Assembly (NCBI GenBank): GCA_963575745.1
Contig: CAUYUJ010015704.1
Span: 692,840-756,839 of the forward strand
DNA length: 64,000 nt
Direction: 5' to 3'
Origin: Prorocentrum cordatum
Lineage: Eukaryota > Sar > Dinophyceae > Prorocentrales > Prorocentraceae
Positions 1 to 64,000 of the stretch are shown here, piece by piece. Under the pieces are notes generated by a model. It was not told the DNA's origin, searched no databases, and saw nothing but the letters and a program-made list of their open reading frames with translations. The position numbers were made by a program, and so were the translations under genes. Each line of letters opens with the position of its first letter. The first letter of the stretch is position 1.

Positions 1-327
1 GGCGCCGATGCTGACCGCGCCGACGACGAGGACGGCGTCCTCGCGTTGGTGATGAAGGTCTTGGAAGGAGTTAAACGCGCGCGCGCGTCCGGCGCGCGAG
101 AGTGGCCGCGCGGCATGGCATTATTTGACGCGGATTGTGCCACCGCCCCCCCCCCCCCCCGGCACGCGCGCAAGGGCGTTCGAATAATTTTGGCGCGCGG
201 CGCGAGAGGCCCGCTTGGCAGAATTCCATCAACAAGTTGCACCACTTATGGTATTCTAAATGATTCGCAGCGCGGGCGCAGGCATTTTTGAAAGCTGATG
301 TTGCGAAACCCTATGTTTTTTTTTTGC
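1..327. repeat. Truncated copy of the ~1.25-kb satellite
   Basis: The left edge of the window lies inside a copy of the satellite seen again at 3,541-7,975. The stretch starting 'gccgatgctgaccgcgccg', the run of C at about 145-160, and the phrase 'ggcgcgagaggcccgcttgg' recur near 4,550-4,740, 5,840-6,020 and 7,050-7,250. The copy ends near 327, where a different repeat element starts. No coding capacity is credible here: the short open frames change frame between copies. Confidence 0.75.
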
Positions 328-955
328 CCCAGCTCTTGATGAGTTGGGCCCTCGATGTGAAGAGACAGCGCCACGCGTCTCCCTCCTCTTCCCGCTGCGC
401 CCCTGTCGGCGCGCCCCCCGCGCGCTGCGTGACCCAATAGGGAGTTCCACCGAAGGTCCCAGAGGCGGAACTCGCACGGCATCCCGCGCCATTTTGGCAC
501 GCGCTTCGCGGCCCCATGGGGGGGCCCACCCAAGGTCCCAGCGGCGGAACTCGCGTGGAATCCCCGCCCCATGTTGGCGCACCACTCACACGTTTCGTGG
601 CCCCATAGGGAGCTCCACCACATGGCGCGCCCCTCACGCTTTTCGCGGCCCCATACGGAGCTCCACTTCAGGTTCCAGCGGCGGAACTCGCATGGCGACC
701 CCGCCCCATTTTGGCACTCCCCTCGCACGGCTCGCGGCCCCATCGGGGGCTCCACCGGAGGCCCCAGTGGCAGGATTCGCATGGCGGCCCCGCTCTATTT
801 TGGAACGCCCCTCGCACGGTTCGCGGCACCGCATTGAGCTCCACCGAAGGCCCCAGCGGCAGGGTTCGCATGGCGGCCCCGCCGCATATTGGCGCGCACC
901 TCGCGCGCTTCGTGGCTCCATAGGGGGCCCCGCGTTAGGTCCGGCGACGGAGCTC
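328..955 (-). repeat. 89-bp minisatellite array, copy A (degenerate, ~7 units)
   Basis: Units carry the core 'ccccatagggagctccacc' with diverged spacing and base changes. The array is in the reverse orientation to the one at 11.8-13.4 kb. It is preceded by a leader 'gttgggccctcgatgtgaag' followed by a pyrimidine-rich stretch, closely like the leader at 31,020-31,060. The element sits inside a satellite copy, so it was probably inserted there. Open frames on both strands are by-products of the repeat. Confidence 0.75.
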
Positions 956-1480
956 GCGCGGCGGCGCCGCCCCATCATGGCACGCCCGAGAGGCGGCGGC
1001 CCTCGCCAGAAGCTGGGCTTCACCGAGTTCATCCGCGAGGCGTGACCTGAGGAGCGGCCCGCCCGGGCCTCGCCGTCTCCACCGTTTGGCCTCGCGCCGC
1101 GGGCGACCCGCGCGCGTCGCAGGGGCCGTCTCGGGGCGACCAGCGCCTCGCTCGCCCCCGTCGTCGCTCTGCCCGGCGGCCAGAGCCTTGCTTGCTTTCG
1201 GCCAGCCAGCTAGCTCTCCTTGCTCCGCGCGGCGGGCGACCCGCGCGCGTCGCCGGGGCCCCTTCGACCGGCGCGCGTCGCGGGACTCCGCGCGGCGCCG
1301 CGCTTGCAGCCATGGGCGCTGGCGCGCGCGGGCAAAAAGGCAGAAGAAGAACGGGGGGGAAGCGGGCGCGATTCTCGCGAGGGGCGCGCCGACATTTGGA
1401 ATCCAATGCCCCTCTGTTATGAGGCCGTTGTTTAGGAGAGGAAACAGAGGACAGAGTGTTTACACCTTTTTGATGAATTA
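956..1480. other. GC-rich unassigned DNA with one direct repeat
   Basis: No gene recognised. The 20-bp string 'gggcgacccgcgcgcgtcgc' occurs at 1,101-1,120 and again at 1,234-1,253, 133 bp apart, so part of this stretch is a diverged tandem duplication. The rest is CG-dinucleotide-rich. Confidence 0.5.
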
Positions 1481-2109
1481 GTGAATTCAGCATGGGTCCG
1501 GCTCGAAGTGCCTCGAAGAAAGCGCGCGCACCCGAAGTGCAGACATATGGCTATATGCGGACCCGGGACACTTTGCTTCCCGTCGTCGTCCTCGCCCTTG
1601 CTCCGTTCCCCTTCCTTTCCTCCCTCCCCTGGATGGTGTCGAAAGCGTCCGCGGCTCGGGCGGGGGGGCCCCCCCTTCCCACCTCCCTTATTATTCCTAG
1701 CTCCTCTTTGCCTCCCTGCTCCACCGTCCGTCGTCCTAACTCGCCCGCCCTCCTTGTTCGAAAAGTGAAGTCCCTGGTGCCGCGTGCCCGCGTCAGCGGT
1801 AAATGATTTTTCGGTATCCGAGCATAGCGGCGCAACCAAACAGAGGGGAATGCCACTGCGAGAGTTCGGGGCGCAACCAAAATGCGGGGCCGCCGAGCAC
1901 AGTCGCATCGCTAACATGTAAATTATAGGCGCCTGCGGCGAGGTCCGCCCCCCTGCCAGAGCAGTGGTCTTTATGGCGACGCGTGGAGCTTTGACTGTTA
2001 AGAGGTCCATGGCATGTGACATCTTTCGTGTTTTCGGATTGTTGCGCGGTATTCTTTGGAGTCCTTCGAGGCCTTTTGGGGCGTCTTCGGGCCGTTGGGG
2101 GCCGCTTTG
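1481..2109. other. Unassigned, pyrimidine-rich DNA
   Basis: Nothing recognisable as a gene. Pyrimidine runs cover about 1,575-1,760. The open frames have biased Pro/Ser/Arg composition and no domain-like pattern. Confidence 0.4.
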
Positions 2110-2610
2110 GCGCCGCGTTGCACCGCGGCCGCCCTGGGCCAGGGAAGCACGCATTCGCGGTTCTCTCGGGGGCGCCCTGGGCCGGGGAAGTGTGTATTTG
2201 CATTCCCCCTAGCTGGGCATGTCATGCTCGGATGTGGATTGGCAAAGTCGGGGCGCCCTCGAGGTGGCGAGCGTTTGCCTTGTCGACATGCGCAGATCAA
2301 GGTGTGATCTGTGTACACAGCTTGTGTCTTCAACTGTGTATTTTCGTGTGTGGGCCCGCTGTTTACACAGATCGTGGTGTGATCTGTGTACGCAGATCTC
2401 GTTCCCATCTGTGTATTTGGAGTGTGTCCCTCGCGGGTGGTGTTGGCTGGGCGGGAATTTTCGCGTTTCTCTCCCGGCTGGTCCAGGGGGGGCGTCGTGC
2501 GCGGTCGAAATGCACAACTCGTATCTCCAACTGTGCATTTGTTGCGCGCCGTTCGCTGGAGTGGTCACTGGGCGGGAGTTTTCCGCGGGTGTCCCGGCTG
2601 GCCTAGGAGG
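2110..2610. repeat. Nested imperfect direct repeats
   Basis: Three small duplications lie close together. 'cgccctgggcc(a/g)gggaag' occurs twice about 43 bp apart near 2,128-2,190. 'tgtgatctgtgtac' occurs at about 2,302 and 2,378. 'ctgggcgggaattttc'-like blocks recur about 122 bp apart near 2,445 and 2,567. They look like a decayed minisatellite. Confidence 0.5.
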
Positions 2611-3410
2611 GGGCCGTGGTCTGGGCATGCAAAGGCGCGGGGGGGTGGGGATGATGGGCTGCGGGAGTGAAGGGGTTGGATAGGAGGGGTGGCCTAGGGG
2701 CCAAGGATGAACGGGAGTGGACGAGAGCGGAGGAAATGAGCCCAGGAAGATTTGCATCATCGGCGTCAGCATCACGAGGGCGAGGGAGTTGGGGGGGGGC
2801 GGAAGTCGGGGGCATGATGTGCACTAGGGCGTAGAGGATGGGAGGAGGGCAGGCGCGTGGACGATGGGCGAACGAATCCGGCGCAGGAGGACGACGAGGA
2901 ACGACGTGAATTGGCACATGGGGGGGGAGCAATGTGGATGAAGGGCATGATGAGGACCGGGGCAATCGGTGGGGCATGAGGAGGGTGGGGCCACAGCGAA
3001 GGGATATTTGGAAGAGGCGGGAGGCGGGGCATGAGTTCGAGGCGGGCGCCAGCTAACGATTAGCTGAACAGTGTTTTGCGCGTCCTTGCGCCCCCAGAAC
3101 ACAGTGACCGGTTGCAGAACTTCATGATATGGGTAATCGTGCGCTTCGTGCTTCCAGGCCAAAGGCTCGAGTCCGCGACGCCCCTTGGCGTCGCGATGAT
3201 GCCGCCCCGATTTGCCAGACCGCGCATGCACAGATGCGCAGAATATGCGTTGCAACGTTTGTTTCATGACCCTCTCTATTTTAACAGACCCACGTTGGAA
3301 TCCAAGCCGACATGGGCGTCGACAGTTCTGCGCGTAGACTCGCGCGCGCGAAGATTCATTCACAATCAGACTCAGTCGCGCTCTGACTCGCCCGCTCTCA
3401 GTCTCTCCCA
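2611..3410. other. Unassigned DNA
   Basis: No gene or clear repeat seen. About 2,640-3,040 is G-rich on the given strand, and the remainder is ordinary high-GC sequence. Open frames of 80-240 codons exist on both strands but have low-complexity Pro/His/Arg composition. Confidence 0.4.
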
Positions 3411-3540
3411 CGCAGTCATGTCGCCTTCGCTCGCGCCGCGTGCCCCGCCGCGGACGTCGGCGCGCCCCTCGCGCGGTTCGTTGCCCCAGAGGGGGCGCGG
3501 GCGGAGATGGCATGCGCGATTGCGGCATTCGCAACTGCAT
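3411..3540. repeat. Remnant of the 89-bp element with its conserved flank
   Basis: A single decayed unit ('ggcgcgcccctcgcgcggttcg', shortened here to its recognisable core 'cccctcgcgcggttcg') is followed by a flank resembling the right flank of the array at 31-32 kb. That flank contains 'gcggcattcgcaactgcatg' and then 'gtttgggtccttcgcca'; the 32,065-32,100 version reads 'atggttgggtcctttgcca'. This suggests the element once stood here and lost its array. Confidence 0.5.
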
Positions 3541-6500
3541 GCGTTTGGGTCCTTCGCCAGGCTAATTATGGTTGCGGGGCGCTCGGTTTTGAATTCCCTG
3601 CGAAACGCGAGGTATTTTACATATTTGGGCACGCGCGCGCGACGACGCGCGCGCGCTTCTTTGCGCTTCTTTTGCAGGGGGCTCTCGCGACAGCACGCGC
3701 GCGAGGGCGCCCGATTGATTTCGACATGCGCGCGCGAACGTCGTTGTTGCAGCATGTTTCGAAACTGTTGAACAACCGATGCTTTTCTCGAGAATTCGCA
3801 AGAGCGCGCGCAAGTAGTTCTTTTTTGAAAAAATAGGTTCGAAGCTTTGTTTTTCAATGTGCATTGAGCGCTCGATTTTGAATGCCTTGCGAAACCTGAG
3901 CAGAACAAATCGTCACGCGCGCGCGGCGAGGCGCGCGCGTCCACTTCGTTTTGATTTGTGCAGGGGGTTCTTGGACACTGATTGTAGATGAACGAGTGCG
4001 CGCGCATTTCTTGTGCAGAGTATGACGGGGAGGGGTCGATGCCGGTCTGCTTGGGATGGCATGAATTCATTCGGATGGGCGGTGAGGCAGAACCACATGT
4101 CAATTGCAAGACGATGAAGGGGGCCGGATAATCGAGGGGGGCTCTAATTTGTGTTAAGAAAGGATAATTAATTCCTGTTCGCAGTGAGTCGCCAACTCCA
4201 CTGCCCCCGCAATCATCCCGCACACCCGCCCGCAACTGGGTGTTCAAAACCCACTCGCCGGCGATTGCGATGAGTGCTCGGCGTTGGCTGGGGCATCTCT
4301 GCGGCCGCGCAAGCCCGCGCATGCTCGCACGCGTGGCGGCCAGCTAGCTCCGCGCGACCGACGTGGCCGCGGCGGCGCTGACCGCTGGGCACATCCCAGC
4401 GGGAACTTCATTGCACGTCGGTAACTCGGGCGTGGCGGTACCGCGGCGACGTCGACAACGGCATGCGCGACGATGATGGTAGCGGCGTTGGTGACGACGA
4501 TGACAGCGGAAACGGCGTGGCCAGTGGCAGCGTCGATGTCGATCGCGCCGACGACGACGACGGCGCTCCCGCATCGGTGATAGAGGCTTTGGAAGGAGAT
4601 CGACGCGCGCGCGCGGCCGACGCGCGAAGTGGCCAGCATGGCATCATTTGACGCGGATCGCTCCCCCCCCCCCCCCCCCTCTTCAAGCACGCGCGCAAGG
4701 GTGTTCGAATGATCTCGGCATGCGGCGCGAGATGCCTGTTGGGCAGACTTCCGTGAGCACGTTGAAAAACTTTTTGGTTTCTGCTAGATTCGCCAGAGCG
4801 CGAGCGCGAGCGTCTTTGACAACGGACGTTGCAAAACCATATGTTTTTCTTTGTTTTCGGGGAGTTCGGTTTTGACATCTTTGCGACACCGAAGGTTTTG
4901 GATGGATTTCGGCACGCGCACGCGACGGCGCGCGCGCGCGTGCACTTCGCTTTTTTTTGGCAACGTATGCTTGCGGCAGCGCTCGCGCGTGAGCGCTCGA
5001 GCGATTTCGACGTGCGCGCGCGAGTCGTTTTTGTTGTACCGTTTGAAAATGTTGAAAACCCGATGGCGTTCTTGAGTTCGCGAGGGCGCGCGTGCAAGCT
5101 TTTTCGGAAAGCCACGTTGCGAAACTTATTCTCTGGTTTCGAGTTTTTTAATCGGCGTAGCTGTTTTTGAAGTCCGCACGCAGCCGTAGGTTTTTGAAGG
5201 ATTCCGGCGTGCGCGAGGCGAGCAACGGCGCGCTCGCGCGCGCTCCGTTATATTCGTTGCCAGGGATTCTTGGAAACTCATGATTTGTGATAAGCGAGTG
5301 AGGCGGGTGGGCGATGCCGGCCCTGCTGGGATGGTCTGAATTTAAAGTTTGGATGGGCGAGGGGGCAGAATCATATGCAAATTGCAATGCGAATTGGGGT
5401 GCCGACAATCCTGGGGGGGGCGGAGAATCGATTGATTATCCTGGTGAGAAACGCGAGTTCACGAATGCTGTCAGTGAGTTGTCAACTCCACTGCTCGCGC
5501 AACCACCCCGCCCGCCCGTCCGCCTGCAACTTGGCGCGCAAAACCCATGCGGCGGTGTTTGCGATAAGTTCTTGGCGATGGCTGATGCATCCCCGCGCGC
5601 CAGCCCGCGCAGGCTCGCGCGCGAAATGGTCAATTTGTTCAGCGCGACCGACGCGGCCGCACTCGCGCTGGCCGCAGGGCACTTCCCAGCGGGCACTTCG
5701 TTGCGCGTCGGTGACTGGGACAGGCGCGGCATCGCGGCGACGCCGACAACGTCGAACGCGACGATTAGAGTAGCGATGAGGGTGACGATGGTGGCGATGG
5801 CGACGGCAAGGCCAATGTCCGCGCCGATGTCGATCGCGCCCGCCTGCAACGATGACGGCGCGCTCGCGTCGGCGATGAAGTTTGCGGGGGGAGTTCGACG
5901 CGCGCGCGCGGTCGAGCCGCGCGGGCGGCCTGCGCTGAGTTATGCGACGCCGATCGTGCCCCCCAGCGCGTGCGCAGGGTCGTTCAGATGAGTTCGACGC
6001 GTGGCGCGAGAGGCCCGCTTGGCAGAAATACATGACAACCTTGAAGACATGGACGTTCCAACGCAATTGTTTTAATTTGTTTTGTCGGGGGCGCCCTTGT
6101 TTTGAAATCCGCATATAACACTAAGTGTTTGAAGGGTGCCCACGCGCGCGCGACGACGCACGCCTTTCCCGCATGTTGCATGAAGTTCCTTGCGACATCA
6201 CGCGCGCAAGGGCGCTCGGATGATTTCGACGCGCGCGAGCGAGAGGCCCGTTCGGTAGCACGAGATGAACACGTAGAACAGACAATCGATGTGTTTGAAG
6301 CATCGGCAAGAGCGCGAGCGCAGACTTTGTTTGAACATCGCCGTTGTGGAGCCATGCGTGTGACATCTGTTTTCGCGGCGCGAAACCTCATGTTGTTCTA
6401 CAAGGTTTCGGCCTTCAGGCGCGACGACGCGCGCGCGTGCGCACTCCGTCTCATCTGTTGCGACGGATTTCTGGCAGCTCGTGGTTTTTCTTCCCCCCCA

Positions 6501-7975
6501 TAAGCGAGCGCGCGCGCATCGTATCTTCTGCAAAGGATGAGGGCAACCAGTTCCGGCCTGCCTGGGATGGTTTGAATTCGTATTTTGGATGAGCGATGGG
6601 GGCAGGATCGCACGTGCATTGCACACCCCCAGGTGGCACCGATAAGTCTTGGGGGAGAGGTGGATCCTATTTGTTTGTTGGGGGAGGAAGATATTTTCTG
6701 GCCGCAGTGAGAGCCCGCTGCTCGCGCAACCATCCCACCCACCCACCCGCCCGCAACTTAGTGTGCAAAACCCATGCGGCGGCGACTGCGATGAGTGCTT
6801 GGCGTTGGCTGATGCATCCCCGCGGCCGCGCAAGCCCGCGCATGCTCGCGCGCGAACTGGTTTCGCGCGACCGAAGCGGCCGCGCTCGCGCTGGCGGCCG
6901 GGCAATTCCCAGCGGAAGCTTCAGTGCGAGTCGGCGACTTGGGCGAGCGCGGCATCATGGCAACGTCGACGAGGGTAGACGCGATGATGGTAACTGCGGC
7001 GCTGGCGACGATGGTGGCAACGATAACGACGACGGCAGCGCCAGTGACGGCGCTGATGCTGATCAGGCCGGCGACGATGACGGCGTTCTCGCGTCGGTGA
7101 TGCACAATTTGGACGGAGTTCGACATGCGCGCGCGGCCGACGCGCGAGAGTGGCCCGCACGATATTATTTGACACGGATCATGCCCCCCAGCACGCGCTC
7201 CGGCGCCAACGTGTTCGAATGGTTTCGACATGCGGCGCGAGAGGCCCGTTTGGCCGAATCGAACGAACATGGTTCCCGAAAGAATTTGAAGGAACGCGAG
7301 GGGGGCCATTTTTGAACGCTGATGTTGCAAAACCAAGTAGGTATATAATTTTTCAGGACGCTCGATTCTGGCATCCCTACGAAACTTGGGGTTCTTGAAG
7401 GATTCCCGCATGCGCGCGCGACGACGCGCGCGCGAATTTCGTCCCATTCGCTGCAAGGGGTTCTTTCGACAGCACGCGCGCAAGGGCGTTCGAGCCATTT
7501 CGACACGCGCGCGCGAGAGGCACGTTTCGTAGCACGTGATGAACATGTTGAACTACGGCTTCCCATCAGCAAAATCGCGAACGGAGGCTTTTGGTTGAAC
7601 CTTTATATTGTTGCGAAACCATGTGTGGTGTTTTATGTTACCGGGATTCGATTTTGAACGCCCTACGAAACCCACAGTTGTCCAATGATTTCGGCATGCG
7701 GGCGTGACGACGTGCGCGTGTGTTTTTCGTTTGGTTTTTGGTTGGTTGGCAAAGGGCTGGTGAACAAAAACTGATGGATATTGATGAACGAGTGCGCGCG
7801 CATTGCGTTCTCTGCCGAGGATGAGGGGGGAATATCGGTTTGGCTGGGATGCTATGGGTTTACATGTAGTGCGGACGATGGGGCAGAATCATATGCAAAT
7901 TGCAATGCGAAGTTGGGGCCCGTTAGGTCCGGGGGGGAGGGGGGGAGATCCGATTACTTTACCAGGAAAACAGTG
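3541..7975. repeat. Degenerate tandem satellite, period ~1.24-1.28 kb, ~3.5 units
   Basis: The landmark 'ggcagaa(t/c)ca' followed by 'atgcaaattgcaatgcga' (or a decayed form) falls at about 4,086, 5,364, 6,601 and 7,882, giving spacings of 1,278, 1,237 and 1,281 bp. A second landmark, a GAC-GAT-rich block ending 'gacggcg', repeats in register. Within each unit is a shorter sub-repeat built around 'gcgcgcgacgacgcgcgcgc' and 'acgcgcgcaagggcgttcga'. Units differ by many substitutions and indels, so the array is old. The last unit is cut off near 7,975. No conserved open frame survives in all units. Confidence 0.8.
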
Positions 7976-8399
7976 AATCGATGCGAGGCGTCGCCGAGTC
8001 CGCGACGGCGACCATGGAAACGCCAGACCTATTCGCAGGCAAAGATGACGGACGGCGACGAGGCGGCGACCGGGCGGCGACGGCGAATACGGAGCCGCCA
8101 GACCAGCCCGCAGGCACAGCTGCCCAGAAAAGGGCTACGCACCCCTAACCTAAGTGCAAGCACCGTTTGGAGCGTGGGCACGCCCAAGGTCTGTTGCATC
8201 GCAGCGCAAGAATCAGAGCGGCACGGCCGTGGAGCGAGGCGCGCCGCCGACCCGGGCAGCGTGCCCGAGCTTTGGAAGGCGGGGCCCGTGGAGGTGTACA
8301 GCGGCCAGGCCCAGAAGGAGACTGGCCCCGCCGCCCCTCCGAGCCCTTGTTCCCTTCGCAGCCCATACCTCCGTCCCCTCCTCTTCCTCCCTTTTTCCA
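7976..8399. other. Unassigned DNA between satellite and pyrimidine tract
   Basis: No gene recognised. A frame is open on the + strand through this stretch into the pyrimidine tract, but its composition follows the local base bias and it has no recognisable domain. Confidence 0.35.
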
Positions 8400-8640
8400 T
8401 CCCGCCCTTTACCACCTCCTCCTCCTCCTTCTCCTCCTCCTCTTCCTCCTCCTCCTCCTCGTCCTCCTCTTCCTCCTCCTCCCCCCTCCTCCTTGCGCAC
8501 CTCCCTTTCTTCGGGCGCTTCCTAATGGACAACCGGCCCTCTCACTCCTTGTTCTTCTCCCCCTCCTCCTCCCTTCCTCTCCTCCTCCTCCTCTTTCTCC
8601 TCCTTCTCCTCCTCCTCCTCTTCCCTCTCTTTCCTCGAAG
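8400..8640. repeat. (TCC)n-rich pyrimidine tract
   Basis: About 240 bp are nearly pure C/T on the given strand with TCC/CTC triplets. Long open frames on either strand here encode only poly-Ser, poly-Pro, poly-Leu or poly-Glu and are not genes. Confidence 0.9.
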
Positions 8641-9589
8641 AGAGCTCGTCTTCACGAAACCGCCAAAGTTCTTTGTCGTCGTCGTCCTCATCTCTCGATG
8701 GACACTCCTCGTTTTTCGTCCCTCGAAGACAGCACGTCTCCGCCCTCCCCAGACCCAGATCTCCCTACCTTCAGGGGCGGATTAACCGACTCCTGGCAAA
8801 CCGACAGTGCCTGCTCACCCTCAATAGTAGCTGTGCGGATACGCCCGCATTGACTCGCAACACGTACCGTGTTCAACAAGTCTGGTTTGAACATGCCGCG
8901 CGTTGGTTCGGCGCGTGTTGGCCGACCCCTTTGGCGAACGTATCGCGCCAGACCTACGTTTTCAGCGTACGTGTTGAGATCCGTGCCAGCATTTGACGAG
9001 CTGTGCGTAGCGTATCATGGCAGCAGAGCGCTCCAGGCACCCCTCTTCGCACACTCGTCCGTGTCCCGTCGGAAGGCGAGGGGCTCGTTGCGGCAGGGGC
9101 TCGTCACGGAAGAGGTCGGCTTGGCCGCGCCTTCTTTCTTTTCCGTGTCCTCTCCTCCAAAATAGCACGTCTTCGCGACACGGCCATCCTCAGTAGCCCT
9201 TGCCCTCCTCGTCTTCCCCCTTTTTCCTTTTGCTCCTACTCCAGCTCCTCCGCCGCCGCGCCGCTTTTCGAAGACCTCGCCTAGACCTCCGAAGGATCGA
9301 GGTTCCAGGACGAGGACGAGGAGGAGAATGAGTGGGAGGCTCGAGGAGGAAAAGGAGGAGGACCTGGAGGACGAGGAGGAGAAGGGCCACCTGATCCTCC
9401 TCGTCGTCTCCCTCCTCTCCCTCCTCGGCCGCGTCCTCGAAGTTCGATGGCCCATGCCTTTTTTGAATAGCTTTCCGCCCCACGTGGACCTCCAGAAGCC
9501 TCCTAGTCGCCACGATTTGGGTCCGCCCCGAAGCTCTGGCCAGAACGCTCTCCAGTATTTTCCCAGGGGCTGATTTCTGAAAGCCGAGC
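8641..9589. other. Unassigned DNA with a purine tract
   Basis: No gene recognised. 9,305-9,395 is purine-rich (GGA/GAG). The remainder is mixed high-GC sequence whose open frames overlap on both strands. Confidence 0.4.
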
Positions 9590-9780
9590 CCAGACCTCCC
9601 GAGACTCCGAGGCAGGGGCGAGCCCAAGGGGGAATGCTGAGGGGGCGGGCCTTTTCAGAAGGCTCGGAAGGCCTCGGGCCTTCGAGAGGTGCTCTGAGCC
9701 TCCTCCGACGACAGAGGCGGCTTCTCAGAAGGCGCGAGGGCTTCTGAGAAGTCCCGCCGCCTTCGGAGGCATGCTCCCTC
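9590..9780. repeat. Dispersed 'CTTCTGAGAAG' repeat, copy 1
   Basis: About 150-190 bp share order and wording with 33,695-33,870. Both contain 'ggccttttcagaaggctcgg', then 'aaggcctcgggccttc', then 'ggcggcttctcagaa', and end with the palindrome-like 'gcttctgagaag' and 'ccgccgcctt'. The many small inverted repeats would fold on either strand. Both copies are in the same orientation. Confidence 0.75.
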
Positions 9781-9799
9781 CCACTTACCCCCCCCCTCC

Positions 9800-9862
9800 T
9801 GGGCGCCAGCACTGACAGCAGCACCAGCACCAACACCGACACCAGCACCGACAACAGCAACC
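9800..9862. repeat. CAGCACCAA/CCGACA minisatellite
   Basis: A short run of 'cagcaccagcaccaacacc' type repeats lies directly upstream of the LINE-like reading frame and continues into it in the same frame as Ala/Pro/Thr codons. It may be a low-complexity linker in that protein or simple slippage DNA. Confidence 0.6.
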
Positions 9863-9886
9863 GATGGAGACAAGAGCAACCGATCT

Positions 9887-10315
9887 GAGTCTTGGGTTCA
9901 TGTCATACGGAGGAGTACCTCCACCGCTTTGGCACACGCCAAACGAGCACGAGTCGACGATTGGACCGACGTATACTTCAAGTGAAAATGGGCGTTCGCA
10001 GCACGCGTGGCCAACCACGATCACGACAGGTGGACACGACTGAGTGCAAGCTGGGACCCATGTACACACGACCTACGCCCAGCCTTTCGCCGACATGGCG
10101 GGCAAAATCATATTTGGCATGATGACATTGTATCTTATCTACATGACGTGGCCGACACCGACAACGATTTCAAATGGTGGGTGTTGGCCCAGAACCTACC
10201 ATGGTGGAAGACTCGTGAAGAAGGCTTCTTGGATTATATGCGTCGCTTCCTCCACTACGGCAATTACAACGAGCGAGCCTTCTGGCGCTCCGGCGCCCCA
10301 GCCGGGCTCTCATAG
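9887..10315 (+). pseudogene. C-terminal end of a non-LTR (LINE) retrotransposon ORF, with internal stop
   Basis: One frame runs from about 9,887 to a stop at 10,313-10,315 and is broken only by TGA at 9,983-9,985. The reading gives ESWVHVIRRST, then KWAFAARVA, RWTRLSASWDP, HIWHDDIVSYL, and a tail with WWVLAQNLPWW. From general knowledge, the extreme C-terminus of many LINE reverse-transcriptase proteins has the order kW..AGHvaR, rWt....W.P, RW.DDI and a closing W..A. The match is in order and spacing, not in a catalytic residue, since the RT core is not present. This is inferred to be the usual 5'-truncated LINE end. A CT microsatellite follows at 10,335. It could instead be an exon of a host gene carrying the same domain. 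Confidence 0.5.
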
Positions 10316-10334
10316 GGCCGTCCTTGCAGGACGT

Positions 10335-10343
10335 TTTCTGGCG

Positions 10344-10382
<39 letters not shown>

Positions 10383-10386
10383 CCCT
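10335..10386. repeat. (CT)n microsatellite
   Basis: An almost uninterrupted CT dinucleotide run lies just downstream of the LINE-like fragment. It is simple-sequence DNA. Confidence 0.95.
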
Positions 10387-11785
10387 CCCTGGGCGTGCCG
10401 CCGACCGAGGTCTCGTGGGTGTCTGCTCTGCCTCGGGTCTGTCTCGTGGCCGTCGGCAGAGGCAGCTCGGGAACAGCGCAAGCTGCCCAAGGGGAAGTGG
10501 CCGAGAGGTCCAGGAGGAATCCGAGGCCTCGCGAAGGCTCGAGGCTCGAAGGCTGAGGCTCGAAGGGCTCGATGTGTCTTGTTCGTGCCTGGGTTCTCAT
10601 GGGGCGCTCGCGTCGCCACTGCCGCGTCCGCCTCGAAATGCAAGCCACAACGCACTCTTGGAGAGGTCGATCCGGGGGCCAGGGTTTGAGGTAGGGGGCT
10701 CCGAACTTAAGCCTTCAACTCCCCGCGTGTCCCTTCGATTCCGGCCTCCTGGAGGCCGCTTGTGGACCAGGGGGGGGCTATCACACATTGCTCGGGGACG
10801 AAAGCTGCCCCCCCCGGGGAGGGGTCGGGAGTTCTGGGGTCGCGGACTGAACAAAAACCTGTCGTCGGACGTCTGGCGACACTCAGCGGGTCGAACATTG
10901 TCGAGACGGCCCGTGTTTTGCCATTCGGGGCCTCTCGCAGGCTCATCAGCAGACATGACTCAAGTCATTGAGATACTTGGGACCATCAGCAGACATGACT
11001 CAAGAGGCTTACGCCATTCCGCCGACCCCCAGAAGGGTGAATTCGTCAGGAGTCGTGCCACCGTGCCTGGCCTGTGGGTCAGGACCCTCGGGGATGCAGC
11101 TGAGGGTCTCCTGGAATGCCTCTCGGGGGCCTCTTGGAGGGCCCTTGGGGGCATCTGATTGGCTTCTGGGGGCCTCTCGGGGGCCTCTTTGGTGTCTCTT
11201 GGAAACCTCGTGGGGCCTCTTCTGTGGGCGCCTGTGACACTTTTGAGACCTTCAGCTGTAATTACTCTGGAGGAGAAGCCGGCCCCGTGTAAGGGGTCGA
11301 GAGGTCGGAGTGGGCATGTCTCGAACAAGTCGATCCCTCGAGTGTTCGGGTCCCTCGGTTATCAAGGCGCCTGGGTCCAGGATCCAGGTCGTCGAGTGTC
11401 TCTGTGTTTCTGGTGGGGACGTCCGCGGGAGCCCTCTGCAGGTCTGTGGTCTCTGGAACCCCCCAGGTGGCCAGTCTCTGGGATTTCTCTCCTGCTGCTG
11501 CTCACGCATGTACCCGACGATGCGTTGTTTTTCATCCGCGGTCACTGTTTCCCAATACGTGTGCCGTCAAGCTTCGCAGAAGTTCCTTTCCAGAGTTTTT
11601 CCAGAGCTCCTTCGAAGGACCTTCCAGAAGCTTCTGTCGCCCTGCTATCCGGGTTAGGGGCACCACAAGTTTTCTTCCGCAGTTACAAGGTTCTTGTCCA
11701 TTTCATTGGGAACAGCGTTCGTCCCGGATCAATTTCTTGTGGGCCGCGGGCCCCAAGGCAGCCCCTTTTGAAGCAAAAATCGTGT
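10387..11785. other. Unassigned DNA with small direct repeats and a CTCTTGGGG fragment
   Basis: No gene recognised. The 20-bp string 'catcagcagacatgactcaa' occurs at 10,944 and 10,984. About 11,090-11,235 is a short run of 'cctcttgggggcc'-type units, the same family as at 16.3, 25.1 and 29.5 kb. The stretch 10,795-10,890 ('gggtcgggagttctgggg', then 'cgcggactga') resembles pieces near 14,245-14,285 and 16,018-16,040, so it is partly dispersed repeat. Confidence 0.45.
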
Positions 11786-13440
11786 GGAATCAGGATTGAG
11801 GACATGAGATAACCCAACCATACGCATTTGTGAATACCACGTTGTGGGTACAGCTGCCAGTGGAGCTCCCTATGGGGCCACGAACCGTGTGAGGGGTGTG
11901 CCGAAATGGGGCGGCGGTGCCATGCGGACCCTGCCACCGGGAACTTCGGTGGAGCTCCCTATGGGGCCACGAAACGTGTGAGGGGTGTACCGAAATTGGG
12001 CGGCGGTGCCATGCGGACCCTCCCGCTGGGGCCTTCGGTGGAGCTCCCTATGGGGCCACGAAACGTGTGAGGGGTGTACCGAAATTGGGCGGTTGCCCAT
12101 GCGGACCCTTCCGCTGGGGCCTTCGGTGGAGCTCCCTATGGGGCCACGAAACTTGTGTGCGGTGTGCCGAAATGGGGCGGCGGTGCCATGTGGACCCTCC
12201 CGCTGGAGCCTTCGGTGGAGCTCCCTATGGGGCCACGAAACGTGTGAAGGGTGTGCCGAAATGGAGCGGCGGTGCCATGCGGACCCTGCCGCTGGGGCCT
12301 TCGGTGGAGCTCCCTATGGGGCCACGAAACGTGCGAGGGGTGTGCCGAAATGAGGCGGTGGTACCATGGTGTGCCGAAATTGAGCGGTGGTGCCATGCGA
12401 ACCTTCCTGCTGGGGCCTTCGGTGCAGCTCCCTATGGGGCCACGAAACGCGTGTGCGGTGTGCCGAAATGGGGCGGCGGTGCCATGCGGACTTTCTGGTG
12501 GAGCTCCCTGTGGGGCCACGAAGCGTGCGAGGGGTGTGCCGAAATGGGGCGGCGGTGCCATGTGGACCCTCCCGCTGGAGCCTTCGGTGGAGCACCCTAT
12601 CGGGCCACGAACCTAGCGAGGGGTGTGCCGAAATGAAGCGGTGGTGCCATGCGGACCCTTCCACGGGAGCCTTCGGTGGAGCTCCCTACGGGGCCATGGT
12701 TCTTGTGAAGGGTGTGCCGAAATTGGGCGGTGGAGCCCCCGATGGGGCCACGAAACGTGTGTGAGAGGTGTGCCGAAATGGGGTGGTGGTGCCATGCTGA
12801 CCTTCCCGCTGGGACCTTCGGTGGAGCTCCGTATGGGGTCACGAAACGTGTGAGGGGTGTGCCGAAATGGTGTGTGGAACCGCATGCGGGCGCTGCCGTT
12901 TGGGCCTTCGGTGGAGCCCCCATACGGGGCCACGAAATTTGTGAGAGGTGTGCCGAAATGAGGCGGCGGTGCCATGCGGACCCTCCCGCTGGGGCCTTCG
13001 GTGGAGCCCTCCATGGGGCCACGAAACGTGTGAGAGGTGTGCCGAAATGGGGTGGTGGTGCCATGCTGACCCTCCTGCTGTGGCCTTCGGTGGAGCTCCC
13101 TATGGGGCCACGACACGTGTGAGGGGTGTGCCGAAATGGTGTGTCGAACCGCATGTGGGCACTGCCGTTGGGGCCTTCGGTGGAGCCCCCTACGGGGCCA
13201 CGAAACTTGTGAGGGGTGTGCCGAAATGGGGGTGGAACCGCATGCGGGCGCTGCCGCTGGGGCCTTCGGTGGAACACCCTATGGGGCCACGAAACTAGTG
13301 AGGGGTGTTCCGAAATGGGGGTGGAACCGCACGCGAACGCAGTCACTGTGGCCTTCGGTGGAGCTCCGTATGGGGTCACGAAACGTTTGCGGGGTGTGCG
13401 GGAATGTAGGGGTGGAACCGCATGCGGACGCAGCCGCTGT
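11786..13440 (+). repeat. 89-bp minisatellite array, copy B (~18 units)
   Basis: Tandem units of 89 bp run head to tail; successive 'ggggtgt' starts fall at 11,893, 11,982 and 12,071. Each contains 'gccgaaatggggcgg', 'ccttcggtggagctccct' and 'atggggccacgaaacgtg'. Because 89 is not a multiple of 3, the apparent proteins rich in GAFGGAPYGATK are read in all frames in turn and are not real. The left flank 11,800-11,850 ('aacccaaccatacgcatttg') is the reverse complement of the flank at 32,065-32,100, so the array is part of a larger element with a conserved border. Confidence 0.9.
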
Positions 13441-14334
13441 GTGCTGGAGCAACGATCGGAGCCTCCACTTCCGAAGGCCCTGTACCTGATGAGAGAGAAC
13501 CCCGCGCTCTTCGACTCCGCCGTGGAGGAAGAGCTCGAGGCGCTGGCCGTCCAGCGGGACGAGGACCCGAATCAGAAGTGGGGGGAGGACGAGGCGGGGC
13601 GGCTCGAGCAGGGAGGCAGGAGAGGGAGGGAGGATTGAGGCTGGAGGCAGCAGCACGAGGAGGAAGAACACGGAGGGACGGTGGAGTGAGGAGGATGCTC
13701 GTTTTCTTATTCACTTTTTTGCCGACCGGCGCGGTTCCTCGCACCCCCCCCTTCGGGAGTAGGTCTTGGCTACTTGGGGCGCCTGTTTCCAGCAGGTGCA
13801 GTCTCCCCCATAGGACGCACTGTTGTCAAACAGTCGCATTCAGCAGAGGTCCAGAGCCAGACCCTCCCCCCCCCCTTTCCGCCCAATGTCGGAACGCCGA
13901 ACAAGAAAGCGTTCACATGGAGGGCGGGCGGATCAGGCAGACGAGGAGAGGAATGGGGGAGGCGTCATGGAGGGCGCCAGGCAAGGTTGGACATACGCCC
14001 GCCTCCGTGTGTCGTGAAGAGCACGACGGACAAATTTGACGGGTCGTGGCCTCCCCTTGGAAGGGAAAGTGTCCAGAGTTCCTGGGGGCCACGTTGCGAA
14101 CAAATCACGCTGGCGGAGTTCTGGGTACCACGATCTCCGACGATTCGATGTTTCAAATCCTGGTGGTTTCCCTTGATGTCGCCTCCTGGGCCCGATGTCG
14201 GGCCGCAGGGGCCTCCAGGGAAGTGGGCGGGTGGCTCCAAGGCCGCGGACTGAGAAGAACCCACCACCGGATGTCTGGGCAGTTGTCGGCCGGTGCTGGT
14301 GGCCTGCCTCCAGGCCGCTCAGAGGGGGGTCGGA
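13441..14334. other. Unassigned DNA
   Basis: About 13,560-13,690 is purine-rich, as expected next to 89-bp arrays (compare the pyrimidine tracts beside copies A and C). No credible gene follows. A block near 14,220-14,285 ('ccgcggactgagaagaaccc', then 'atgtctgg') resembles 10,845-10,885. Confidence 0.4.
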
Positions 14335-14520
14335 GGTTCATGCCGCATCGGCGGTGCATCGGCGATGCAGCTCGATTCGCAGCCCTATGTTTTTCATCCA
14401 GGCATCGCCGTTGCATTGCCGATGCATCGGCGATGCGGCGCCACCCCCCGACCCCATTTCTTCGTTTCCCAGCTGGGCGGCCTCCACTACCAGGAAGCTG
14501 GATATACGTGGGGCGCTCCA
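14335..14520. repeat. Palindromic GCCGATGCATCGGC repeat, copy 1
   Basis: The centre at 14,418-14,431 is a perfect 14-bp palindrome with flanking near-symmetry to about 24 bp. It is followed by 'gatgcggcgccacc' and 'ccgacccc'. The same succession, with some substitutions, lies at 53,690-53,850, including an outer block reading 'atgcagctcgattcg' here and 'atacggctcgaagta' there. Confidence 0.7.
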
Positions 14521-16237
14521 GAAAATGGAAGGCCTGCGGAAGTAAAATGGCGGCGGGCCCGCCAGCGGAATGTTGACGGACGTTGGCGGACGTAAACATT
14601 GCACCCCCGAGAGATGCCGTTGTTTTTTTGGTGGGGCTTCTGGTTGTCGGTGCGGTTGGCATGAAGAGGTTGGCCTGGATGAAAGTTGTATGCGCACGTG
14701 GCCATTTGTTGTTCTAGCGCTCGGTCCTTCGATGGCCGTGTTTCTCACCGGTCGTGTACACCCGGCTCCCGCATGTTATCCAGCGCGCGGCTTTCTGGTG
14801 ATCTTGTCGCCGCCAGCCAAAATGGGTCCAATCTCCTGGCGGACCCCGCGGGACAGCGCAGGCATGTGCCAGGCGAGGAGAGCGCGCAGCGTTGCTTGCC
14901 ACGAAGAGTGGCCCGAGTGCCGAGCCGCGCACGGGCACGCAGCCACGTTCCCCCCGCGCAGGCCGCCTCCGCGCAGGTCACGGAAGGCGCTGCCCACGCT
15001 TCTCCACGTGAGGCGCTCAAAACAGGGCCCTGTCTTCGAGGATCGAAGGAGTTGTCACCTCTTCCTCGGCGGACGGCGGCGGAAGGGCGGCAGAAGATCT
15101 GCGGAAATTAAACGAGGCCGCCTCCGCCGGCGCAAGCCGGCGTAAGGGCGGAAGTGAAGCATGCGCCCCCAAGAGATAACAGCATATTTGGGTTCAGGGT
15201 TTCTGGAACCCGTCACGTCTTTTTCCGGCTCGCCCCCCTCCAGAGAAGGCAGTTTACAATTTTTTCGTAGTGAAGGCGCACACCATTTCATTCAGTCAGA
15301 CAGCTTAGTGGAGGTCCAAGAATGTGCCTCAGGTTTTTCATTGAGGGCGAGCAGAAAAGTTGCCTTCAGTGAGGAAAAATGCTGCCTTCGGTCACGGAAG
15401 GAGTTGCCCGCGTTTCTCTATGTATTTTTCCCTCTCGCCTTCCAGAGGAGGAGGACCAGAAGGCGCAGTTGGAGAGCGACGGCATCAAGGACCCGTCGAA
15501 AGTCGAGAGTCCAGAAGTCTCTGGTTATCTTGTGCCTTTTGGGGCCTTCGCGAGACTCCTCGTCACCACGACTGGATCTGCCTCGAAATTCTCGCCAGGA
15601 CGCACCCAAGGACAGGTCCAGGGACCGAGTTTTGAGCGACGCCGTAAATCAATACGATGGAAGGATTGTTACTTTTTTCAGCTTCTGTGGGCTCTTGCCA
15701 GGCCCCAGAACCAAACATGTGAACGACTCGGGATGATAAGCCGGCCCCTGGGAAGGGGTCGAGATTCTAGGGGCGCGCGCCGTGTAAAATTGTGACGTCG
15801 TGGCCGGGGGATCACCCAGGCCTTCAGCGCCACGAGTAAGACCGCGTCGGTCGTTCATCCGCAGTTTACAAACCTCCTGAGGCCACGGCCTCGCCCATCC
15901 GGTCTTGAGTAGGCCTGGACGCCGTCCGCAACGGTGGTCGCATCGCATCGCATCGTATCAGGCCCCGTTGTCATCACGGTGAGATCGCTGGTCGAGAAAC
16001 CGGTCTCCCAGAGGTGGGTCGGGAGTTCTGGGGGCCAGTGGCTGTCTGCGCGCTTGGGTTTGGCTAGGTTGCGCCCCCTTAGTCTGCGCACTGAATGTCG
16101 CTCTTGCCTAGGGTCACTCTTGCGCGTAGCCGAGTCCAAGGTGGAGGGAGAGGACCAGGTCGGACCAGGGGGTGTGGATACCATTTTCACGGCCATAAGG
16201 TCTTCCAGAGTTATGCCCCCCCTTTCCTTTCAATATT
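14521..16237. other. Unassigned DNA
   Basis: No gene, RNA or well-defined array was recognised in this 1.7-kb stretch. Open frames overlap on both strands without domain-like patterns. A block near 15,740-15,770 ('taagccggcccctgggaagg') resembles 11,275-11,300, so some of it is diverged dispersed repeat. Confidence 0.4.
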
Positions 16238-16833
16238 CTAGTCGCTTCGCGTATCCCCACCAGCCCGTCCAGAAACGACGCCCAGGCGAGTAGAGGGTCG
16301 TCCTGAGGGGCTTTTCGGCGTCTTGGGTGCCTCGGGGGGGCCTCTGTGGGCCGTTCGGAATCCTCTTTGGGGCCTCCTGGGGGCCTCTTGGGGCCTCTTG
16401 GGGTGGGGCCTCTGGGAGCGCCTTGGGTGCCTCTGGGGGGTCTCTTGGGGCCTCTTGGGGGTCTCTTGGGGGCCTCCTGGGGGCCTCTTGGGGGGCCTCT
16501 TGGGGCCATCTTGGGGCCATCCTGCGGCCTCTTGGGGCATCCTGGGGGCCTCTTGCGGCCATCGTGGAGGAAATCGATCAAAGAAGGGGGGTTCCTAAAT
16601 TTCAGCCCCCCCCTCGGAAGACCAAAATGGGGCCCAAACAGTAAAATCAATGATTTTGGCTTCCTCGCCGAGGCCGTTTTGGACGCTCTGACCGATCGCG
16701 GCCCCCCCTGTCCAGGTCAGTGGGGAGGGGGTAGGGGGAGGGGTAAACCCCTCCCCGAAGGGGAAGAAGGAGGGGTGGAAGAGGACACGCTCTAAACCAC
16801 CGACGCCCAGAGGGCTGGTGGGATTTTCCCTGG
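16238..16833 (+). mobile_element. MITE-like element with short terminal inverted repeats and CTCTTGGGG core
   Basis: The left end has 'atccccaccagccc' at 16,253-16,266. The right end has 'gggctggtgggat' at 16,812-16,824, the inverse with one base missing. Between them is a run of about 11-bp 'cctcttggggg' units (16,320-16,560), then 'ggaggaaatcgatcaaagaa', and a GC-rich hairpin-prone segment 'ggtaaacccctccccgaagg'. The right end matches 30,205-30,325 and the left end matches 24,752-24,790, so both ends belong to a repeated family. It has no coding capacity, so any movement would depend on an enzyme from elsewhere. Target-site duplication is not evident. Confidence 0.5.
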
Positions 16834-17150
16834 CCCCATCTCGTCCGCGCTCATGCCTCGGGCCATGATGCGCTAACCCCCCCACTTCGGCGCACCCGAG
16901 CAACGTCCCGAACCAAATCGCGACATGGCATGTCGGAGCCGGGCTGTCGACAAAGATCCGCCCAAGTAAGCGTCTTCCGCCGCCCTCGGAACGCAGATTT
17001 CGACCCACCGAGCCATCCCAGAAATGTGGAAACGCTTCAGGGGCAATCAGTGGATCCCTTCGCGCACACCCTCACAGCATAGAGGGGCCCAAGACGGCCG
17101 AGACAGCACCAGTACGGTCCGAAAGGGCCCCAAGACGGTCCAAGAGGGCC
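16834..17150. other. Unassigned DNA upstream of the leader relic
   Basis: No gene seen. The last ~70 bp contain 'ccaagacggtccaagaggg'-type units, an inverted and diverged form of the CTCTTGGGG family. Confidence 0.4.
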
Positions 17151-17187
17151 TCCGCAGCCATTTTGGCTCAAGCCGTTTCGGCTCTAG
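17151..17187 (+). other. Dinoflagellate spliced-leader relic plus a second truncated relic
   Basis: 17,151-17,172 matches the 22-nt dinoflagellate spliced leader at every position but one: CCGCAG here for CCGTAG, followed by exact CCATTTTGGCTCAAG. Directly behind it, 17,173-17,187 reads CCGTTTCGGCTCTAG, matching the last 15 nt of the leader at 12 of 15 positions. That truncation point is expected when the AG inside an integrated leader is used as the acceptor for a new trans-splicing event. Known biology: leaders are added to mRNA by trans-splicing, so a genomic copy next to other sequence marks a reverse-transcribed mRNA. Inferred: the DNA to the right came from such an mRNA, with two rounds recorded. 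Confidence 0.85.
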
Positions 17188-17213
17188 CGATTGATTTCAA
17201 GTATACCTTCTAG

Positions 17214-17453
17214 CTCAACGTTTCTGATCCAGGCGACTGCATCGAATTCTCTTCTGCAGCTTACGTCTTACTCTACAATGATGGACTCGCCAACGAGGCA
17301 GGCAACATCTCAGCGGAGCCAAAGTGGTATCCCCAACGCCACTTGCAATGCTTGCGGCTTCTGCGTCCCGCTTGGAATATGCAGTTTCACCCGTCAGAGC
17401 ACGTCAACGACGGATACTTCCGTATCTTTCGCATCTTACCCAATCATTGCTGA
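17214..17453 (+). CDS. Short open frame behind the leader relic, function unknown
   Basis: The frame is open between TAG at 17,211 and TGA at 17,451. It reads as ordinary mixed-composition protein (for example DPGDCIEFSSAAYVLLYNDG and HVNDGYFRIFRILPN) rather than repeat-driven sequence. No start codon was identified. Its position 40 nt behind the spliced-leader relic would fit the beginning of a retroposed transcript. No family recognised; it may be chance. Confidence 0.25.
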   Translation, partial: LNVSDPGDCIEFSSAAYVLLYNDGLANEAGNISAEPKWYPQRHLQCLRLLRPAWNMQFHPSEHVNDGYFRIFRILPNHC

Positions 17454-17476
17454 CTCCGCATCATACCAAGGTTCAG

Positions 17477-17884
17477 ATGGCATTTGTTCTTCGCGGCCCT
17501 GAAGAAGCCAAAGGCGGCCGCGCACCCGAGAACCCACCCAAGAACGCGCAGGACTCAACTTGGGCGGGCCCTAGCGGCGCCCAGCCAGCTTCTCGCGAGC
17601 GCCCGCCGGCTCGGACAATGAGCTGCGCTCCCCCGCTCCACGGCGTCGCTGGAGCAGCGCCGAACAATGCGCCCAGCATGCCGCCGCGCTCCGCCGCCAG
17701 GGCCGCGCCTGCCAGGGGGCCTGCGGGCGACTGGCTCCAGCAGGCGGAGTCCGCCCGCGCAGGGGCGGGCAGGGGCCTTGGGCAGCTCGCGGCCGCCGGC
17801 AAGGCGCTGGAGATGCACCGGGATAGGCTCCTGGAGTTGGAGCAGCAGCTGCTGGCAGAGCTGCGGCCCAGGATGCCGACCTGA
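17477..17884 (+). CDS. Ala/Pro-rich open frame ahead of the RT fragment, possible element N-terminus
   Basis: A 135-codon frame from ATG. The first two thirds are Ala/Pro/Arg-rich. The C-terminal third (AGKALEMHRDRLLELEQQLLAEL) would form a short coiled coil. It precedes the reverse-transcriptase remnant by about 100 bp in another frame. It could be the N-terminal part of the same retroelement protein or merely a GC-driven open frame. Confidence 0.25.
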   Translation: MAFVLRGPEEAKGGRAPENPPKNAQDSTWAGPSGAQPASRERPPARTMSCAPPLHGVAGAAPNNAPSMPPRSAARAAPARGPAGDWLQQAESARAGAGRGLGQLAAAGKALEMHRDRLLELEQQLLAELRPRMPT

Positions 17885-17984
17885 CGGAGCTAGATTTCTA
17901 GTACGGCGAACCCGTGGCCAGCACGCTGGTGCCGATCGAAAAGGCAGCGCCCGTCGCCCCTGGTGTTCCAGCCAGCACCACGCT

Positions 17985-18783
17985 TATGACCCGATGGCTG
18001 TGATGCAGAGTGACCCGCTGGTCCTGTCAAGCCGGTCTGTTGTCCACGCCGTCAGCCACTGGCTCTCGGAGGCTTGCACCGCAGGGCTCGAAATGGACCA
18101 CACGAAAGCGCACAACAGTATCGCGCGCCGCATCGTTGAGGAGGCGTTCGGAAAAGAGGTAGTTCCCGAGACGGTCATCCTGACGTGCCGGCTGGCTTGG
18201 GCTGGCCCTCGCGTTTGTTGCGTCTCGGACGAGCTCGCAGAGGCCATCTGGCCCACCAAGGCCCTGCCACAGGGCGGTAGCTGCGCCCCGGGGGCCATGA
18301 CGGCGGCCCTCGTCCGCCTTGTGTTGGGCGCTCATGGACGACAGATGCTTGGGCGCGAAGGGTGAGCGCGCCGCCGCAGACCTGCGGCCCGTCTTCGAGG
18401 CCACGCAGGCCTTCGACTCCCACGTCGGCGTCGTGGAGAACGCCACCAAGCGCCAAGAGTGGGACGCTCAGGGCAAGCAGCTGGTTGAGCACTTAGGCTT
18501 CGCGGCGGCACCGGCAGCAGATCCGTCCCAACCCATCTTCCCCATGGGAGGCTGGAACAAGCTGCTCGTTGCCCTCGCGGTTCTCGCCTTGCTCCCGGGT
18601 GCCATGGACGCGCGCGAACGGTTCAGCCCCCCGTGGAGTTGGGCAGCCCCGCTAATGGCACCTGTTCCCCGCGCAGTGCCGGGCCAGCTGCTCCGGGCAA
18701 TCGTATGTTCAAAGTGGACGGGCGCGCCGGCCCATCCGCCATCGCTGCTGGCCTGGACAGGCGTGCCAGCCCTCCGCTGTTGA
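17985..18783 (+). pseudogene. Reverse-transcriptase remnant in two frames
   Basis: The first part (to about 18,320, frame closing at 18,365) contains EMDHTKAHNSI, then WAGPRVCCVSDE and ALPQGGSCAPGA. These correspond to the D..KA.DSI, central, and LPQG...P regions of non-LTR reverse transcriptases. The second part, in a frame shifted near 18,310-18,325, begins CWALMDDRCLG and continues FEATQAFDSHVGVVENATKR and QLVEHLG. It corresponds to the xxDD catalytic motif and following palm/thumb region. First and second catalytic Asp positions are both present, but in different frames. The start is undefined and no endonuclease domain is seen. It lies 0.8 kb behind the spliced-leader relic and may be part of the same retroposed transcript. 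Confidence 0.55.
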
Positions 18784-18836
18784 TGCTGGTTTGGGCAGGC
18801 GCGCCGGCCCATCCGCTATCGATGCCGGCCATCCAC
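18718..18836. repeat. 3 x ~39-bp tandem repeat
   Basis: 'ggcgcgccggcccatccgc' at 18,721, a variant at 18,760 and another at 18,798 define three units. They overlap the end of the RT remnant frame. Confidence 0.7.
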
Positions 18837-18839
18837 GTC

Positions 18840-19684
18840 GCATTGTTCAACCCGTTCATTCTTTATTTGTCGTGACTGAGCTTGATTTTCAATATGCAGC
18901 AGACGTTCGCAGACACGCCCGCTCTCGTCGCAACTTGACTATCGTCTCAAGGACGCGGCAGATCCTTGACACCATCAGCCACGATACTAGGGGAACCAAG
19001 GTTGTGTCTCACACTGGTGCCGTATGAAATGACCGTGCTGATCACCTGGCAAATTGCTGTCTAAATTGTACGTCGTCTCCCGTGCCATCGTTTTCTACGG
19101 TTTCAAGGTGGGCACGAGCTTCTCGGTAAGCATTGGCATTTTGTCAAAGTGGCCCTTGGATTTTTTTTATCAGGCGCTTGTGATTTCTGCCACCCCCAGT
19201 GACGCCCGCGAATTTTCCGCCGAGTGGAATTGGTCGCGGTTGGACGGGGCTGGACCCGCCGCGCCCGTCTTCGAGGTCATGGCGGCACAGCTGCAGGGCT
19301 TCGAGGAGAACGTCCGGAAGTGGAGTGCGAGGCGGCTGCGTCGCACGAGGAGCCTGGACTCCAGTCGTTTTTTCGCCCAGAGGCGATCGTTCGGCTGCAC
19401 GAACTCGTTGTGCAGGAGATGAAGGCGCAAAGCAGCACGCGTTGAGGATGAAGGGTTCGCCTTGACCTTCACCGCTCATCCACGGACTGGGTGTCCAGAG
19501 TATCTCGCGGAGATCGATGGCATATATTAGTGCCGATGTCAATCGGTGATCCTCTCCCTTTCTCCTGTCCGGCGCTTTGCTGTGCTCAAAACGTTCGCTG
19601 CTGCGTGGACCTCGCGCAGTAAATTGCATAATATTTCGCAGTGTCTCCTTGGCTGCCCGAGCTGCACTGACACACTCTAGTTCA
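18840..19684. other. Unassigned DNA
   Basis: No gene recognised. A + strand frame over 19,054-19,422 has fairly normal composition in its second half (SAEWNWSRLD, MAAQLQGFEENVRKW), but it has neither a clear ATG-led start nor a known domain. Confidence 0.35.
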
Positions 19685-21215
19685 ATTGTAGGTGTCCTAA
19701 TGTTTGTTCCAACTGGATGTTTTGTCCCAGCCCTCCTTGGCTGGGTATTCGTTCTGATTCGAGCACTACGGTCACGTCCTTCTCCTCCCGCCTCCTGCTT
19801 CGGCCTCCCGCCCCCATCCTTCTTGTCTCCTCTTGCCTTGCCTTGGGGGGGCTGCGATCTGCGAAAGTGTTGCCACTTTCGAGGGCTGCTGGTGGGTCCA
19901 GCGGGGTGAGGCACAGCGCGGATCTGAGCGGGAACTCCCCGTCCTTGGGGGGTTGCGATTTGTAAAAATGTCGCCAGGTTGGAGGGCTGTTGGTGGGTTG
20001 AACGATGTGAGGCACCGCGCGGATCTGAGCGGGACCTCCCCGTCCCTGGGGGGCTGCAATCTGCCAAACGGTCGCCACTTTCGAGGGTTGCTGGTGGGTC
20101 CAGCGAAGTGAGGCACCGCGCGGGTCTGAGCGTGACCTCCCCGTCCCTGGGGGGCTGCGATCTGCGAAGTTGCTGTCAGTTTCGAGGGTTGCTGGTGGGT
20201 CCAGCGGGGTGGGGCAACGCGTGGATCTGAGCGGACCTCCCCGTCCCTGGGGGGCTGCGATTTGTCAAATTCTTGTGATTTTCGAGGGCTGCTGGCGGGT
20301 AGTGAGGCACAGCGCGGGTCTGAGCGGGACCTTCCCGTCTTTGGGGGGCTGCAATCTGCAAAATTGTCGCCACCTTCGAGGGTTGCTGGTGGGTCCAGCG
20401 GGGTGGGGCACCGCGCAGATCTGAGCGGGAACTCTTCGTCCCTGGGGTCTGCGATATGCGAAATGGTCGCCACTTTCGAGGGCTGCCGGTGGGTCCAGCG
20501 TGGTGAGGCAACGCGCGGATCTGAGCGGGACCTCCCCGTCCCTTGGGGGCTGCGATCTGCGAAATTGTCGCCACTTTCGAGGGATGCTGGTGGACCCAGC
20601 GGAGTGAAGCACCGCGCGGATCTGAGCGGGGACCTCCCTGTCACTGGGGGGCTGCGATCTGCGAAGTTGTCGCCACTTTCGAGGGATTGCTGGTGGGTCC
20701 AGCGGAGTGGGGCACTGCGCCCATCTGAGCGGGACCTCCCCGTCCCTGAGGGGTTGCGATTTGCCAATGCGTCGCCACTTTCGAGGGATGCTGGTGGGTG
20801 CAGCGAGGTGAGGCACGGCGCCCGCGGAGTGAAGCACCGCGCGGATCTGTCCTTGGGGGGCTGCGATCTGAGAGAGTGTCGCCACTTTCGAGGGTTGCTG
20901 GTGGGCTCGTCACTTTCGAAGGCTGCTGGTGGGTCCAGTGGACCATGCCCATTTGTTGCTGTCCCGCCGACGTTTCAAGCCCCTTGCCCACCGCCTCCTT
21001 TTGGACCTTGCGTCTGCCTTAGTGATTCAGGAGTTCACTTAGTTACTTATCGTGTTTCCCTTGATCTGGGACATGCGAACCTTCCGAATGTCGCTCGCAG
21101 AAGTATATGCGTCCATGTCACGTCGCCGCCTTCTCGTCAAATCTCCCAAACTGCTCCTGCCCAGCATTGCGCAGAGGTTGGGTTCGTCGCTTGGGTAATT
21201 TTTCACTGACTTGAA
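19685..21215 (+). mobile_element. Composite repeat element, copy 1: flanks plus 102-bp array
   Basis: A left flank (19,726-19,845: 'ccctccttggctggg', then pyrimidine-rich DNA and 'tcttgtctcctcttgccttg') leads into about 10.7 tandem units of ~102 bp (19,845-20,943). Each unit has 'ggctgcgatctgcgaaattg', 'tcgccactttcgagg' and 'gctggtgggtccagcgg'. The right flank (20,944-21,205) contains 'gccgacgtttcaagcccctt', 'acttatcgtgtttccctt' and 'ccatgtcacgtcgccgcc'. The same order recurs at 23,110-24,495, so the whole block moved or duplicated as a unit. 102 bp is 34 codons, which keeps frames open through the array on both strands; I do not regard those as genes. Confidence 0.75.
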
Positions 21216-22329
21216 TTCGCGGCGTGCTGGTCCTGCTTTTTTTGAACACGGCTGCGCAGACAACGTCAATACATCTGATACATGTGGGCATCGTGCCATG
21301 GCGTAGTCAAGTATCTTTCCGACTGCCATACGCAGTTTTATCATTCAGCCTACATCCATATAGTTCCATTTCGTGTCCGCACCATGTCCATTTTCAATGT
21401 TATTGGTTGTGCTCGCGAGGGCCTCGGTCTGGGATCCGTCCAGTCTAGGTCGGCCTGCGCACGCGCACGTTTGACTGTCCTTAGTCGGCCATGTCTTGAT
21501 GTTGATTGCCCGTTGTCCTCCTCCCCTCTTCTTCTTTCGTATGTTTTTGTTGTTGAATGCGCCGTGATTTGAATTAAGCAGGAAAGATTCGGCGAACACC
21601 GGGGGGTGGGGCGGTCGATGGTGAGGGGGATCAAGGCAGACTTGCAACAATCTAATCAGAGCATACTTCGGGCATGTTGCGCATACGCCTTGCGCAAGGC
21701 TCATTTAGCAGTTCGACACCGCGTTGTCTCGCGTTGAGATATCCGCTGCGCCCGCAGGACTGTCCCCTCGCTCTTCCTCCTCCTCCTCCTTCCTCGCCCT
21801 CCCGCAGGCGCGCTGCTGGCGGCAAGCTTGCACACGAATATCCATCTTCGCTCTGGACGCTACGTGGGCACGGCGTCCGTTTGTTACTTTCGGTAGAGCT
21901 TTGAGCTTTCCTCGCAAACTTTTGCTCCCGCGTGGCCTTTCTCTCTGCTGATCAGATTGTGCTTTAGTCTGGGTTGAGCCGTGTGGGCTCCGACTCCCGA
22001 ATGCGGCTTCGGACTCCAGCGTGACAAACATATCGCTATTATTGTTTGTTGTGCTCCAACCCAAAAAAACGTTCCAAGAGGGCCTCTGGATCCAAGACGG
22101 CTTCACAGAGGAGCCCAAGACAGGCTCCAGAGCCCAGGCAGGCCCCACGAGAAACTATCAAGGAATACAGACGAGAGCTGCGCCAGGAGAAATCACGTAG
22201 CACCCCGCTGTTGCGGATAAGAGTGAGGGGGCGGCGGGAACGTCGGCAGTCTGCGACGCTATGAAGAAGCACGCCGCCGGCGTTAATTTCTACAATTTTT
22301 ACAACGAGCCCGCAGGAGGGGCCCGTTTT
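21216..22329. other. Unassigned DNA
   Basis: No gene recognised. A short TCC run lies at 21,775-21,800. The 22,060-22,140 stretch carries 'ccaagacggcttcacagagg'-type words resembling the inverted CTCTTGGGG family. Confidence 0.4.
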
Positions 22330-22620
22330 GTTTGTTAAAGCAATGTGGGTGGGACGCGGTTGTGTCGCGGGGCGGGTCCCGGGTTGGGTTGCGGGTGGGT
22401 CGCGGGTGGGACGACGACAACAACAACGCAACGCAACGCAACGCAACGCAAGAATTACAACAGCAACCGCAGCAATGATAACAACAACGACAATGACAAT
22501 GACAGTAACAACAATAACAACAACAACAACCATCACAACAACAACAACATACCACTCACAATTACAACACCACCACCAACACCAACAACAACAGCAATAC
22601 CAACAATAATCAGTTTACAT
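22330..22620. repeat. Simple-repeat block: GGGTC, (ACGCA)n and (AAC)n
   Basis: G-rich 'gggtcgcgggtgggac' repeats change into 'acaacaacaacgcaacgc', with five ACGCA copies, then into about 150 bp of AAC/ACA triplets with interruptions. Poly-Thr or poly-Asn frames are artefacts. Confidence 0.85.
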
Positions 22621-22790
22621 TTGTTCGTTCTTACCTGCTCGCGTGACATTCAACACGCATATATCCAACCCTCGATGCCCGCCCACTTCGTCTTTGATCG
22701 TACCCTCTTAGGGGAATATCTTTCTTACCTGCAATGTGTATTTCGCGCAGCCCCTAAGGCAGGAGAAGAAAGGACGGATGAAAAGAATGG
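22590..22790 (+). repeat. Dispersed module M, copy 1
   Basis: Contains 'cgtcttcgatcgtacccc'-like wording, then 'ttacctgc', 'cgcagcccctaa' and 'ggagaagaaaggacgg'. The same succession is found at 24,496-24,735, where it directly follows composite element copy 2. Confidence 0.7.
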
Positions 22791-22799
22791 ACAAGGGGC

Positions 22800-23085
22800 A
22801 GGCGGGTTGCTGAAACGTACGTCCTGCATGAATCGCGAGGAAGTCTGGAGCGATCGCGCGATTTCCGAATGAATCGTGTGAGTATTATCAACGGCGAGAG
22901 CATGACTCCTGAGTGCCGAGGGTGCGGCGCCGGAGTAAATTGTGAGGAACTCACACGCGAGAGTGCGATTCTTGTATACATTATGAGGAAGTCCCGCGCG
23001 GAAGCACGATTTGGAATATTTTGTGAGGAAGTATCAGGCGGGAGCCGCTGTTGCTGTTAAGGGGGGGCAACAACCCAATCAGTTT
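22800..23085 (+). repeat. Dispersed GAGGAAGT module, copy 1
   Basis: Starts 'gcaggcgggttgctgaaacg', then 'cctgcatgaatcgcgaggaa', and holds at least four diverged ~35-60-bp units built on 'tgaggaagtcccgcgcgg' and ending 'gcgggagccg'. The matching stretch is 30,405-30,700, where a GTT run is expanded at the corresponding end. Confidence 0.75.
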
Positions 23086-23109
23086 CTTTTGTAAAAAAGG
23101 GTGCGAGCC

Positions 23110-24495
23110 CCATGAAACGCACTTAAATTGAAAATGCCATGTGCCCCAGAGGGGGATCATCAATACTTTGTTCCAACCCTCCTTGGTTGGGCGTTCGTTT
23201 CAAATAGAGCACTGCGGACGCGTCCTTCTCCTCCCGCCTCCTGCCTCCCGCCTCCCGCCCCCCCTCTTTCCCTCCCTCCTTCTTGTCTCCTCTTGCCTTG
23301 CCTGGGGGGCTGCGATCTGCGAAGCTGTCGCCACTTTCGAGGGCTGCTGGTGGGTCCAGCGGAATGAGGCACCGCGCGGATCCAGGCGGGACCTCCGCGT
23401 CCTTGGGGAGCTGCGATCTGCGAAATTGTCGCCACTTTCTTCGAGGGCTGCTGGTGGGTCCAGCGGAGTGAGGTACCGCGCGGATCTGAGCGGGACCTTC
23501 CCGTCCGTGGGGGGCTGCGATCTGCGAAATTGTCGCCACTTTCGAGGGCTGCTGGTGGGTCCAGCGGAGTGAGGCACCGCGCGGATCTGAGCGGGACCTC
23601 CCCGTCCCTTGGGGGGCTGCGATCTGCGAAATTGTCACCACTTTCGAGGGCTGCTGGTGGGTCCAGCGGAATGAGGCACCGCGCGGATCCGGGCGTGACC
23701 TCCGCGTCCTTGGGGGGCTGCGATCTGCGAAATTTTCGCCACTTTCGTCGAGGGATTGCTGGTGGGTCCAGCGGAGTGAGGCACCGCGCGGATCTGAGCG
23801 GGACCTCCCCGTCCCTTGGGGGGCTGCGATCTGCGAAATTGTCGCCACTTTCGAGGGCTGCTGGTGGAGTGGGGCACCGCGCGGATCTGAGCGGGACCTC
23901 CCCGTCCGTGGGGGGCTGCGATCTGCGAAATTGTCGCCACTTTCGAGGGCTGCTGGTGGGTCCAGCGGAGTGAGGCACCGCGCCGATCTGAGAGGGACCT
24001 CCCGTCCCTGGGGGGCTGCGATCTGCGGAACCGTCGCCACTTTCGAGGGCTGCTGGTGGGTCCAGCGGAGTGAGGCACCGCGCGGATCTAAGCGGGACCT
24101 CCCCGTCCGTGGGTGGCTGCGATCTGCGAAATTGTCGCCACTTTCGAGGGCTGCTGGTGGGCTCGCCACTGTGGAAGGCTGCTGGTGGGTCCAGCGGAGT
24201 GAGGCACTGCGCAGACTTTAGCGGGGCCTCGCCGTCCTTGGGGGGCCAGGTCATGTTGTTGTTGCCCCGCCGACGTTTCAAGCCCCTTGCCCACCGTCTC
24301 CTTTTGGACCTTGTGTCTTCCTTAGGTTCACTTAGTTACTTATCGTGTTTCCCTTGATTGGGGACCTGCGAACCTTCCGAATGCCGTTCGTAGAAGTATA
24401 TACGTCCATGTCACGTCGCCGCCTTCTCGTCAAATCTCCCAAGTTACTCCTGCCCCACATTGCGCAGGGGTTGGGTACGTCGCCAAGGTAATGTT
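23110..24495 (+). mobile_element. Composite repeat element, copy 2: flanks plus 102-bp array
   Basis: Left flank 23,165-23,308 ('ccctccttggttgggcgttc', pyrimidine stretch, 'tcttgtctcctcttgccttg'), then about 9 units of 102 bp (starts at 23,513 and 23,615 fix the period), then a right flank 24,250-24,495 nearly matching 20,944-21,205. Units here are more alike than in copy 1, suggesting more recent homogenisation. Long frames on both strands arise because the period is divisible by three. Confidence 0.8.
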
Positions 24496-24735
24496 CAGCA
24501 GTGGGTTTCAGCACCAACAACCACAACAACAGCAACAACCATCATCGTGTTAAGTCCGTTTGCTCCTATCTGCTCAAGTGCTAATCAATACGTGTATCCC
24601 GAGCCTTCGGTACCCGCCCTCGTCGTCTTCGATCGTACCCCCTTGGGGGTAGATCTTCATTACCTGGCACGTGCATGTAGTGCAGCCCCTAAAACAGGGG
24701 AAGAAAGGACGGGAGAAGGGGAAGGGAAAATGATG
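24496..24735 (+). repeat. Dispersed module M, copy 2
   Basis: Begins with AAC repeats as in copy 1, then 'gtcttcgatcgtaccccctt' and 'gcagcccctaaaacagggga'. It links composite element copy 2 to the MITE-like left end at 24,752. Confidence 0.7.
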
Positions 24736-24751
24736 GGGCACGAGAGAAATT

Positions 24752-25470
24752 CTAGACGCTTCGCGTATCCCCACCAGCCCGTCCAGAAATGAGCCCCAGA
24801 GGAGTGGAGGTGATGAGGGAAGCGGGGGAGCATGCAGAAGAACAAAGAGCGGGTTAAGCCGCCATACGTTCCAAGAGGGGGAGGATGTAGGAGGAGTCGT
24901 CGTCGTCGGAGTAGGAGGAGGAAGACGAGGAGCAGGAGGAGGAGCAGGAGGAGGAGGGGGAGGAGGAAGAGGAGGAGGAGGAGGAGGAAGATGAGGAGGA
25001 GGAGATGGAGGAGGGCGAGGACGAGGAGGACGAGAAGGAGGAGGAGGAGGAGGAGAAGGAGGAGGAGGAGGAGGGGGAGGGGGAGGAGGGAGGAGGGAGA
25101 AAAAGAGGAGGAGGAGGAGGACAATGGCGAGCTTGGGGGCCTCTTGGGCCGTCTTTGGGGCCTCTTGGCGGTCCCGGGGGCCTCTTGCGTATCTCGGGGA
25201 GCTTCTTGTGTCCTTTTGGGAGTCTCTTGGAGGCCTCTTGGAGGCCTCTTGGGGGCCTCTTGGGGCCTCTTGGGGCCCTCTTGGGGCGCTCTTGGGGCGC
25301 TCTTGGGAGCCTTCGGGGCGCTCTTGGGGCCATCTTGGAGGAGATCTATCAAGAAGGGGGGGTTGCTTATTAGCGTTGCCCCTCTAGAGTGCCTCGAATC
25401 GCTTCTTGGGCCTTCCTAGAGGCCAAAATCCGTCCAAAACCTGGGGAAAATCAATGTTTTTTACCTAACA
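24752..25470 (+). mobile_element. MITE-like family, left end plus purine tract and CTCTTGGGG core
   Basis: The left end 'gacgcttcgcgtatcccc', then 'accagcccgtccagaa', equals that at 16,240-16,275. It is followed by ~260 bp of GGA/GAG purines (24,870-25,130), then CTCTTGGGG-type units to 25,330, then 'ccatcttggaggagatc' and 'cccctctagagtgcctcg' as at 29,700-29,760. The right terminal repeat is missing, so this copy is truncated or merged with the next repeat. Confidence 0.55.
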
Positions 25471-25589
25471 GCGAAGACTGATAGGTTTCTAGTTGACTCA
25501 AAAGAGCTCACAGATCACTCTACAGGGGGGTCTGGGCAGGTGTTGGGGCGTTTCCGGGCGGCATGAGCCGGGCTCGTTTTTCACTAACA

Positions 25590-26003
25590 GTCACACACTT
25601 CGTGCTCTTCGCCTTCCCAGAACTCCATTCCCAGGCCACATTCTGGGGGGCCGGATGCAACAGTCACACACAAAGTGCTCTTCGACATCCCAGAACGCCA
25701 TTCCCGGGCCACATTCTGGGGGGCCGGATGCAACAGTCACACACTTCGTGCTCTTCGAGTTCCCAGAACGCCATTCCCGGGCCACATTTTGGATGCCCGG
25801 AGCCAACTGTAGGCCACTTCGTGCTCTTCGATTTCCCAGAACTCCATTCCCGGGCCACATTTTGAATGCCCGGAGCCAACTGTAGGCCACTTCGTGCTCT
25901 TCGAGTTCCCAGAACTCCATTCCCGGGCCACATTTTGAATGCCCGGAGCCAACTGTAGGCCACTTCGTGCTCTTCGAGTTCCCAAAACTCCCATTCCTGG
26001 GCT
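25590..26003. repeat. ~72-bp tandem array, ~6 units
   Basis: Units read 'cacttcgtgctcttcgag', 'ttcccagaactccattcc', 'cgggccacattttgaatg', 'cccggagccaactgtagg'. The first three have 'ggggggccggatgcaacag' in place of the last block. The last unit is interrupted by the GGA tract and then resumes at 26,128 with 'ccgggcaacattttgaata'. Confidence 0.85.
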
Positions 26004-26131
26004 ACCAGGAGGAGGAGGGGAGGGGGAGGACTACCAGGAGGAGGAGGAGGAGGAGGAGGAGGAGGAGGAGGAGGAGGAGGAAGAGGAGGAGGAGGACGAG
26101 GAGGAGGAGGAGGAGGAGGAGGAGGACATTG
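26004..26131. repeat. (GGA)n tract inside the 72-bp array
   Basis: About 125 bp of nearly pure GGA/GAG. The repeat unit resumes after it, which shows that the tract expanded within a unit. Confidence 0.9.
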
Positions 26132-26276
26132 CCGGGCAACATTTTGAATAGCCAGACGCTTCATATTCCTTCCGCCACAGCTGTGTTTGGTTCAGGACTT
26201 GCTAGTGACACTGCAGTCCTCTGCATTCAATTGGCCACTACATTCATTCACTGCAGTCCACTGAGTTTTGATTGCA

Positions 26277-28463
26277 ATGGCGTTCCCCTGGCCGTACCCC
26301 CATGTCCAACGTTCATCCGCAGCCTCTGCTCCGCGAGGCTCGTCCGAAGTGTCGCCGCCTCGCGGTGCTTCTCAGCCTGCGCCGCCTCGCGGTGCTTCTC
26401 AGCCTGCGGAGGAAGGTGGACAGACGCCTGGTTCTGGCGCTGTGCAGCCTGCGTCTTTCACGGTCGCCTCGTTCAATTTCGGGTTCGAGCAGGGCATGAT
26501 GACTGGTAAGCAGGCGGCCACTCACTGCGCTAACTTCGGAAGGTTGTGCGCCAAGATAGTGGAGACCGCTGATGCTGATATGGTCTGTGGCTGCGAGGTC
26601 GGTGCGTTCCGTGAAGGCTTTCGCCGAGCAGGGATCAACGTGACAGAGATCCTCAGTAAGCCTTTCGGTGATGGCATTCGCTTCTTGGAGGTCGACAACT
26701 ACTTGACTCTCTGGGGGTTCCGCGGTGCTTCTCAGCCTGCGGAACTGACTCTGTGCGAAGACAGCAAAGTTTACAGGCCTCCTAGCGGCCGAGATATTGA
26801 TGCTGTTATTTCACATTTTGAGGTGAACAAACCAGGCCATGACAAGTTCCACGTGGTGATCGCCAACATGCACATCGTGTGCGGCAAGAAACCGCCGAGC
26901 ATCCAGACTCGAAAGCGGACAGTTCGCCATCTCCGCTTGCACCTGGACGGCCTGGCCAAGATTCTTGAGAATCTAAACGAGGCAGTCGTTGTGCTTGTAG
27001 TCGGCGACGACAACCTCACTTTCCAGGAGGCGCGGGAGGCTTACCAGCGCGAGCAGAACGACGAGAAGGTATGGGAGGTCCATGCCACTCCGGCCGACCT
27101 CAAAGGCGACCACGTCGCGGTCTGCGGAGCAGTCGCCCGTTTCTGCTCCATTGCCGTTGGCGCGTCTTTTACGGATCGTGGCATGCGCAACGACGCACAC
27201 GATGCGGTGGCGGTTGTGCTCACTCTCCCTGGTGCTATTCAGCCTGGGGAGAGCAAGAGGCGGAAAATTGTCGTCGAAAACGTCTCCGACGCCGACGTCA
27301 GCGTACAGGCGGACCGCGAGTCTTCTGTGCATTGGGATCGGTCGCCGAGTTCTGCTCCTCCGCTTTCACCGACTTCACCGGGTGATCCCGACTACGTCGA
27401 GGATGTCGTTCAGAATCGCGCGGACGACTTGCACAGGGAGCTGAGGAAGCTTTGGGACGACAGGTACGACGAGGAGTACGATCCGAAAGTCCTCCATCAT
27501 CTCAGTCTCTTGCTTTTCAAAAAGAGGAAGTCCACGGAGCCAGCGGACACTGATCCAGCTGGCGCTCCTCAGCCTGGCTCGGAATATGACACGGCCTTTG
27601 CGTCTCAGGAGGAGACTGGCCGAGCCATTCTCTCTGTCCTTAAGCTTCGACATGACTTTCTGCGGAGCAAGAACATCGACGACATGCGCTACGTTCTCAC
27701 GGAGCCTGAGCGCCAGGAATTGGTCAGAGTAGCTCGCGACCAGTACGAGCAGTCGCGGCAGCAGCGTGCGCTTCAGGAACGGGATATCGAAAAGGGAAAA
27801 GCGAAAGGCAAGTCTGCGCCACAAGGGGGCCATGCGGTTCCGCAGGGTCCGAACAAAGGGCCAGGCGGTAAGAAAGGTTCTCACGGTGCTTCTCAGCCTG
27901 CGGGAAAAGGTGGCCAGGCCAAGGGTGCAGGTCTGGGTAGCGTCGCCAAGTTTGTGAAAGACCAGAAGCGTAAGCGGTGGCATCGCCATTTGCAACGTGT
28001 GGCCGGTACTAAACAGATCTGGGAGGTGCTGGCCTTCTCAGGGCGCTTCGACGTTGATTGGTTAACGCAAGCGTTGCAAGCTGATCACAGTGAGGGCCGT
28101 GATGCAGCAGTTCCCGAGGAAGCTCTGCGGCAACAGCGGCGCCGGCTGCACCACCAGAAGGCCGAGGCCATCGCGCGCTACAACGAGGGGGAGCGGCTTT
28201 CCCTATATCTGTCTGCCCAGGCTGGCCAGGCAAAGCCGAACTTCACGCGCAGGCAGCAGGACGTGTTGCAGATGTTTGAGAGCGGAGCGCTGCTTCAAAT
28301 CCGCAACCAAGCGATTCTGGCGTGCGGGCACGGCCGTCTGTTCAGGGGCGATGGCGACTACCTGGACATCGGCGGCAGCACGGGCGGTGGCTCCAGGCGC
28401 ATCATCGATTCTTGGCAGCCGCCGGACTGGCGTGACTTCCTCCAAGACGATCAGGACATCTGA
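26277..28463 (+). CDS. Endonuclease/exonuclease/phosphatase-like protein with GASQPA repeats, intronless
   Basis: 728 codons from ATG at 26,277; an in-frame TGA at 26,262 supports this start. Residues ~61-318 fit the EEP (exonuclease III/AP-endonuclease-like) fold by motif order: FTVASFNFG (Asn67), CGCEVG (Glu107), VIANMHI (Asn197, His199), VVGDDN (Asp244, Asn246) and NDAHDAV (His308). The family hydrolyses phosphodiesters with a metal ion; the actual substrate here is unknown. Residues ~345-480 are acidic and charged. ~500-570 is Lys/Gly-rich and probably disordered. ~575-728 is a basic, mostly helical C-terminal region without a recognised domain. RGASQPA peptides lie at 29-35, 38-44 and 149-155, a further GASQPA near 540, with decayed forms (GAVQPA, GAIQPG, GAPQPG) between. 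No intron is needed, consistent with a retroposed gene. It could be a host multigene family member or derived from a retroelement endonuclease. Confidence 0.75.
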   Translation: MAFPWPYPHVQRSSAASAPRGSSEVSPPRGASQPAPPRGASQPAEEGGQTPGSGAVQPASFTVASFNFGFEQGMMTGKQAATHCANFGRLCAKIVETADADMVCGCEVGAFREGFRRAGINVTEILSKPFGDGIRFLEVDNYLTLWGFRGASQPAELTLCEDSKVYRPPSGRDIDAVISHFEVNKPGHDKFHVVIANMHIVCGKKPPSIQTRKRTVRHLRLHLDGLAKILENLNEAVVVLVVGDDNLTFQEAREAYQREQNDEKVWEVHATPADLKGDHVAVCGAVARFCSIAVGASFTDRGMRNDAHDAVAVVLTLPGAIQPGESKRRKIVVENVSDADVSVQADRESSVHWDRSPSSAPPLSPTSPGDPDYVEDVVQNRADDLHRELRKLWDDRYDEEYDPKVLHHLSLLLFKKRKSTEPADTDPAGAPQPGSEYDTAFASQEETGRAILSVLKLRHDFLRSKNIDDMRYVLTEPERQELVRVARDQYEQSRQQRALQERDIEKGKAKGKSAPQGGHAVPQGPNKGPGGKKGSHGASQPAGKGGQAKGAGLGSVAKFVKDQKRKRWHRHLQRVAGTKQIWEVLAFSGRFDVDWLTQALQADHSEGRDAAVPEEALRQQRRRLHHQKAEAIARYNEGERLSLYLSAQAGQAKPNFTRRQQDVLQMFESGALLQIRNQAILACGHGRLFRGDGDYLDIGGSTGGGSRRIIDSWQPPDWRDFLQDDQDI

Positions 28464-28483
28464 GTTTTGCAAGTCTCTCTGCC

Positions 28484-28770
28484 CGCGGTGCTTCTCAGCC
28501 TGCGGTCTGCCGCTCTCCAGCTGCGGTCTCGAGCAGTAGTGTTCGAAAGCATGCGAGTTCCTGCGGTGCTTCTCAGCCTGCAGGTTTCGCAGCCTGCGCT
28601 CTGCAGTACAAGTGCTTTTCAGCATGCGACATCCTGCGGTGCTTCTCAGCCTGCAGGGTTCGCAACGTGCGGTTTGCAATGCATTCCTTTTCAGTATGCG
28701 AGTTCCTGCGGTGTTTCTCAGGCTGCAGGGCTCCGAGGCTCTTCGCTTCGATGCCATTGTTTTCAGACAC
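28484..28770 (+). repeat. ~73-bp repeats behind the stop codon, carrying the GASQPA DNA motif
   Basis: The string 'gcggtgcttctcagcctgc' (or one-base variants) occurs at about 28,485, 28,563, 28,635 and 28,708, 72-78 bp apart. It is the same string that encodes GASQPA inside the gene. The units also share 'ttttcagcatgcga'-like text. The region lies outside the open frame, so here the motif is conserved as DNA or RNA, or is a former coding extension. Confidence 0.8.
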
Positions 28771-29024
28771 CGTAGCTCCGTTCCGTAAACGTCTTCCAAG
28801 AGCCGCTCGCAACCTTTTGCAGCTGGCTGTCTGCACGCTTCGCCGGCTTTTGCTGCGCGGACACTTTTCACACACACGTCAGCGCCGTTTGTAGGCGTCA
28901 GAAAAACATGTAGACATTCACGAAGGGCTCAGTCTGTATATCGTCACATCATTACATACGCAGTCGTCGAACACATCGGTGTACATTCAGCGCTTTGTCC
29001 TTCTAGCTGGGTTGCTTCGTGCTG
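28771..29024. other. Probable 3' flank of the 728-codon gene
   Basis: No repeat or gene seen. It is AT-richer than its surroundings. No recognisable polyadenylation signal was identified; dinoflagellate genes usually lack AATAAA. Confidence 0.3.
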
Positions 29025-29350
29025 AGGCTGAGGCTGATGCAGGCTGAGGCTGAGGCAGGCTGAGGCTGAGGCCGAGGCTGACGGCAGACTGAGGCTGAGG
29101 CTGAAGCAGGCTGAGGCTGAGGCAGAGGCAGGCTGAGGCTGAGGCTGAAGCTGAGGCAGGCTGATGCTGAGGCAGGCTGAGGCTGAGGCTGAGGCTGATG
29201 CAGGCTGAGGTTGAGGCAGTCTGAGGCTGAGGCCGAAGCTGAAGGCAGACTGATGCTGAGGCTGAAGCAGGCTGAGGCTGAGGCTGAGGCAGGCTGAGGC
29301 TGAGGCAGGCTGAGGCTGAGGCTGAGGCAGGCTGAGGCTGAGGCTGTGAC
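29025..29350. repeat. GAGGCT-type minisatellite
   Basis: About 320 bp of 'gaggctgaggcaggct' units with occasional GATGCA and GACGGC variants, in higher-order blocks of roughly 30 bp. Apparent Ser/Ala/Leu-rich frames are not genes. Confidence 0.9.
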
Positions 29351-29504
29351 TGCGACTGCCGTTGCCACTGCGACTGTCATCGCGAATGCGACTACGACTG
29401 CGAGAACAGCAGAACTCTACAACTGGATTCTCATTTGAATCTTAAGGGGAATGCTTCCAGATATGCTCCTACACATCGCTGTTAGGTTGCTTTGCCGGGA
29501 TAAT

Positions 29505-30325
29505 TGCTTTCTCGCCTTTTCGCTCTTGGAGCCGTCTTGGGCCATCTTGGGAGCATCTTGGGGCCTCTTGGGGGTCTCTTGGGAGCCTCTTGGGGGCATC
29601 TTGGGGGCCTCTTGGGGCCTCTTGGGGCCCTCTTGGGGCGCTCTTGGGGCGCTCTTGGGGCGCTCTTGGGAGCCTTCGGGGCGCTCTTGGGGCCATCTTG
29701 GAGGAGATCGATCAAAGAAGGGAGGGTCGTATATTAGCGCTGCCCCTCTAGAGTGCCTCGAGTCGCCTCTTGGGCCCCCCAAGAGGCCAAAATCCTTCCA
29801 AAACCTAGGTAAAATCAATGTTTTTTGCTTTCTCGCCTTTTCGCTCTTGGAGCCGTCTTGGGCCATCTTGGACTCTCTTGGGGCCTCTTGGGGGTCTCTT
29901 GGCAGCCTCTTAGAGGCTTCTTGGGGGCCTCTTGGGGTCTCTTGGGGCGCTCTTGGGGCGCTCTTGGGGCGCTCTTGGGAGCCTTCGGGGCGCACTTGGG
30001 GCCATCTTGGAGGAGATCTATCAAAGAAGGGGGGAGCCTTAATTAGCCTCGCCCCTCTAGAGTGCCTCGGATCGCCTCTTGGGCCCCCCCAAGAGGCCAA
30101 AATCCTTCCAAAACCTAAGGAAAATCAATGTTTTGTGTTTTCTCGCCTTTTCGCTCTTGGAGCAGTCTTGGGCCATCTTGGGCGTCCCAACGCGTCGCGG
30201 AACGCCCCGTCCAGGTCAGTGGGGAGGGGTAAGGGGAGGGGTAAACCCCTCCCCGAAGGGAAAGAAGGGGGGTTGGCAGAGGAAACTCTCTAGACCACCT
30301 ACGCCCTAAAGGGCTGGTGGGATTA
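29505..30325 (+). mobile_element. CTCTTGGGG element with ~310-bp higher-order repeats and conserved right end
   Basis: A ~310-bp unit starts at about 29,513, 29,824 and 30,138 ('gctttctcgccttttcgctc'). It runs through CTCTTGGGG-type words, 'ggccatcttggaggagat', 'cccctctagagtgcctcg' and 'ccaaaatccttccaaaacct'. The third unit is short and passes into 30,205-30,325, the same right end as the element at 16.7-16.83 kb, closing with 'gggctggtgggat' at 30,311-30,323. No protein is encoded. Confidence 0.7.
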
Positions 30326-30404
30326 GCAGGAGGGGGGCAAGGAGCAGAAAACAAGTAGTAGAACCACGGCGGGCAGGTCGGGAACGCGGGACCAGGCGAC
30401 CAGG

Positions 30405-30595
30405 TCGAGCAGGCGGGTTGCTGAAGCGTGGGTCCTGCATGAATCGCGAGGAAGTCTCAAGCGATAGCGGGATTCCCAAAGAAAAACATGATAAAGCCAA
30501 ACGCGAGAGCGTGACTTTTGAGCGCCGAGTCCGCATCGTCTGAATAAATTGTGAGGAAGTCCCACGTGTTGTGAGGAAGTATCAAGCGGGAGCCG

Positions 30596-30627
<32 letters not shown>

Positions 30628-30700
30628 GCTGCTGCTGCTGCTGCTGCTGTTGTTGTTGTATTTCGGGGGCCAACAACGCAGTTTGAGGAGGAAGGCTTTC
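30405..30700 (+). repeat. Dispersed GAGGAAGT module, copy 2, with (GTT)n expansion
   Basis: Matches 22,800-23,085 from 'gcaggcgggttgctgaagcg' to 'gcgggagccgttgttg'. The GTT/GCT run at 30,594-30,658 corresponds to the short 'gttgctgttaag' of copy 1, so the microsatellite grew from a seed within the module. Confidence 0.75.
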
Positions 30701-31009
30701 CTTGTGGAGGGGTACTTCAATGGAAAATAGCAATATGTTACCGGAGGGGGGGTCAACACTAATGATTTTTCCAAAGTGAGACTTCGAATAGCAGAATCCG
30801 CGCCGCGGGGTACCACTTCAGCCACGCACCCAGGGATAGAGAATGACCATTCGGCCCCCTCGCTCTGATTATGCCTCCAGCACTAGGGCTGGGGCTGAAA
30901 GCAACGTACGCGAGGTCGGAGCATCGGGGCCAGGGCCAGCGCGTGGCAGCGCCGGGGCCTCGGCCCTCGTCCATCATTTTCATTGAATCAGTGCGATGCG
31001 TTGTGGGCG
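30701..31009. other. Unassigned DNA
   Basis: No gene or repeat recognised; high-GC sequence between two repeat elements. Confidence 0.35.
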
Positions 31010-32110
31010 TTTTCCCAACCATCCTGTGGTGTTGGGTCCTCGTTTTGAAGAGACGCTCCCCGCGTTCTCCTCCTTCCTTCCTTCCTTCCTTCCTCCTCCC
31101 CGTCCTCCTCCCGCTCACCCCCCCTCCCGTCACCCCCCTCATTTTGGCACACCCCTCACACGTTTGGTGGCCCCATAGGGAGCTCCACCGAAGGCCCCAG
31201 TGCTACCGTCAACCGTCCACATGCGTCCCCCGCACCCATTTCGGCACACCCCTCACACGCTTCACGGCCCCATAAAAAGCACCGACGGCTCCAGTGCCAC
31301 CGTCCACATGTGTCCCCCGCACCCATTTCGGCACACCCGTCACACGTTTCGCGGGCTCCAGGGGCACCGCCCGCATGCGTCCCCCGCACCCTTTTTGGCA
31401 CACCCCTCACACGTTTCGTGGCGAAATAGGGAGCTCCACCGAAGGCTCAAGTGCCACCGTCCACATGCGTCCCCCGCACCCATTTCGGCACACCCGTCAC
31501 ACGCTTCGTGGCTCCATAGGGAGCTCCACCGAAGGCCCCAGTGCCACCGTCCACATGCGTCCCCCATTTCGGCACACACACACACACACACATCACGCGC
31601 TTCGTGGCCCCATAGGGAGCTCCACCGAAGGCTCCATTGGCACCGCCCACATGTGTCCCCCATCCCCATGTCGGCACACCCCTCACACGCTTCGTGGCCC
31701 CACAGGGAGCTCCACCGACGGCCCCAGCGCCACCGTCCACATGCGTCCCCCACAGCAATATCGGCACCCCCCTCACACGCTTCGTGGCTCCAGAGCTCCA
31801 CCGAAGGCCCCAGTGCCACCGTCCACATGCGTCCCTCATACCCCTTTTGGCACACCCCTCACACGCTTCGTGGCCCCATAGGGGGCTCCGCCGAAGGCTC
31901 CAGGGGCACCGCCCGCATGCGTCCCCCACAGCCATTTCGGCACCCTTCTCACACGTTTCGTGGCCCCATAGGGAGCTCCACCGAAGGCCCCAGTGCCACC
32001 GTCCACATGCGTCCGCCGTACCCATTTCGAAAGGAGCGCTACCGAAGAAGATGTTCACAATTGCGGTACTCACAACTTCGTATGGTTGGGTCCTTTGCCA
32101 TGCTAGTTTT
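31010..32110 (-). repeat. 89-90-bp minisatellite element, copy C (~10 units) with both borders
   Basis: The left border 'gttgggtcctcgttttgaag' is followed by a TTCC/CCT pyrimidine run. Then come about ten units with 'catttcggcacacccctc', 'acacgcttcgtggcccca' and 'tagggagctccaccgaagg'. The right border 32,050-32,100 reads 'gcggtactcacaacttcg' and 'tatggttgggtcc'. It is in reverse orientation to the array at 11.8-13.4 kb. One unit has an expanded CA run (31,575-31,592). It is the most complete copy of the element in the window. Confidence 0.85.
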
Positions 32111-32374
32111 GCATCGGGATGCGATACGTGTATTTCCAGCGTGTCATTGATAATACCTTGCGACCGCCAGCGCCATGCGTGGTGTGTTCCACGCACTGAT
32201 CGCGGTTCCCTCCTCTGTCCTCGTCCACGGCCGCTCTTCCTCTTTTCAGTCAGCATCGGTCGCAAATAGCTTTGATGCGTCTCGGCTGTTGTTATGTGAT
32301 GCTTCGTGTTTTAGAAATTCTCGTAGTTCCTGTTATCTGGTTCGGCTCATCCCGCCACCGCGCGTGGGTTGTGG

Positions 32375-32700
32375 ATCAGAGGCATCTTGGACACATGTTG
32401 GGGCCTCTTGGGATACCTCTTGGGTGCCTTTTGGAAGCCTCTTGGGTGCCTTTTGGATGCCTTTTGGGACATCTGCGAGTCCCCTGGGGGCCTCTTGGAG
32501 GCCTCCTCTGAAGCAGAGGCCTCTTTGGAGCATCTTGGGGCTTCTTGGGCGTGTCTGGGGGTCTCTTCAGGGGTATCGTCGGGGGAAGGGCTGCCAAGGT
32601 CCCCCTCTTGGGGTCTTCGTGGAAGCCTCTTAGGTCGTGTTGGGGGCCTCCTGGGTCGTCTGGAAGCGATTTGAGGGGCCTCCTGTGCCACTGGGCCATA
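32375..32700. repeat. CTCTTGGG-type minisatellite (diverged)
   Basis: Words such as 'ggggcctcttgggata', 'cctcttgggtgcctttt' and 'gggggcctcttggaggcc' recur every 10-30 bp. It belongs to the family at 16.3, 25.1 and 29.5 kb but is more diverged, and the conserved ends are not seen. Confidence 0.7.
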
Positions 32701-33694
32701 TGGGGCGTCCTGAAGCCCGAAACCGCTAGAACCCCAGAGTTATCATTAAAGGCGTGAAGGAACTCAATGGGTGAGGGCCGGTTTCTCAGACCCTCTCGGG
32801 GGTCATGTTGGAGCTTTCTTGGAACGTATCCGAAGCCTCGCGAGCCGTCTTGAGAATATCCTCAGCCGTCTTGGGGCCCGCGTTGGCCGTGTGTAGGCCT
32901 TCATTGGCTGTCTCGGGCCCACCTTTCGTGCCCCAGGAGTCATGCGCTACGCCTCAAGGAATCCGTGGGTGGTCGGGCTCCTTAATTGCAAAAGTATGTA
33001 TTGTGCAACATTTTGAAGATTTGAAGCGACGTGAGGAAACGCCACTCAGTGCCTAACGGCACGGTGAAGAATTCAGGATGTTTTGCTATATTTTCCAATT
33101 GGGTTTTGCATCGAAGCTAGTGTGCTCCTCACGAAGAACTGTTCTAATACGCCTGCAGCGAGTCACCACCGCCCCCTGCCTTTTGGAAACGCCTATGCCA
33201 TGACACGTAGAGAAGAAGTGAGGACGCGATGCTTCGTGGACTGCGTGTTCCCCCAGCTAAAGGGGAAACCGCCCTGGAGGGAAAATTGGGGATGGGCCCT
33301 CTGAAGCCGTCGTGGCGTTCTTTTTGGATCTGGGGGCCTTCTGAGACGCCTACTGAGGCCATGTCGGGCACTGTGTGGCTCAACTAGGCCGCCCTTGAGC
33401 TGGCGCCGTCGGAAGCTGTCTTTGGGTGGCCTCTCTGGACCGTCTTGGGATTCTCTCTCTTGGGACATGTTGTCACCCTTGTAGTCCGTCTTGGGACAGT
33501 CTTGGGCCGTGTTGGGCTGGTCTTGCGAGGCCTCTTGGCCCGTCTCGGACCCTCTTGAGACCGAGGTGGAAATCAGACAAGCAGTCTGAAATAAACACAT
33601 GGGGTTGTTGAGTGATTTTGGGCAGCGTGTCCCGCATGTGAAACCAGCCCGGTGGTCTCACAGCTTTTGTATACCAAGTTTCGCCATACATACG
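32701..33694. other. Unassigned DNA with GTCTTGGG words
   Basis: No gene recognised. 32,820-32,930 and 33,420-33,560 contain repeated 'ccgtcttggg' words, probably highly decayed members of the same minisatellite family. Confidence 0.45.
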
Positions 33695-33870
33695 TTGGCG
33701 GCGGGCCCAGGGGGGTATGCATACGGGAGCGGCCTTTTCAGAAGGCTCGGAAGGCCTCGGGCCTTCTGATAAGTTGTCCAACCCTTCTCCGCTGACGCAG
33801 GCGGCTTCTCAGAATGCCAGAGGGTTTCTGAGAAGCCCCGCCGCCTTCTGAGAAGGCCTTCCCCCCCCCC
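33695..33870. repeat. Dispersed 'CTTCTGAGAAG' repeat, copy 2
   Basis: Same orientation and same succession of blocks as 9,590-9,780: 'ggccttttcagaaggctcgg', 'aaggcctcgggccttc', 'gcggcttctcagaatgcc', 'gtttctgagaagccccgc'. It has several substitutions and small indels. Confidence 0.75.
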
Positions 33871-34289
33871 TCGGCGCGCCGCCGACAAACTGCACCAGAC
33901 ATCCACATCCCTTTGCACTCCCCGTCTGGTGGTCAGCCGGGGCTCCCCCAAGGCGGGGGCACACGGTACACTCATCGCCCGTGTGTTTCCCCGGCCAGCT
34001 GCCAGATCGGAAGAGATGCTCCCGGGGCGAGGGCGCGAAGACGATCGCGCGCGGCCCACCACGCCTCCCCGGCACAGCGCGAGGACAGCTGACCCGGACC
34101 GTTAGAGAGTTGCGGTTTCTCTCGCTGTATATTTGATCGGCCCTGCGCCAGCGCAGGATCGGAGGGTCGAGTGTGCAGGTCCACCTCGTTCCTCCCACGT
34201 TCCCTCCCCCACCCCCTCGGGGAGCGAGCGCTTTGAACATCATCCCTGGAGATTCCGACGAGGAAGTGATGTTGGCTACGTAGGCAGAC

Positions 34290-35046
34290 ATGGATATCGA
34301 CGCACTTTTCGTCGAGATTTGGAACGAGCCTGGGCGTCAGCATCTGTTCTGGCAGCCAGGGCGCATTCTTTTGGGAACGAGGTGCACAGCTGTTGTTGAC
34401 AGATTCGGAGACGGGGACTGCGACGATCTAGCGTACTCCATGTATATCGGCCCATTGATGCTTCATGCCGCAACGGATTTGACGGCTGAAGACCTTGGAG
34501 CTCAGTTCAGTGATGGTGTTTTGATATCTGTTTATGCAAAGGATGACCGATACGATGATAATTGCAGAGTTCAGGTAAGACGACAGGATGGTCACCGAAC
34601 TGACTCTGGAACGCCCCAGTTCCCTGTCATCATCTGAGGGGCTACGGTCCCACCGCCGATGCCTTCAAGGCGCGAGGCCGCGCGCCAGTGCGGTTGAGGA
34701 TATCGGCGCTCGCCTCGCCTCGCTCGACCCCCTCCTGGGAGGAGGGAAACGATTAGAGGAGGAGGGGGAGGCAGGAAGAGGACGGCGGGCCTGTTCAAGT
34801 CCTCGTCTCCCGCAGGAGGACACTCTGGTGCTCAGGCGCAGGATGGACGAGGTGAGACAGGCCGAGCGCACCCGCATCGTGACCGAGCTCCTCTACTTGA
34901 AGGTATGTCGGAAGTTCCAGCAGCTCCAGGTCCCCTTGATTCCTCCGCTGAAGGCTGGGGGTGACGTCAAGTTCGGGGCCATCGATCTGAAAGGCCTGAC
35001 CACGGACGTCTACTCTGCGGACCTGGGGGCTGGGCGCGAGTTATAG
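34290..35046 (+). CDS. Probable two-exon host gene, 171 codons, function unknown
   Basis: Exon 1 is 34,290-34,574 (95 codons, phase 0), from an ATG with in-frame TAG just upstream at 34,281. It ends at TTCAG|GTAAGA. Exon 2 is 34,816-35,046, starting after a pyrimidine-rich TCTCCCGCAG and ending at TAG. Joined, the product is 171 residues. The first half is acidic and mixed (DIDALFVEIWNEPG, GDGDCDDLAYSMYIGPLML). The second half has a charged helix (LRRRMDEVRQAERTRIVTEL) and a conserved-looking tail (KFGAIDLKGLTTDVYSADL). It is among the few ordinary-composition coding segments in the window. No family recognised. A second possible donor, AAG|GTATGT at about 34,902, would shorten exon 2; read-through looks protein-like, so I kept it. 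Confidence 0.5.
34575..34815 (+). other. Inferred GT-AG intron of the two-exon gene
   Basis: 241 bp between GTAAGA and CCCGCAG, with a pyrimidine stretch just before the acceptor. Reading through exon 1 without splicing meets a stop at 34,635. Confidence 0.45.
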
Positions 35047-35939
35047 CCCCGAGTCGTCGCGACGAGGAATCGGCAGAGAGCTCCATGTTTGTTCACATGC
35101 ACACACACATACACATCATCCTCGCGCCTCGGAGGTGTCACGATCGACGGCCCTTTCCTTATCCATGTCCCACTTCATCCCTTGCGTCCCTCCCTCCCGC
35201 CTTCCGCCTTGCTTCCCTCCTCCCACTTACGTCTTCGTCTTTGACCTCCTCCGCCTTCTTATCCTCCTCATCGTCCTTCTCCTCGCCTGCGTCGCCCCTC
35301 CTCTCCGCTCCCACGTCTCCCTCTCTATTTCTTGTACATTGTACTTCCTCCTCGTTCTCATCCGCGCTCCCCTTTCTTCCTCTGAAATCCATCGTCATCG
35401 TCCTGCTCCTGCTTCTCATCGTTCTCCTCCTCCCTTCTCCTGCGTCGCCTCCTCGTCAATCCCTCTTCCTTGCCTTTTGGACATTGATCCAACAAGCTGC
35501 TCGTTGACCCGAAGCGTTTGCATGAGCTCGGTCGTTTTTGTATCGGTGCCGGTTGCAGCGACGGCAGCTTCGTTTGTTTCTGCCAGCGGTGTTTCTTTTA
35601 AAACTCTGGAGGACAGTTGCGGGATTTTCGGGACCCATGCTTGCGTTGTTCTTTGGCCAGAGCACCGGATCCAGACACAGACAACACGTTTTAGTTTGCG
35701 CGCTTGCTAAGCGCAAGGAAGTGCGGTCGAGACTTTGCACTGGCTTCCATCGCAAGATATTGAGGATGCGAGTCGGCTTGGACGGTATTGGCCGCGTGTG
35801 AGGCAGTTTTGTGGCTGTGGCTGTGACCGCTGTGACGCGGCTCGGTGGCTGTGTTTGTGGCTTGATAAATCTATCCTCCTTGTCGCACCCCCAAGCGTGT
35901 CCGTAGGCCGTGGCGGGCGTTCCGCTTGAGATGTCATTT
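35047..35939. other. Unassigned DNA with pyrimidine-rich segment
   Basis: 35,150-35,470 is C/T-rich (CTCC, TTCC). After it, no repeat or gene is evident to about 35,939. Confidence 0.45.
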
Positions 35940-36135
35940 GCATGTTGCGATATTTTGCAAGTTTGCCAGACTTACCAGGATAGAGGGCGGGCCGCTTTCA
36001 AAATGGAGCTCTCGCCTCTGCGCCGCGCACAGCGGTGCTAAAAGCTTGTAGCAGCCTCAGGATGTCGGCTGGCTCCTTTTCAAGATGTGGTTCTCGCTGT
36101 AGCGCCGCGCACACTCGCACTAAACACTTGCATGA
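35940..36135 (-). repeat. ~100-bp dispersed tandem repeat, inverted copy (2 units)
   Basis: Two units (~105 bp apart) contain 'gggcgggccgctttcaaaat', 'gctctcgcc' and 'gcgccgcgcaca'. They are the reverse complement of the units at 55,930-56,620 ('attttgaa', 'gcggcccgccctc', 'tgtgcgcggcgctacgg'). Confidence 0.7.
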
Positions 36136-36479
36136 CTTTCCAGGGTTCGTAGGGTTGAAGTCCCAGGAGTGGTGTTCTGTGACGATTTAGGCTGTCAGGA
36201 CTCAGCCGTCACGTGGGGTCGCGGTGCTAAAGTTCCAGGTTTGGCGTTCTGGCACAATGCAGGATCGCCAGGATGCAACAGTCACATTGAGTCGCGGCGT
36301 TGAAGTCCCATGTGCGGTTTGGTACGATGTAGAGTTCTCAGTTGCGGTTGGAAGTACAGGGGTGCCTGTATCCGATCGAATGTATACTGTCAAAGTGTTG
36401 TTTGTTGTAAGGTTTCTGGTTTCGTCGAGGTGTCTTCCCTTTTGGGAGCCTGGGAGACTTTACAACTGTCTTGTTTGAG
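36136..36479. other. Unassigned DNA, probable decayed repeat
   Basis: No gene recognised. Words such as 'gtcgcggtgctaaagtt' and 'gtcgcggcgttgaagtc' about 70 bp apart suggest a diverged extension of the preceding repeat. Confidence 0.35.
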
Positions 36480-36860
36480 TCCACCGGCCTGCCCTCAATT
36501 GCGTCATAGGTTGCACTTTCGGCGACCAAACATAAAGCGGCCTGTTATTGATTGTGTCATCGGCGGCATACTCGTCGGCGCAAAATAGAACGGCCTGCTA
36601 TTGGCTGCGCCATGGTTTGTAGTATTAGTGGTCGTACGAAACCGACGCCTGCGATTGGATGCGCACTGCGCATTCGGCCGCCATTATACAACGGCCTGCT
36701 ATCGACTGCGTCATAGCTTGTGAATTCGGTTACCGATCCAAAAGCGGCTGGCCCGCTATTGGTTGCGCCATAGCTGGTACACCCGGCGGCACAAACAAAA
36801 GGCCTCCGAATGGTTGCGTCATAGGTTGCGCAGCCAGTGGCCGAATACACTCTTGCACAT
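36480..36860. repeat. ~50-65-bp minisatellite, ~7 units
   Basis: Units are built on 'ggcctgctattggttgcg', 'tcataggttgc' and 'cggcgaccaaa', starting near 36,486, 36,539, 36,592, 36,640, 36,683, 36,747 and 36,802. Spacing varies, so it has decayed. Confidence 0.7.
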
Positions 36861-37665
36861 TAGTGTTTGCAGAACGGATTGTATCAGTGTTTGTCAAAGA
36901 TTGCACACTCGGTGCCCGAGAAAATGATGGCGTGCTAGCGGACCCGAGCAACCAGCTAGTCAGACACTCAGCAGGCAGCTTACTTCGCGGAAGCAAGCGG
37001 GCTTCCGCAAATGCACCCACCAGAAACAATATTTGTGTGCTGGTGCCTAAGTTGACACACTCCAAGAGGCTATTATCTTCGGTGCTATTCCTACCGTCTA
37101 CGAGTGCCCGATGCTATCACCGCCATTTCGTGCATGTTTCCTGGTTTGACGATGATGGTATTTCTGGGGGTGTGTCTCTTTCCCCCCCTTCCCATTCGCG
37201 CGTACCCTCTGCGATCGCCACGGCATGCCCCTCCGCAACGAAGTTGGCAGAGATAGGGGTCCATGGCCCAGGCCATGGCCCAGGGCACCGATGGCAATCC
37301 ATTGGGGTTGAGTTTGAATGGGAGCCGACGCGAAGCGAAGTTCCCTCTTTCCCTCTTGCCTCGAGGAGTCCCCGTGCCGTCCCCCTCCCCGCCCTAGGGG
37401 GGGGGGGGACGTCGGCGCGAGCAGCACGCCCCGCGAGCTTTCCCAGCGGCGATCTCGCGGCACCACATGGAGTTTTGTGGTTCGCCCTTGTCCCCCCTTC
37501 CGTCTTCCAGACCATGTCATCTTGATCGATTTCTTTTTCCCTTATCATCTTCCACATCCTCCGACTCTTTCCTCCTACACCTCCTCTTCTCTGCTGTGCC
37601 CCCTCTTCCCTCCTACTCCTCAATTGCTCCTTCTCATGTCCCTCATTCCCTACTCATGTTCCTCC
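36861..37665. other. Unassigned DNA ending in a pyrimidine tract
   Basis: No gene recognised to about 37,480. 37,480-37,665 is CT-rich and is the target into which the LTR element is inserted. A G10 run lies at about 37,398. Confidence 0.45.
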
Positions 37666-37863
37666 TGTGAATGGAACCCGTGTAATACCCTCATATATAT
37701 AATCCTTATCCTCACTCTCCTGCGCCTGGCCGTTTGGGCCCAGGTATTGGAACAGATCGATCAGACCTTTGATCGTGCAGGAGGAAAATATATTCATCTT
37801 TCCCTCTTTTCCTCAACCAGCGGATCAGGGGTTCTGTACCTTTGCACTCCGACCCCATACATA
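37666..37863 (+). repeat. 5' LTR of the copia-type element
   Basis: Begins TGTGAATGGAACCCG and ends CCCCATACATA, 198 bp. It pairs with 51,232-51,427; about 18 differences are counted by eye plus a 2-bp indel. It contains CTCATATATATAAT, a TATA-like stretch. The five bases before it, CCTCC, equal those after the 3' LTR. The primer-binding site just inside it ('ggtcgtcagcc') is not recognised as a standard initiator-tRNA match. Confidence 0.85.
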
Positions 37864-37927
37864 GGTCGTCAGCCTTTAAAGCTCACAGTTCATCGAACTC
37901 CGCGTCGCGATCTCGCACGCGGCCTCG

Positions 37928-40900
37928 ATGGAACCCAAGCGGCGCATGCGCCGTAAGGGGTCCGTCGGGGCCTCGCGTCCGAGCTCTCCGACGGCGCAAC
38001 GGCTCGGCGTTGAGTTGGAGAGCCTTAATGTGGACCGCGTGGGTGTCCCCGATACCCCCCCCCAGCTCAGACGGACCCGAGGCGCGGCTAGCTGCTGAAC
38101 TTCACCGCCACGCCGCCCGCGGGGGGACAGGAGAGGGAGTAGGAGTCGGGAGCAAGCGAGAGCTTCACACGCCTACCGGCAGTCGAGAGTTTCACACGCC
38201 TACCTTCGATCTTCCATCTCCTCTTCCGTCGGGAGCAATCCCAACTGCGTCGGGCGCCAGCCCCACTGGTCCCGATATTCCAGGGCGCTTCCGCGCTACC
38301 CGCCGACGGAACACAGGTAATGGCATGACCAGCCTTGCGACCGCTCCTGTAGCGGAGCACGTTGCTGCCTTTGAGGAACTCGGTAGACCAGTGGCGGCAC
38401 AGCCGCAGACGCAGCACCCCCAGGTATCATTTCGTCAGGCACCACACACACGGCCCTAGCCGCAGCTCGTCCTTGCGTAACCGTCGCGGGGCCACAGGCC
38501 CATACGACGAGACAAGGTCGAGCCAGCGTGCCGCCTTTCAGAGGCCACGCACTCCTCGCGAGAGGATGCAGAGGGGAGCTGACGCTCCCCACCTCTCTCT
38601 CTCTCTCAAGCGACCTGCCGGTGGTGGCGTCCGCTGCAGGTGAAATAGCTGAGCTCAGCGACCAGGTTGAAACCTTCGTGTCCAGGCAGTATTCTGGACT
38701 GATGCAGAGCGTTCCGGCGAACGCTGCCAACGCTGCTGCCCTACGTCAAGATTTTGACGGCGCCTTAGCGATCATTCATTCCAGGATCGGTGAAGATCGC
38801 CGCATCTTAGGTGAGCTGCAGCACCAGGTTGATCGTGAGGTGTCACACTCAGGTGAACGGTCAGCGACGGTCGAGCACCTGCGCAACTACCTTGCGCAGA
38901 TGGAGCAACAGCTTGCGACCGTCCGCGACACAGGCGTTTCAGCGGTCAGGATCCTCCACGACGAGATCCACGACCAGCTCCGCAACCGAGCGCCTCCAGC
39001 CGAGCCACCGACCTTGGCGATGTCCAGTCTCAGATCAACGATCTTCGATCCCACATGGACCACACTACAGCGACGCTTCGTGCCGAAGCAAACGCCAATT
39101 CGTCGAACCTGATCGGCATGTTGCAAAGCACTGAGAGAGTTATCGCTCGAAGGCTGGATGCGACCAACGCTGTCGCACAGCCACTCACTCTCCAGATCTC
39201 TGAAATCGAGCAGCGTTTCCCTGGTGCACTGGACGTCCTGGCATAATTGCGTGTCGGACGAGCCCAGACTGGCCAGCTGGATTCTCCTCCCACGGTTTAC
39301 GATTTCGCCCGCCCCATTGACAGGTTGCAGGAGGTTGAGAAGGCGGCGGACCACGCGCAGTCTGAGCTCTCCCAGGTTATTCGTGAGAGAGATGCTGAAA
39401 AAGGTACGCGTCGAGGAGTGTCTCACACGTCTGGACAGTGAGTTGGAAGCACACAGCGCCCGTCTCCGAGCCCACGAGCAACGACTTGATCGGTATTCAC
39501 AACGCTCTCGTGATACTGACGAGTACGCACGCCAAAAAGTGGACCATATACACGAGGATATGACGAGCTGGACAAATCAGCTGATTGACCACACCAACGA
39601 CACCACACTTCACCTTCAGCCTACAACCGACCTGCCCAGGCCGACGGCAGCGCCCGCTGAAGCACCGCGCGCTTTTGCAGGACAACAACGACGTACGTCA
39701 CCAGGAGCAGCCTCCGCGGCAGCTTCGGCACAGACACGCCACGTGTCTCCCGTGCGCACAGAACCAACTACCGACGGTGTACCGATAACCTCGCAACCAT
39801 TGTCTGCGGGCTCGGTCAATACTACTACTCCGATTAAGGAGTCAGACACCGTCCGAGTCCCTGTTTTGCCTAAGATCACACAGCTGCTTGAGTGGCAGCA
39901 AAAGGTACGGACGAATCTTGGGGCTGCTTCAGGGCGACCATCCAAAGCACATGCCTTCCTATGCGTAGCTGAACAGCCCGAATGTACCTTTGAGGACTTA
40001 CAAGACAGCGGAGACTTCGAGAGCACCGATTGCAAATTCGCTGCCGCTCTCAGCGACATCTTATCCTCCGATTTGCGCTGCCAAATCAGGCTCATCGAAA
40101 ACAGAGAGCACAAAGCAGGACGCATGCTCAAAGGACGCCAGATCTACCGGCACATCCTGCAGTCCTACAAAGTGACAGAGGTTGATGACGACATACATGA
40201 CTTTGAGCGCCTCAAAGAACTGAGGATGAGAGATGAGGGTTTGCAACGATTCGTTACCGACTGGGACGCTTTACTGCTGGATTGCCGAGAGGCGCCCGAC
40301 CCAAAGATCTTGAAATCTCTGTTTCGCACGCAGATTCGCCGACGTGCCTGGGTGAAACAGGATATGTACGAATGCCCGCGCATGAGGATCAGCGGCCCGA
40401 ATCGTACCTATGATTGGCTCCGACAGCGCGTTCTAGACGTACTGGAGCTCAAACAGCCCGAGAACTATCACAATCCATTACGGTACGAGCATGAGACTCG
40501 ATCTCAGGTGCATATCTGCGCAGCCTGGAAGAAAGGCAATTGTCGCAATGGTGAGCGTTGCAAGGCTTTGCACACCTGTTCCAGGGGTGGGAAGGACAGC
40601 ACATCTTCCCGAACATCGACTGCTGGCGGCAACGCTCGCCGCAGCGCCCCAGCCCCTGCGAATCCCAAGAAGCCAGCATCGAAGCCATTTTGCTTCGAGT
40701 TCGCCAAGCGCAGCACATGCGCACGCGGCGACAAGTGCAACTTCCCACATATGGCGCAGCGCAGTTACTTCGCACAGAACAAGTGCCACACGGGCGACAC
40801 ATGCAAATACGCTCGCCCGGCACCTGGTACGAAGACACCTGAGCGAAGCCCCGGCCGCCCACGGACTTCCAGTCAGGGCAGTCGCGGCCGACCGCCGTCC

Positions 40901-41060
40901 CGCGGATCAGGGAGCCGACGATCTCCACAACGCGGGGGGTCCCGCAGCGCGGGGGGGGCTCATGCAGCAGACGTGGCAACCGACGCCAATGCGACCGATC
41001 TCGACCATTCTCCAGGAGGTCTACAGACTCTCGCAGTCAGTCGAGAGGTCGCTATGATAG
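37928..41060 (+). pseudogene. Gag: coiled coils and CCCH zinc fingers, frameshifted
   Basis: A plausible start is ATG at 37,928 (MEPKRRMRRKGS). The frame breaks near the C9 run at 38,054-38,062, again near 38,450-38,530, and again near 39,060. It meets TAA at 39,244 and returns to the main frame at about 39,395. 38,640-39,480 encodes heptad-like helices (EIAELSDQVETF, LRNYLAQMEQQLATV, LTRLDSELEAHSARL). A core domain at about 39,860-40,460 has LLEWQQKVRTNLG and LKELRMRDEGLQRFVTDWDA, resembling retroelement Gag cores. At 40,517 a C-X7-C-X5-C-X3-H finger begins. Near 40,690 there is a canonical C-X8-C-X5-C-X3-H finger, then a partial third. Arg/Ser-rich text follows. Gag would form the particle and bind RNA. 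CCCH fingers in place of the usual CCHC knuckle are unusual. Confidence 0.7.
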
Positions 41061-41280
41061 ATCATCACGATCCTCCTCCCGAGGACGAGACGGGCGTGGC
41101 GGGGGACGTGGCAGCCCACGTGGCCGCGACAGATCATATGGCAGCGACAGGGGACGTAACCGACGTTCAACGAGCCGCGGCTCTTCTCGTGGCTCCCCCA
41201 AGTTCAGGGCACGCTCTCCCGCTACCTATCGCCGACCGCGCCACTCCGACCGCAGTTGCGTCATACGCGATAAGACTCTC

Positions 41281-41997
41281 ATGGCCGTCCACAAGGCCGA
41301 GACAGCATCTACCAAACCACGGCGTCGGATACGTTTTGGCACACATACCGTGGAATACTACCCGTGCATCGTTTCTGGCAGGTCCATCCTGGATAAGTGG
41401 ATGGAGAAGCCACATGAGGGCGATATCGTCAAAGTACCAGACCCGCTGCCACAATGGTGGTGGAAACAGAGAAAAGACGCCCTACATCGATGTCAACGGG
41501 AGGCTAAGTTATGGCATCAGGACCTACACGGCTACCGACGCGACAAGGCGTCGGTGGAGACGCAAATTGCGATCCCAGGTTCCGACGACTCTACCACAGA
41601 GTCCTCCGAGACACACCAGGAGAAGACAGTGGCTCCGCAAGTCGACCCACCACGATCGACAGCTGCACTGACACGCTCCTGGGTTCTCGACAGTGGGTCT
41701 GCGCACCAAATTTAGGATAAGACCGAGCTGACGCAGACCGAATCGGATCGCATATCTATTCGCGAGGAGCATATGCTGGAAACTGCCAATGGTGATCGTC
41801 GTGTCAACGAGCACTACGACATCCAACTACCCGAGGTGGGCTTGAAGGGTTCAGCCCTCGCATTGCCAGATTGCCCATCGTTATCATCAGTTGGGCAATT
41901 GATTGAGGTTGATGGCTTTCGGCAGCTTTGGGACCCAAAGCTGGGCTACATGCTTCGGGATCCGGGGTGGCCAATGGTATCAGGCTCCCGTCAATAA
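41281..41997 (+). pseudogene. Pol N-terminus: aspartic protease with in-frame stop
   Basis: One frame runs through 41,281-41,997 with a single TAG at 41,713. Just before the stop is SWVLDSGSAHQI (Asp codon at 41,689), the copia-type protease motif [W-LDSG-x-x-H]. Beyond the stop, MLETANGD and LIEVDGFRQLWDPKLGYML follow, as in the protease and Gag-pre-integrase part of related elements. The enzyme would cut the Gag-Pol polyprotein. The join to Gag is in another frame, so either a frameshift was used or the frame is lost. Confidence 0.65.
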
Positions 41998-42271
41998 CAG
42001 AGTTCCAGAACTACGCCTCGACGATTTGGCGACGATACCACCGCCACAATTGTCCACTTCATCAGCGCCCAGACGTCGTCAGCGCAAGCGTTCTTCTGCA
42101 TGCTGCAACGACATATGCTGGCGTTGCAAGACTCCAGAGCAGTCACCACCTACGGATGAGCAGCGGCCCCACCTAGGGACCTGTCCCAGGAGACAACATG
42201 TCGGTGAGGGGGGGGGAGCACGGACCGCTACGGTCGAATAACCTCCCGACACACATAATGCCGAGTCCAGC

Positions 42272-43000
42272 GTGGGTGCACACAGCGACTCGCCTACGTC
42301 TCAGAAGCAGCGTTTTCATCCCACAGGCGGGGGGCCTGCAGGTACAGCTCAAGCAGATGCCGACATCACGTCGACCTCCCTCGAGGATCTGCAGATGGAG
42401 ACGCTCGTCAGAGTGCGCCATGATAGTGATCGCGTTCTTCCAAACCGACAGAAGAAACCAATCGATCCTATGCATTACATGACCCACAGTCCAAAACATC
42501 CAGACTGTGAGATTTGCTCTCGCACCATGGCGCAGAACGCCCCGTGCAGACGACAGCACAAACCACATCCACCGGCAGCCCCCACTGATGAGGACACAGC
42601 CTACGAGGCTTTCGCCCCGATGAAATTTGGGGAGGCTCTAACTGCCGACCATGTCGTTGACAAGCACGATGGCCAAGGACGATGCCGCTGACAAGCACGG
42701 TGGCAAGTGCGCACTTGTCGTACTGGACAGATGCACCGGCATCTTCACGGCATGCCCAGCATTGCATAAAGACGCAGCCGCTACGAAGGCATCTTTCCAG
42801 CAGTTCATCGCCGCGAGCGATGAGGTGAAGCACGTATATACGGATAGTTCAGGAGAGCTCCAGAAGGCGCGCCGCCAACTGGGATGGAGACACGACACTT
42901 AGCACCCCTCATCGTCCACAAACAAATGGATTCATCGAGCGCGTTGTCAAGATCGTCATCCTCGGCGCGAGAGCTGCGTTGCATATGTCTGGTCTGGGAC
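42272..43000 (+). pseudogene. Integrase, split over three frames
   Basis: HYMTHSPKHPDCEIC (around 42,470-42,515) is an HHCC zinc-binding segment. LTADHVV (about 42,640) gives the first catalytic Asp. VYTDSSGEL (about 42,835) gives the second, in another frame. HRPQTNGFIERVV, in a third frame after TAG at 42,900, gives the catalytic Glu at 42,937. All three residues of the D,D,E triad are therefore present, but not in one frame. The enzyme would insert the cDNA into the genome. Confidence 0.7.
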
Positions 43001-44563
43001 ACCAGTGGTGAAAAAGAGGCCATGCAAGCCATTTGTTGTGGACGCAACTTTGCGCGCCCATCCACGGGCGTTGCCGCTCTTAGCGAAGAGCATGCTGACA
43101 AGACAGCTCATGAGATACGTTTTGGTGAGAGTTTTCCCGGGCACTGCGTTCCATTTGGAAATGCCTCAATCCCGAGATTAGCGACGAGACTGCAAAGTTC
43201 AAAGAAAATACTCGGGGATACTTATTTATGGTTTACCATTTACATTCAGGTGGACGTTGGTGATTATCTCGTCTTGGATACGGCCACATACGCCAAGAAC
43301 CCAGACGGCGACCTGTGCCACGCACACAGAGTCAAAGACATTCTTATTCCCGACGGCAAGTTCACCTCCCCAGTGAAAGACGGTACCCTACGACATCACA
43401 ACCCGGAGGCACACGACGAGGTCAAGGCATCTATTTCTCGTCCCTTGGGCGACAAACCTATGCCCGACCTTCCACTTGCCTACCCAAAGGAGTGGGGTGA
43501 TCCATCTATGATGACGATGGATGACAACACCGCCGATACTCACCCATCGGCCCCAGAAGTTGCTGGCCCAGCACCGGAGCCCGACTACTGGGAACAGCGT
43601 GGATATTGCATCATCCGACACATCCGTACTCCGCGAAGAAAGTTATTCATACCAACAGACGATGATATGAACATACCTGTGCCAGTTGATCAGCTCGATG
43701 TGGCGCGAGACTTTGAGACGACCTCTACCTTCGAGGGAGAGGGTGTCTTCCGCGACGTTTGGGATGGTGTTAGCGCAGCAGACCACCGTGAGCTTAGCGA
43801 GCCTTGGATCGGCCTAGCTCGGTTCTATGAGCTCCCTAAGATGTTGCCGGACGGCAGAATGGTGGTCCGCGGCCGTGAAACGCGCGCACAGAATACTACG
43901 CGTCCAGACCACATTCTTCCCGAGCGTTGGAAGACCTTGTCTCGGGGACAACAAAAGAAGGATATTGAGTACGCAGAAGACATCAAACAAGCACGCGAGG
44001 CTCGTGAACGAGCTGCACTTCGAGCGTGGACCCGACACGACAAACAAGCCAAACATTTCCGCACTACTACGGCTGTTGGACCCACGTGGAATACCGTGGA
44101 ACGCCGTATTACCTACGATGTGGACAGCGGAGCTGTCATTCGTGACGAGGACGTCAATGGCGTGACCAACGAAGAAATTCTGTATGCCAAACTACCTGGC
44201 GGACCACGTGACATCTCTACCGTATTATACTACCGCCAACCCTCACCACAGCCTGCTGGGGTCGCACGTACTCTGGTACTTGTTGACAGTGAGGGGAACG
44301 ACTTCGGGGCCGCGAACCCGCTCACGCGCAAGTTTACCCCGTCGGTAGCAGTGCCAACTTTGCCACGTGGACCCACCTACACACCGGCACACAGAGATAA
44401 GATTCCTGACTCATCATGGGCACGCCCAGCCGTTGTTACTAGAAATTATAACAAGCGAGAAGTTGCCGCAGAGCCACGCGCGCAGGAAGCCCTACGCATA
44501 GAGTACGAGCGCTTTGAAAAGAAGCAAACATGGATGATAGAGAGTGCCGCTGAAAAAAGATGA
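42884..44563 (+). CDS. Post-integrase linker of Pol
   Basis: A single open frame of 559 codons. The first ~40 codons overlap the integrase end out of frame; from about 43,000 the text is protein-like. It holds HEIRFGESFPGHCVPFG, VDVGDYLVLDTATYAKNPDG and DYWEQRGYCIIRHIRTPRRKLF. A charged helix runs around 43,940-44,040, and the end QEALRIEYERFEKKQTWM typically precedes a copia RT. It links integrase to reverse transcriptase. It closes at TGA right after an A6 run (about 44,552-44,557), beyond which the RT sequence continues in another frame. Confidence 0.6.
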   Translation: METRHLAPLIVHKQMDSSSALSRSSSSARELRCICLVWDTSGEKEAMQAICCGRNFARPSTGVAALSEEHADKTAHEIRFGESFPGHCVPFGNASIPRLATRLQSSKKILGDTYLWFTIYIQVDVGDYLVLDTATYAKNPDGDLCHAHRVKDILIPDGKFTSPVKDGTLRHHNPEAHDEVKASISRPLGDKPMPDLPLAYPKEWGDPSMMTMDDNTADTHPSAPEVAGPAPEPDYWEQRGYCIIRHIRTPRRKLFIPTDDDMNIPVPVDQLDVARDFETTSTFEGEGVFRDVWDGVSAADHRELSEPWIGLARFYELPKMLPDGRMVVRGRETRAQNTTRPDHILPERWKTLSRGQQKKDIEYAEDIKQAREARERAALRAWTRHDKQAKHFRTTTAVGPTWNTVERRITYDVDSGAVIRDEDVNGVTNEEILYAKLPGGPRDISTVLYYRQPSPQPAGVARTLVLVDSEGNDFGAANPLTRKFTPSVAVPTLPRGPTYTPAHRDKIPDSSWARPAVVTRNYNKREVAAEPRAQEALRIEYERFEKKQTWMIESAAEKR

Positions 44564-45627
44564 GATTGAATCGCAGGCGATTCGTGCAGGGAAGAAGGTT
44601 CACTTCTTCAACATATTGGAACTTTTCTTCAGTCAAACACGAAGAACTTCCTCCTGAACTACGTGAGTTCAAGGGCCGCGTGGTGGTTCAGGGCAACACT
44701 GCCAAAGACGAAACTGGCCTGGCCGCCATCTTCGCCGACGCGGCATCCAGTGCGTCGCATATTGAAGCTTCCAAGCTCTGTGACGCCACAGCGTCATTGC
44801 CAAATCATGGAGGCGAGCAGAGCGATGCGCCCGGCGCATACACGCAAGCCTTACGGTACGGAGACGGACGAATCGACCCAGTCGATACTTGGATTATTAT
44901 ACCTAAGTGGCGTCAACCTGCATCCTGGTCTAAATACAGGAATCCCGCGTGCCGACTACGATTGGCACTATACGGACACCCTCTCGCATGTGTGTATTTA
45001 GAGCCAAAGTGTCGCACGTGTCTGGAAAGTGTTGGATTTGAGCCTATCCCAGGATGGGAACGTGTGCGGAGACACAACAAACTGGGATTGATTTTTTCAG
45101 TATACGTGGGCGACTTCAAACTTGCAGGGCCAGCCGCCAATTTATACGCTGGCTGGGATCTGATCCGCAAGAGCGGCATTGATTTGGATCCGCCTACTCC
45201 GTACTCTCAATACCTTGGCTGTGGACAACAGGCATACGACGTTTCCCAGAACGTCTTCGACAAAACAATGTCTACCATTCGACCTATGTTGCCTGCCCAC
45301 AGTGACAAATATTATCATACAGCTAAACAAGTTCGTGGAATACGACATGACATGCTTGGTTTTACTGATCAATGTATTGAGCGCTACCTGGAGTGCGCCT
45401 CCAAGCGTTCCCAAGGGCCAGGGTCACGTCGTAAACGGTCTGACTCCCCGAGGGCTTCGCGATCCACATCGCCTAGCTCCTCTGGGTCGGTCGTGAGACC
45501 CACTGGCGCGCTCAACGCACGGTCGCGATCATCCAGCCCAGCTGGGTCGGTCGACAGACTTCTACTGCGACACAATCCACGACAATCACATACGATGACT
45601 TACCCGACGCAGAGACTCCTGGCATAG
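44560..45627 (+). pseudogene. Reverse transcriptase (copia type) with altered active site
   Basis: From about 44,630 the frame reads HEELPPELREFKGRVVVQGN, then AIFADAASSASHIEASK, APGAYTQAL, RLRLALYGHPLACVYLEP, VGFEPIPGWERV, SVYVGDFKLAG and DPPTPYSQYLGC. These match, in order, the copia RT domain (RVT_2). The catalytic YVDD is YVGD here: GGC at 45,109-45,111 where GAC or GAT is expected. The invariant Asp pair is thus broken and the enzyme should be inactive. The final 60 codons are Ser/Arg-rich. Confidence 0.75.
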
Positions 45628-45695
45628 AGGACACATCTTGTACCGAGTCCGATTACTCCGACGAGGGTATCCTCGGCCAGGACGCGGCGAGCGTA

Positions 45696-45902
45696 TTGAT
45701 GGAGATTCTCTACCTGGCACGCTGTTGTCGTTTCGATCTTTTGCATCCAGTATGCATGCTAGCCAGAGAGATTACCAAAATGCTACATCAAACCGACGCG
45801 CACCCATCTGCTAATATGCTACATCAAACCGACGCGCACCCATTGTTCACATGGATGGATTGGCGATGCTTCAAATACGCTATCCATCATGCTCTTCACT
45901 GA
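45696..45902 (+). pseudogene. Pol connection segment with 36-bp in-frame duplication
   Basis: VLMEILYLARCCRFDLLHPV and MLAREITKM correspond to the connection between RT and RNase H in copia elements. MLHQTDAHPSAN is duplicated through a 36-bp tandem repeat starting at 45,781 and 45,817, probably slippage. The frame differs from both neighbours. Confidence 0.55.
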
Positions 45903-46640
45903 TGCCTCGTTTGCCGATTGCATTACCTCCTCCAAGTCCACCGCTGGCGTTTTCGCGGCGCTGCTTGGGCCCAATGCGTTCTTCCCCGTCAATGCCGTGT
46001 GCAAGAAACAGACGGTCGCCTCGCGCTCATCCACAGAGTCCGAGAGCGTTGTTCTTGACTCGGCGCTACGACTGGACGGACTACCACTACTCTCATTTTG
46101 GAAGCAGTGGTGGAGGTTGATAACACCTGCAAAGAGAAGACGACATGCCTGGGCTGCCTCGGACGCACCTCTACGGCAATATGTCCGACCCTGGCCGCCA
46201 AAAAGAAGAGGCGCAAGCCGTCGCCTCGCAAGGCGTCCCCATGCACGGGGATCTTCTCCTAGCCGTAGGCAGCTACCGCTGAAGACGGAACTACCTGCTC
46301 CTCCAAAGGGGCGCACGATATCCCACGAGGGTACTGTGCTACACGTGGACCCAGAGCCTGCTCGGGAAAGCAGCTCTCCCAACGTGCATCTCATCGTCCT
46401 AGAGGACAACCAGGCCGTGATCAAGATTGTCCAATAGGGACGTACACCAGCATTTCGTCATCTTCATTGTACTCATCGTATTAACTTGGATGGACATGCA
46501 AGACATGCCAACTTGAACACCTTGAGCTCAAGTATGTGGGTACAAAAGAACAAATTGCAGATATGATGACTAAACATTTTGAACCAACGAAAGCAGATCT
46601 CTGGAGGGGCCTATTGGAACACTCGCTCATCTTCCCTGTT
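45889..46640 (+). pseudogene. RNase H and C-terminus of Pol
   Basis: LFTDASFADCITSSKSTAGVF supplies the first Asp, SRSSTESESVV the Glu, and VLEDNQAVIKIV (about 46,400) the next Asp of the RNase H centre. About 60 codons of basic sequence between the last two may be an insertion. After TAG at 46,435 the text continues in another frame as RHLHCTHRINLD and then YVGTKEQIADMMTKHF, the characteristic copia C-terminus, ending near 46,640. The enzyme would remove template RNA during cDNA synthesis. Confidence 0.7.
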
Positions 46641-47111
46641 GCCCCTTTGCAGCGTGCTCCAAAGAACCCTTGGAGACCATTGCGAGGGCCTCGGAGGCCC
46701 GATGGTTTGCCTCATATCGCAGAACCTCCAAAACTGCATGGATGTCTGGAAACGTGCGGGCTATTACTTACCGACAAAGAAAAATGGGGCGAGACAGGGG
46801 CAGCATGCGGATCCATGTGTGTTGGACATTCCGATCGCGAGGGCCTACATGCATGTGCGTGCCATATCGGCGTTCCTGCGGCGGCGACCGATTCGCGAAC
46901 ACCCCGAGCGAGGGCTCGCTCACCACATGGTAGACACCCTCGTCATCCCCCACCGCCATCGCATAGTACAGAGAGGTCTAGGACACTTATGATACGACCC
47001 CGCCGCAGCTGTTTTACCACTCGAGCGACGAAGTTTGTCAGCATATTGCTCGCTGTGTGCGAGACTCGCTCACGAGAGATCGGTTCTAACCCCGATCCCC
47101 CCATTCCCGGG

Positions 47112-48285
47112 ATGGACCAGGCGTCGCCCCTCAACCTCAACGGCTGGGCCATCGCCTGCGGCGCCAACCGCGACCCGAACGCCGCGGACGGCGACCGCGT
47201 GGGCTTCACGTTCCTCGCTCAGACGGGTCGCCCTCGCGACGCCGAGGATGGCTTCGTCTACGTGCATCATCTGCGCTCCGACCATAGTGCAGAGTATGAT
47301 CTACGAGCGCCCGATGAGTCCGCCCTTGTCGAGTTTACCCGCTTCGCGTCCATCGACGCGGCCTGGTTGTATCGGCAAAGCTATGGGTGGAGTCGGCGGC
47401 AAAGCCCACTACGAATACAGTGCGACCACGGCCACACCGTGGATGTCATCCATGAAGGCCATGTTCATGATCTCCAGCCTCTTCACGCGCAACACATCCG
47501 TCCAGGAAAACATTCGTGGTCTACATGATCACTTGCATGCTGCGGTTCCTGGGTCATACCGCAAGTGCCCGCCAATGGAACTTGCGACGGCGGTGTTAGA
47601 GTGGATGATGATGCACAACGACTGGTCGAAAGTGGGCAGTGCATTGTTTGGGCAATATTCCATGGACACCGTCCAGGATACAAGTCAGCTGTACAAGGAG
47701 GGACTTTGTGCGCCTCCAGACGTATACAGCCACGGTTTGCCCACCCCCAGCTACGCTCCGAGTCTTGATTGCGTTGCGATCAAACTTCCCGTGCGCCCAC
47801 CTGGTCTGGCCAGGGCATCAGACACGGCGGGGCACCTCGGGCATGCCGTCGGGGACCATCTCGTCACCGAAATGAGGGCATTCTCCGACCTCCACCAGAC
47901 AAGTCGCTTCCGCCGCAAGCTCAGCACGTGGCAGACTACACGCGGAGAGTTTGGAGGAATCGGCTCAAGCCCCCAGACGGTGGCAACGCCATCCGACCAC
48001 TCTGACGGCTGGATCACCCCCCCAGAGCATGGCGAGAGTCATTGGCAGCCATACGAGGAGGAAACTGTGCTCGCAGGAGAAGAGCCTACCGTGGAGGACC
48101 CTGGTATCACTCCTGGATCAGCCATAGACCCGCTCGGGCTAGCACAGGCAAAATACAGTGCGTTTTGTGGTGGTCGACTGGTTTCCGCTCTTCTTTCAGA
48201 CAGCGGATGGCATGGGATCATACAGAGGGACTTGGGACTTCTCCTTCACCATGCCTTCGGCTTGCCGGGGCATGCATATGCATGA
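47112..48285 (+). CDS. Cargo ORF A between pol and 3' LTR, function unknown
   Basis: The coding impression begins at ATG 47,112 (MDQASPLNLNGWAIACGANR), continues in that frame to about 47,480, and shifts to a second frame that stays open to TGA at 48,283. The second part reads CPPMELATAVLEWMMMHNDW, SKVGSALFGQYSMDTVQ and FSDLHQTSRFRRKLSTWQTT. Composition is ordinary, with no low-complexity runs. No family recognised. The stop overlaps the ATG of the next ORF as ATGA. It follows the Pol C-terminus by about 470 bp. Confidence 0.45.
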
Positions 48286-49322
48286 ACAAATTTGTACACC
48301 GATTCTACGTGTATCATGCACAAGCAAGGTTCCAATCCGCCCCACACAAGAAGTATCCAGGGTACGGCATCGACGAGCTCAACAGCCCACAGCAGCGAGA
48401 CGCCCTCGCCAGGGCGTCAAATTTTGGCCTTGTACCTCTCTTCGTGCCGTGCCTCAACCGAGCGGAGTACATGGGCGGCGCCACCCTCGAGCATCTGTCA
48501 ATATTTATCCGTGGCGACATCCTGATGTGCGCGTTCCCATATGGCAATTACAAAGAATGGTTCAAGCAGAACGACACTCCGATCAGTCAGGATTGTGTTA
48601 TATTGCCGGAGGCTGGTGGCGACACCCGCTGCGGCATGGCAAAGCTCCGCGAGCAGCCCGCCAGGACACAGGACAACCGCACCGCAGTGATCTTGGATTC
48701 GCAGTTTGAGTCTACGCTCGAACAGCGAAACATGATCCTCATGATCCGCAAGGCCAGAGCCTTGTCACTGATGGACGACAATCATTCAATGGCTGAGTGG
48801 CGTAAACTGAATGAACTCATATGGGACGATTGGGTTAACGACTTCCTTGCATACGTGAAACACAGGCACTACAGCAGGGGTATCAACGCCATGGTGGTCT
48901 GGAGCGCAAGCGATATTGCTTGCGCTAACCATGGTCAGCACTGGTTGGACACCCGACGCCACCAGGATCGCGCTCCCACCAACGTGCGCGGACTCATGAA
49001 GATGGAGTGCCAGGATGGCGCCCCGACGCTTACGCCAGTACACGTGCAAGTGGACTTGTCACGATTCATCGACGTGATGCAATACTTCCGTTGCCCCACC
49101 GTCATGGGGCCGGGCAAAGCAGCGCAATGGGGCGTACACCCTAATTTTGACCATCACACGAGCGACCTGACCAGGGCTATGCAATGTCGTGGTTTCACGG
49201 TGCTCCCTTCAGACCACTGGGTTGAGTCGTGCGACAGAGCCACGCCTACGGCTTGGCATTCTGAGCAGAATAATCACAATCTGGCAATGATGACGACCCA
49301 GTTTTGTGATGCGGTATGCTAG
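48282..49322 (+). CDS. Cargo ORF B, 346 codons, function unknown
   Basis: Starts at ATG 48,282, overlapping the stop of ORF A, and stays open to TAG at 49,320. It is the longest intact cargo frame. The protein is mixed alpha/beta-like, rich in Trp, His and Met: HRFYVYHAQARFQS, FIRGDILMCAFPYGNYKEWF, NELIWDDWVNDFLAYVKHR, AMVVWSASDIACANHGQHWL. No transmembrane segment and no recognised motif. It might be a host gene picked up by the element or an unusual envelope-position ORF. Confidence 0.5.
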   Translation: MNKFVHRFYVYHAQARFQSAPHKKYPGYGIDELNSPQQRDALARASNFGLVPLFVPCLNRAEYMGGATLEHLSIFIRGDILMCAFPYGNYKEWFKQNDTPISQDCVILPEAGGDTRCGMAKLREQPARTQDNRTAVILDSQFESTLEQRNMILMIRKARALSLMDDNHSMAEWRKLNELIWDDWVNDFLAYVKHRHYSRGINAMVVWSASDIACANHGQHWLDTRRHQDRAPTNVRGLMKMECQDGAPTLTPVHVQVDLSRFIDVMQYFRCPTVMGPGKAAQWGVHPNFDHHTSDLTRAMQCRGFTVLPSDHWVESCDRATPTAWHSEQNNHNLAMMTTQFCDAVC

Positions 49323-50063
49323 CGCAATTTCTGTGCGTTGATCCAGCCGTTACCATCACAGCCATATCCATTCCGACCTCTTCTTCTGACAGCCGTCACG
49401 GGTTCGCAGGCCTACACACAGGCCAAAGAGATCATGGAGGTTCTTCACTTTCGTGAGAAAATGACTAATGAATGGAAAAGGCACCTCAGCCTCACGACGC
49501 TGATGACTCAGACCGCAGGGGAGCTGGCTCATTGTGCATGGATGGCTTCCTGTGCCAGTGGCACGTTGCCGAAATCAATGCCGTTGGCAACAAGCGATCC
49601 ATATTTGCCTATCCCTGGACTCGCAAATGAGCCGCCAGCACCAGATCCAGCGAAACCCAGTAAAATTGATGATCCATATGGTGAGGCATACGAGGAGTTG
49701 TTCAACCAGCTTCTTATCCTGATGAACGATTACCCGGGCGCGTGGGCATCCTGGGAGTCAGACGAGAAAAAGGAACTCCTTCACCCCGCAATAGTGAAGG
49801 AAACCAAGGACGCACATGCTGTCACATGGGTTGTCTACGAACAGTTCCTGCTCCAAATCAACGACACCGCAGGTGATGACGACAAAGCGAGGTTACGCCT
49901 CATTGCTGAGCGCAATATACTGAGCTCTCATCGCGTCGGTCCTCGCATTGGCAACTCGGATACCATTATGGCACGCAAAGGTTTCTTTCTACACGCAGAA
50001 TGCCTTGGATCGCATCGCCATGGGGCTCCCGGCCGACGCTCCAGTCGCTGTCATCGTCGATGA
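49323..50063 (+). CDS. Cargo ORF C, function unknown
   Basis: It continues in the same frame as ORF B right after its TAG, so B and C may once have been one ORF with a nonsense change. First ATG is at 49,434. Text includes EIMEVLHFREKMTNEWKRHL, DDPYGEAYEELFNQLLILMN and VTWVVYEQFLLQINDTAGDD. It is helix-rich with no family recognised. The last ~30 codons look out of frame; the sense continues in the next frame from about 49,980. Confidence 0.4.
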   Translation, partial: RNFCALIQPLPSQPYPFRPLLLTAVTGSQAYTQAKEIMEVLHFREKMTNEWKRHLSLTTLMTQTAGELAHCAWMASCASGTLPKSMPLATSDPYLPIPGLANEPPAPDPAKPSKIDDPYGEAYEELFNQLLILMNDYPGAWASWESDEKKELLHPAIVKETKDAHAVTWVVYEQFLLQINDTAGDDDKARLRLIAERNILSSHRVGPRIGNSDTIMARKGFFLHAECLGSHRHGAPGRRSSRCHRR

Positions 50064-50577
50064 GCCCGCCGCAGCCCCACCCGATGGCTCTGCGACAGCT
50101 GGGACACCCCAGCACAGTGAGGACAGGCAGCCCCTGCCGCCAGGCCCGCTCACGATCGACACGCCGCCTGAGCCACTGCCGCCATGCCCGCTCCCGATCG
50201 TCACGCCACCTGAGCCATTGCCACCAGGTGCGCTTCCGATCAGCATGCCTGCTGAGCCATTGCCACCAGGCCCGCCCCCGACCGCCGTGCCAGCCCCGCT
50301 CCCGGACGAGGGCGCTGACGTGGGCGGGGCGCGGAGCTGGGAGCAATTCCTGCTGACGGTGCGCCTTCGCCTGGTCAGCAATCGGATACGGTGCATATCC
50401 TGTCGTGGCAAGACTGGTGCGAGCGATCGTACCATGAGGGCACAATCCAAATCCCTACATTCGACAATGCATGCATTCCTCGTGAGTACAAGCTTCAAGC
50501 AGGTCAGGCGGATGATCATCCATATGCGCCGGCTCCGTTGCGGGGCACGAACGCACCAAATGGCATGGATTGCTTGA
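49948..50577 (+). CDS. Cargo ORF D, Pro-rich segment
   Basis: From about 49,990 the frame gives ALDRIAMGLPADAPVAVIVD, followed by a Pro-rich stretch with four 14-residue repeats (PLPPGPLTIDTPPE type). About 50,330 onward the sense seems to pass to another frame. It probably joins the helix-rich part (ORF C) to the C-terminal part (ORFs E and F) as a flexible linker. Confidence 0.35.
   Translation: MATRIPLWHAKVSFYTQNALDRIAMGLPADAPVAVIVDEPAAAPPDGSATAGTPQHSEDRQPLPPGPLTIDTPPEPLPPCPLPIVTPPEPLPPGALPISMPAEPLPPGPPPTAVPAPLPDEGADVGGARSWEQFLLTVRLRLVSNRIRCISCRGKTGASDRTMRAQSKSLHSTMHAFLVSTSFKQVRRMIIHMRRLRCGARTHQMAWIA
50131..50298 (+). repeat. 4 x 42-bp tandem repeat in the cargo
   Basis: Units start at 50,131, 50,173, 50,215 and 50,257. 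Each encodes P-L-P-P-x-P/A-L-x-I-x-x-P-x-E or a variant. The period is a multiple of three, so the repeats stay in frame. Confidence 0.8.
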
Positions 50578-50669
50578 AGAACGATGATTGGGCGTGCCAA
50601 GTGGCATACGACGACTGCGTGATTACCCACGCGCCAGATATTGCCCAATCTGGCTGCTTCCCAGAGTAG
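50391..50669 (+). CDS. Cargo ORF E, fragment, function unknown
   Basis: Open from about 50,391 without an ATG start to TAG at 50,667, in the same frame as ORFs B, C and F. Text: ILSWQDWCERSYHEGTIQI, NGMDCLKNDDWACQVAYDDC. It is separated from ORF F only by its stop codon, so E and F were probably one protein. Confidence 0.35.
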   Translation: MHILSWQDWCERSYHEGTIQIPTFDNACIPREYKLQAGQADDHPYAPAPLRGTNAPNGMDCLKNDDWACQVAYDDCVITHAPDIAQSGCFPE

Positions 50670-50675
50670 AAATGG

Positions 50676-51236
50676 ATGTCACTACCGCCATACGACCAGA
50701 CTCGTTATGGTCCAGTGCTGCTTACGGATGAATGGATTGGTTGCCCTACATGCATGAGCAAGGATATCACGACCATGCTCCGCCATGCAAACCACAGCAA
50801 CCCTTTTCATATTGACAAATTTCCGGACCGACGGGTCAACATATGGTCCACGAAGGCACAGCAGACCTGGACGTTTCCCAGCCGCTGGAAATCCTTCCAG
50901 GAAATGGTCCAATGGAAATTCGCAGAGCGACGTGGCCATTCCAACGGGCCATCCACTGAGGCGGCCGTGACACACTTTCACAAAGACGGCGATTACTACC
51001 CGATATTCATCCTCCGCGCGCTCCAGAAACACATCGACCCGGACAAGAATAGGATCGAAGTGTTCGCCAAATCGATTCCTGCCGAGGGCGACCCCAGCTG
51101 CTTCGATTGGAGCAGCGTCATTGCTATCCGATGCGTTGGGGGACACAGTTGCGCCAATCCACTCCCCAAGCCATGGAATATGGGCTGGGAGAGCTTACAA
51201 TGGACAGACGTCAAATACCTACACCACGGCATGTGA
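50676..51236 (+). CDS. Cargo ORF F, Tpt1/KptA-like C-terminal pattern, cut by the 3' LTR
   Basis: 186 codons from ATG 50,676; the last codons lie in the LTR. The first half has a possible metal site (IGCPTCMSKDITTMLRHANH). The second half reads ILRALQKHIDPDKNRIEVF, then VIAIRCVGGHSCANP and finally VKYLHHGM. Known RNA 2'-phosphotransferases (Tpt1/KptA), which remove a 2'-phosphate using NAD, have in order a helical segment, ..DK.RF.., IRA.QGHS and LYHGT. Here IR, GHS and HG occur at about the right spacing, while Q is G and F is I. In that family the chain continues well past HGT with another catalytic Arg; here it stops at HHGM where the LTR begins. The assignment is tentative. Confidence 0.35.
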   Translation: MSLPPYDQTRYGPVLLTDEWIGCPTCMSKDITTMLRHANHSNPFHIDKFPDRRVNIWSTKAQQTWTFPSRWKSFQEMVQWKFAERRGHSNGPSTEAAVTHFHKDGDYYPIFILRALQKHIDPDKNRIEVFAKSIPAEGDPSCFDWSSVIAIRCVGGHSCANPLPKPWNMGWESLQWTDVKYLHHGM

Positions 51237-51427
51237 ATAGAACCCGTGTGATACCCTCATATATACTCCTTATCCTCACTCTCCTGCGCCTGGCCGTTTG
51301 GGCTCAGGTATTGGAATATATCGATTAGACCTTTGATCGTGCAGGAGGAGAAGATATCCATCTTTCCCTCCTTTCCTCGACCAACGGATCAGGGGTTCTG
51401 TACTTTTGTACTCCAGCCCCATACACA
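51232..51427 (+). repeat. 3' LTR of the copia-type element
   Basis: 196 bp, TGTGAATAGAACCCG to CCCCATACACA, matching the 5' LTR at roughly 90% by eye. It is followed by CCTCC. No polypurine tract is evident directly upstream, which is odd for an LTR element and may reflect replacement of the element's 3' interior by captured sequence. Confidence 0.85.
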
Positions 51428-51605
51428 CCTCCTGCTCCTCCACCTCCGTTGTACTTTCCTCCTCTCCTTGTCCTCCTCCTCATTCTCCTCCTCCTCATTC
51501 TCCTCCTCGGTGCCTTCTTGTCATCCTTCCCCTTCTCCTTCGCCTCATCTACCCCCTCCTCCTCGACCCCGTCCTTTTTCCCTCGCCCCCCCCCCCCCCC
51601 GTATC
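51428..51605. repeat. Pyrimidine tract, right half of the insertion target
   Basis: C/T-rich sequence with CTCCTC words and a C14 run near 51,587-51,600. It continues the tract at 37,480-37,665 that the LTR element interrupts. Confidence 0.85.
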
Positions 51606-52244
51606 ACATTCCTTCATCAGGAGAGACATAGACAGGCACACATAAACGTCGGTGCCCAGGAACAGATGAGAAAATTCTGGACATGGAGAGGGGCACAACA
51701 ATCACAAAGATGCGGAGAGAGCGTTGGGATCCTGGAATTTGCGCGTGTTTGTATGTGTCTCCCTGGGTTCCTTTACTTCTGGCCTTGCGTCGCCTCTGTC
51801 ATCCCTCTGCGCGCGCGCTCCCGCGTGAGCACGGAGGGAAGGAGGGAGAGAGGGAGGGGCGAGTCGGGCCCTTGTACGAAAGGTCTTCGGCTGGTGAAGC
51901 AGTTGGCGACAAGGATAAGTGAGGAGAGACGGATGCGGTCGGAAACTTTTGGTCAGCGTGTCGCGCCGCCGGTCTTGGCCCACCACGATTCGGCGCGACA
52001 CGCTGTCCACTTCCTGGCCCCCGGGCGTCCACTTCACGAGCTTTTCCCAGTCTCCCGCCCCGCGGAGCGGAGCGACACGCTATCCGCTCGCTGGGCATAG
52101 CGTGTCGCCTTTGCCGCCGCGGCAACACGTTGAGCAAGAGTTCTTGATTGTGGGGAGGGCAGACGACTCTCGAGGGAAGAACGGGGATGAGGTCCCGCCC
52201 GGCCCCCACAGCGGGCACCTGAGGGAGGTGCTCGCAGAGGGGGG
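51606..52244. other. Unassigned DNA with AGCGTGTCGC inverted repeats
   Basis: No gene recognised. The word 'agcgtgtcgc' occurs at about 51,956 and 52,099 on this strand, and its inverse 'gcgacacgct' at about 51,995 and 52,072, so these could pair. Confidence 0.45.
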
Positions 52245-52460
52245 CGGGGAATTGGGTGGAGGAGGAGGAGGGGGAGGAGGAGGAGGAGGAGGAGGAGGAG
52301 GAGGAGGAGGAGGAGGAGGAGACGTGAAGAGGAGGGGGGGAGGGAGGCTGGAGGAGCAGGATGAGGAGGGATGGGTGGAGGGGTGGAGGGAGGGAGAAGT
52401 GGAAGGCGGGAGGGAGGGGGGGAGGGAGGGGAGCGGTGGAGGGAGGGAAAAGGGCACAGG
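52245..52460. repeat. (GGA)n/GGGA purine tract
   Basis: About 215 bp of nearly uninterrupted G/A on this strand. Poly-Gly, poly-Glu, poly-Ser or poly-Pro frames are artefacts. Confidence 0.9.
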
Positions 52461-53689
52461 ACGCCCTGGAGCTGGTACGCGAGCACCTCTTCCACATCAT
52501 CGGGCAGCGGGGCAGCACCACCTTTGCCACGGGGACGGCCGTGGTCCAGATATCCCTCTTCCAGGCCTCTTGATCCTCTTCTCTCCTCGCTCGCCCCCCC
52601 CAGGACCCAGTCGGCAGGGGGACATGGCTACCACGCCCCTGGGGGGCCGCGAGTCGTTTCTTCTTGTTGCTTCATGGCAGCTGCTAGTTTGACCCCCCCC
52701 CCCGGGTCTTTCCGCCCCAGAGGGGGGGGGGCGTGTCCTCGGGGACCCGAATGCGCGCAGCGCCTCAGCGCCTCAGGAGGCGAGGATCAATCCAGGATCA
52801 AGGTTTGTTCCAGGCCATTGTGTGCCCCCAGGGGCGCCTTCGTGGCCACGGCTGGATCGGGCTCAACATGCTGCCCAGAATGTGCACCTGCTTGGGACAG
52901 ACTTTCCCGGGAGGGCCCAGTCCTCCGACGTAGATGTTCACAGCAGGTTTTGGCGGTGTTCCGAGATTTGTTCGGCATCCGCGGGGCCGGTGTCGGGCCC
53001 CGGGGCCATCAGACGCGGACCAGGGATGAACATCTCGAGTAGGAGATCGGCTGCAGAGTCGATGCATCCCAGAAACTGGTGTCTTCGTCGAGTGTGCGAA
53101 ACTGTGTAACATGTCCGTAGATCTACGAAGATGTTGTGTATGTTTCGTAGAGTCTACGATGCAATTTTGGTACACCAATTTTGCAGTCGATCTCCTACTC
53201 GAACAATTAGACACGTAAAACAAAGGTGTCGTCTTCGCATACATTGGCGCGTAAGCTGCCCGCGTAAGGTCGCGCGTAAGCGCCCCCGATTCCAATGTGG
53301 CGGCCGCGCTGGCGGCCCGCGTAAGCTGCGTTGCAGGGTCGCCATGCCATCTCGCGTAAGACCCGTTTCCTCTCGTCGCCCGCTTTCCGTTGGGGAAGGT
53401 GTCGGAAGCGCGAGGGGAACCAAACTCGCGGCGGCGGCATCGGGCCAGATGTCAGTGTTTCTTCCCCCTTCTGCTCCACCTCCTGGTTGATCTTCCCAAA
53501 GCTGTTGGCGTCGCGTGCGCTGGATGCGAGGGGTTCTAGCCAGTTTGCACATTCGCACAGCGTTGCAAATTCTCCTGCTCTTCCCCCTGCCCCCAAGACC
53601 CCCATCCAGAGCGTCATCTTAGCTCCTTTTCCATGCCGCGTCCATCCAGCCCTGCCAGGTGGGGTCCGAGTAGATAGGGTCGGAGGGAC
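52461..53689. other. Unassigned DNA with CGCGTAAG words
   Basis: No gene recognised. Between 53,250 and 53,360 the word 'cgcgtaag' occurs five times at irregular spacing. Near 53,120-53,160 'gtagatctacgaag' and 'cgtagagtctacgatg' form small palindromes. Confidence 0.4.
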
Positions 53690-53850
53690 GCGCCGCCTCG
53701 CAGATGCATGGGCGATACGGCTCGAAGTAGAAACCGATTTTCTCCACGCCGACGTCGCCGATGCATTGCCGATGTATCGTCTATGCATCGACGATGCGGC
53801 GCCATCCTCCGACCCGCTCTTCTCGGACCCCCGTTTGGGAGGCCTCTTGC
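53690..53850. repeat. Palindromic GATGCATC-type repeat, copy 2
   Basis: Contains 'gccgatgcattgccgatg', 'tatgcatcgacgatgcgg' and 'cgccatcctccgacccg', the counterpart of 14,335-14,460. The central palindrome is imperfect here. Confidence 0.7.
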
Positions 53851-53884
53851 CTGGCCGTGGCGACACGGGCCCCGTTCCCAAGGC

Positions 53885-54118
53885 CCAAAACAGGAGGAGA
53901 AGGAGGAGGAGGAGCAGGAGGAGGAGAAGCTGGATGGGGGATCGAGGGAGGAAGGGAGGAGGATCGAGGAGGAGGTGGAGGAGGAAGAGGAGGAGAAGGA
54001 GGAAGGGGCAGGTGGAGGGGGAGGGGGAGGGAGGGAGGGAGGGAGGGGGAGGGAGGAGAGGGAGGGAGGGATGAAAGGGAGGAAAGGGAGGAAAGAGAGG
54101 GAGGGAGGGAGGTTGGTT
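53885..54118. repeat. GGA/GGGA purine tract
   Basis: About 230 bp of G/A with GGAG and GGGA words. No coding meaning. Confidence 0.9.
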
Positions 54119-55594
54119 TCTTTGCTTGGTGCCTGGAGAGGCGAGTACTGGCGGAATTGCGGGCACAACATCCTTGTTGGTCGCCCCCCGGGCGGGCGCG
54201 CCCCGTCCCGTGGCGTCCCGACAGGCCTGGCGCGTGCCCCACCTGCCACAAGAGTCCGAGAACGTGGGCGGCGGGCGGACGAGGGGCGGAAGGCCACGTG
54301 GCGGCGATAGAGACCCCCCACCGCATCGAAAGCCCAACACAGCACAGCATGGAAGCAGCATCATTCCCGAAGGGCCGGCCATGAGTGGCCCTGCCCCCAG
54401 CCTGGCCACTACAGAGCGATCCACAGCTGAGCAATGTGTCACCGGCCATGGCCGTTCCAGCCCGAAGCCCGGGCCGGAGACCCATTCCTGAAACGCTCCG
54501 GTGGGGATGTGCGGAGCAGGCGCGGGCCGCCTGAGGGGCTGAGGGGGGAGCGTAAATTGATCCAGCCCGGCCTCGGTGAGGTCCCGTGAGGGATGCCGCG
54601 ATTTTCCCGTGCTGCGGGGGACAGGAAGTGTGGATCCGCCCCGGACGATAGAAGGCCTGCTCGGGCGGGAAGGGAGGCGGGGGTAGGATAGTGATCGCTC
54701 TGCCACGTCACCCTGCCTGGTCTCGCCTGTCCGTTACAGGAGGGGAAGGAGGGAGAGAGGGGCAGGAGAGGAGGAGGGGGAGGAGATGCCAGATAGAGGG
54801 GGTGCGAGAGGCAGTGGGAGGTGAGGGGTCGTCGCTCCGACTCGCCCCGCGTTGCCCCCTTGTTTCGCTCTCGCCTGGGAGCCGTTTCTAGCGAGCCCAG
54901 GCCCAGCGCGCAGCAGAGGCGTCCAGGTCCTTTGCTCACACGGCCCCCGCCTGGTAATCAGCTTCTCCCGCGCGCGCAGCAAGAAGTTGCCTCAGGAGGC
55001 CTTCTCAGCTCGCGCATTCTCTGGCCCCGCGGAACCTCGAGCGTTCGGCCACCAGGGCCCGGCATTGCTCCAGCGCGTGACGTGCGTCCCCCCGGGGATG
55101 TCCTAGTCGCACCAATGCAGTGTTGCCGCTTCGCCAGCGATGTCTGACCTTCTTTGTTCATCAGCCGGATGCGATGCGCACTGTGTTTCGCCAGTGAACG
55201 CTGCCCCTAGAGAGCCATCCAGGACGGGCCGGCCTTGTGGGCGCTCACGAGACAGGGGTCGGGTTCTGGTGAGGTTGAAACCCCTTCGCCTTCGCTTCCC
55301 CACACGGCAAATCTAATCTTTCCACCGAGGGAGCATCTCTAGTGATCGCAGTGCATACGATGTGGGGCAGCTGTGGGCCCGCCGGAACACTGCCCCATCG
55401 ATATTTGATTCGCAAGCGGTCCAGAGGGCGGCCCTTTTTCGTAGCCACGTCTAAGATCGCCCCGCCTGCGCCCGAAAACGCCCAGCCCAGGTCTGCCCCA
55501 GCCACGGCTTCACTCCGCCAAACAAGCGCCTCCAAGAATGCGAGGCCCCATTCGTGGCACTGGGCGTCCAGCTTTTCCTCCGACCCCGGCGCGA
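54119..55594. other. Unassigned DNA
   Basis: No gene, array or conserved module seen in these 1.5 kb, apart from a short purine stretch at 54,735-54,790. Overlapping open frames on both strands reflect high GC. Confidence 0.4.
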
Positions 55595-55855
55595 ATGCAG
55601 GAGCGGAGGGAGAGGAGGAGGCGGAGGAGGAGGAGGAGGACCACGAAGGTAAGGATGATGAGGAGGAGGAGGAGGAGGAGGAACAAAAGGAGGAGGAGGA
55701 GGAGAAGGAGGAACAGGACGAGGAGGACTAGGAGGACGAGGAGGAGGAGGAGGAGGAGAAGGAGGAGGGTTGGAGAAGGGTTGGAGGAGGAGGAGGAGGA
55801 GGAGGAGAAGGACGAGATGAGGACAAGGAGGAGGAGGAGGAGGATAACAAGTGTA
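55595..55855. repeat. GGA purine tract
   Basis: About 260 bp dominated by GGA, with 'ggttggag' interruptions that divide it into smaller blocks. Confidence 0.9.
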
Positions 55856-55929
55856 AACCCAAGATCCATGTAGGAATAATTCCTCCCTCCAAGCTCCCTT
55901 TTCAAAGGCGCGTACAATGGTCAATTCCG

Positions 55930-56620
55930 CTCAGGGAAGTGCCCCGTTGGGAGCCAGACGTTGGAAGATCCTGAAGCGTGCCGAAACACCATTCTCGCAA
56001 CTGCAACGAACCAATTTGACTGTTGCGTATATTGACCATCTCGAATCTGGCAAGAAAACCATTCGAGCCGACCTAACTGTTGGGCCTGACAACCCTTAAC
56101 CGTTCCAAGAGAGAGTTTCTGGTACGTTAACCTTGGGAACCCTTGGTACTCCTTGCAAATTCTTGAAACGAAAGCGCGTGGTGCTAAGGCGAGAGCAACA
56201 TTCTTATATCTAACCGCCCTGAATATGTAAACGTCTTGTATTGTGTGCAACGAATGCGCGCGGCGCTAAGGCGATCATAACACATTCTGAAGACGGCAAG
56301 CTAGAATCCGTGAAGGGTTTGTAAATGTTTAAGACGAGTGTGTGTGTGTGTGTGTGTGTGCGGTGATACGGCGCGGGGCATATTTTGAAGACGGCCCGCC
56401 GTCCATCCGTGAAACCAGTGGCAATGTTAACACGGATGTGCGCGGTGCTACAGTTAGAACCACAGTTTGAAAGCGGCCCGCCCTCAGTTCGTGAAACTTC
56501 TGCCCCATCCGTGAAGTTCTTGCAGAGCTTTAAGACGAATGTGCGCGGCGCTACGGCCAGAGCCACGTTGTGGAAGCGGCCCACCCTGAATGTGCGAACA
56601 AGCATACGCTTCAAACTCAC
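55930..56620 (+). repeat. ~100-bp dispersed tandem repeat, direct copy (~6 decayed units)
   Basis: Units hold 'aagacgaatgtgcgcggcgc', 'tacggccagagccac' and 'gaaagcggcccgccctc', with 'ccgtgaa' between. They are inverted relative to 35,940-36,135. A GT run at 56,337-56,360 expanded in one unit at the place where others have 'gaatgtgcgcgg'. Confidence 0.7.
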
Positions 56621-56699
56621 AAATAGTGAACATATCTCAGGCGAAACGCTTGGCCCGCCCTTCCGACTGGCTTCGGGGTGCGGCGACAGGGAGGATTCA

Positions 56700-56935
56700 T
56701 TCATCCGGAAAAGGGTTGGAGGGAGGGAGGGAGGGACGGGTGGACGGGGGGAGGGAGGGCGGGAGGGAAGGAGAGAGGGAGGGACAGAGGGAGAGAAGGA
56801 TGGATGGAGGGAGGGAGGGAGGGAGGAGGAGGAGGGGGAGGAGGAGGAGGAGGACGAGGAGGAGGACGAGGAGGAACAGGAACAGGAGGATAATGGGGTG
56901 GGGGAGGAGGGGGAGGAACGGCAGACAAGGCACGG
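56700..56935. repeat. GGGA/GGA purine tract
   Basis: Almost pure G/A with GGGAGGGA then GGAGGA words; simple sequence. Confidence 0.9.
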
Positions 56936-57239
56936 ATTGCGCAATCGGGTAGTCCCGCGTCGCTTGTTGGCGGGGCGCCTTTAGGGCGTGGAGCGCCTCC
57001 CTGGAAGCCGCCATGTGGATTGCCTCTTGGGGGCCCCCAACTGGTGTGCTGACCACACGGTATGGTGGGTCCATGTGGGTTCGGGGTCGTCGCGCGGCGT
57101 TGGGACTTAGGTCGTTTTCTGAGGACATCTCGGGCGACTGGAGCCTCCGAGGTCCCACGACCGTGCGGTGACGGACCGCGCGGTGAGGTCGTTGGGGATT
57201 CCAGGGTCACCACGCGGTCCGTCACTTCGCGGTGTTGTG
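56936..57239. other. Unassigned DNA
   Basis: No gene or well-defined repeat recognised. The word 'accacacggt' and inverse-like 'accgcgcggt', 'accacgcggt' occur several times. Confidence 0.35.
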
Positions 57240-57345
57240 GCCTTGCAGTTCCGTTTTGGGGGCCTTCCGAGGACAGCCTAAATCACAGTCGAGCTTGACG
57301 AGTGCGTTGACCTCGCGAATTCAAGCCGAAGGAGGGAGGAACCCT
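57240..57345 (+). repeat. ~100-bp dispersed repeat, copy 1
   Basis: Shares 'ccgttttgggggccttc'-like text, 'acagtcgagcttgacgag' and 'ttcaagccgaaggagg' with 61,370-61,475 in the same order and orientation. Confidence 0.6.
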
Positions 57346-58010
57346 CCGACACCAAATACTCGACGCGGAGATCCCCATATATGCATCTCATGTTGATGGC
57401 ACACTTCGCTAGGAGACAGTGTTCTTTTCAGTATCTGATCCGAGTGTCAGCGAATACATGTGGAAGACGAGGGCGCGAGAGACGCCAACGACTACGACGA
57501 CTTCGGCTACTTCCTCCTTCCTTCCTCCTCCTCCTCCTCCTTCTCCTCCTCTTCTCGTCCTTTTCCTCTGGACACCCATCAGGAGAATCCACCCATGGAG
57601 ACGAGAATGCCAAGGAATCTCGCAACGGGTAAACCCAAACACCCGAGAACCGCGAGCAGCGAAGCTCGAGCCAGGAGCCTCGAACCTCGATCCTCTGGCC
57701 TCGGCCACCCGAGTTGCCCGCTTGTCCCCCTTCCACATCCGTCCTCCTCCTCCTACTCTTCCCTCTTCATCCACCTTCTCCTCCTACTAATCCTTTCTCT
57801 TCGCCATCCCTCCTCTGTTTCCCTTCACCACCTCCTCCTCCAGCTCCTCCGCTGTCTCATGTTCTGTCTTCTCCTTCACCTCTTCTCGCAATCTGAGCAC
57901 CGTGGGATGCTCGAGCCAGCGCTCCGCCTGAGAGCTCCTTACGGCCTGCTTTGGACGCAGACGAGTCCGCCGACCGATGCCGACGAGGCCAGGGGCTTTG
58001 TGCATCAATT
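57346..58010. other. Unassigned, pyrimidine-rich DNA
   Basis: 57,515-57,565 and 57,740-57,880 are CT-rich. No gene recognised; the + strand frames are Ser/Leu/Pro-rich. Confidence 0.4.
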
Positions 58011-58014
58011 CTAG

Positions 58015-58765
58015 AGCAAACTATGCGGCCAGGGGCTCGCGCAGCTGACAAGGCCAGAGTCTCATCACAGGAAGCTATCTTCTGGAACGCGTGAACTGGG
58101 TGGCCAGGGGCACGCGCAGCTGGCAAGGCCAGAGGCTCCCGCCGTCAATTCAGAACAAACTGAGCAGTCAGCGGCACGCACATTTTCCTCCTCTTCTGCC
58201 TCCTGATATCAATTTTAGTCCCCTGCACGCCGCTCCCAACAGTAATGCTCGTCGTCCTTGTCGATGCCGTCGTCATGGCCGTCTTCCCTTGCAGACACCC
58301 TTACGGCTCCCCATGGGATGGTGTAGCCCGCGCCCCACCACCGAACCAGGCAAGCCACCTGAGACATCCTCGCAATCCGAGACCCTTGTGGTGATGAAGC
58401 AAGCGCCTCGTCTGAGACATCCCCAGGATCGGTTTAGACCGCAAACGAGCCTGACCGCCGAAGCAGGCGAACCACCCGAAACGTCCTCGCCATCTGGGAC
58501 CCTCGGGATTCTGAAACCAACGCCTCGCCTGAGACATCTTCAGAATTTGCCTAGGCACCGAAACTAGCAAACCGCCTCAGGCATCCTCCGAAACCAGCGC
58601 TTTGCCTGAGACATCCTCGCAAACTGCTCCGAAAGCAGAGCATGTTGAGCACGCAGACAAGCAAACCGCCTGAGACATCCCCACACTCTGACCGCAAACG
58701 TGCCCGTGCAATATCCCCTGACGCCCTCGCTCGGGGAGGCTGAAACCAGCGCCTCGCCTGAGGCA
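58015..58765 (+). repeat. Dispersed 'GCCTCGCCTGAGACATCC' module, copy 1
   Basis: The word 'cgcctcgcctgagacatc' or close variants occurs at about 58,410, 58,520, 58,590 and 58,750, with 'caaaccgcctgagacatcc' between. An earlier part repeats 'ggccaggggc(t/a)cgcgcagc' about 82 bp apart. It leads directly into the ATC microsatellite, exactly as copy 2 does at 60.7 kb. One frame reads SPETSS repeatedly, so it could be a decayed repetitive coding region. Confidence 0.65.
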
Positions 58766-58766
58766 T

Positions 58767-58775
58767 CCATCGTAG

Positions 58776-58847
<72 letters not shown>

Positions 58848-59520
58848 ACATCATCATCATCATCATCATCATCAGAATCAGAATCATCATCATCAGCAGC
58901 ATCAGCATCAGCATCAGCATCAGCATCATCATCATCATCATCAGCAGCATCAGCATCAGCAGCAGCAGCACCAGCAGCATCAGCATCAGCATCCGCAGCA
59001 TCAGCATCAGCATCAGCATCAGCATCAGCATCAGCATCAGCACCATCTGCACCATTATCAGCACCATCAGCATCATCAGCAGCATCAGCATCAACAGCAG
59101 CATCATCATCATTACCAGCATTCGCATCGTCATCATCATTAGTGCGGCCGTCGTCATCATCAGCAGCAGCATTATCTCGATCACCAACGGCATCATCAGC
59201 ATCAGCAGCATCATCAGCATCAACATCACCATCATCACCGTCACTTTTATCATCATCATCATCACCATCACCATCACCAACACCAACACCAACACCATCA
59301 TCAACATCAGCATCGTCCTTATCGTCGTCATCATCAGCATCGCCATGGTCATCATCACCAACATCCTCATCTGCATCAGCATCGCCACCGGCACCGCCAT
59401 CATCAGCATCCTCAGCATCGTCATCATCATCACCACAATCATCATGATCAGTATCATCCGCGGCAGCATCGGTATCACCATCAGTATCATCATCTTCAGC
59501 ATACGCATCACCGTCATATC
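58767..59520. repeat. Large (ATC)n/(CAGCAT)n microsatellite, ~750 bp
   Basis: A pure ATC run at the left turns into CAGCAT, CACCAT and mixed triplets. The triplet period is kept throughout, so frames on either strand give poly-Ile, poly-Met, poly-Ser or poly-His peptides of up to ~300 codons. These are not genes. Confidence 0.95.
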
Positions 59521-59785
59521 ATAACCTTCGTAGGGGCCTTGGTGCAGAGGAGGAGGAGGAGGAGGTTGGCGAGAGGGTGTGTGGGTGGGTCCTCGGCGCG
59601 GTCGGAGTAATGATTATTCACTGCGTGGAGCTCCCCAAGTGTGCATGTCATACTTCTGTAGATTCTCGCTGAAGAGCTCTGTCTGTGAACATCTGGTTGT
59701 GAGAGCGAGTCGGCGTGGACGACGGGCGCGACAACGACGACAGCGACAGCGAGGTCTTCAGTGATTGCAGCGGGCATATTCTAGG
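59521..59785. other. Unassigned DNA between microsatellites
   Basis: No gene recognised. It includes a short GGA run at 59,547-59,565. Confidence 0.35.
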
Positions 59786-59789
59786 AAAT

Positions 59790-60370
59790 ACGAGGGAAGC
59801 ACACGTGGAAGAGCGAGTGGGCATTCGACCACTGAGTGAGTCTGAGCATGTGTGATCTGAGTGGTTCTGAACGTGAATGAACCCAGGTCTGTTTGTATGT
59901 GAGTGCCAGTGGGTTCTTGGTATGAGAGTCTGAGTACGAGTGGGTCTGGAATTTGTAAATCTGAGTATGAGTGCGTCCGAGTGAGAGTGAGTCTGAGTGT
60001 GGGTAGGTCTGGTGTGACTGGGTATGATCATAAGTATACAATTACGGGTCTGAGTCTGTGAATGGGTTCGGGTACGAGTGAGTCTGGCTACGATTGAACA
60101 TGAGGGTGTGTGCATCTGAGTGCGCGTGATTTTGAGTGTGAGTAAGTCTGGGTGTGAGTGCGTCTGGGTCTGCGTATGATGAGCACGAAACGAGTCTGAG
60201 CTGGTCTGAGTACGAGTGTGTCTGACTACGAGTGAGTATGAGGGTGGGTGGATGCAAGTGTGAGTGAGTCTGGGTGTGCGCAAGTTTGGGTGCGAGTGAG
60301 TATGAGTATAAGTATGATGGGTACTTGTCTAAGTATGATTGGGTCTGGTCTGAGCGCGAGTGAGTCCGAG
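59790..60370. repeat. GAGTGNGTCTGNGTGTGA-type minisatellite
   Basis: About 580 bp of 'gtgagtctgagtgtgagt'-like words, period 6-24 bp, heavily diverged. His/Thr/Ser-rich frames on the minus strand are by-products. Confidence 0.85.
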
Positions 60371-60384
60371 CATAATTGAGTCTG

Positions 60385-60720
60385 GGGCATCCTCACAATC
60401 TGGCCCCCCTGTGGTGCGAAAGCCAGCGCCTCGCCCGAGACATCCTCAGAATCTGCTATGCACACAGTTGAGTCTGGCCAGCATAACAGACAAACCACTC
60501 GAGACAACCTCGTAACCAGTGCCCCCTCGAGTGCGACAGCCAGCGCTTCGCCCGAGACATCCTCAGATTCTGCTCCGAAAGTGGAGGATGTCGAGGGCAC
60601 AAACAGGCAAACCGGTCGAGACACCCCCTCCATTTTGGCGCGAACGGAGGAGTGAGATACCCCCTGGGGGCTCCCCTTGGGGGTGCTGAAACCCGCGCCT
60701 CGCTCGAGACATCCGCAGCA
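60385..60720 (+). repeat. Dispersed 'GCCTCGCCTGAGACATCC' module, copy 2
   Basis: 'agcgcctcgcccgagacatc' near 60,425, 'cagcgcttcgcccgagacat' near 60,540 and 'gcgcctcgctcgagacatcc' near 60,695. It is followed by an ATC run at 60,726, the same arrangement as copy 1. Confidence 0.65.
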
Positions 60721-60723
60721 TTT

Positions 60724-60731
60724 GGTCAGCC

Positions 60732-60762
<31 letters not shown>

Positions 60763-60955
60763 GCAGCAGCATCATCACCATCTTTACCACCACCATCATC
60801 ACCGTCATCATCATCATCATAATATAACATAACACCGCCTAACATAACATATCGGTAACCTAACAATGCAAACCATATCATAGCACAACATAACATATCA
60901 TACCATAACATCCCATATCATACAGTACCATAACATACCATACCATACCATGAGG
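60724..60955. repeat. (ATC)n then (CATAA)n/(CATAC)n simple repeats
   Basis: ATC triplets to about 60,820, then 'cataacataacatat'-type pentamers and a final 'accataccataccat' run to 60,952. Confidence 0.9.
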
Positions 60956-61009
60956 AAGAAGAGGACGCGGGAGGGTGAATGAGTTGGCGCGATTGGAGAA
61001 CAGCAATAA

Positions 61010-61345
61010 CCCCATCTTTGTGATATGGGGAACAAGAACCCCATCCTGTGGATATGGGGAATAAAGAGAGCCTCATTCTCTGGATGTGGGGATCAAGAAT
61101 CAAGAACCCCATCACTTGTATATGGAGAATAACAAGAACCTCATCCTTTGGATATGGTGAGCATGTGACCCTGGGTGGGAGGAGGAGAGGGAAGAGGAGG
61201 AGGCGGAGGAGGAGGCGGAGGGAGGTGATTGGGTGGGTCCTTGGCGCGGTCAGACAAGAAACCTTTTTTCTTTGGATATGGGAAGCGGCGCCCCATCCTC
61301 TGGATATGGGTAATAACAAGAACCCCATTTCCTTAGGCTATGGGG
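61010..61345. repeat. ~35-bp 'aagaaccccatcctgtggatatgggg' type minisatellite
   Basis: About eight units of 'aacaagaaccccatcct' plus 'tggatatggggaat', some separated by unrelated DNA, including a purine run at 61,175-61,225. Confidence 0.8.
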
Positions 61346-61369
61346 AGTAAGCTGTGTTTACTGAGCGGC

Positions 61370-61475
61370 CCTGGACGTTTTTTCCGGTTTCTTTTGGGGC
61401 GCTTGCTGAGGGCAGCTTGGGTTACAGTCGAACTTGGTGAGCAGGGCGACCTTACCAGCTCAAGCCGTAGGAGGA
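61370..61475 (+). repeat. ~100-bp dispersed repeat, copy 2
   Basis: Counterpart of 57,240-57,345: 'ggtttcttttggggcgctt', 'acagtcgaacttggtgag' and 'ctcaagccgtaggagg'. Confidence 0.6.
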
Positions 61476-62419
61476 TCATTCGCCTGCTAATGGGGGCCAG
61501 TCTTATAGGAGTCAGGAACAAGTGAGTTTGATTCTTGTATGTCTCGGTGCCGTAATCGTTTCAACGGATACATAGTTCTGAGCGTTCCCTGGGCAATTCC
61601 TATGTAAATGCTTCACCCGGGCCAGTAACAGTCTCAGAAGTTATGGTTTCCTTAGTTTGCCCTCCGCTGGCATCTGACCCGCAGGAGTCTGGCCCACACT
61701 AGCAGGCGACTGAGTGGAAAATGCGCCCCGACCCCCAAGACTTGCGTTGACTGAGCGGCCCGTGGCGTTTACGGAGCAGTGCTGCCCTGTGCGGTTCCTC
61801 AATTGAATGAGTTTCCTGGCCGGCTCCACCTGCAGGGGTTCTTTTGGTGATGGTGGTTCTGCGGTCCCGTATCAAGGGTGCCCTTGTGTCTTGTGTATCG
61901 CGCTTCGCGTCCTCTGCACTCCTGAGGGCAGGAGGGCGCCGCTCTTCTTCGGGGGTCCGTGTTGCCCTCGGAAGAGCCATGAAGAGCCCTGTGTCCTCTC
62001 GCGTACCCTCCCCTGTCAAAGTCGACCGTGTTTTCCGAGGGGAAAATCCTGTGGAAACCTTGCCGAGGAGGGCATGAGAAATTGACCTTGGATGAATCTC
62101 AGGAGGGGAGAAAACACACATGCATAAAAATTTGTCGATTCCCAGGAAAATATGGGAAACTATGGGGAGTGGGGGGGGAGACTACAATCCAGATTACCCT
62201 GGCGAAGAACCCAACCCATTCAATGCGCGTGGAAAACATCAGCCAGACCGCTCAATGCACAAGAATTTGTCATGGAGTTCCGCAATACCCCTGGGAACTT
62301 CGCCGGGACTAGGCTCAGCGCGCACTCACGCAACTCAGTCAAGTTGGCAGCCCGCTCTGGCAGCGGACTCCCTGGGAAAAGGAGACGGTTTCTGTCACCG
62401 GAGCCTTGTGCGCTCCAAA
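61476..62419. other. Unassigned DNA
   Basis: No gene, RNA or clear repeat recognised over about 940 bp. Composition is closer to average than the surrounding repeats, so this would be a reasonable place to look for transcripts. Confidence 0.4.
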
Positions 62420-62880
62420 GTGGGCCCAGGGAGCCATGCGGACGCTACTACTGGGGCCCTCGGTGGACCTCCCTGTGGGCTCACGGGACGTGTGAGTGGT
62501 GTGCCAGAATGGGCCTGAGTAACCATGCGGACGCAGCCTGGGGCCTTCGGTGGACCTCCTTGAGGGGCTACAAAATGTGTGAGGGGTGTGCCAGAATGGG
62601 CCCGAGTTACCATGCGGACGCTACCACTGGGGCCTTCGGTGGAACTCCAGAATGATGATGATGATGATGATGATGATGATGTCATTGGTGATGGTGATGA
62701 TGGTGAGAGTTGATGGTGGTTCTCATGATCATATAGTGGTGATGATGGACAAGGATGAAGAGGAAGGACAGGAGGGAGGAGGCGGAGGAGGAGGGAGGAG
62801 GAGGGAGGAGGAGGAGGAGACGCGCGGCGCTGCGAATTCAAAGCGAGGACCCAACACACAGGGGGGTTGAGAAACATATG
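62420..62880 (+). repeat. 89-bp minisatellite element, copy D (~2.5 units) with leader
   Basis: Units at about 62,430, 62,520 and 62,610 share 'agccatgcggacgctac', 'ctggggccctcggtggac' and 'gtgtgccagaatgggcc'. The purine run 62,760-62,820 is followed by 'gcgaattcaaagcgaggacc', the reverse complement of the leader at copies A and C. The order (units, purine tract, leader) is that of copy C inverted. A GAT run at 62,653-62,690 sits at the array edge. Confidence 0.75.
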
Positions 62881-63189
62881 AAAGACAATGGGGAATCCTG
62901 GGATTTGTGTCTATGTATTTGTGTGCCACTGGGCGCCCTCATAATTGTGCGCGGTGGCCCTGGCTGTGTCGTCGTTGGCCTCGGCTCTCGGCAAGGTGGG
63001 CAGGGCCGCGGCGCTACGTGGTCAGCCTAACGTACCAGGAAGCTGGATACGCATGGCGCGGCCGGCCTGGGCGAGAGCCGGACACAACGTGGCCACATGT
63101 CTCTCCAGCCCTCGGCCCCCGCGTGGCCAGGCATGGTGATCCTCCACATATGTATCAAGCAAGTGACCTCCAGATGCCTAGATCTAAAT
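62881..63189. other. Unassigned DNA
   Basis: No gene recognised. 'taccaggaagctggatacgc' near 63,030 resembles 'taccaggaagctggatatac' near 14,490, so a short shared module is present. Confidence 0.35.
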
Positions 63190-63305
63190 GAGGAGAAGGA
63201 GGACGAGGGGGAGGGAGAGGAGGGTAGCACGAGAAAAAAAAAGGAGAGGAGGAAAAACAAGACGGAGGACAAGGAAGGGAGGGACGAGGAGGGGGAGGAC
63301 GAGCT
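63190..63305. repeat. GGA/GAAA purine tract
   Basis: About 115 bp of mostly G/A. No coding meaning. Confidence 0.8.
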
Positions 63306-63664
63306 TCCTTGCCAGCCGAGAGCTTTTTTTGGGGGGGCAGAAGTGCAGCATTGTGCGGTTGTGCTTGCAGCTTTCTGGTATCAAGCTGTGGTGAAGCGTC
63401 CTGGTCTGCCGATCGGCCCACCGAATAATGTTCTAAGAACCGCTTGTGGTTCGCACGGAATGTTATTAGAACGCGTTTAGATTCAAGTTGCAAAAACATT
63501 GGTTATGATATGAGAGTAGTTGTTGGTTATGGGAACATGTTGTGGTAGTCATATGCCGTGAGCGTCAGTCCGTGTTCAATGGTAGCATTCGCTTCCAGAA
63601 TCTTCCCGCCCTGCTCTCGCGGTGCCCAAGAGACGTCCCCTCCCCAGTGCTCATCCCTCTGTCC
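63306..63664. other. Unassigned DNA
   Basis: Nothing recognised. A small inverted repeat 'gttctaagaaccgc' lies near 63,430. Confidence 0.35.
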
Positions 63665-63935
63665 CCCCCCACGGCCAGACAGGCGGGCCAGGTCTACGGC
63701 ATGTCCGCCCTGTTCGGGTGAGCCCGGGGGGGGAGGCCGAAGAGGAGCGGGGACGAGGAGGAGGAGGAGGAGGAGGAGGAGGAGGTCGTGTCTTCATCTC
63801 AGCCCTCTGCACCCCCCCCTGCCAGACAGGCGGGCCAGGTCTACGGCATTTCCGCCCTGTTCGGGCAAGCCCAGGGGGGAGGCCGAGGAGGAGCGGGGAA
63901 GAGGAGGAGGAGGAGGATAAGGAGGAAGTTTGTCT
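63665..63935. repeat. 2 x 147-bp tandem repeat with GGA runs
   Basis: 'gccagacaggcgggccaggt' starts at 63,674 and 63,821. Each unit ends in a GGA run of different length, followed in the first by 'cgtgtcttcatctcagccc'. Slippage in the purine run accounts for most of the length difference. Confidence 0.8.
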
Positions 63936-64000
63936 TCCTCACCCTCCTCCCCTCCCTATTTGGCGGCCAAGAGGGGGGTGATGACTAGGGCGGGGAAGCC

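Follow-up and report, generated by a model that had tools for sequence, protein, structure and literature searches.

The 64,000-nt window (the whole stretch of DNA that was analyzed, in whose numbering all positions are given) is 59% GC and contains other long open frames in low-complexity DNA. At 37,666-51,427 it carries a decayed copia-like long terminal repeat (LTR) element, in which an extra coding-like segment, referred to here as the cargo, occupies most of the interval between Pol and the 3′ LTR. The features of the element are as follows, with the basis of each assignment in brackets.

37,661-37,665, unstranded: 5′ target-site duplication, CCTCC (flank comparison)
37,666-37,863, + strand: 5′ LTR, 198 nt, TGTG...CATA (LTR alignment)
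38,610-41,257, + strand: Gag region with CCCH zinc fingers, coding-like in frames f2/f1/f2 (frame path, penalty 8)
41,258-41,955, + strand: protease region, active-site-like WVLDSGSAH (frame path; motif by eye)
42,345-43,260, + strand: integrase region, several frameshifts (weak rve match)
44,554-45,481, + strand: reverse transcriptase, copia type, RVT_2 (sub-cut-off Pfam match)
45,885-46,640, + strand: RNase H-like region with the C-terminus of Pol, frameshifted several times (frame path; motifs by eye)
46,641-47,112, + strand: spacer, without coding character in its three sense frames (codon scores z 0.7, 0.2, 1.0)
47,113-48,281, + strand: cargo part A, starting with ATG; f0 to about 47,369, f1 to about 48,154, no clear frame from there to 48,281 (frame path)
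48,282-49,319, + strand: cargo ORF B, 346 codons from ATG, intact (z 5.0 and z 5.7 in two tests)
49,323-49,977, + strand: cargo part C, in the ORF B frame after one stop (z 5.1 and z 6.0 in two tests)
49,978-50,325, + strand: proline-rich part, +1 frame (z 4.1)
50,326-50,666, + strand: cargo part D, again in the ORF B frame (z 4.8)
50,670-51,236, + strand: cargo ORF E, Tpt1/KptA RNA-lobe-like (z 4.0 and z 4.4 in two tests)
51,232-51,427, + strand: 3′ LTR, 196 nt, TGTG...CACA (LTR alignment)
51,428-51,432, unstranded: 3′ target-site duplication, CCTCC (flank comparison)

The element thus has the paired LTRs and target-site duplication of an LTR retrotransposon. Its LTRs are 90.8% identical (178 matches, 15 transitions, 3 transversions and 2 gap positions; K2P 0.100). 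Because 28 of the 46x46 pairs of 5-mers from the C/T-rich flanks (1.3%) match by background, the CCTCC duplication is supporting rather than decisive. No polypurine tract adjoins the 3′ LTR: 7 of the last 15 nt before it are purines, and over the final 100 nt the best purine run spans 8 nt and ends 86 nt away, a run equaled by a fraction of 0.71 of 300 random stretches.

The Gag reading of 39,398-41,257 resembles the Pfam families Torus (2.6e-06, 28.4 bits, below the cut-off of 29) and zf-CCCH_DUS3L (7.5e-06, 26.3 bits, below the cut-off of 30). In Pol, the rve match at 42,642-42,899 (E 0.014) and the RVT_2 matches of the reverse transcriptase (E 0.042 and 0.059, 13-14 bits, cut-off 31.6) are likewise below cut-off, and the joined reading has no rve match; as placed by these sub-threshold matches, the integrase region lies 5′ of the reverse transcriptase region, which is the copia order. 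The RNase H-like region has no Pfam match. The Pol ORF upstream of the reverse transcriptase had no match among about 5.8 billion proteins (E limit 1; scoring was limited to the 7995 candidates with the most shared words), and the reverse transcriptase returned only two chance-level matches (E 0.2) when compared by sequence with the PDB. The Pol C-terminus, KYVGTKEQIADMMTKHFEP, was recognized by eye at about 46,530-46,590, with Pol ending near 46,640. This C-terminus and the LTR alignment agree with the first-pass annotation, which had ended Pol at about 46,640 and begun the 3′ LTR at 51,232.

Coding-derived sequence between Pol and the 3′ LTR

This interval had been described as about 4.6 kb of extra coding-like cargo. 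Its derivation from coding sequence stands, but the first 470 nt after Pol look non-coding, which leaves a cargo of about 4.1 kb (47,113-51,231), or about 1,370 codons from 47,113 to the LTR. One uninterrupted reading frame, 347 codons long (46,485-47,525), connects the Pol C-terminus with the opening codons of the cargo. Within part A, the f0 and f1 stretches score z 4.6 and 3.7, respectively, and the final stretch to 48,281 scores 1.4 at best. The proline-rich part includes a 42-bp (14-aa) tandem repeat in four copies (50,129-50,296). At the far end, the coding path extends to 51,218, with 13 nt remaining to the LTR, and ORF E reaches its stop codon (51,234-51,236) only within the 3′ LTR.

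The analysis confirms that the cargo is former coding sequence in the sense orientation, beyond what chance would provide and with Gag-Pol-like codon use. The longest stop-free stretches in 46,641-51,231 are 438 and 430 codons; 500 dinucleotide-preserving shuffles yielded at most 354 codons (mean 202), and one of the 500 reached 346. Over 48,282-51,233, the ORF B frame contains 8 stops and the other two frames 27 and 32, compared with 29.7 +/- 4.9 (minimum 17) in shuffles (n=500). Six of the 8 fall within 49,978-50,325, a stretch over which the open +1 frame scores better as a whole; in 300-nt windows, the ORF B frame is still slightly ahead there and no frame change is visible. A codon model trained on Gag-Pol only gives z 5.0, 5.1 and 4.0 for ORF B, part C and ORF E, values that had no equal among 300 dinucleotide shuffles in any of the three cases. 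Against mononucleotide shuffles, each of the seven larger segments from 47,113 onward favors one sense frame, at z 3.7-6.0. The earlier account of an intact 346-codon ORF B, set in a largely single frame with few stops from 48,282, is therefore upheld.

Decay was compared by counting frame changes and stops by eye. At a switch penalty of 8, Gag-Pol (about 7.9 kb) has 11 frame changes (two of these lead into and back out of a non-coding stretch) along with 3 stops, and 46,499-51,218 (about 4.7 kb) has 4 and 2; at a penalty of 6, the counts are 19 and 2 versus 10 and 1. Since the cargo has decayed about as much as Gag-Pol, it was probably in place when the element inserted.

Relatives of the cargo were sought in several collections. 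No family was found above cut-off in Pfam or NCBIfam, and the first reading of coding-like cargo in the envelope position is supported. A siroheme decarboxylase match of ORF B (E 0.052) was taken as chance. Neither ORF B (E limit 1) nor a 984-aa reading of 48,282-51,233 with X at its 8 stops (E limit 10) matched any of about 5.8 billion proteins, and ORF B had no match among plasmids or, by sequence, in the PDB. Scans of viral contigs with ORF B, the reverse transcriptase, ORF E, the Pol ORF preceding the reverse transcriptase and part C, and of genome contigs with ORF B and the reverse transcriptase, recovered 0 relatives, a result that says little about dinoflagellates because these collections are viral or prokaryotic. 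There were 0 Rfam matches at gathering thresholds. A search of 46,400-51,240 for repeats of 16 nt or more, a size that puts shorter flanking duplications outside its reach, returned, besides the 42-bp tandem array, only an imperfect inverted pair of 23 nt (74% complementary), both within the cargo. With up to 3 mismatches allowed, the cargo contains no spliced-leader match; elsewhere in the window, a spliced-leader relict is present at 17,152 and points to a dinoflagellate as the host.

Tpt1/KptA-like signatures in the last ORF

What is new here is that the last ORF looks, from its sequence, like the RNA lobe of the RNA 2′-phosphotransferase Tpt1/KptA, with the LTR cutting it where the NAD+ lobe should begin. 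ORF E contains LRH, DKxR, IRxxGHS and LYHG-like signatures in the Tpt1/KptA order, although their spacing is wider than in that family. The ordered four-block score is 58.3, which none of 3000 shuffles reached (maximum 55.4) and which is the highest in the window among the 326 ORFs 100 aa or longer (the runner-up scores 40.9); the blocks are short and were picked after the motif was seen, and in this scoring the fourth block fell elsewhere. Taken singly, the blocks were equaled in 45 (LRH), 164 (DKxR), 0 (IRxxGHS) and 15 (LYHG) of 5000 shuffles. In addition, a 7-sequence KptA profile places ORF E above 1000 shuffles and first in a set of 658 ORFs with 60 aa or more. The Pfam family itself (PF01885) was not reported for ORF E or two pieces of it at E up to 10. 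A Cap17-like match of one ORF E piece (E 0.27) was taken as chance, and comparison with the PDB by sequence gave one chance-level match, to galactoside acetyltransferase (E 0.83).

In solved Tpt1, as the cited structural account describes, the phosphate-contacting residues Arg18, His19, Lys66 and Arg68 come before the C-terminal NAD+ lobe module (PMC6333775). ORF E finishes within the LTR directly after YLHHGM and, unlike Tpt1/KptA, has no NAD+ lobe with the fourth tetrad Arg; only one of the second-half sliding blocks exceeded z 2.5, and it was out of order. By our own mapping, the protein would retain the Arg-His and Lys-x-Arg residues of the RNA lobe and, lacking the NAD+ lobe, is predicted to be incapable of working as a phosphotransferase. 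AlphaFold without an alignment gave pLDDT values of 34.6 for ORF B and 34.9 for ORF E, unusable as models.

Possible origins of the cargo

Two possibilities had originally been raised for the cargo, a captured host coding sequence and an ORF class in the envelope position. The highest 19-residue Kyte-Doolittle mean in the seven ORFs tested is 1.32, so that, by hydropathy, no membrane span is present, an envelope role is not supported and an Env-like or retroviral membrane-spanning glycoprotein is rejected. The capture option is favored because the end of the cargo resembles a Tpt1/KptA RNA lobe cut at the LTR.

It is quite possible, and is the reading we tentatively prefer, that an old, now decayed copia-type element in a probable dinoflagellate inserted already carrying a large sense ORF, which template switching had brought in and which was cut short at U3. 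The reverse transcriptase, having copied U3, would have jumped into the interior of another RNA, either a cellular message or one from a different mobile element, with a terminal Tpt1 domain, and, after copying it, would have gone back to the element RNA behind pol. Such a switch to another mRNA would account for U3 abutting the middle of a Tpt1-like domain, for the LTR providing the ORF E stop codon and for the missing polypurine tract before the LTR. The captured protein would most likely be a passenger.

Somewhat doubtful, but still plausible, is that the cargo is a third ORF stably kept in a copia lineage of dinoflagellates, carried and used by every active member, perhaps as an RNA-binding accessory protein or Pol extension, whose Tpt1 lobe was acquired long ago and trimmed. 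The Gag-Pol-like codon use and similar decay would fit such an ORF, as would the polyprotein-like open frame joining Pol to the cargo, and in plants, additional ORFs of either orientation are described as most often occupying the interval from pol to the 3′ LTR (PMC7264820). However, the spacer carries no coding signal in its sense frames, and no polypurine tract adjoins the 3′ LTR, where a lineage that goes on transposing should have retained one. It seems unlikely that the whole stable third ORF of about 1,370 codons ends in a Tpt1-derived RNA-recognition lobe that shed its catalytic half at the LTR, turning an RNA-repair enzyme into an accessory protein. Were this true, it would represent a new class of env-position ORF, and, if the ORF is family-wide, one may ask why a retrotransposon would need a lobe for RNA 2′-phosphate recognition.

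Nested insertions are common, and the spliced-leader relict suggests that this host inserts retroposed genes, so a separate gene, retrogene or mobile element might have entered the copia copy after its insertion. This appears improbable given the decay level shared with Gag-Pol, the sparse outcome of the repeat search and the lack of a spliced-leader match in the cargo. Moreover, the cargo reaches the LTR without recognizable element sequence between them, so a nested insertion would have needed to land at the LTR edge and remove the tract. Chance open frames in non-coding DNA, conceivable in view of the GC content of the window and its long frames in low-complexity DNA, are highly improbable, being refuted over 48,282-51,233 by stop counts, longest open frames and ORF B, part C and ORF E codon scores that lie outside all shuffles.

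Few dinoflagellate retroelements seem to have been described in detail. Multi-copy dinoflagellate proteins with C-terminal Tpt1-like domains may exist. If the 4 kb of coding sequence in this copia-like element was captured, it would be a case of env-position gene capture outside plants and animals. The junction of Tpt1-like lobe and LTR is a concrete mark that lends itself to testing. Dinoflagellate genomes are characterized as large and retroelement-rich (PMC11453091).

Comparison with known elements

Like the plant Ty1/copia Sirevirus elements, the present element, which looks to be of copia type, has a sense-strand ORF downstream of pol and ahead of the 3′ LTR. Sirevirus ENV-like genes are described as having little in common except transmembrane and coiled-coil domains, and the elements as having CCHC motifs in Gag together with a multiple polypurine-tract signature (PMC3414828). 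In contrast, the present element has CCCH Gag fingers, no tract abutting the LTR and probably a non-plant host, and by hydropathy (top mean 1.32) the seven ORFs tested show no Sirevirus-type env-like transmembrane segment. The plant Ty3/gypsy element Retand likewise has a long region from pol to the 3′ LTR, given as 2.9-6.6 kb with tandem repeats in about half, but its ORFs are antisense (PMC11963269).

Maize Bs1 and other elements with transduced host genes contain host coding sequence in sense inside an LTR element, and the present cargo is a candidate for a capture of this kind. For transduced host genes, one or few copies are expected, according to the cited overview (PMC7264820). Comparable cases are SymbioLINE-Dnmt and SymbioDIRS-Dnmt3 of Symbiodinium, dinoflagellate retrotransposons with an acquired host enzyme domain. 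In the cited passages, Symbiodinium copia elements have no DNMT domain, and the acquired DNA methyltransferases reside in LINE and DIRS elements present in many conserved copies (PMC5890265).

Boundaries and domains of the element

The retrotransposon that carries the cargo is delimited by its repeats:

37,666-51,427, + strand, copia-type element with paired LTRs

The LTRs, 198 and 196 nt long, start with TGTG and end with CATA/CACA. They are 90.8% identical (K2P 0.100), with 15 transitions, 3 transversions and 2 gap positions. CCTCC is found on both flanks of the element; these flanks are C/T-rich, and agreement among 5-mer pairs between them is 1.3%.

The order of the domains fits that of copia elements, an assignment that rests on order and motif more than on profile score. 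The integrase (rve, 0.014, with no rve match in the joined reading) and the reverse transcriptase (RVT_2, 0.042, or 0.059 in a longer reading) are sub-threshold in Pfam, and RNase H is assigned from its motif alone, a Pfam search of the region giving no match. Within this last region (45,885-46,426), a basic stretch of ~100 residues appears, by eye, insertion-like between the two motif halves. Gag (39,398-41,257) contains CCCH zinc fingers resembling Torus (2.6e-06) and the DUS3L-type CCCH (7.5e-06), each slightly below the Pfam cut-off, in place of the usual CCHC knuckle.

Coding character of the cargo

The cargo in the region between the end of Pol (~46,640) and the 3′ LTR is derived from coding sequence. 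The longest open stretches in 46,641-51,231 are 438 and 430 codons, against a maximum of 354 in 500 dinucleotide shuffles. The first-pass annotation described the cargo from 48,282 to 51,236 as lying mostly in one frame with few stops, and this is borne out: the ORF B frame (ORF B, 48,282-49,319) contains 8 stops in 48,282-51,233, compared with 27 and 32 in the other frames and 29.7 +/- 4.9 (minimum 17) in shuffles. By an eye count, the same frame is the best of the three sense frames in nine of ten 300-nt windows from 48,400 to 51,100. A codon model trained on Gag-Pol pieces only gives z values of 5.0 for ORF B, 5.1 for part C (49,323-49,977) and 4.0 for ORF E (50,670-51,236), with 0 of 300 shuffles in each case.

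With mononucleotide shuffles as the control for all three sense frames, each of the seven larger segments from 47,113 onward has a best frame of z 3.7-6.0; the short stretch 48,155-48,281 gives an ambiguous signal (1.4 at best), and the spacer at 46,641-47,112 has no coding signal (z 0.2-1.0). Thus, the proposal that coding-like sequence fills the space after Pol holds from 47,113 but not for the spacer. In 11 of 13 windows over 47,100-51,100, the top sense score is higher than the top antisense one, and a frame-path calculation carries coding frames to 51,218, leaving 13 nt to the LTR. The two frame measures disagree in the proline-rich part (49,978-50,325), which includes a 14-residue repeat present four times: two 300-nt windows favour the ORF B frame, which has 6 stops there, and the three-frame shuffle test favours the +1 frame.

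The cargo was probably already in the element at insertion. When each frame switch is penalised by 8, the path through Gag-Pol (38,610-46,498) changes frame 11 times, two of these changes being the entry to and exit from a non-coding stretch, and meets 3 stops, and the path through 46,499-51,218 changes frame 4 times and meets 2 stops; at a penalty of 6, the counts, all made by eye, are 19 and 2 versus 10 and 1. Flanking repeats of at least 16 nt, looked for around the cargo as marks of a nested insert, were not found.

ORF E and the junction with the 3′ LTR

No cargo ORF matches a Pfam or NCBIfam family above cut-off, in agreement with the earlier reading that the cargo is like no standard retroelement protein. 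Similarity searches of element and cargo sequences against viral, prokaryotic, plasmid and general protein collections returned no relatives, and alignment-free structure models of ORF B and ORF E were unusable. A membrane span is not likely, because the highest 19-residue hydropathy mean among seven ORFs tested is 1.32.

ORF E, the last in the cargo, contains LRH, DKNR, AIRCVGGHS and YLHHG in the same order as the RNA 2′-phosphotransferase Tpt1/KptA. With blocks built from seven proteins (E. coli and six phage KptA), its ordered four-block score is 58.3, which none of 3000 shuffles reaches (maximum 55.4) and which ranks first among 326 window ORFs (runner-up 40.9); the fourth block in this score landed on an unrelated stretch, YLHHG being too near the end of ORF E for the block length. 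YLHHG was scored alone with a shortened block, in the tail past GHS only. For single blocks, the shuffles reaching the ORF E score number 45 (LRH), 164 (DKxR), 0 (IRxxGHS) and 15 (LYHG) of 5000, and 3 of 19 sliding 16-column blocks exceed z 2.5, namely LRH, IRxxGHS and one out-of-order block from the second half. A profile built on these seven KptA sequences places ORF E first among 658 ORFs and above 1000 shuffles, at only 5.2 bits over 15 aligned residues. Three points count against the Tpt1 reading: Pfam does not report PF01885 for ORF E even at E 10, a pairwise comparison of ORF E to KptA of E. coli gives p 0.03, and the family was chosen because of the IRxxGHS motif, noticed beforehand.

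In the solved Tpt1, phosphate is contacted by Arg18, His19, Lys66 and Arg68; the RNA lobe holds Arg18, His19 and Arg68, and the NAD+ lobe is the C-terminal module (PMC6333775). By our own mapping, LRH and DKNR would correspond to phosphate-contacting residues. ORF E appears to retain the RNA-lobe signature set and ends where the NAD+ lobe would begin, its stop being a TGA at 51,234-51,236, inside the LTR.

Directly 5′ of the 3′ LTR there is no purine-rich tract (7 of 15 purines). Template switching soon after synthesis of U3, the start of the 3′ LTR, would leave U3 fused inside a foreign-looking domain, and the same switch would explain both the LTR-supplied stop and the missing tract. We infer such a switch as the origin of the junction, a scheme that gives no account of later plus-strand DNA priming. 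The chief rival is a third ORF present family-wide in the element lineage; the open frame 46,485-47,525, which links the end of Pol to the first cargo codons, would suit a polyprotein, whereas the spacer it crosses is without coding signal.

Host signals and comparison with known elements

The 21-nt dinoflagellate spliced leader is present at 17,152-17,172 but for a single mismatch, and none of 100 shuffles has a match. A degenerate stretch resembling a second leader, read by eye, comes after it; a leader within genomic DNA is probably a retroposed mRNA. ORFs are present downstream of it. Tandem repeats of 89-90 bp occur on both strands at 11,860-13,429, 31,354-32,029 and 623-925, the first two related by blastn and the third related-looking by eye. 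A 101-bp repeat forms two arrays, about 84% alike (19,846-20,905 and 23,303-24,161), and an open frame of 732 codons at 26,265-28,460 (+ strand) matches no Pfam family above threshold. The GC content of the window is 59.0%; that of Prorocentrum cordatum is given as 59.7%, and the other species in the consulted passage of the same review table range from 46 to 51% (PMC11453091). The host is therefore likely to be a dinoflagellate, with any assignment to species being conjectural.

Among the matches listed from open-licence literature, judged by titles and the beginnings of abstracts, no paper reports a retrotransposon with a Tpt1-like domain, and none describes the present copia-type element. 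Captured methyltransferases are known in dinoflagellate LINE and DIRS elements, whereas Symbiodinium copia elements are said, in the part of that source considered here, to be without them (PMC5890265). In plant elements, additional ORFs are commonest between pol and the 3′ LTR, in sense or antisense; transduced genes occur in one or a few copies, in contrast to many of the remaining additional ORFs, which are shared by all or most copies (PMC7264820).
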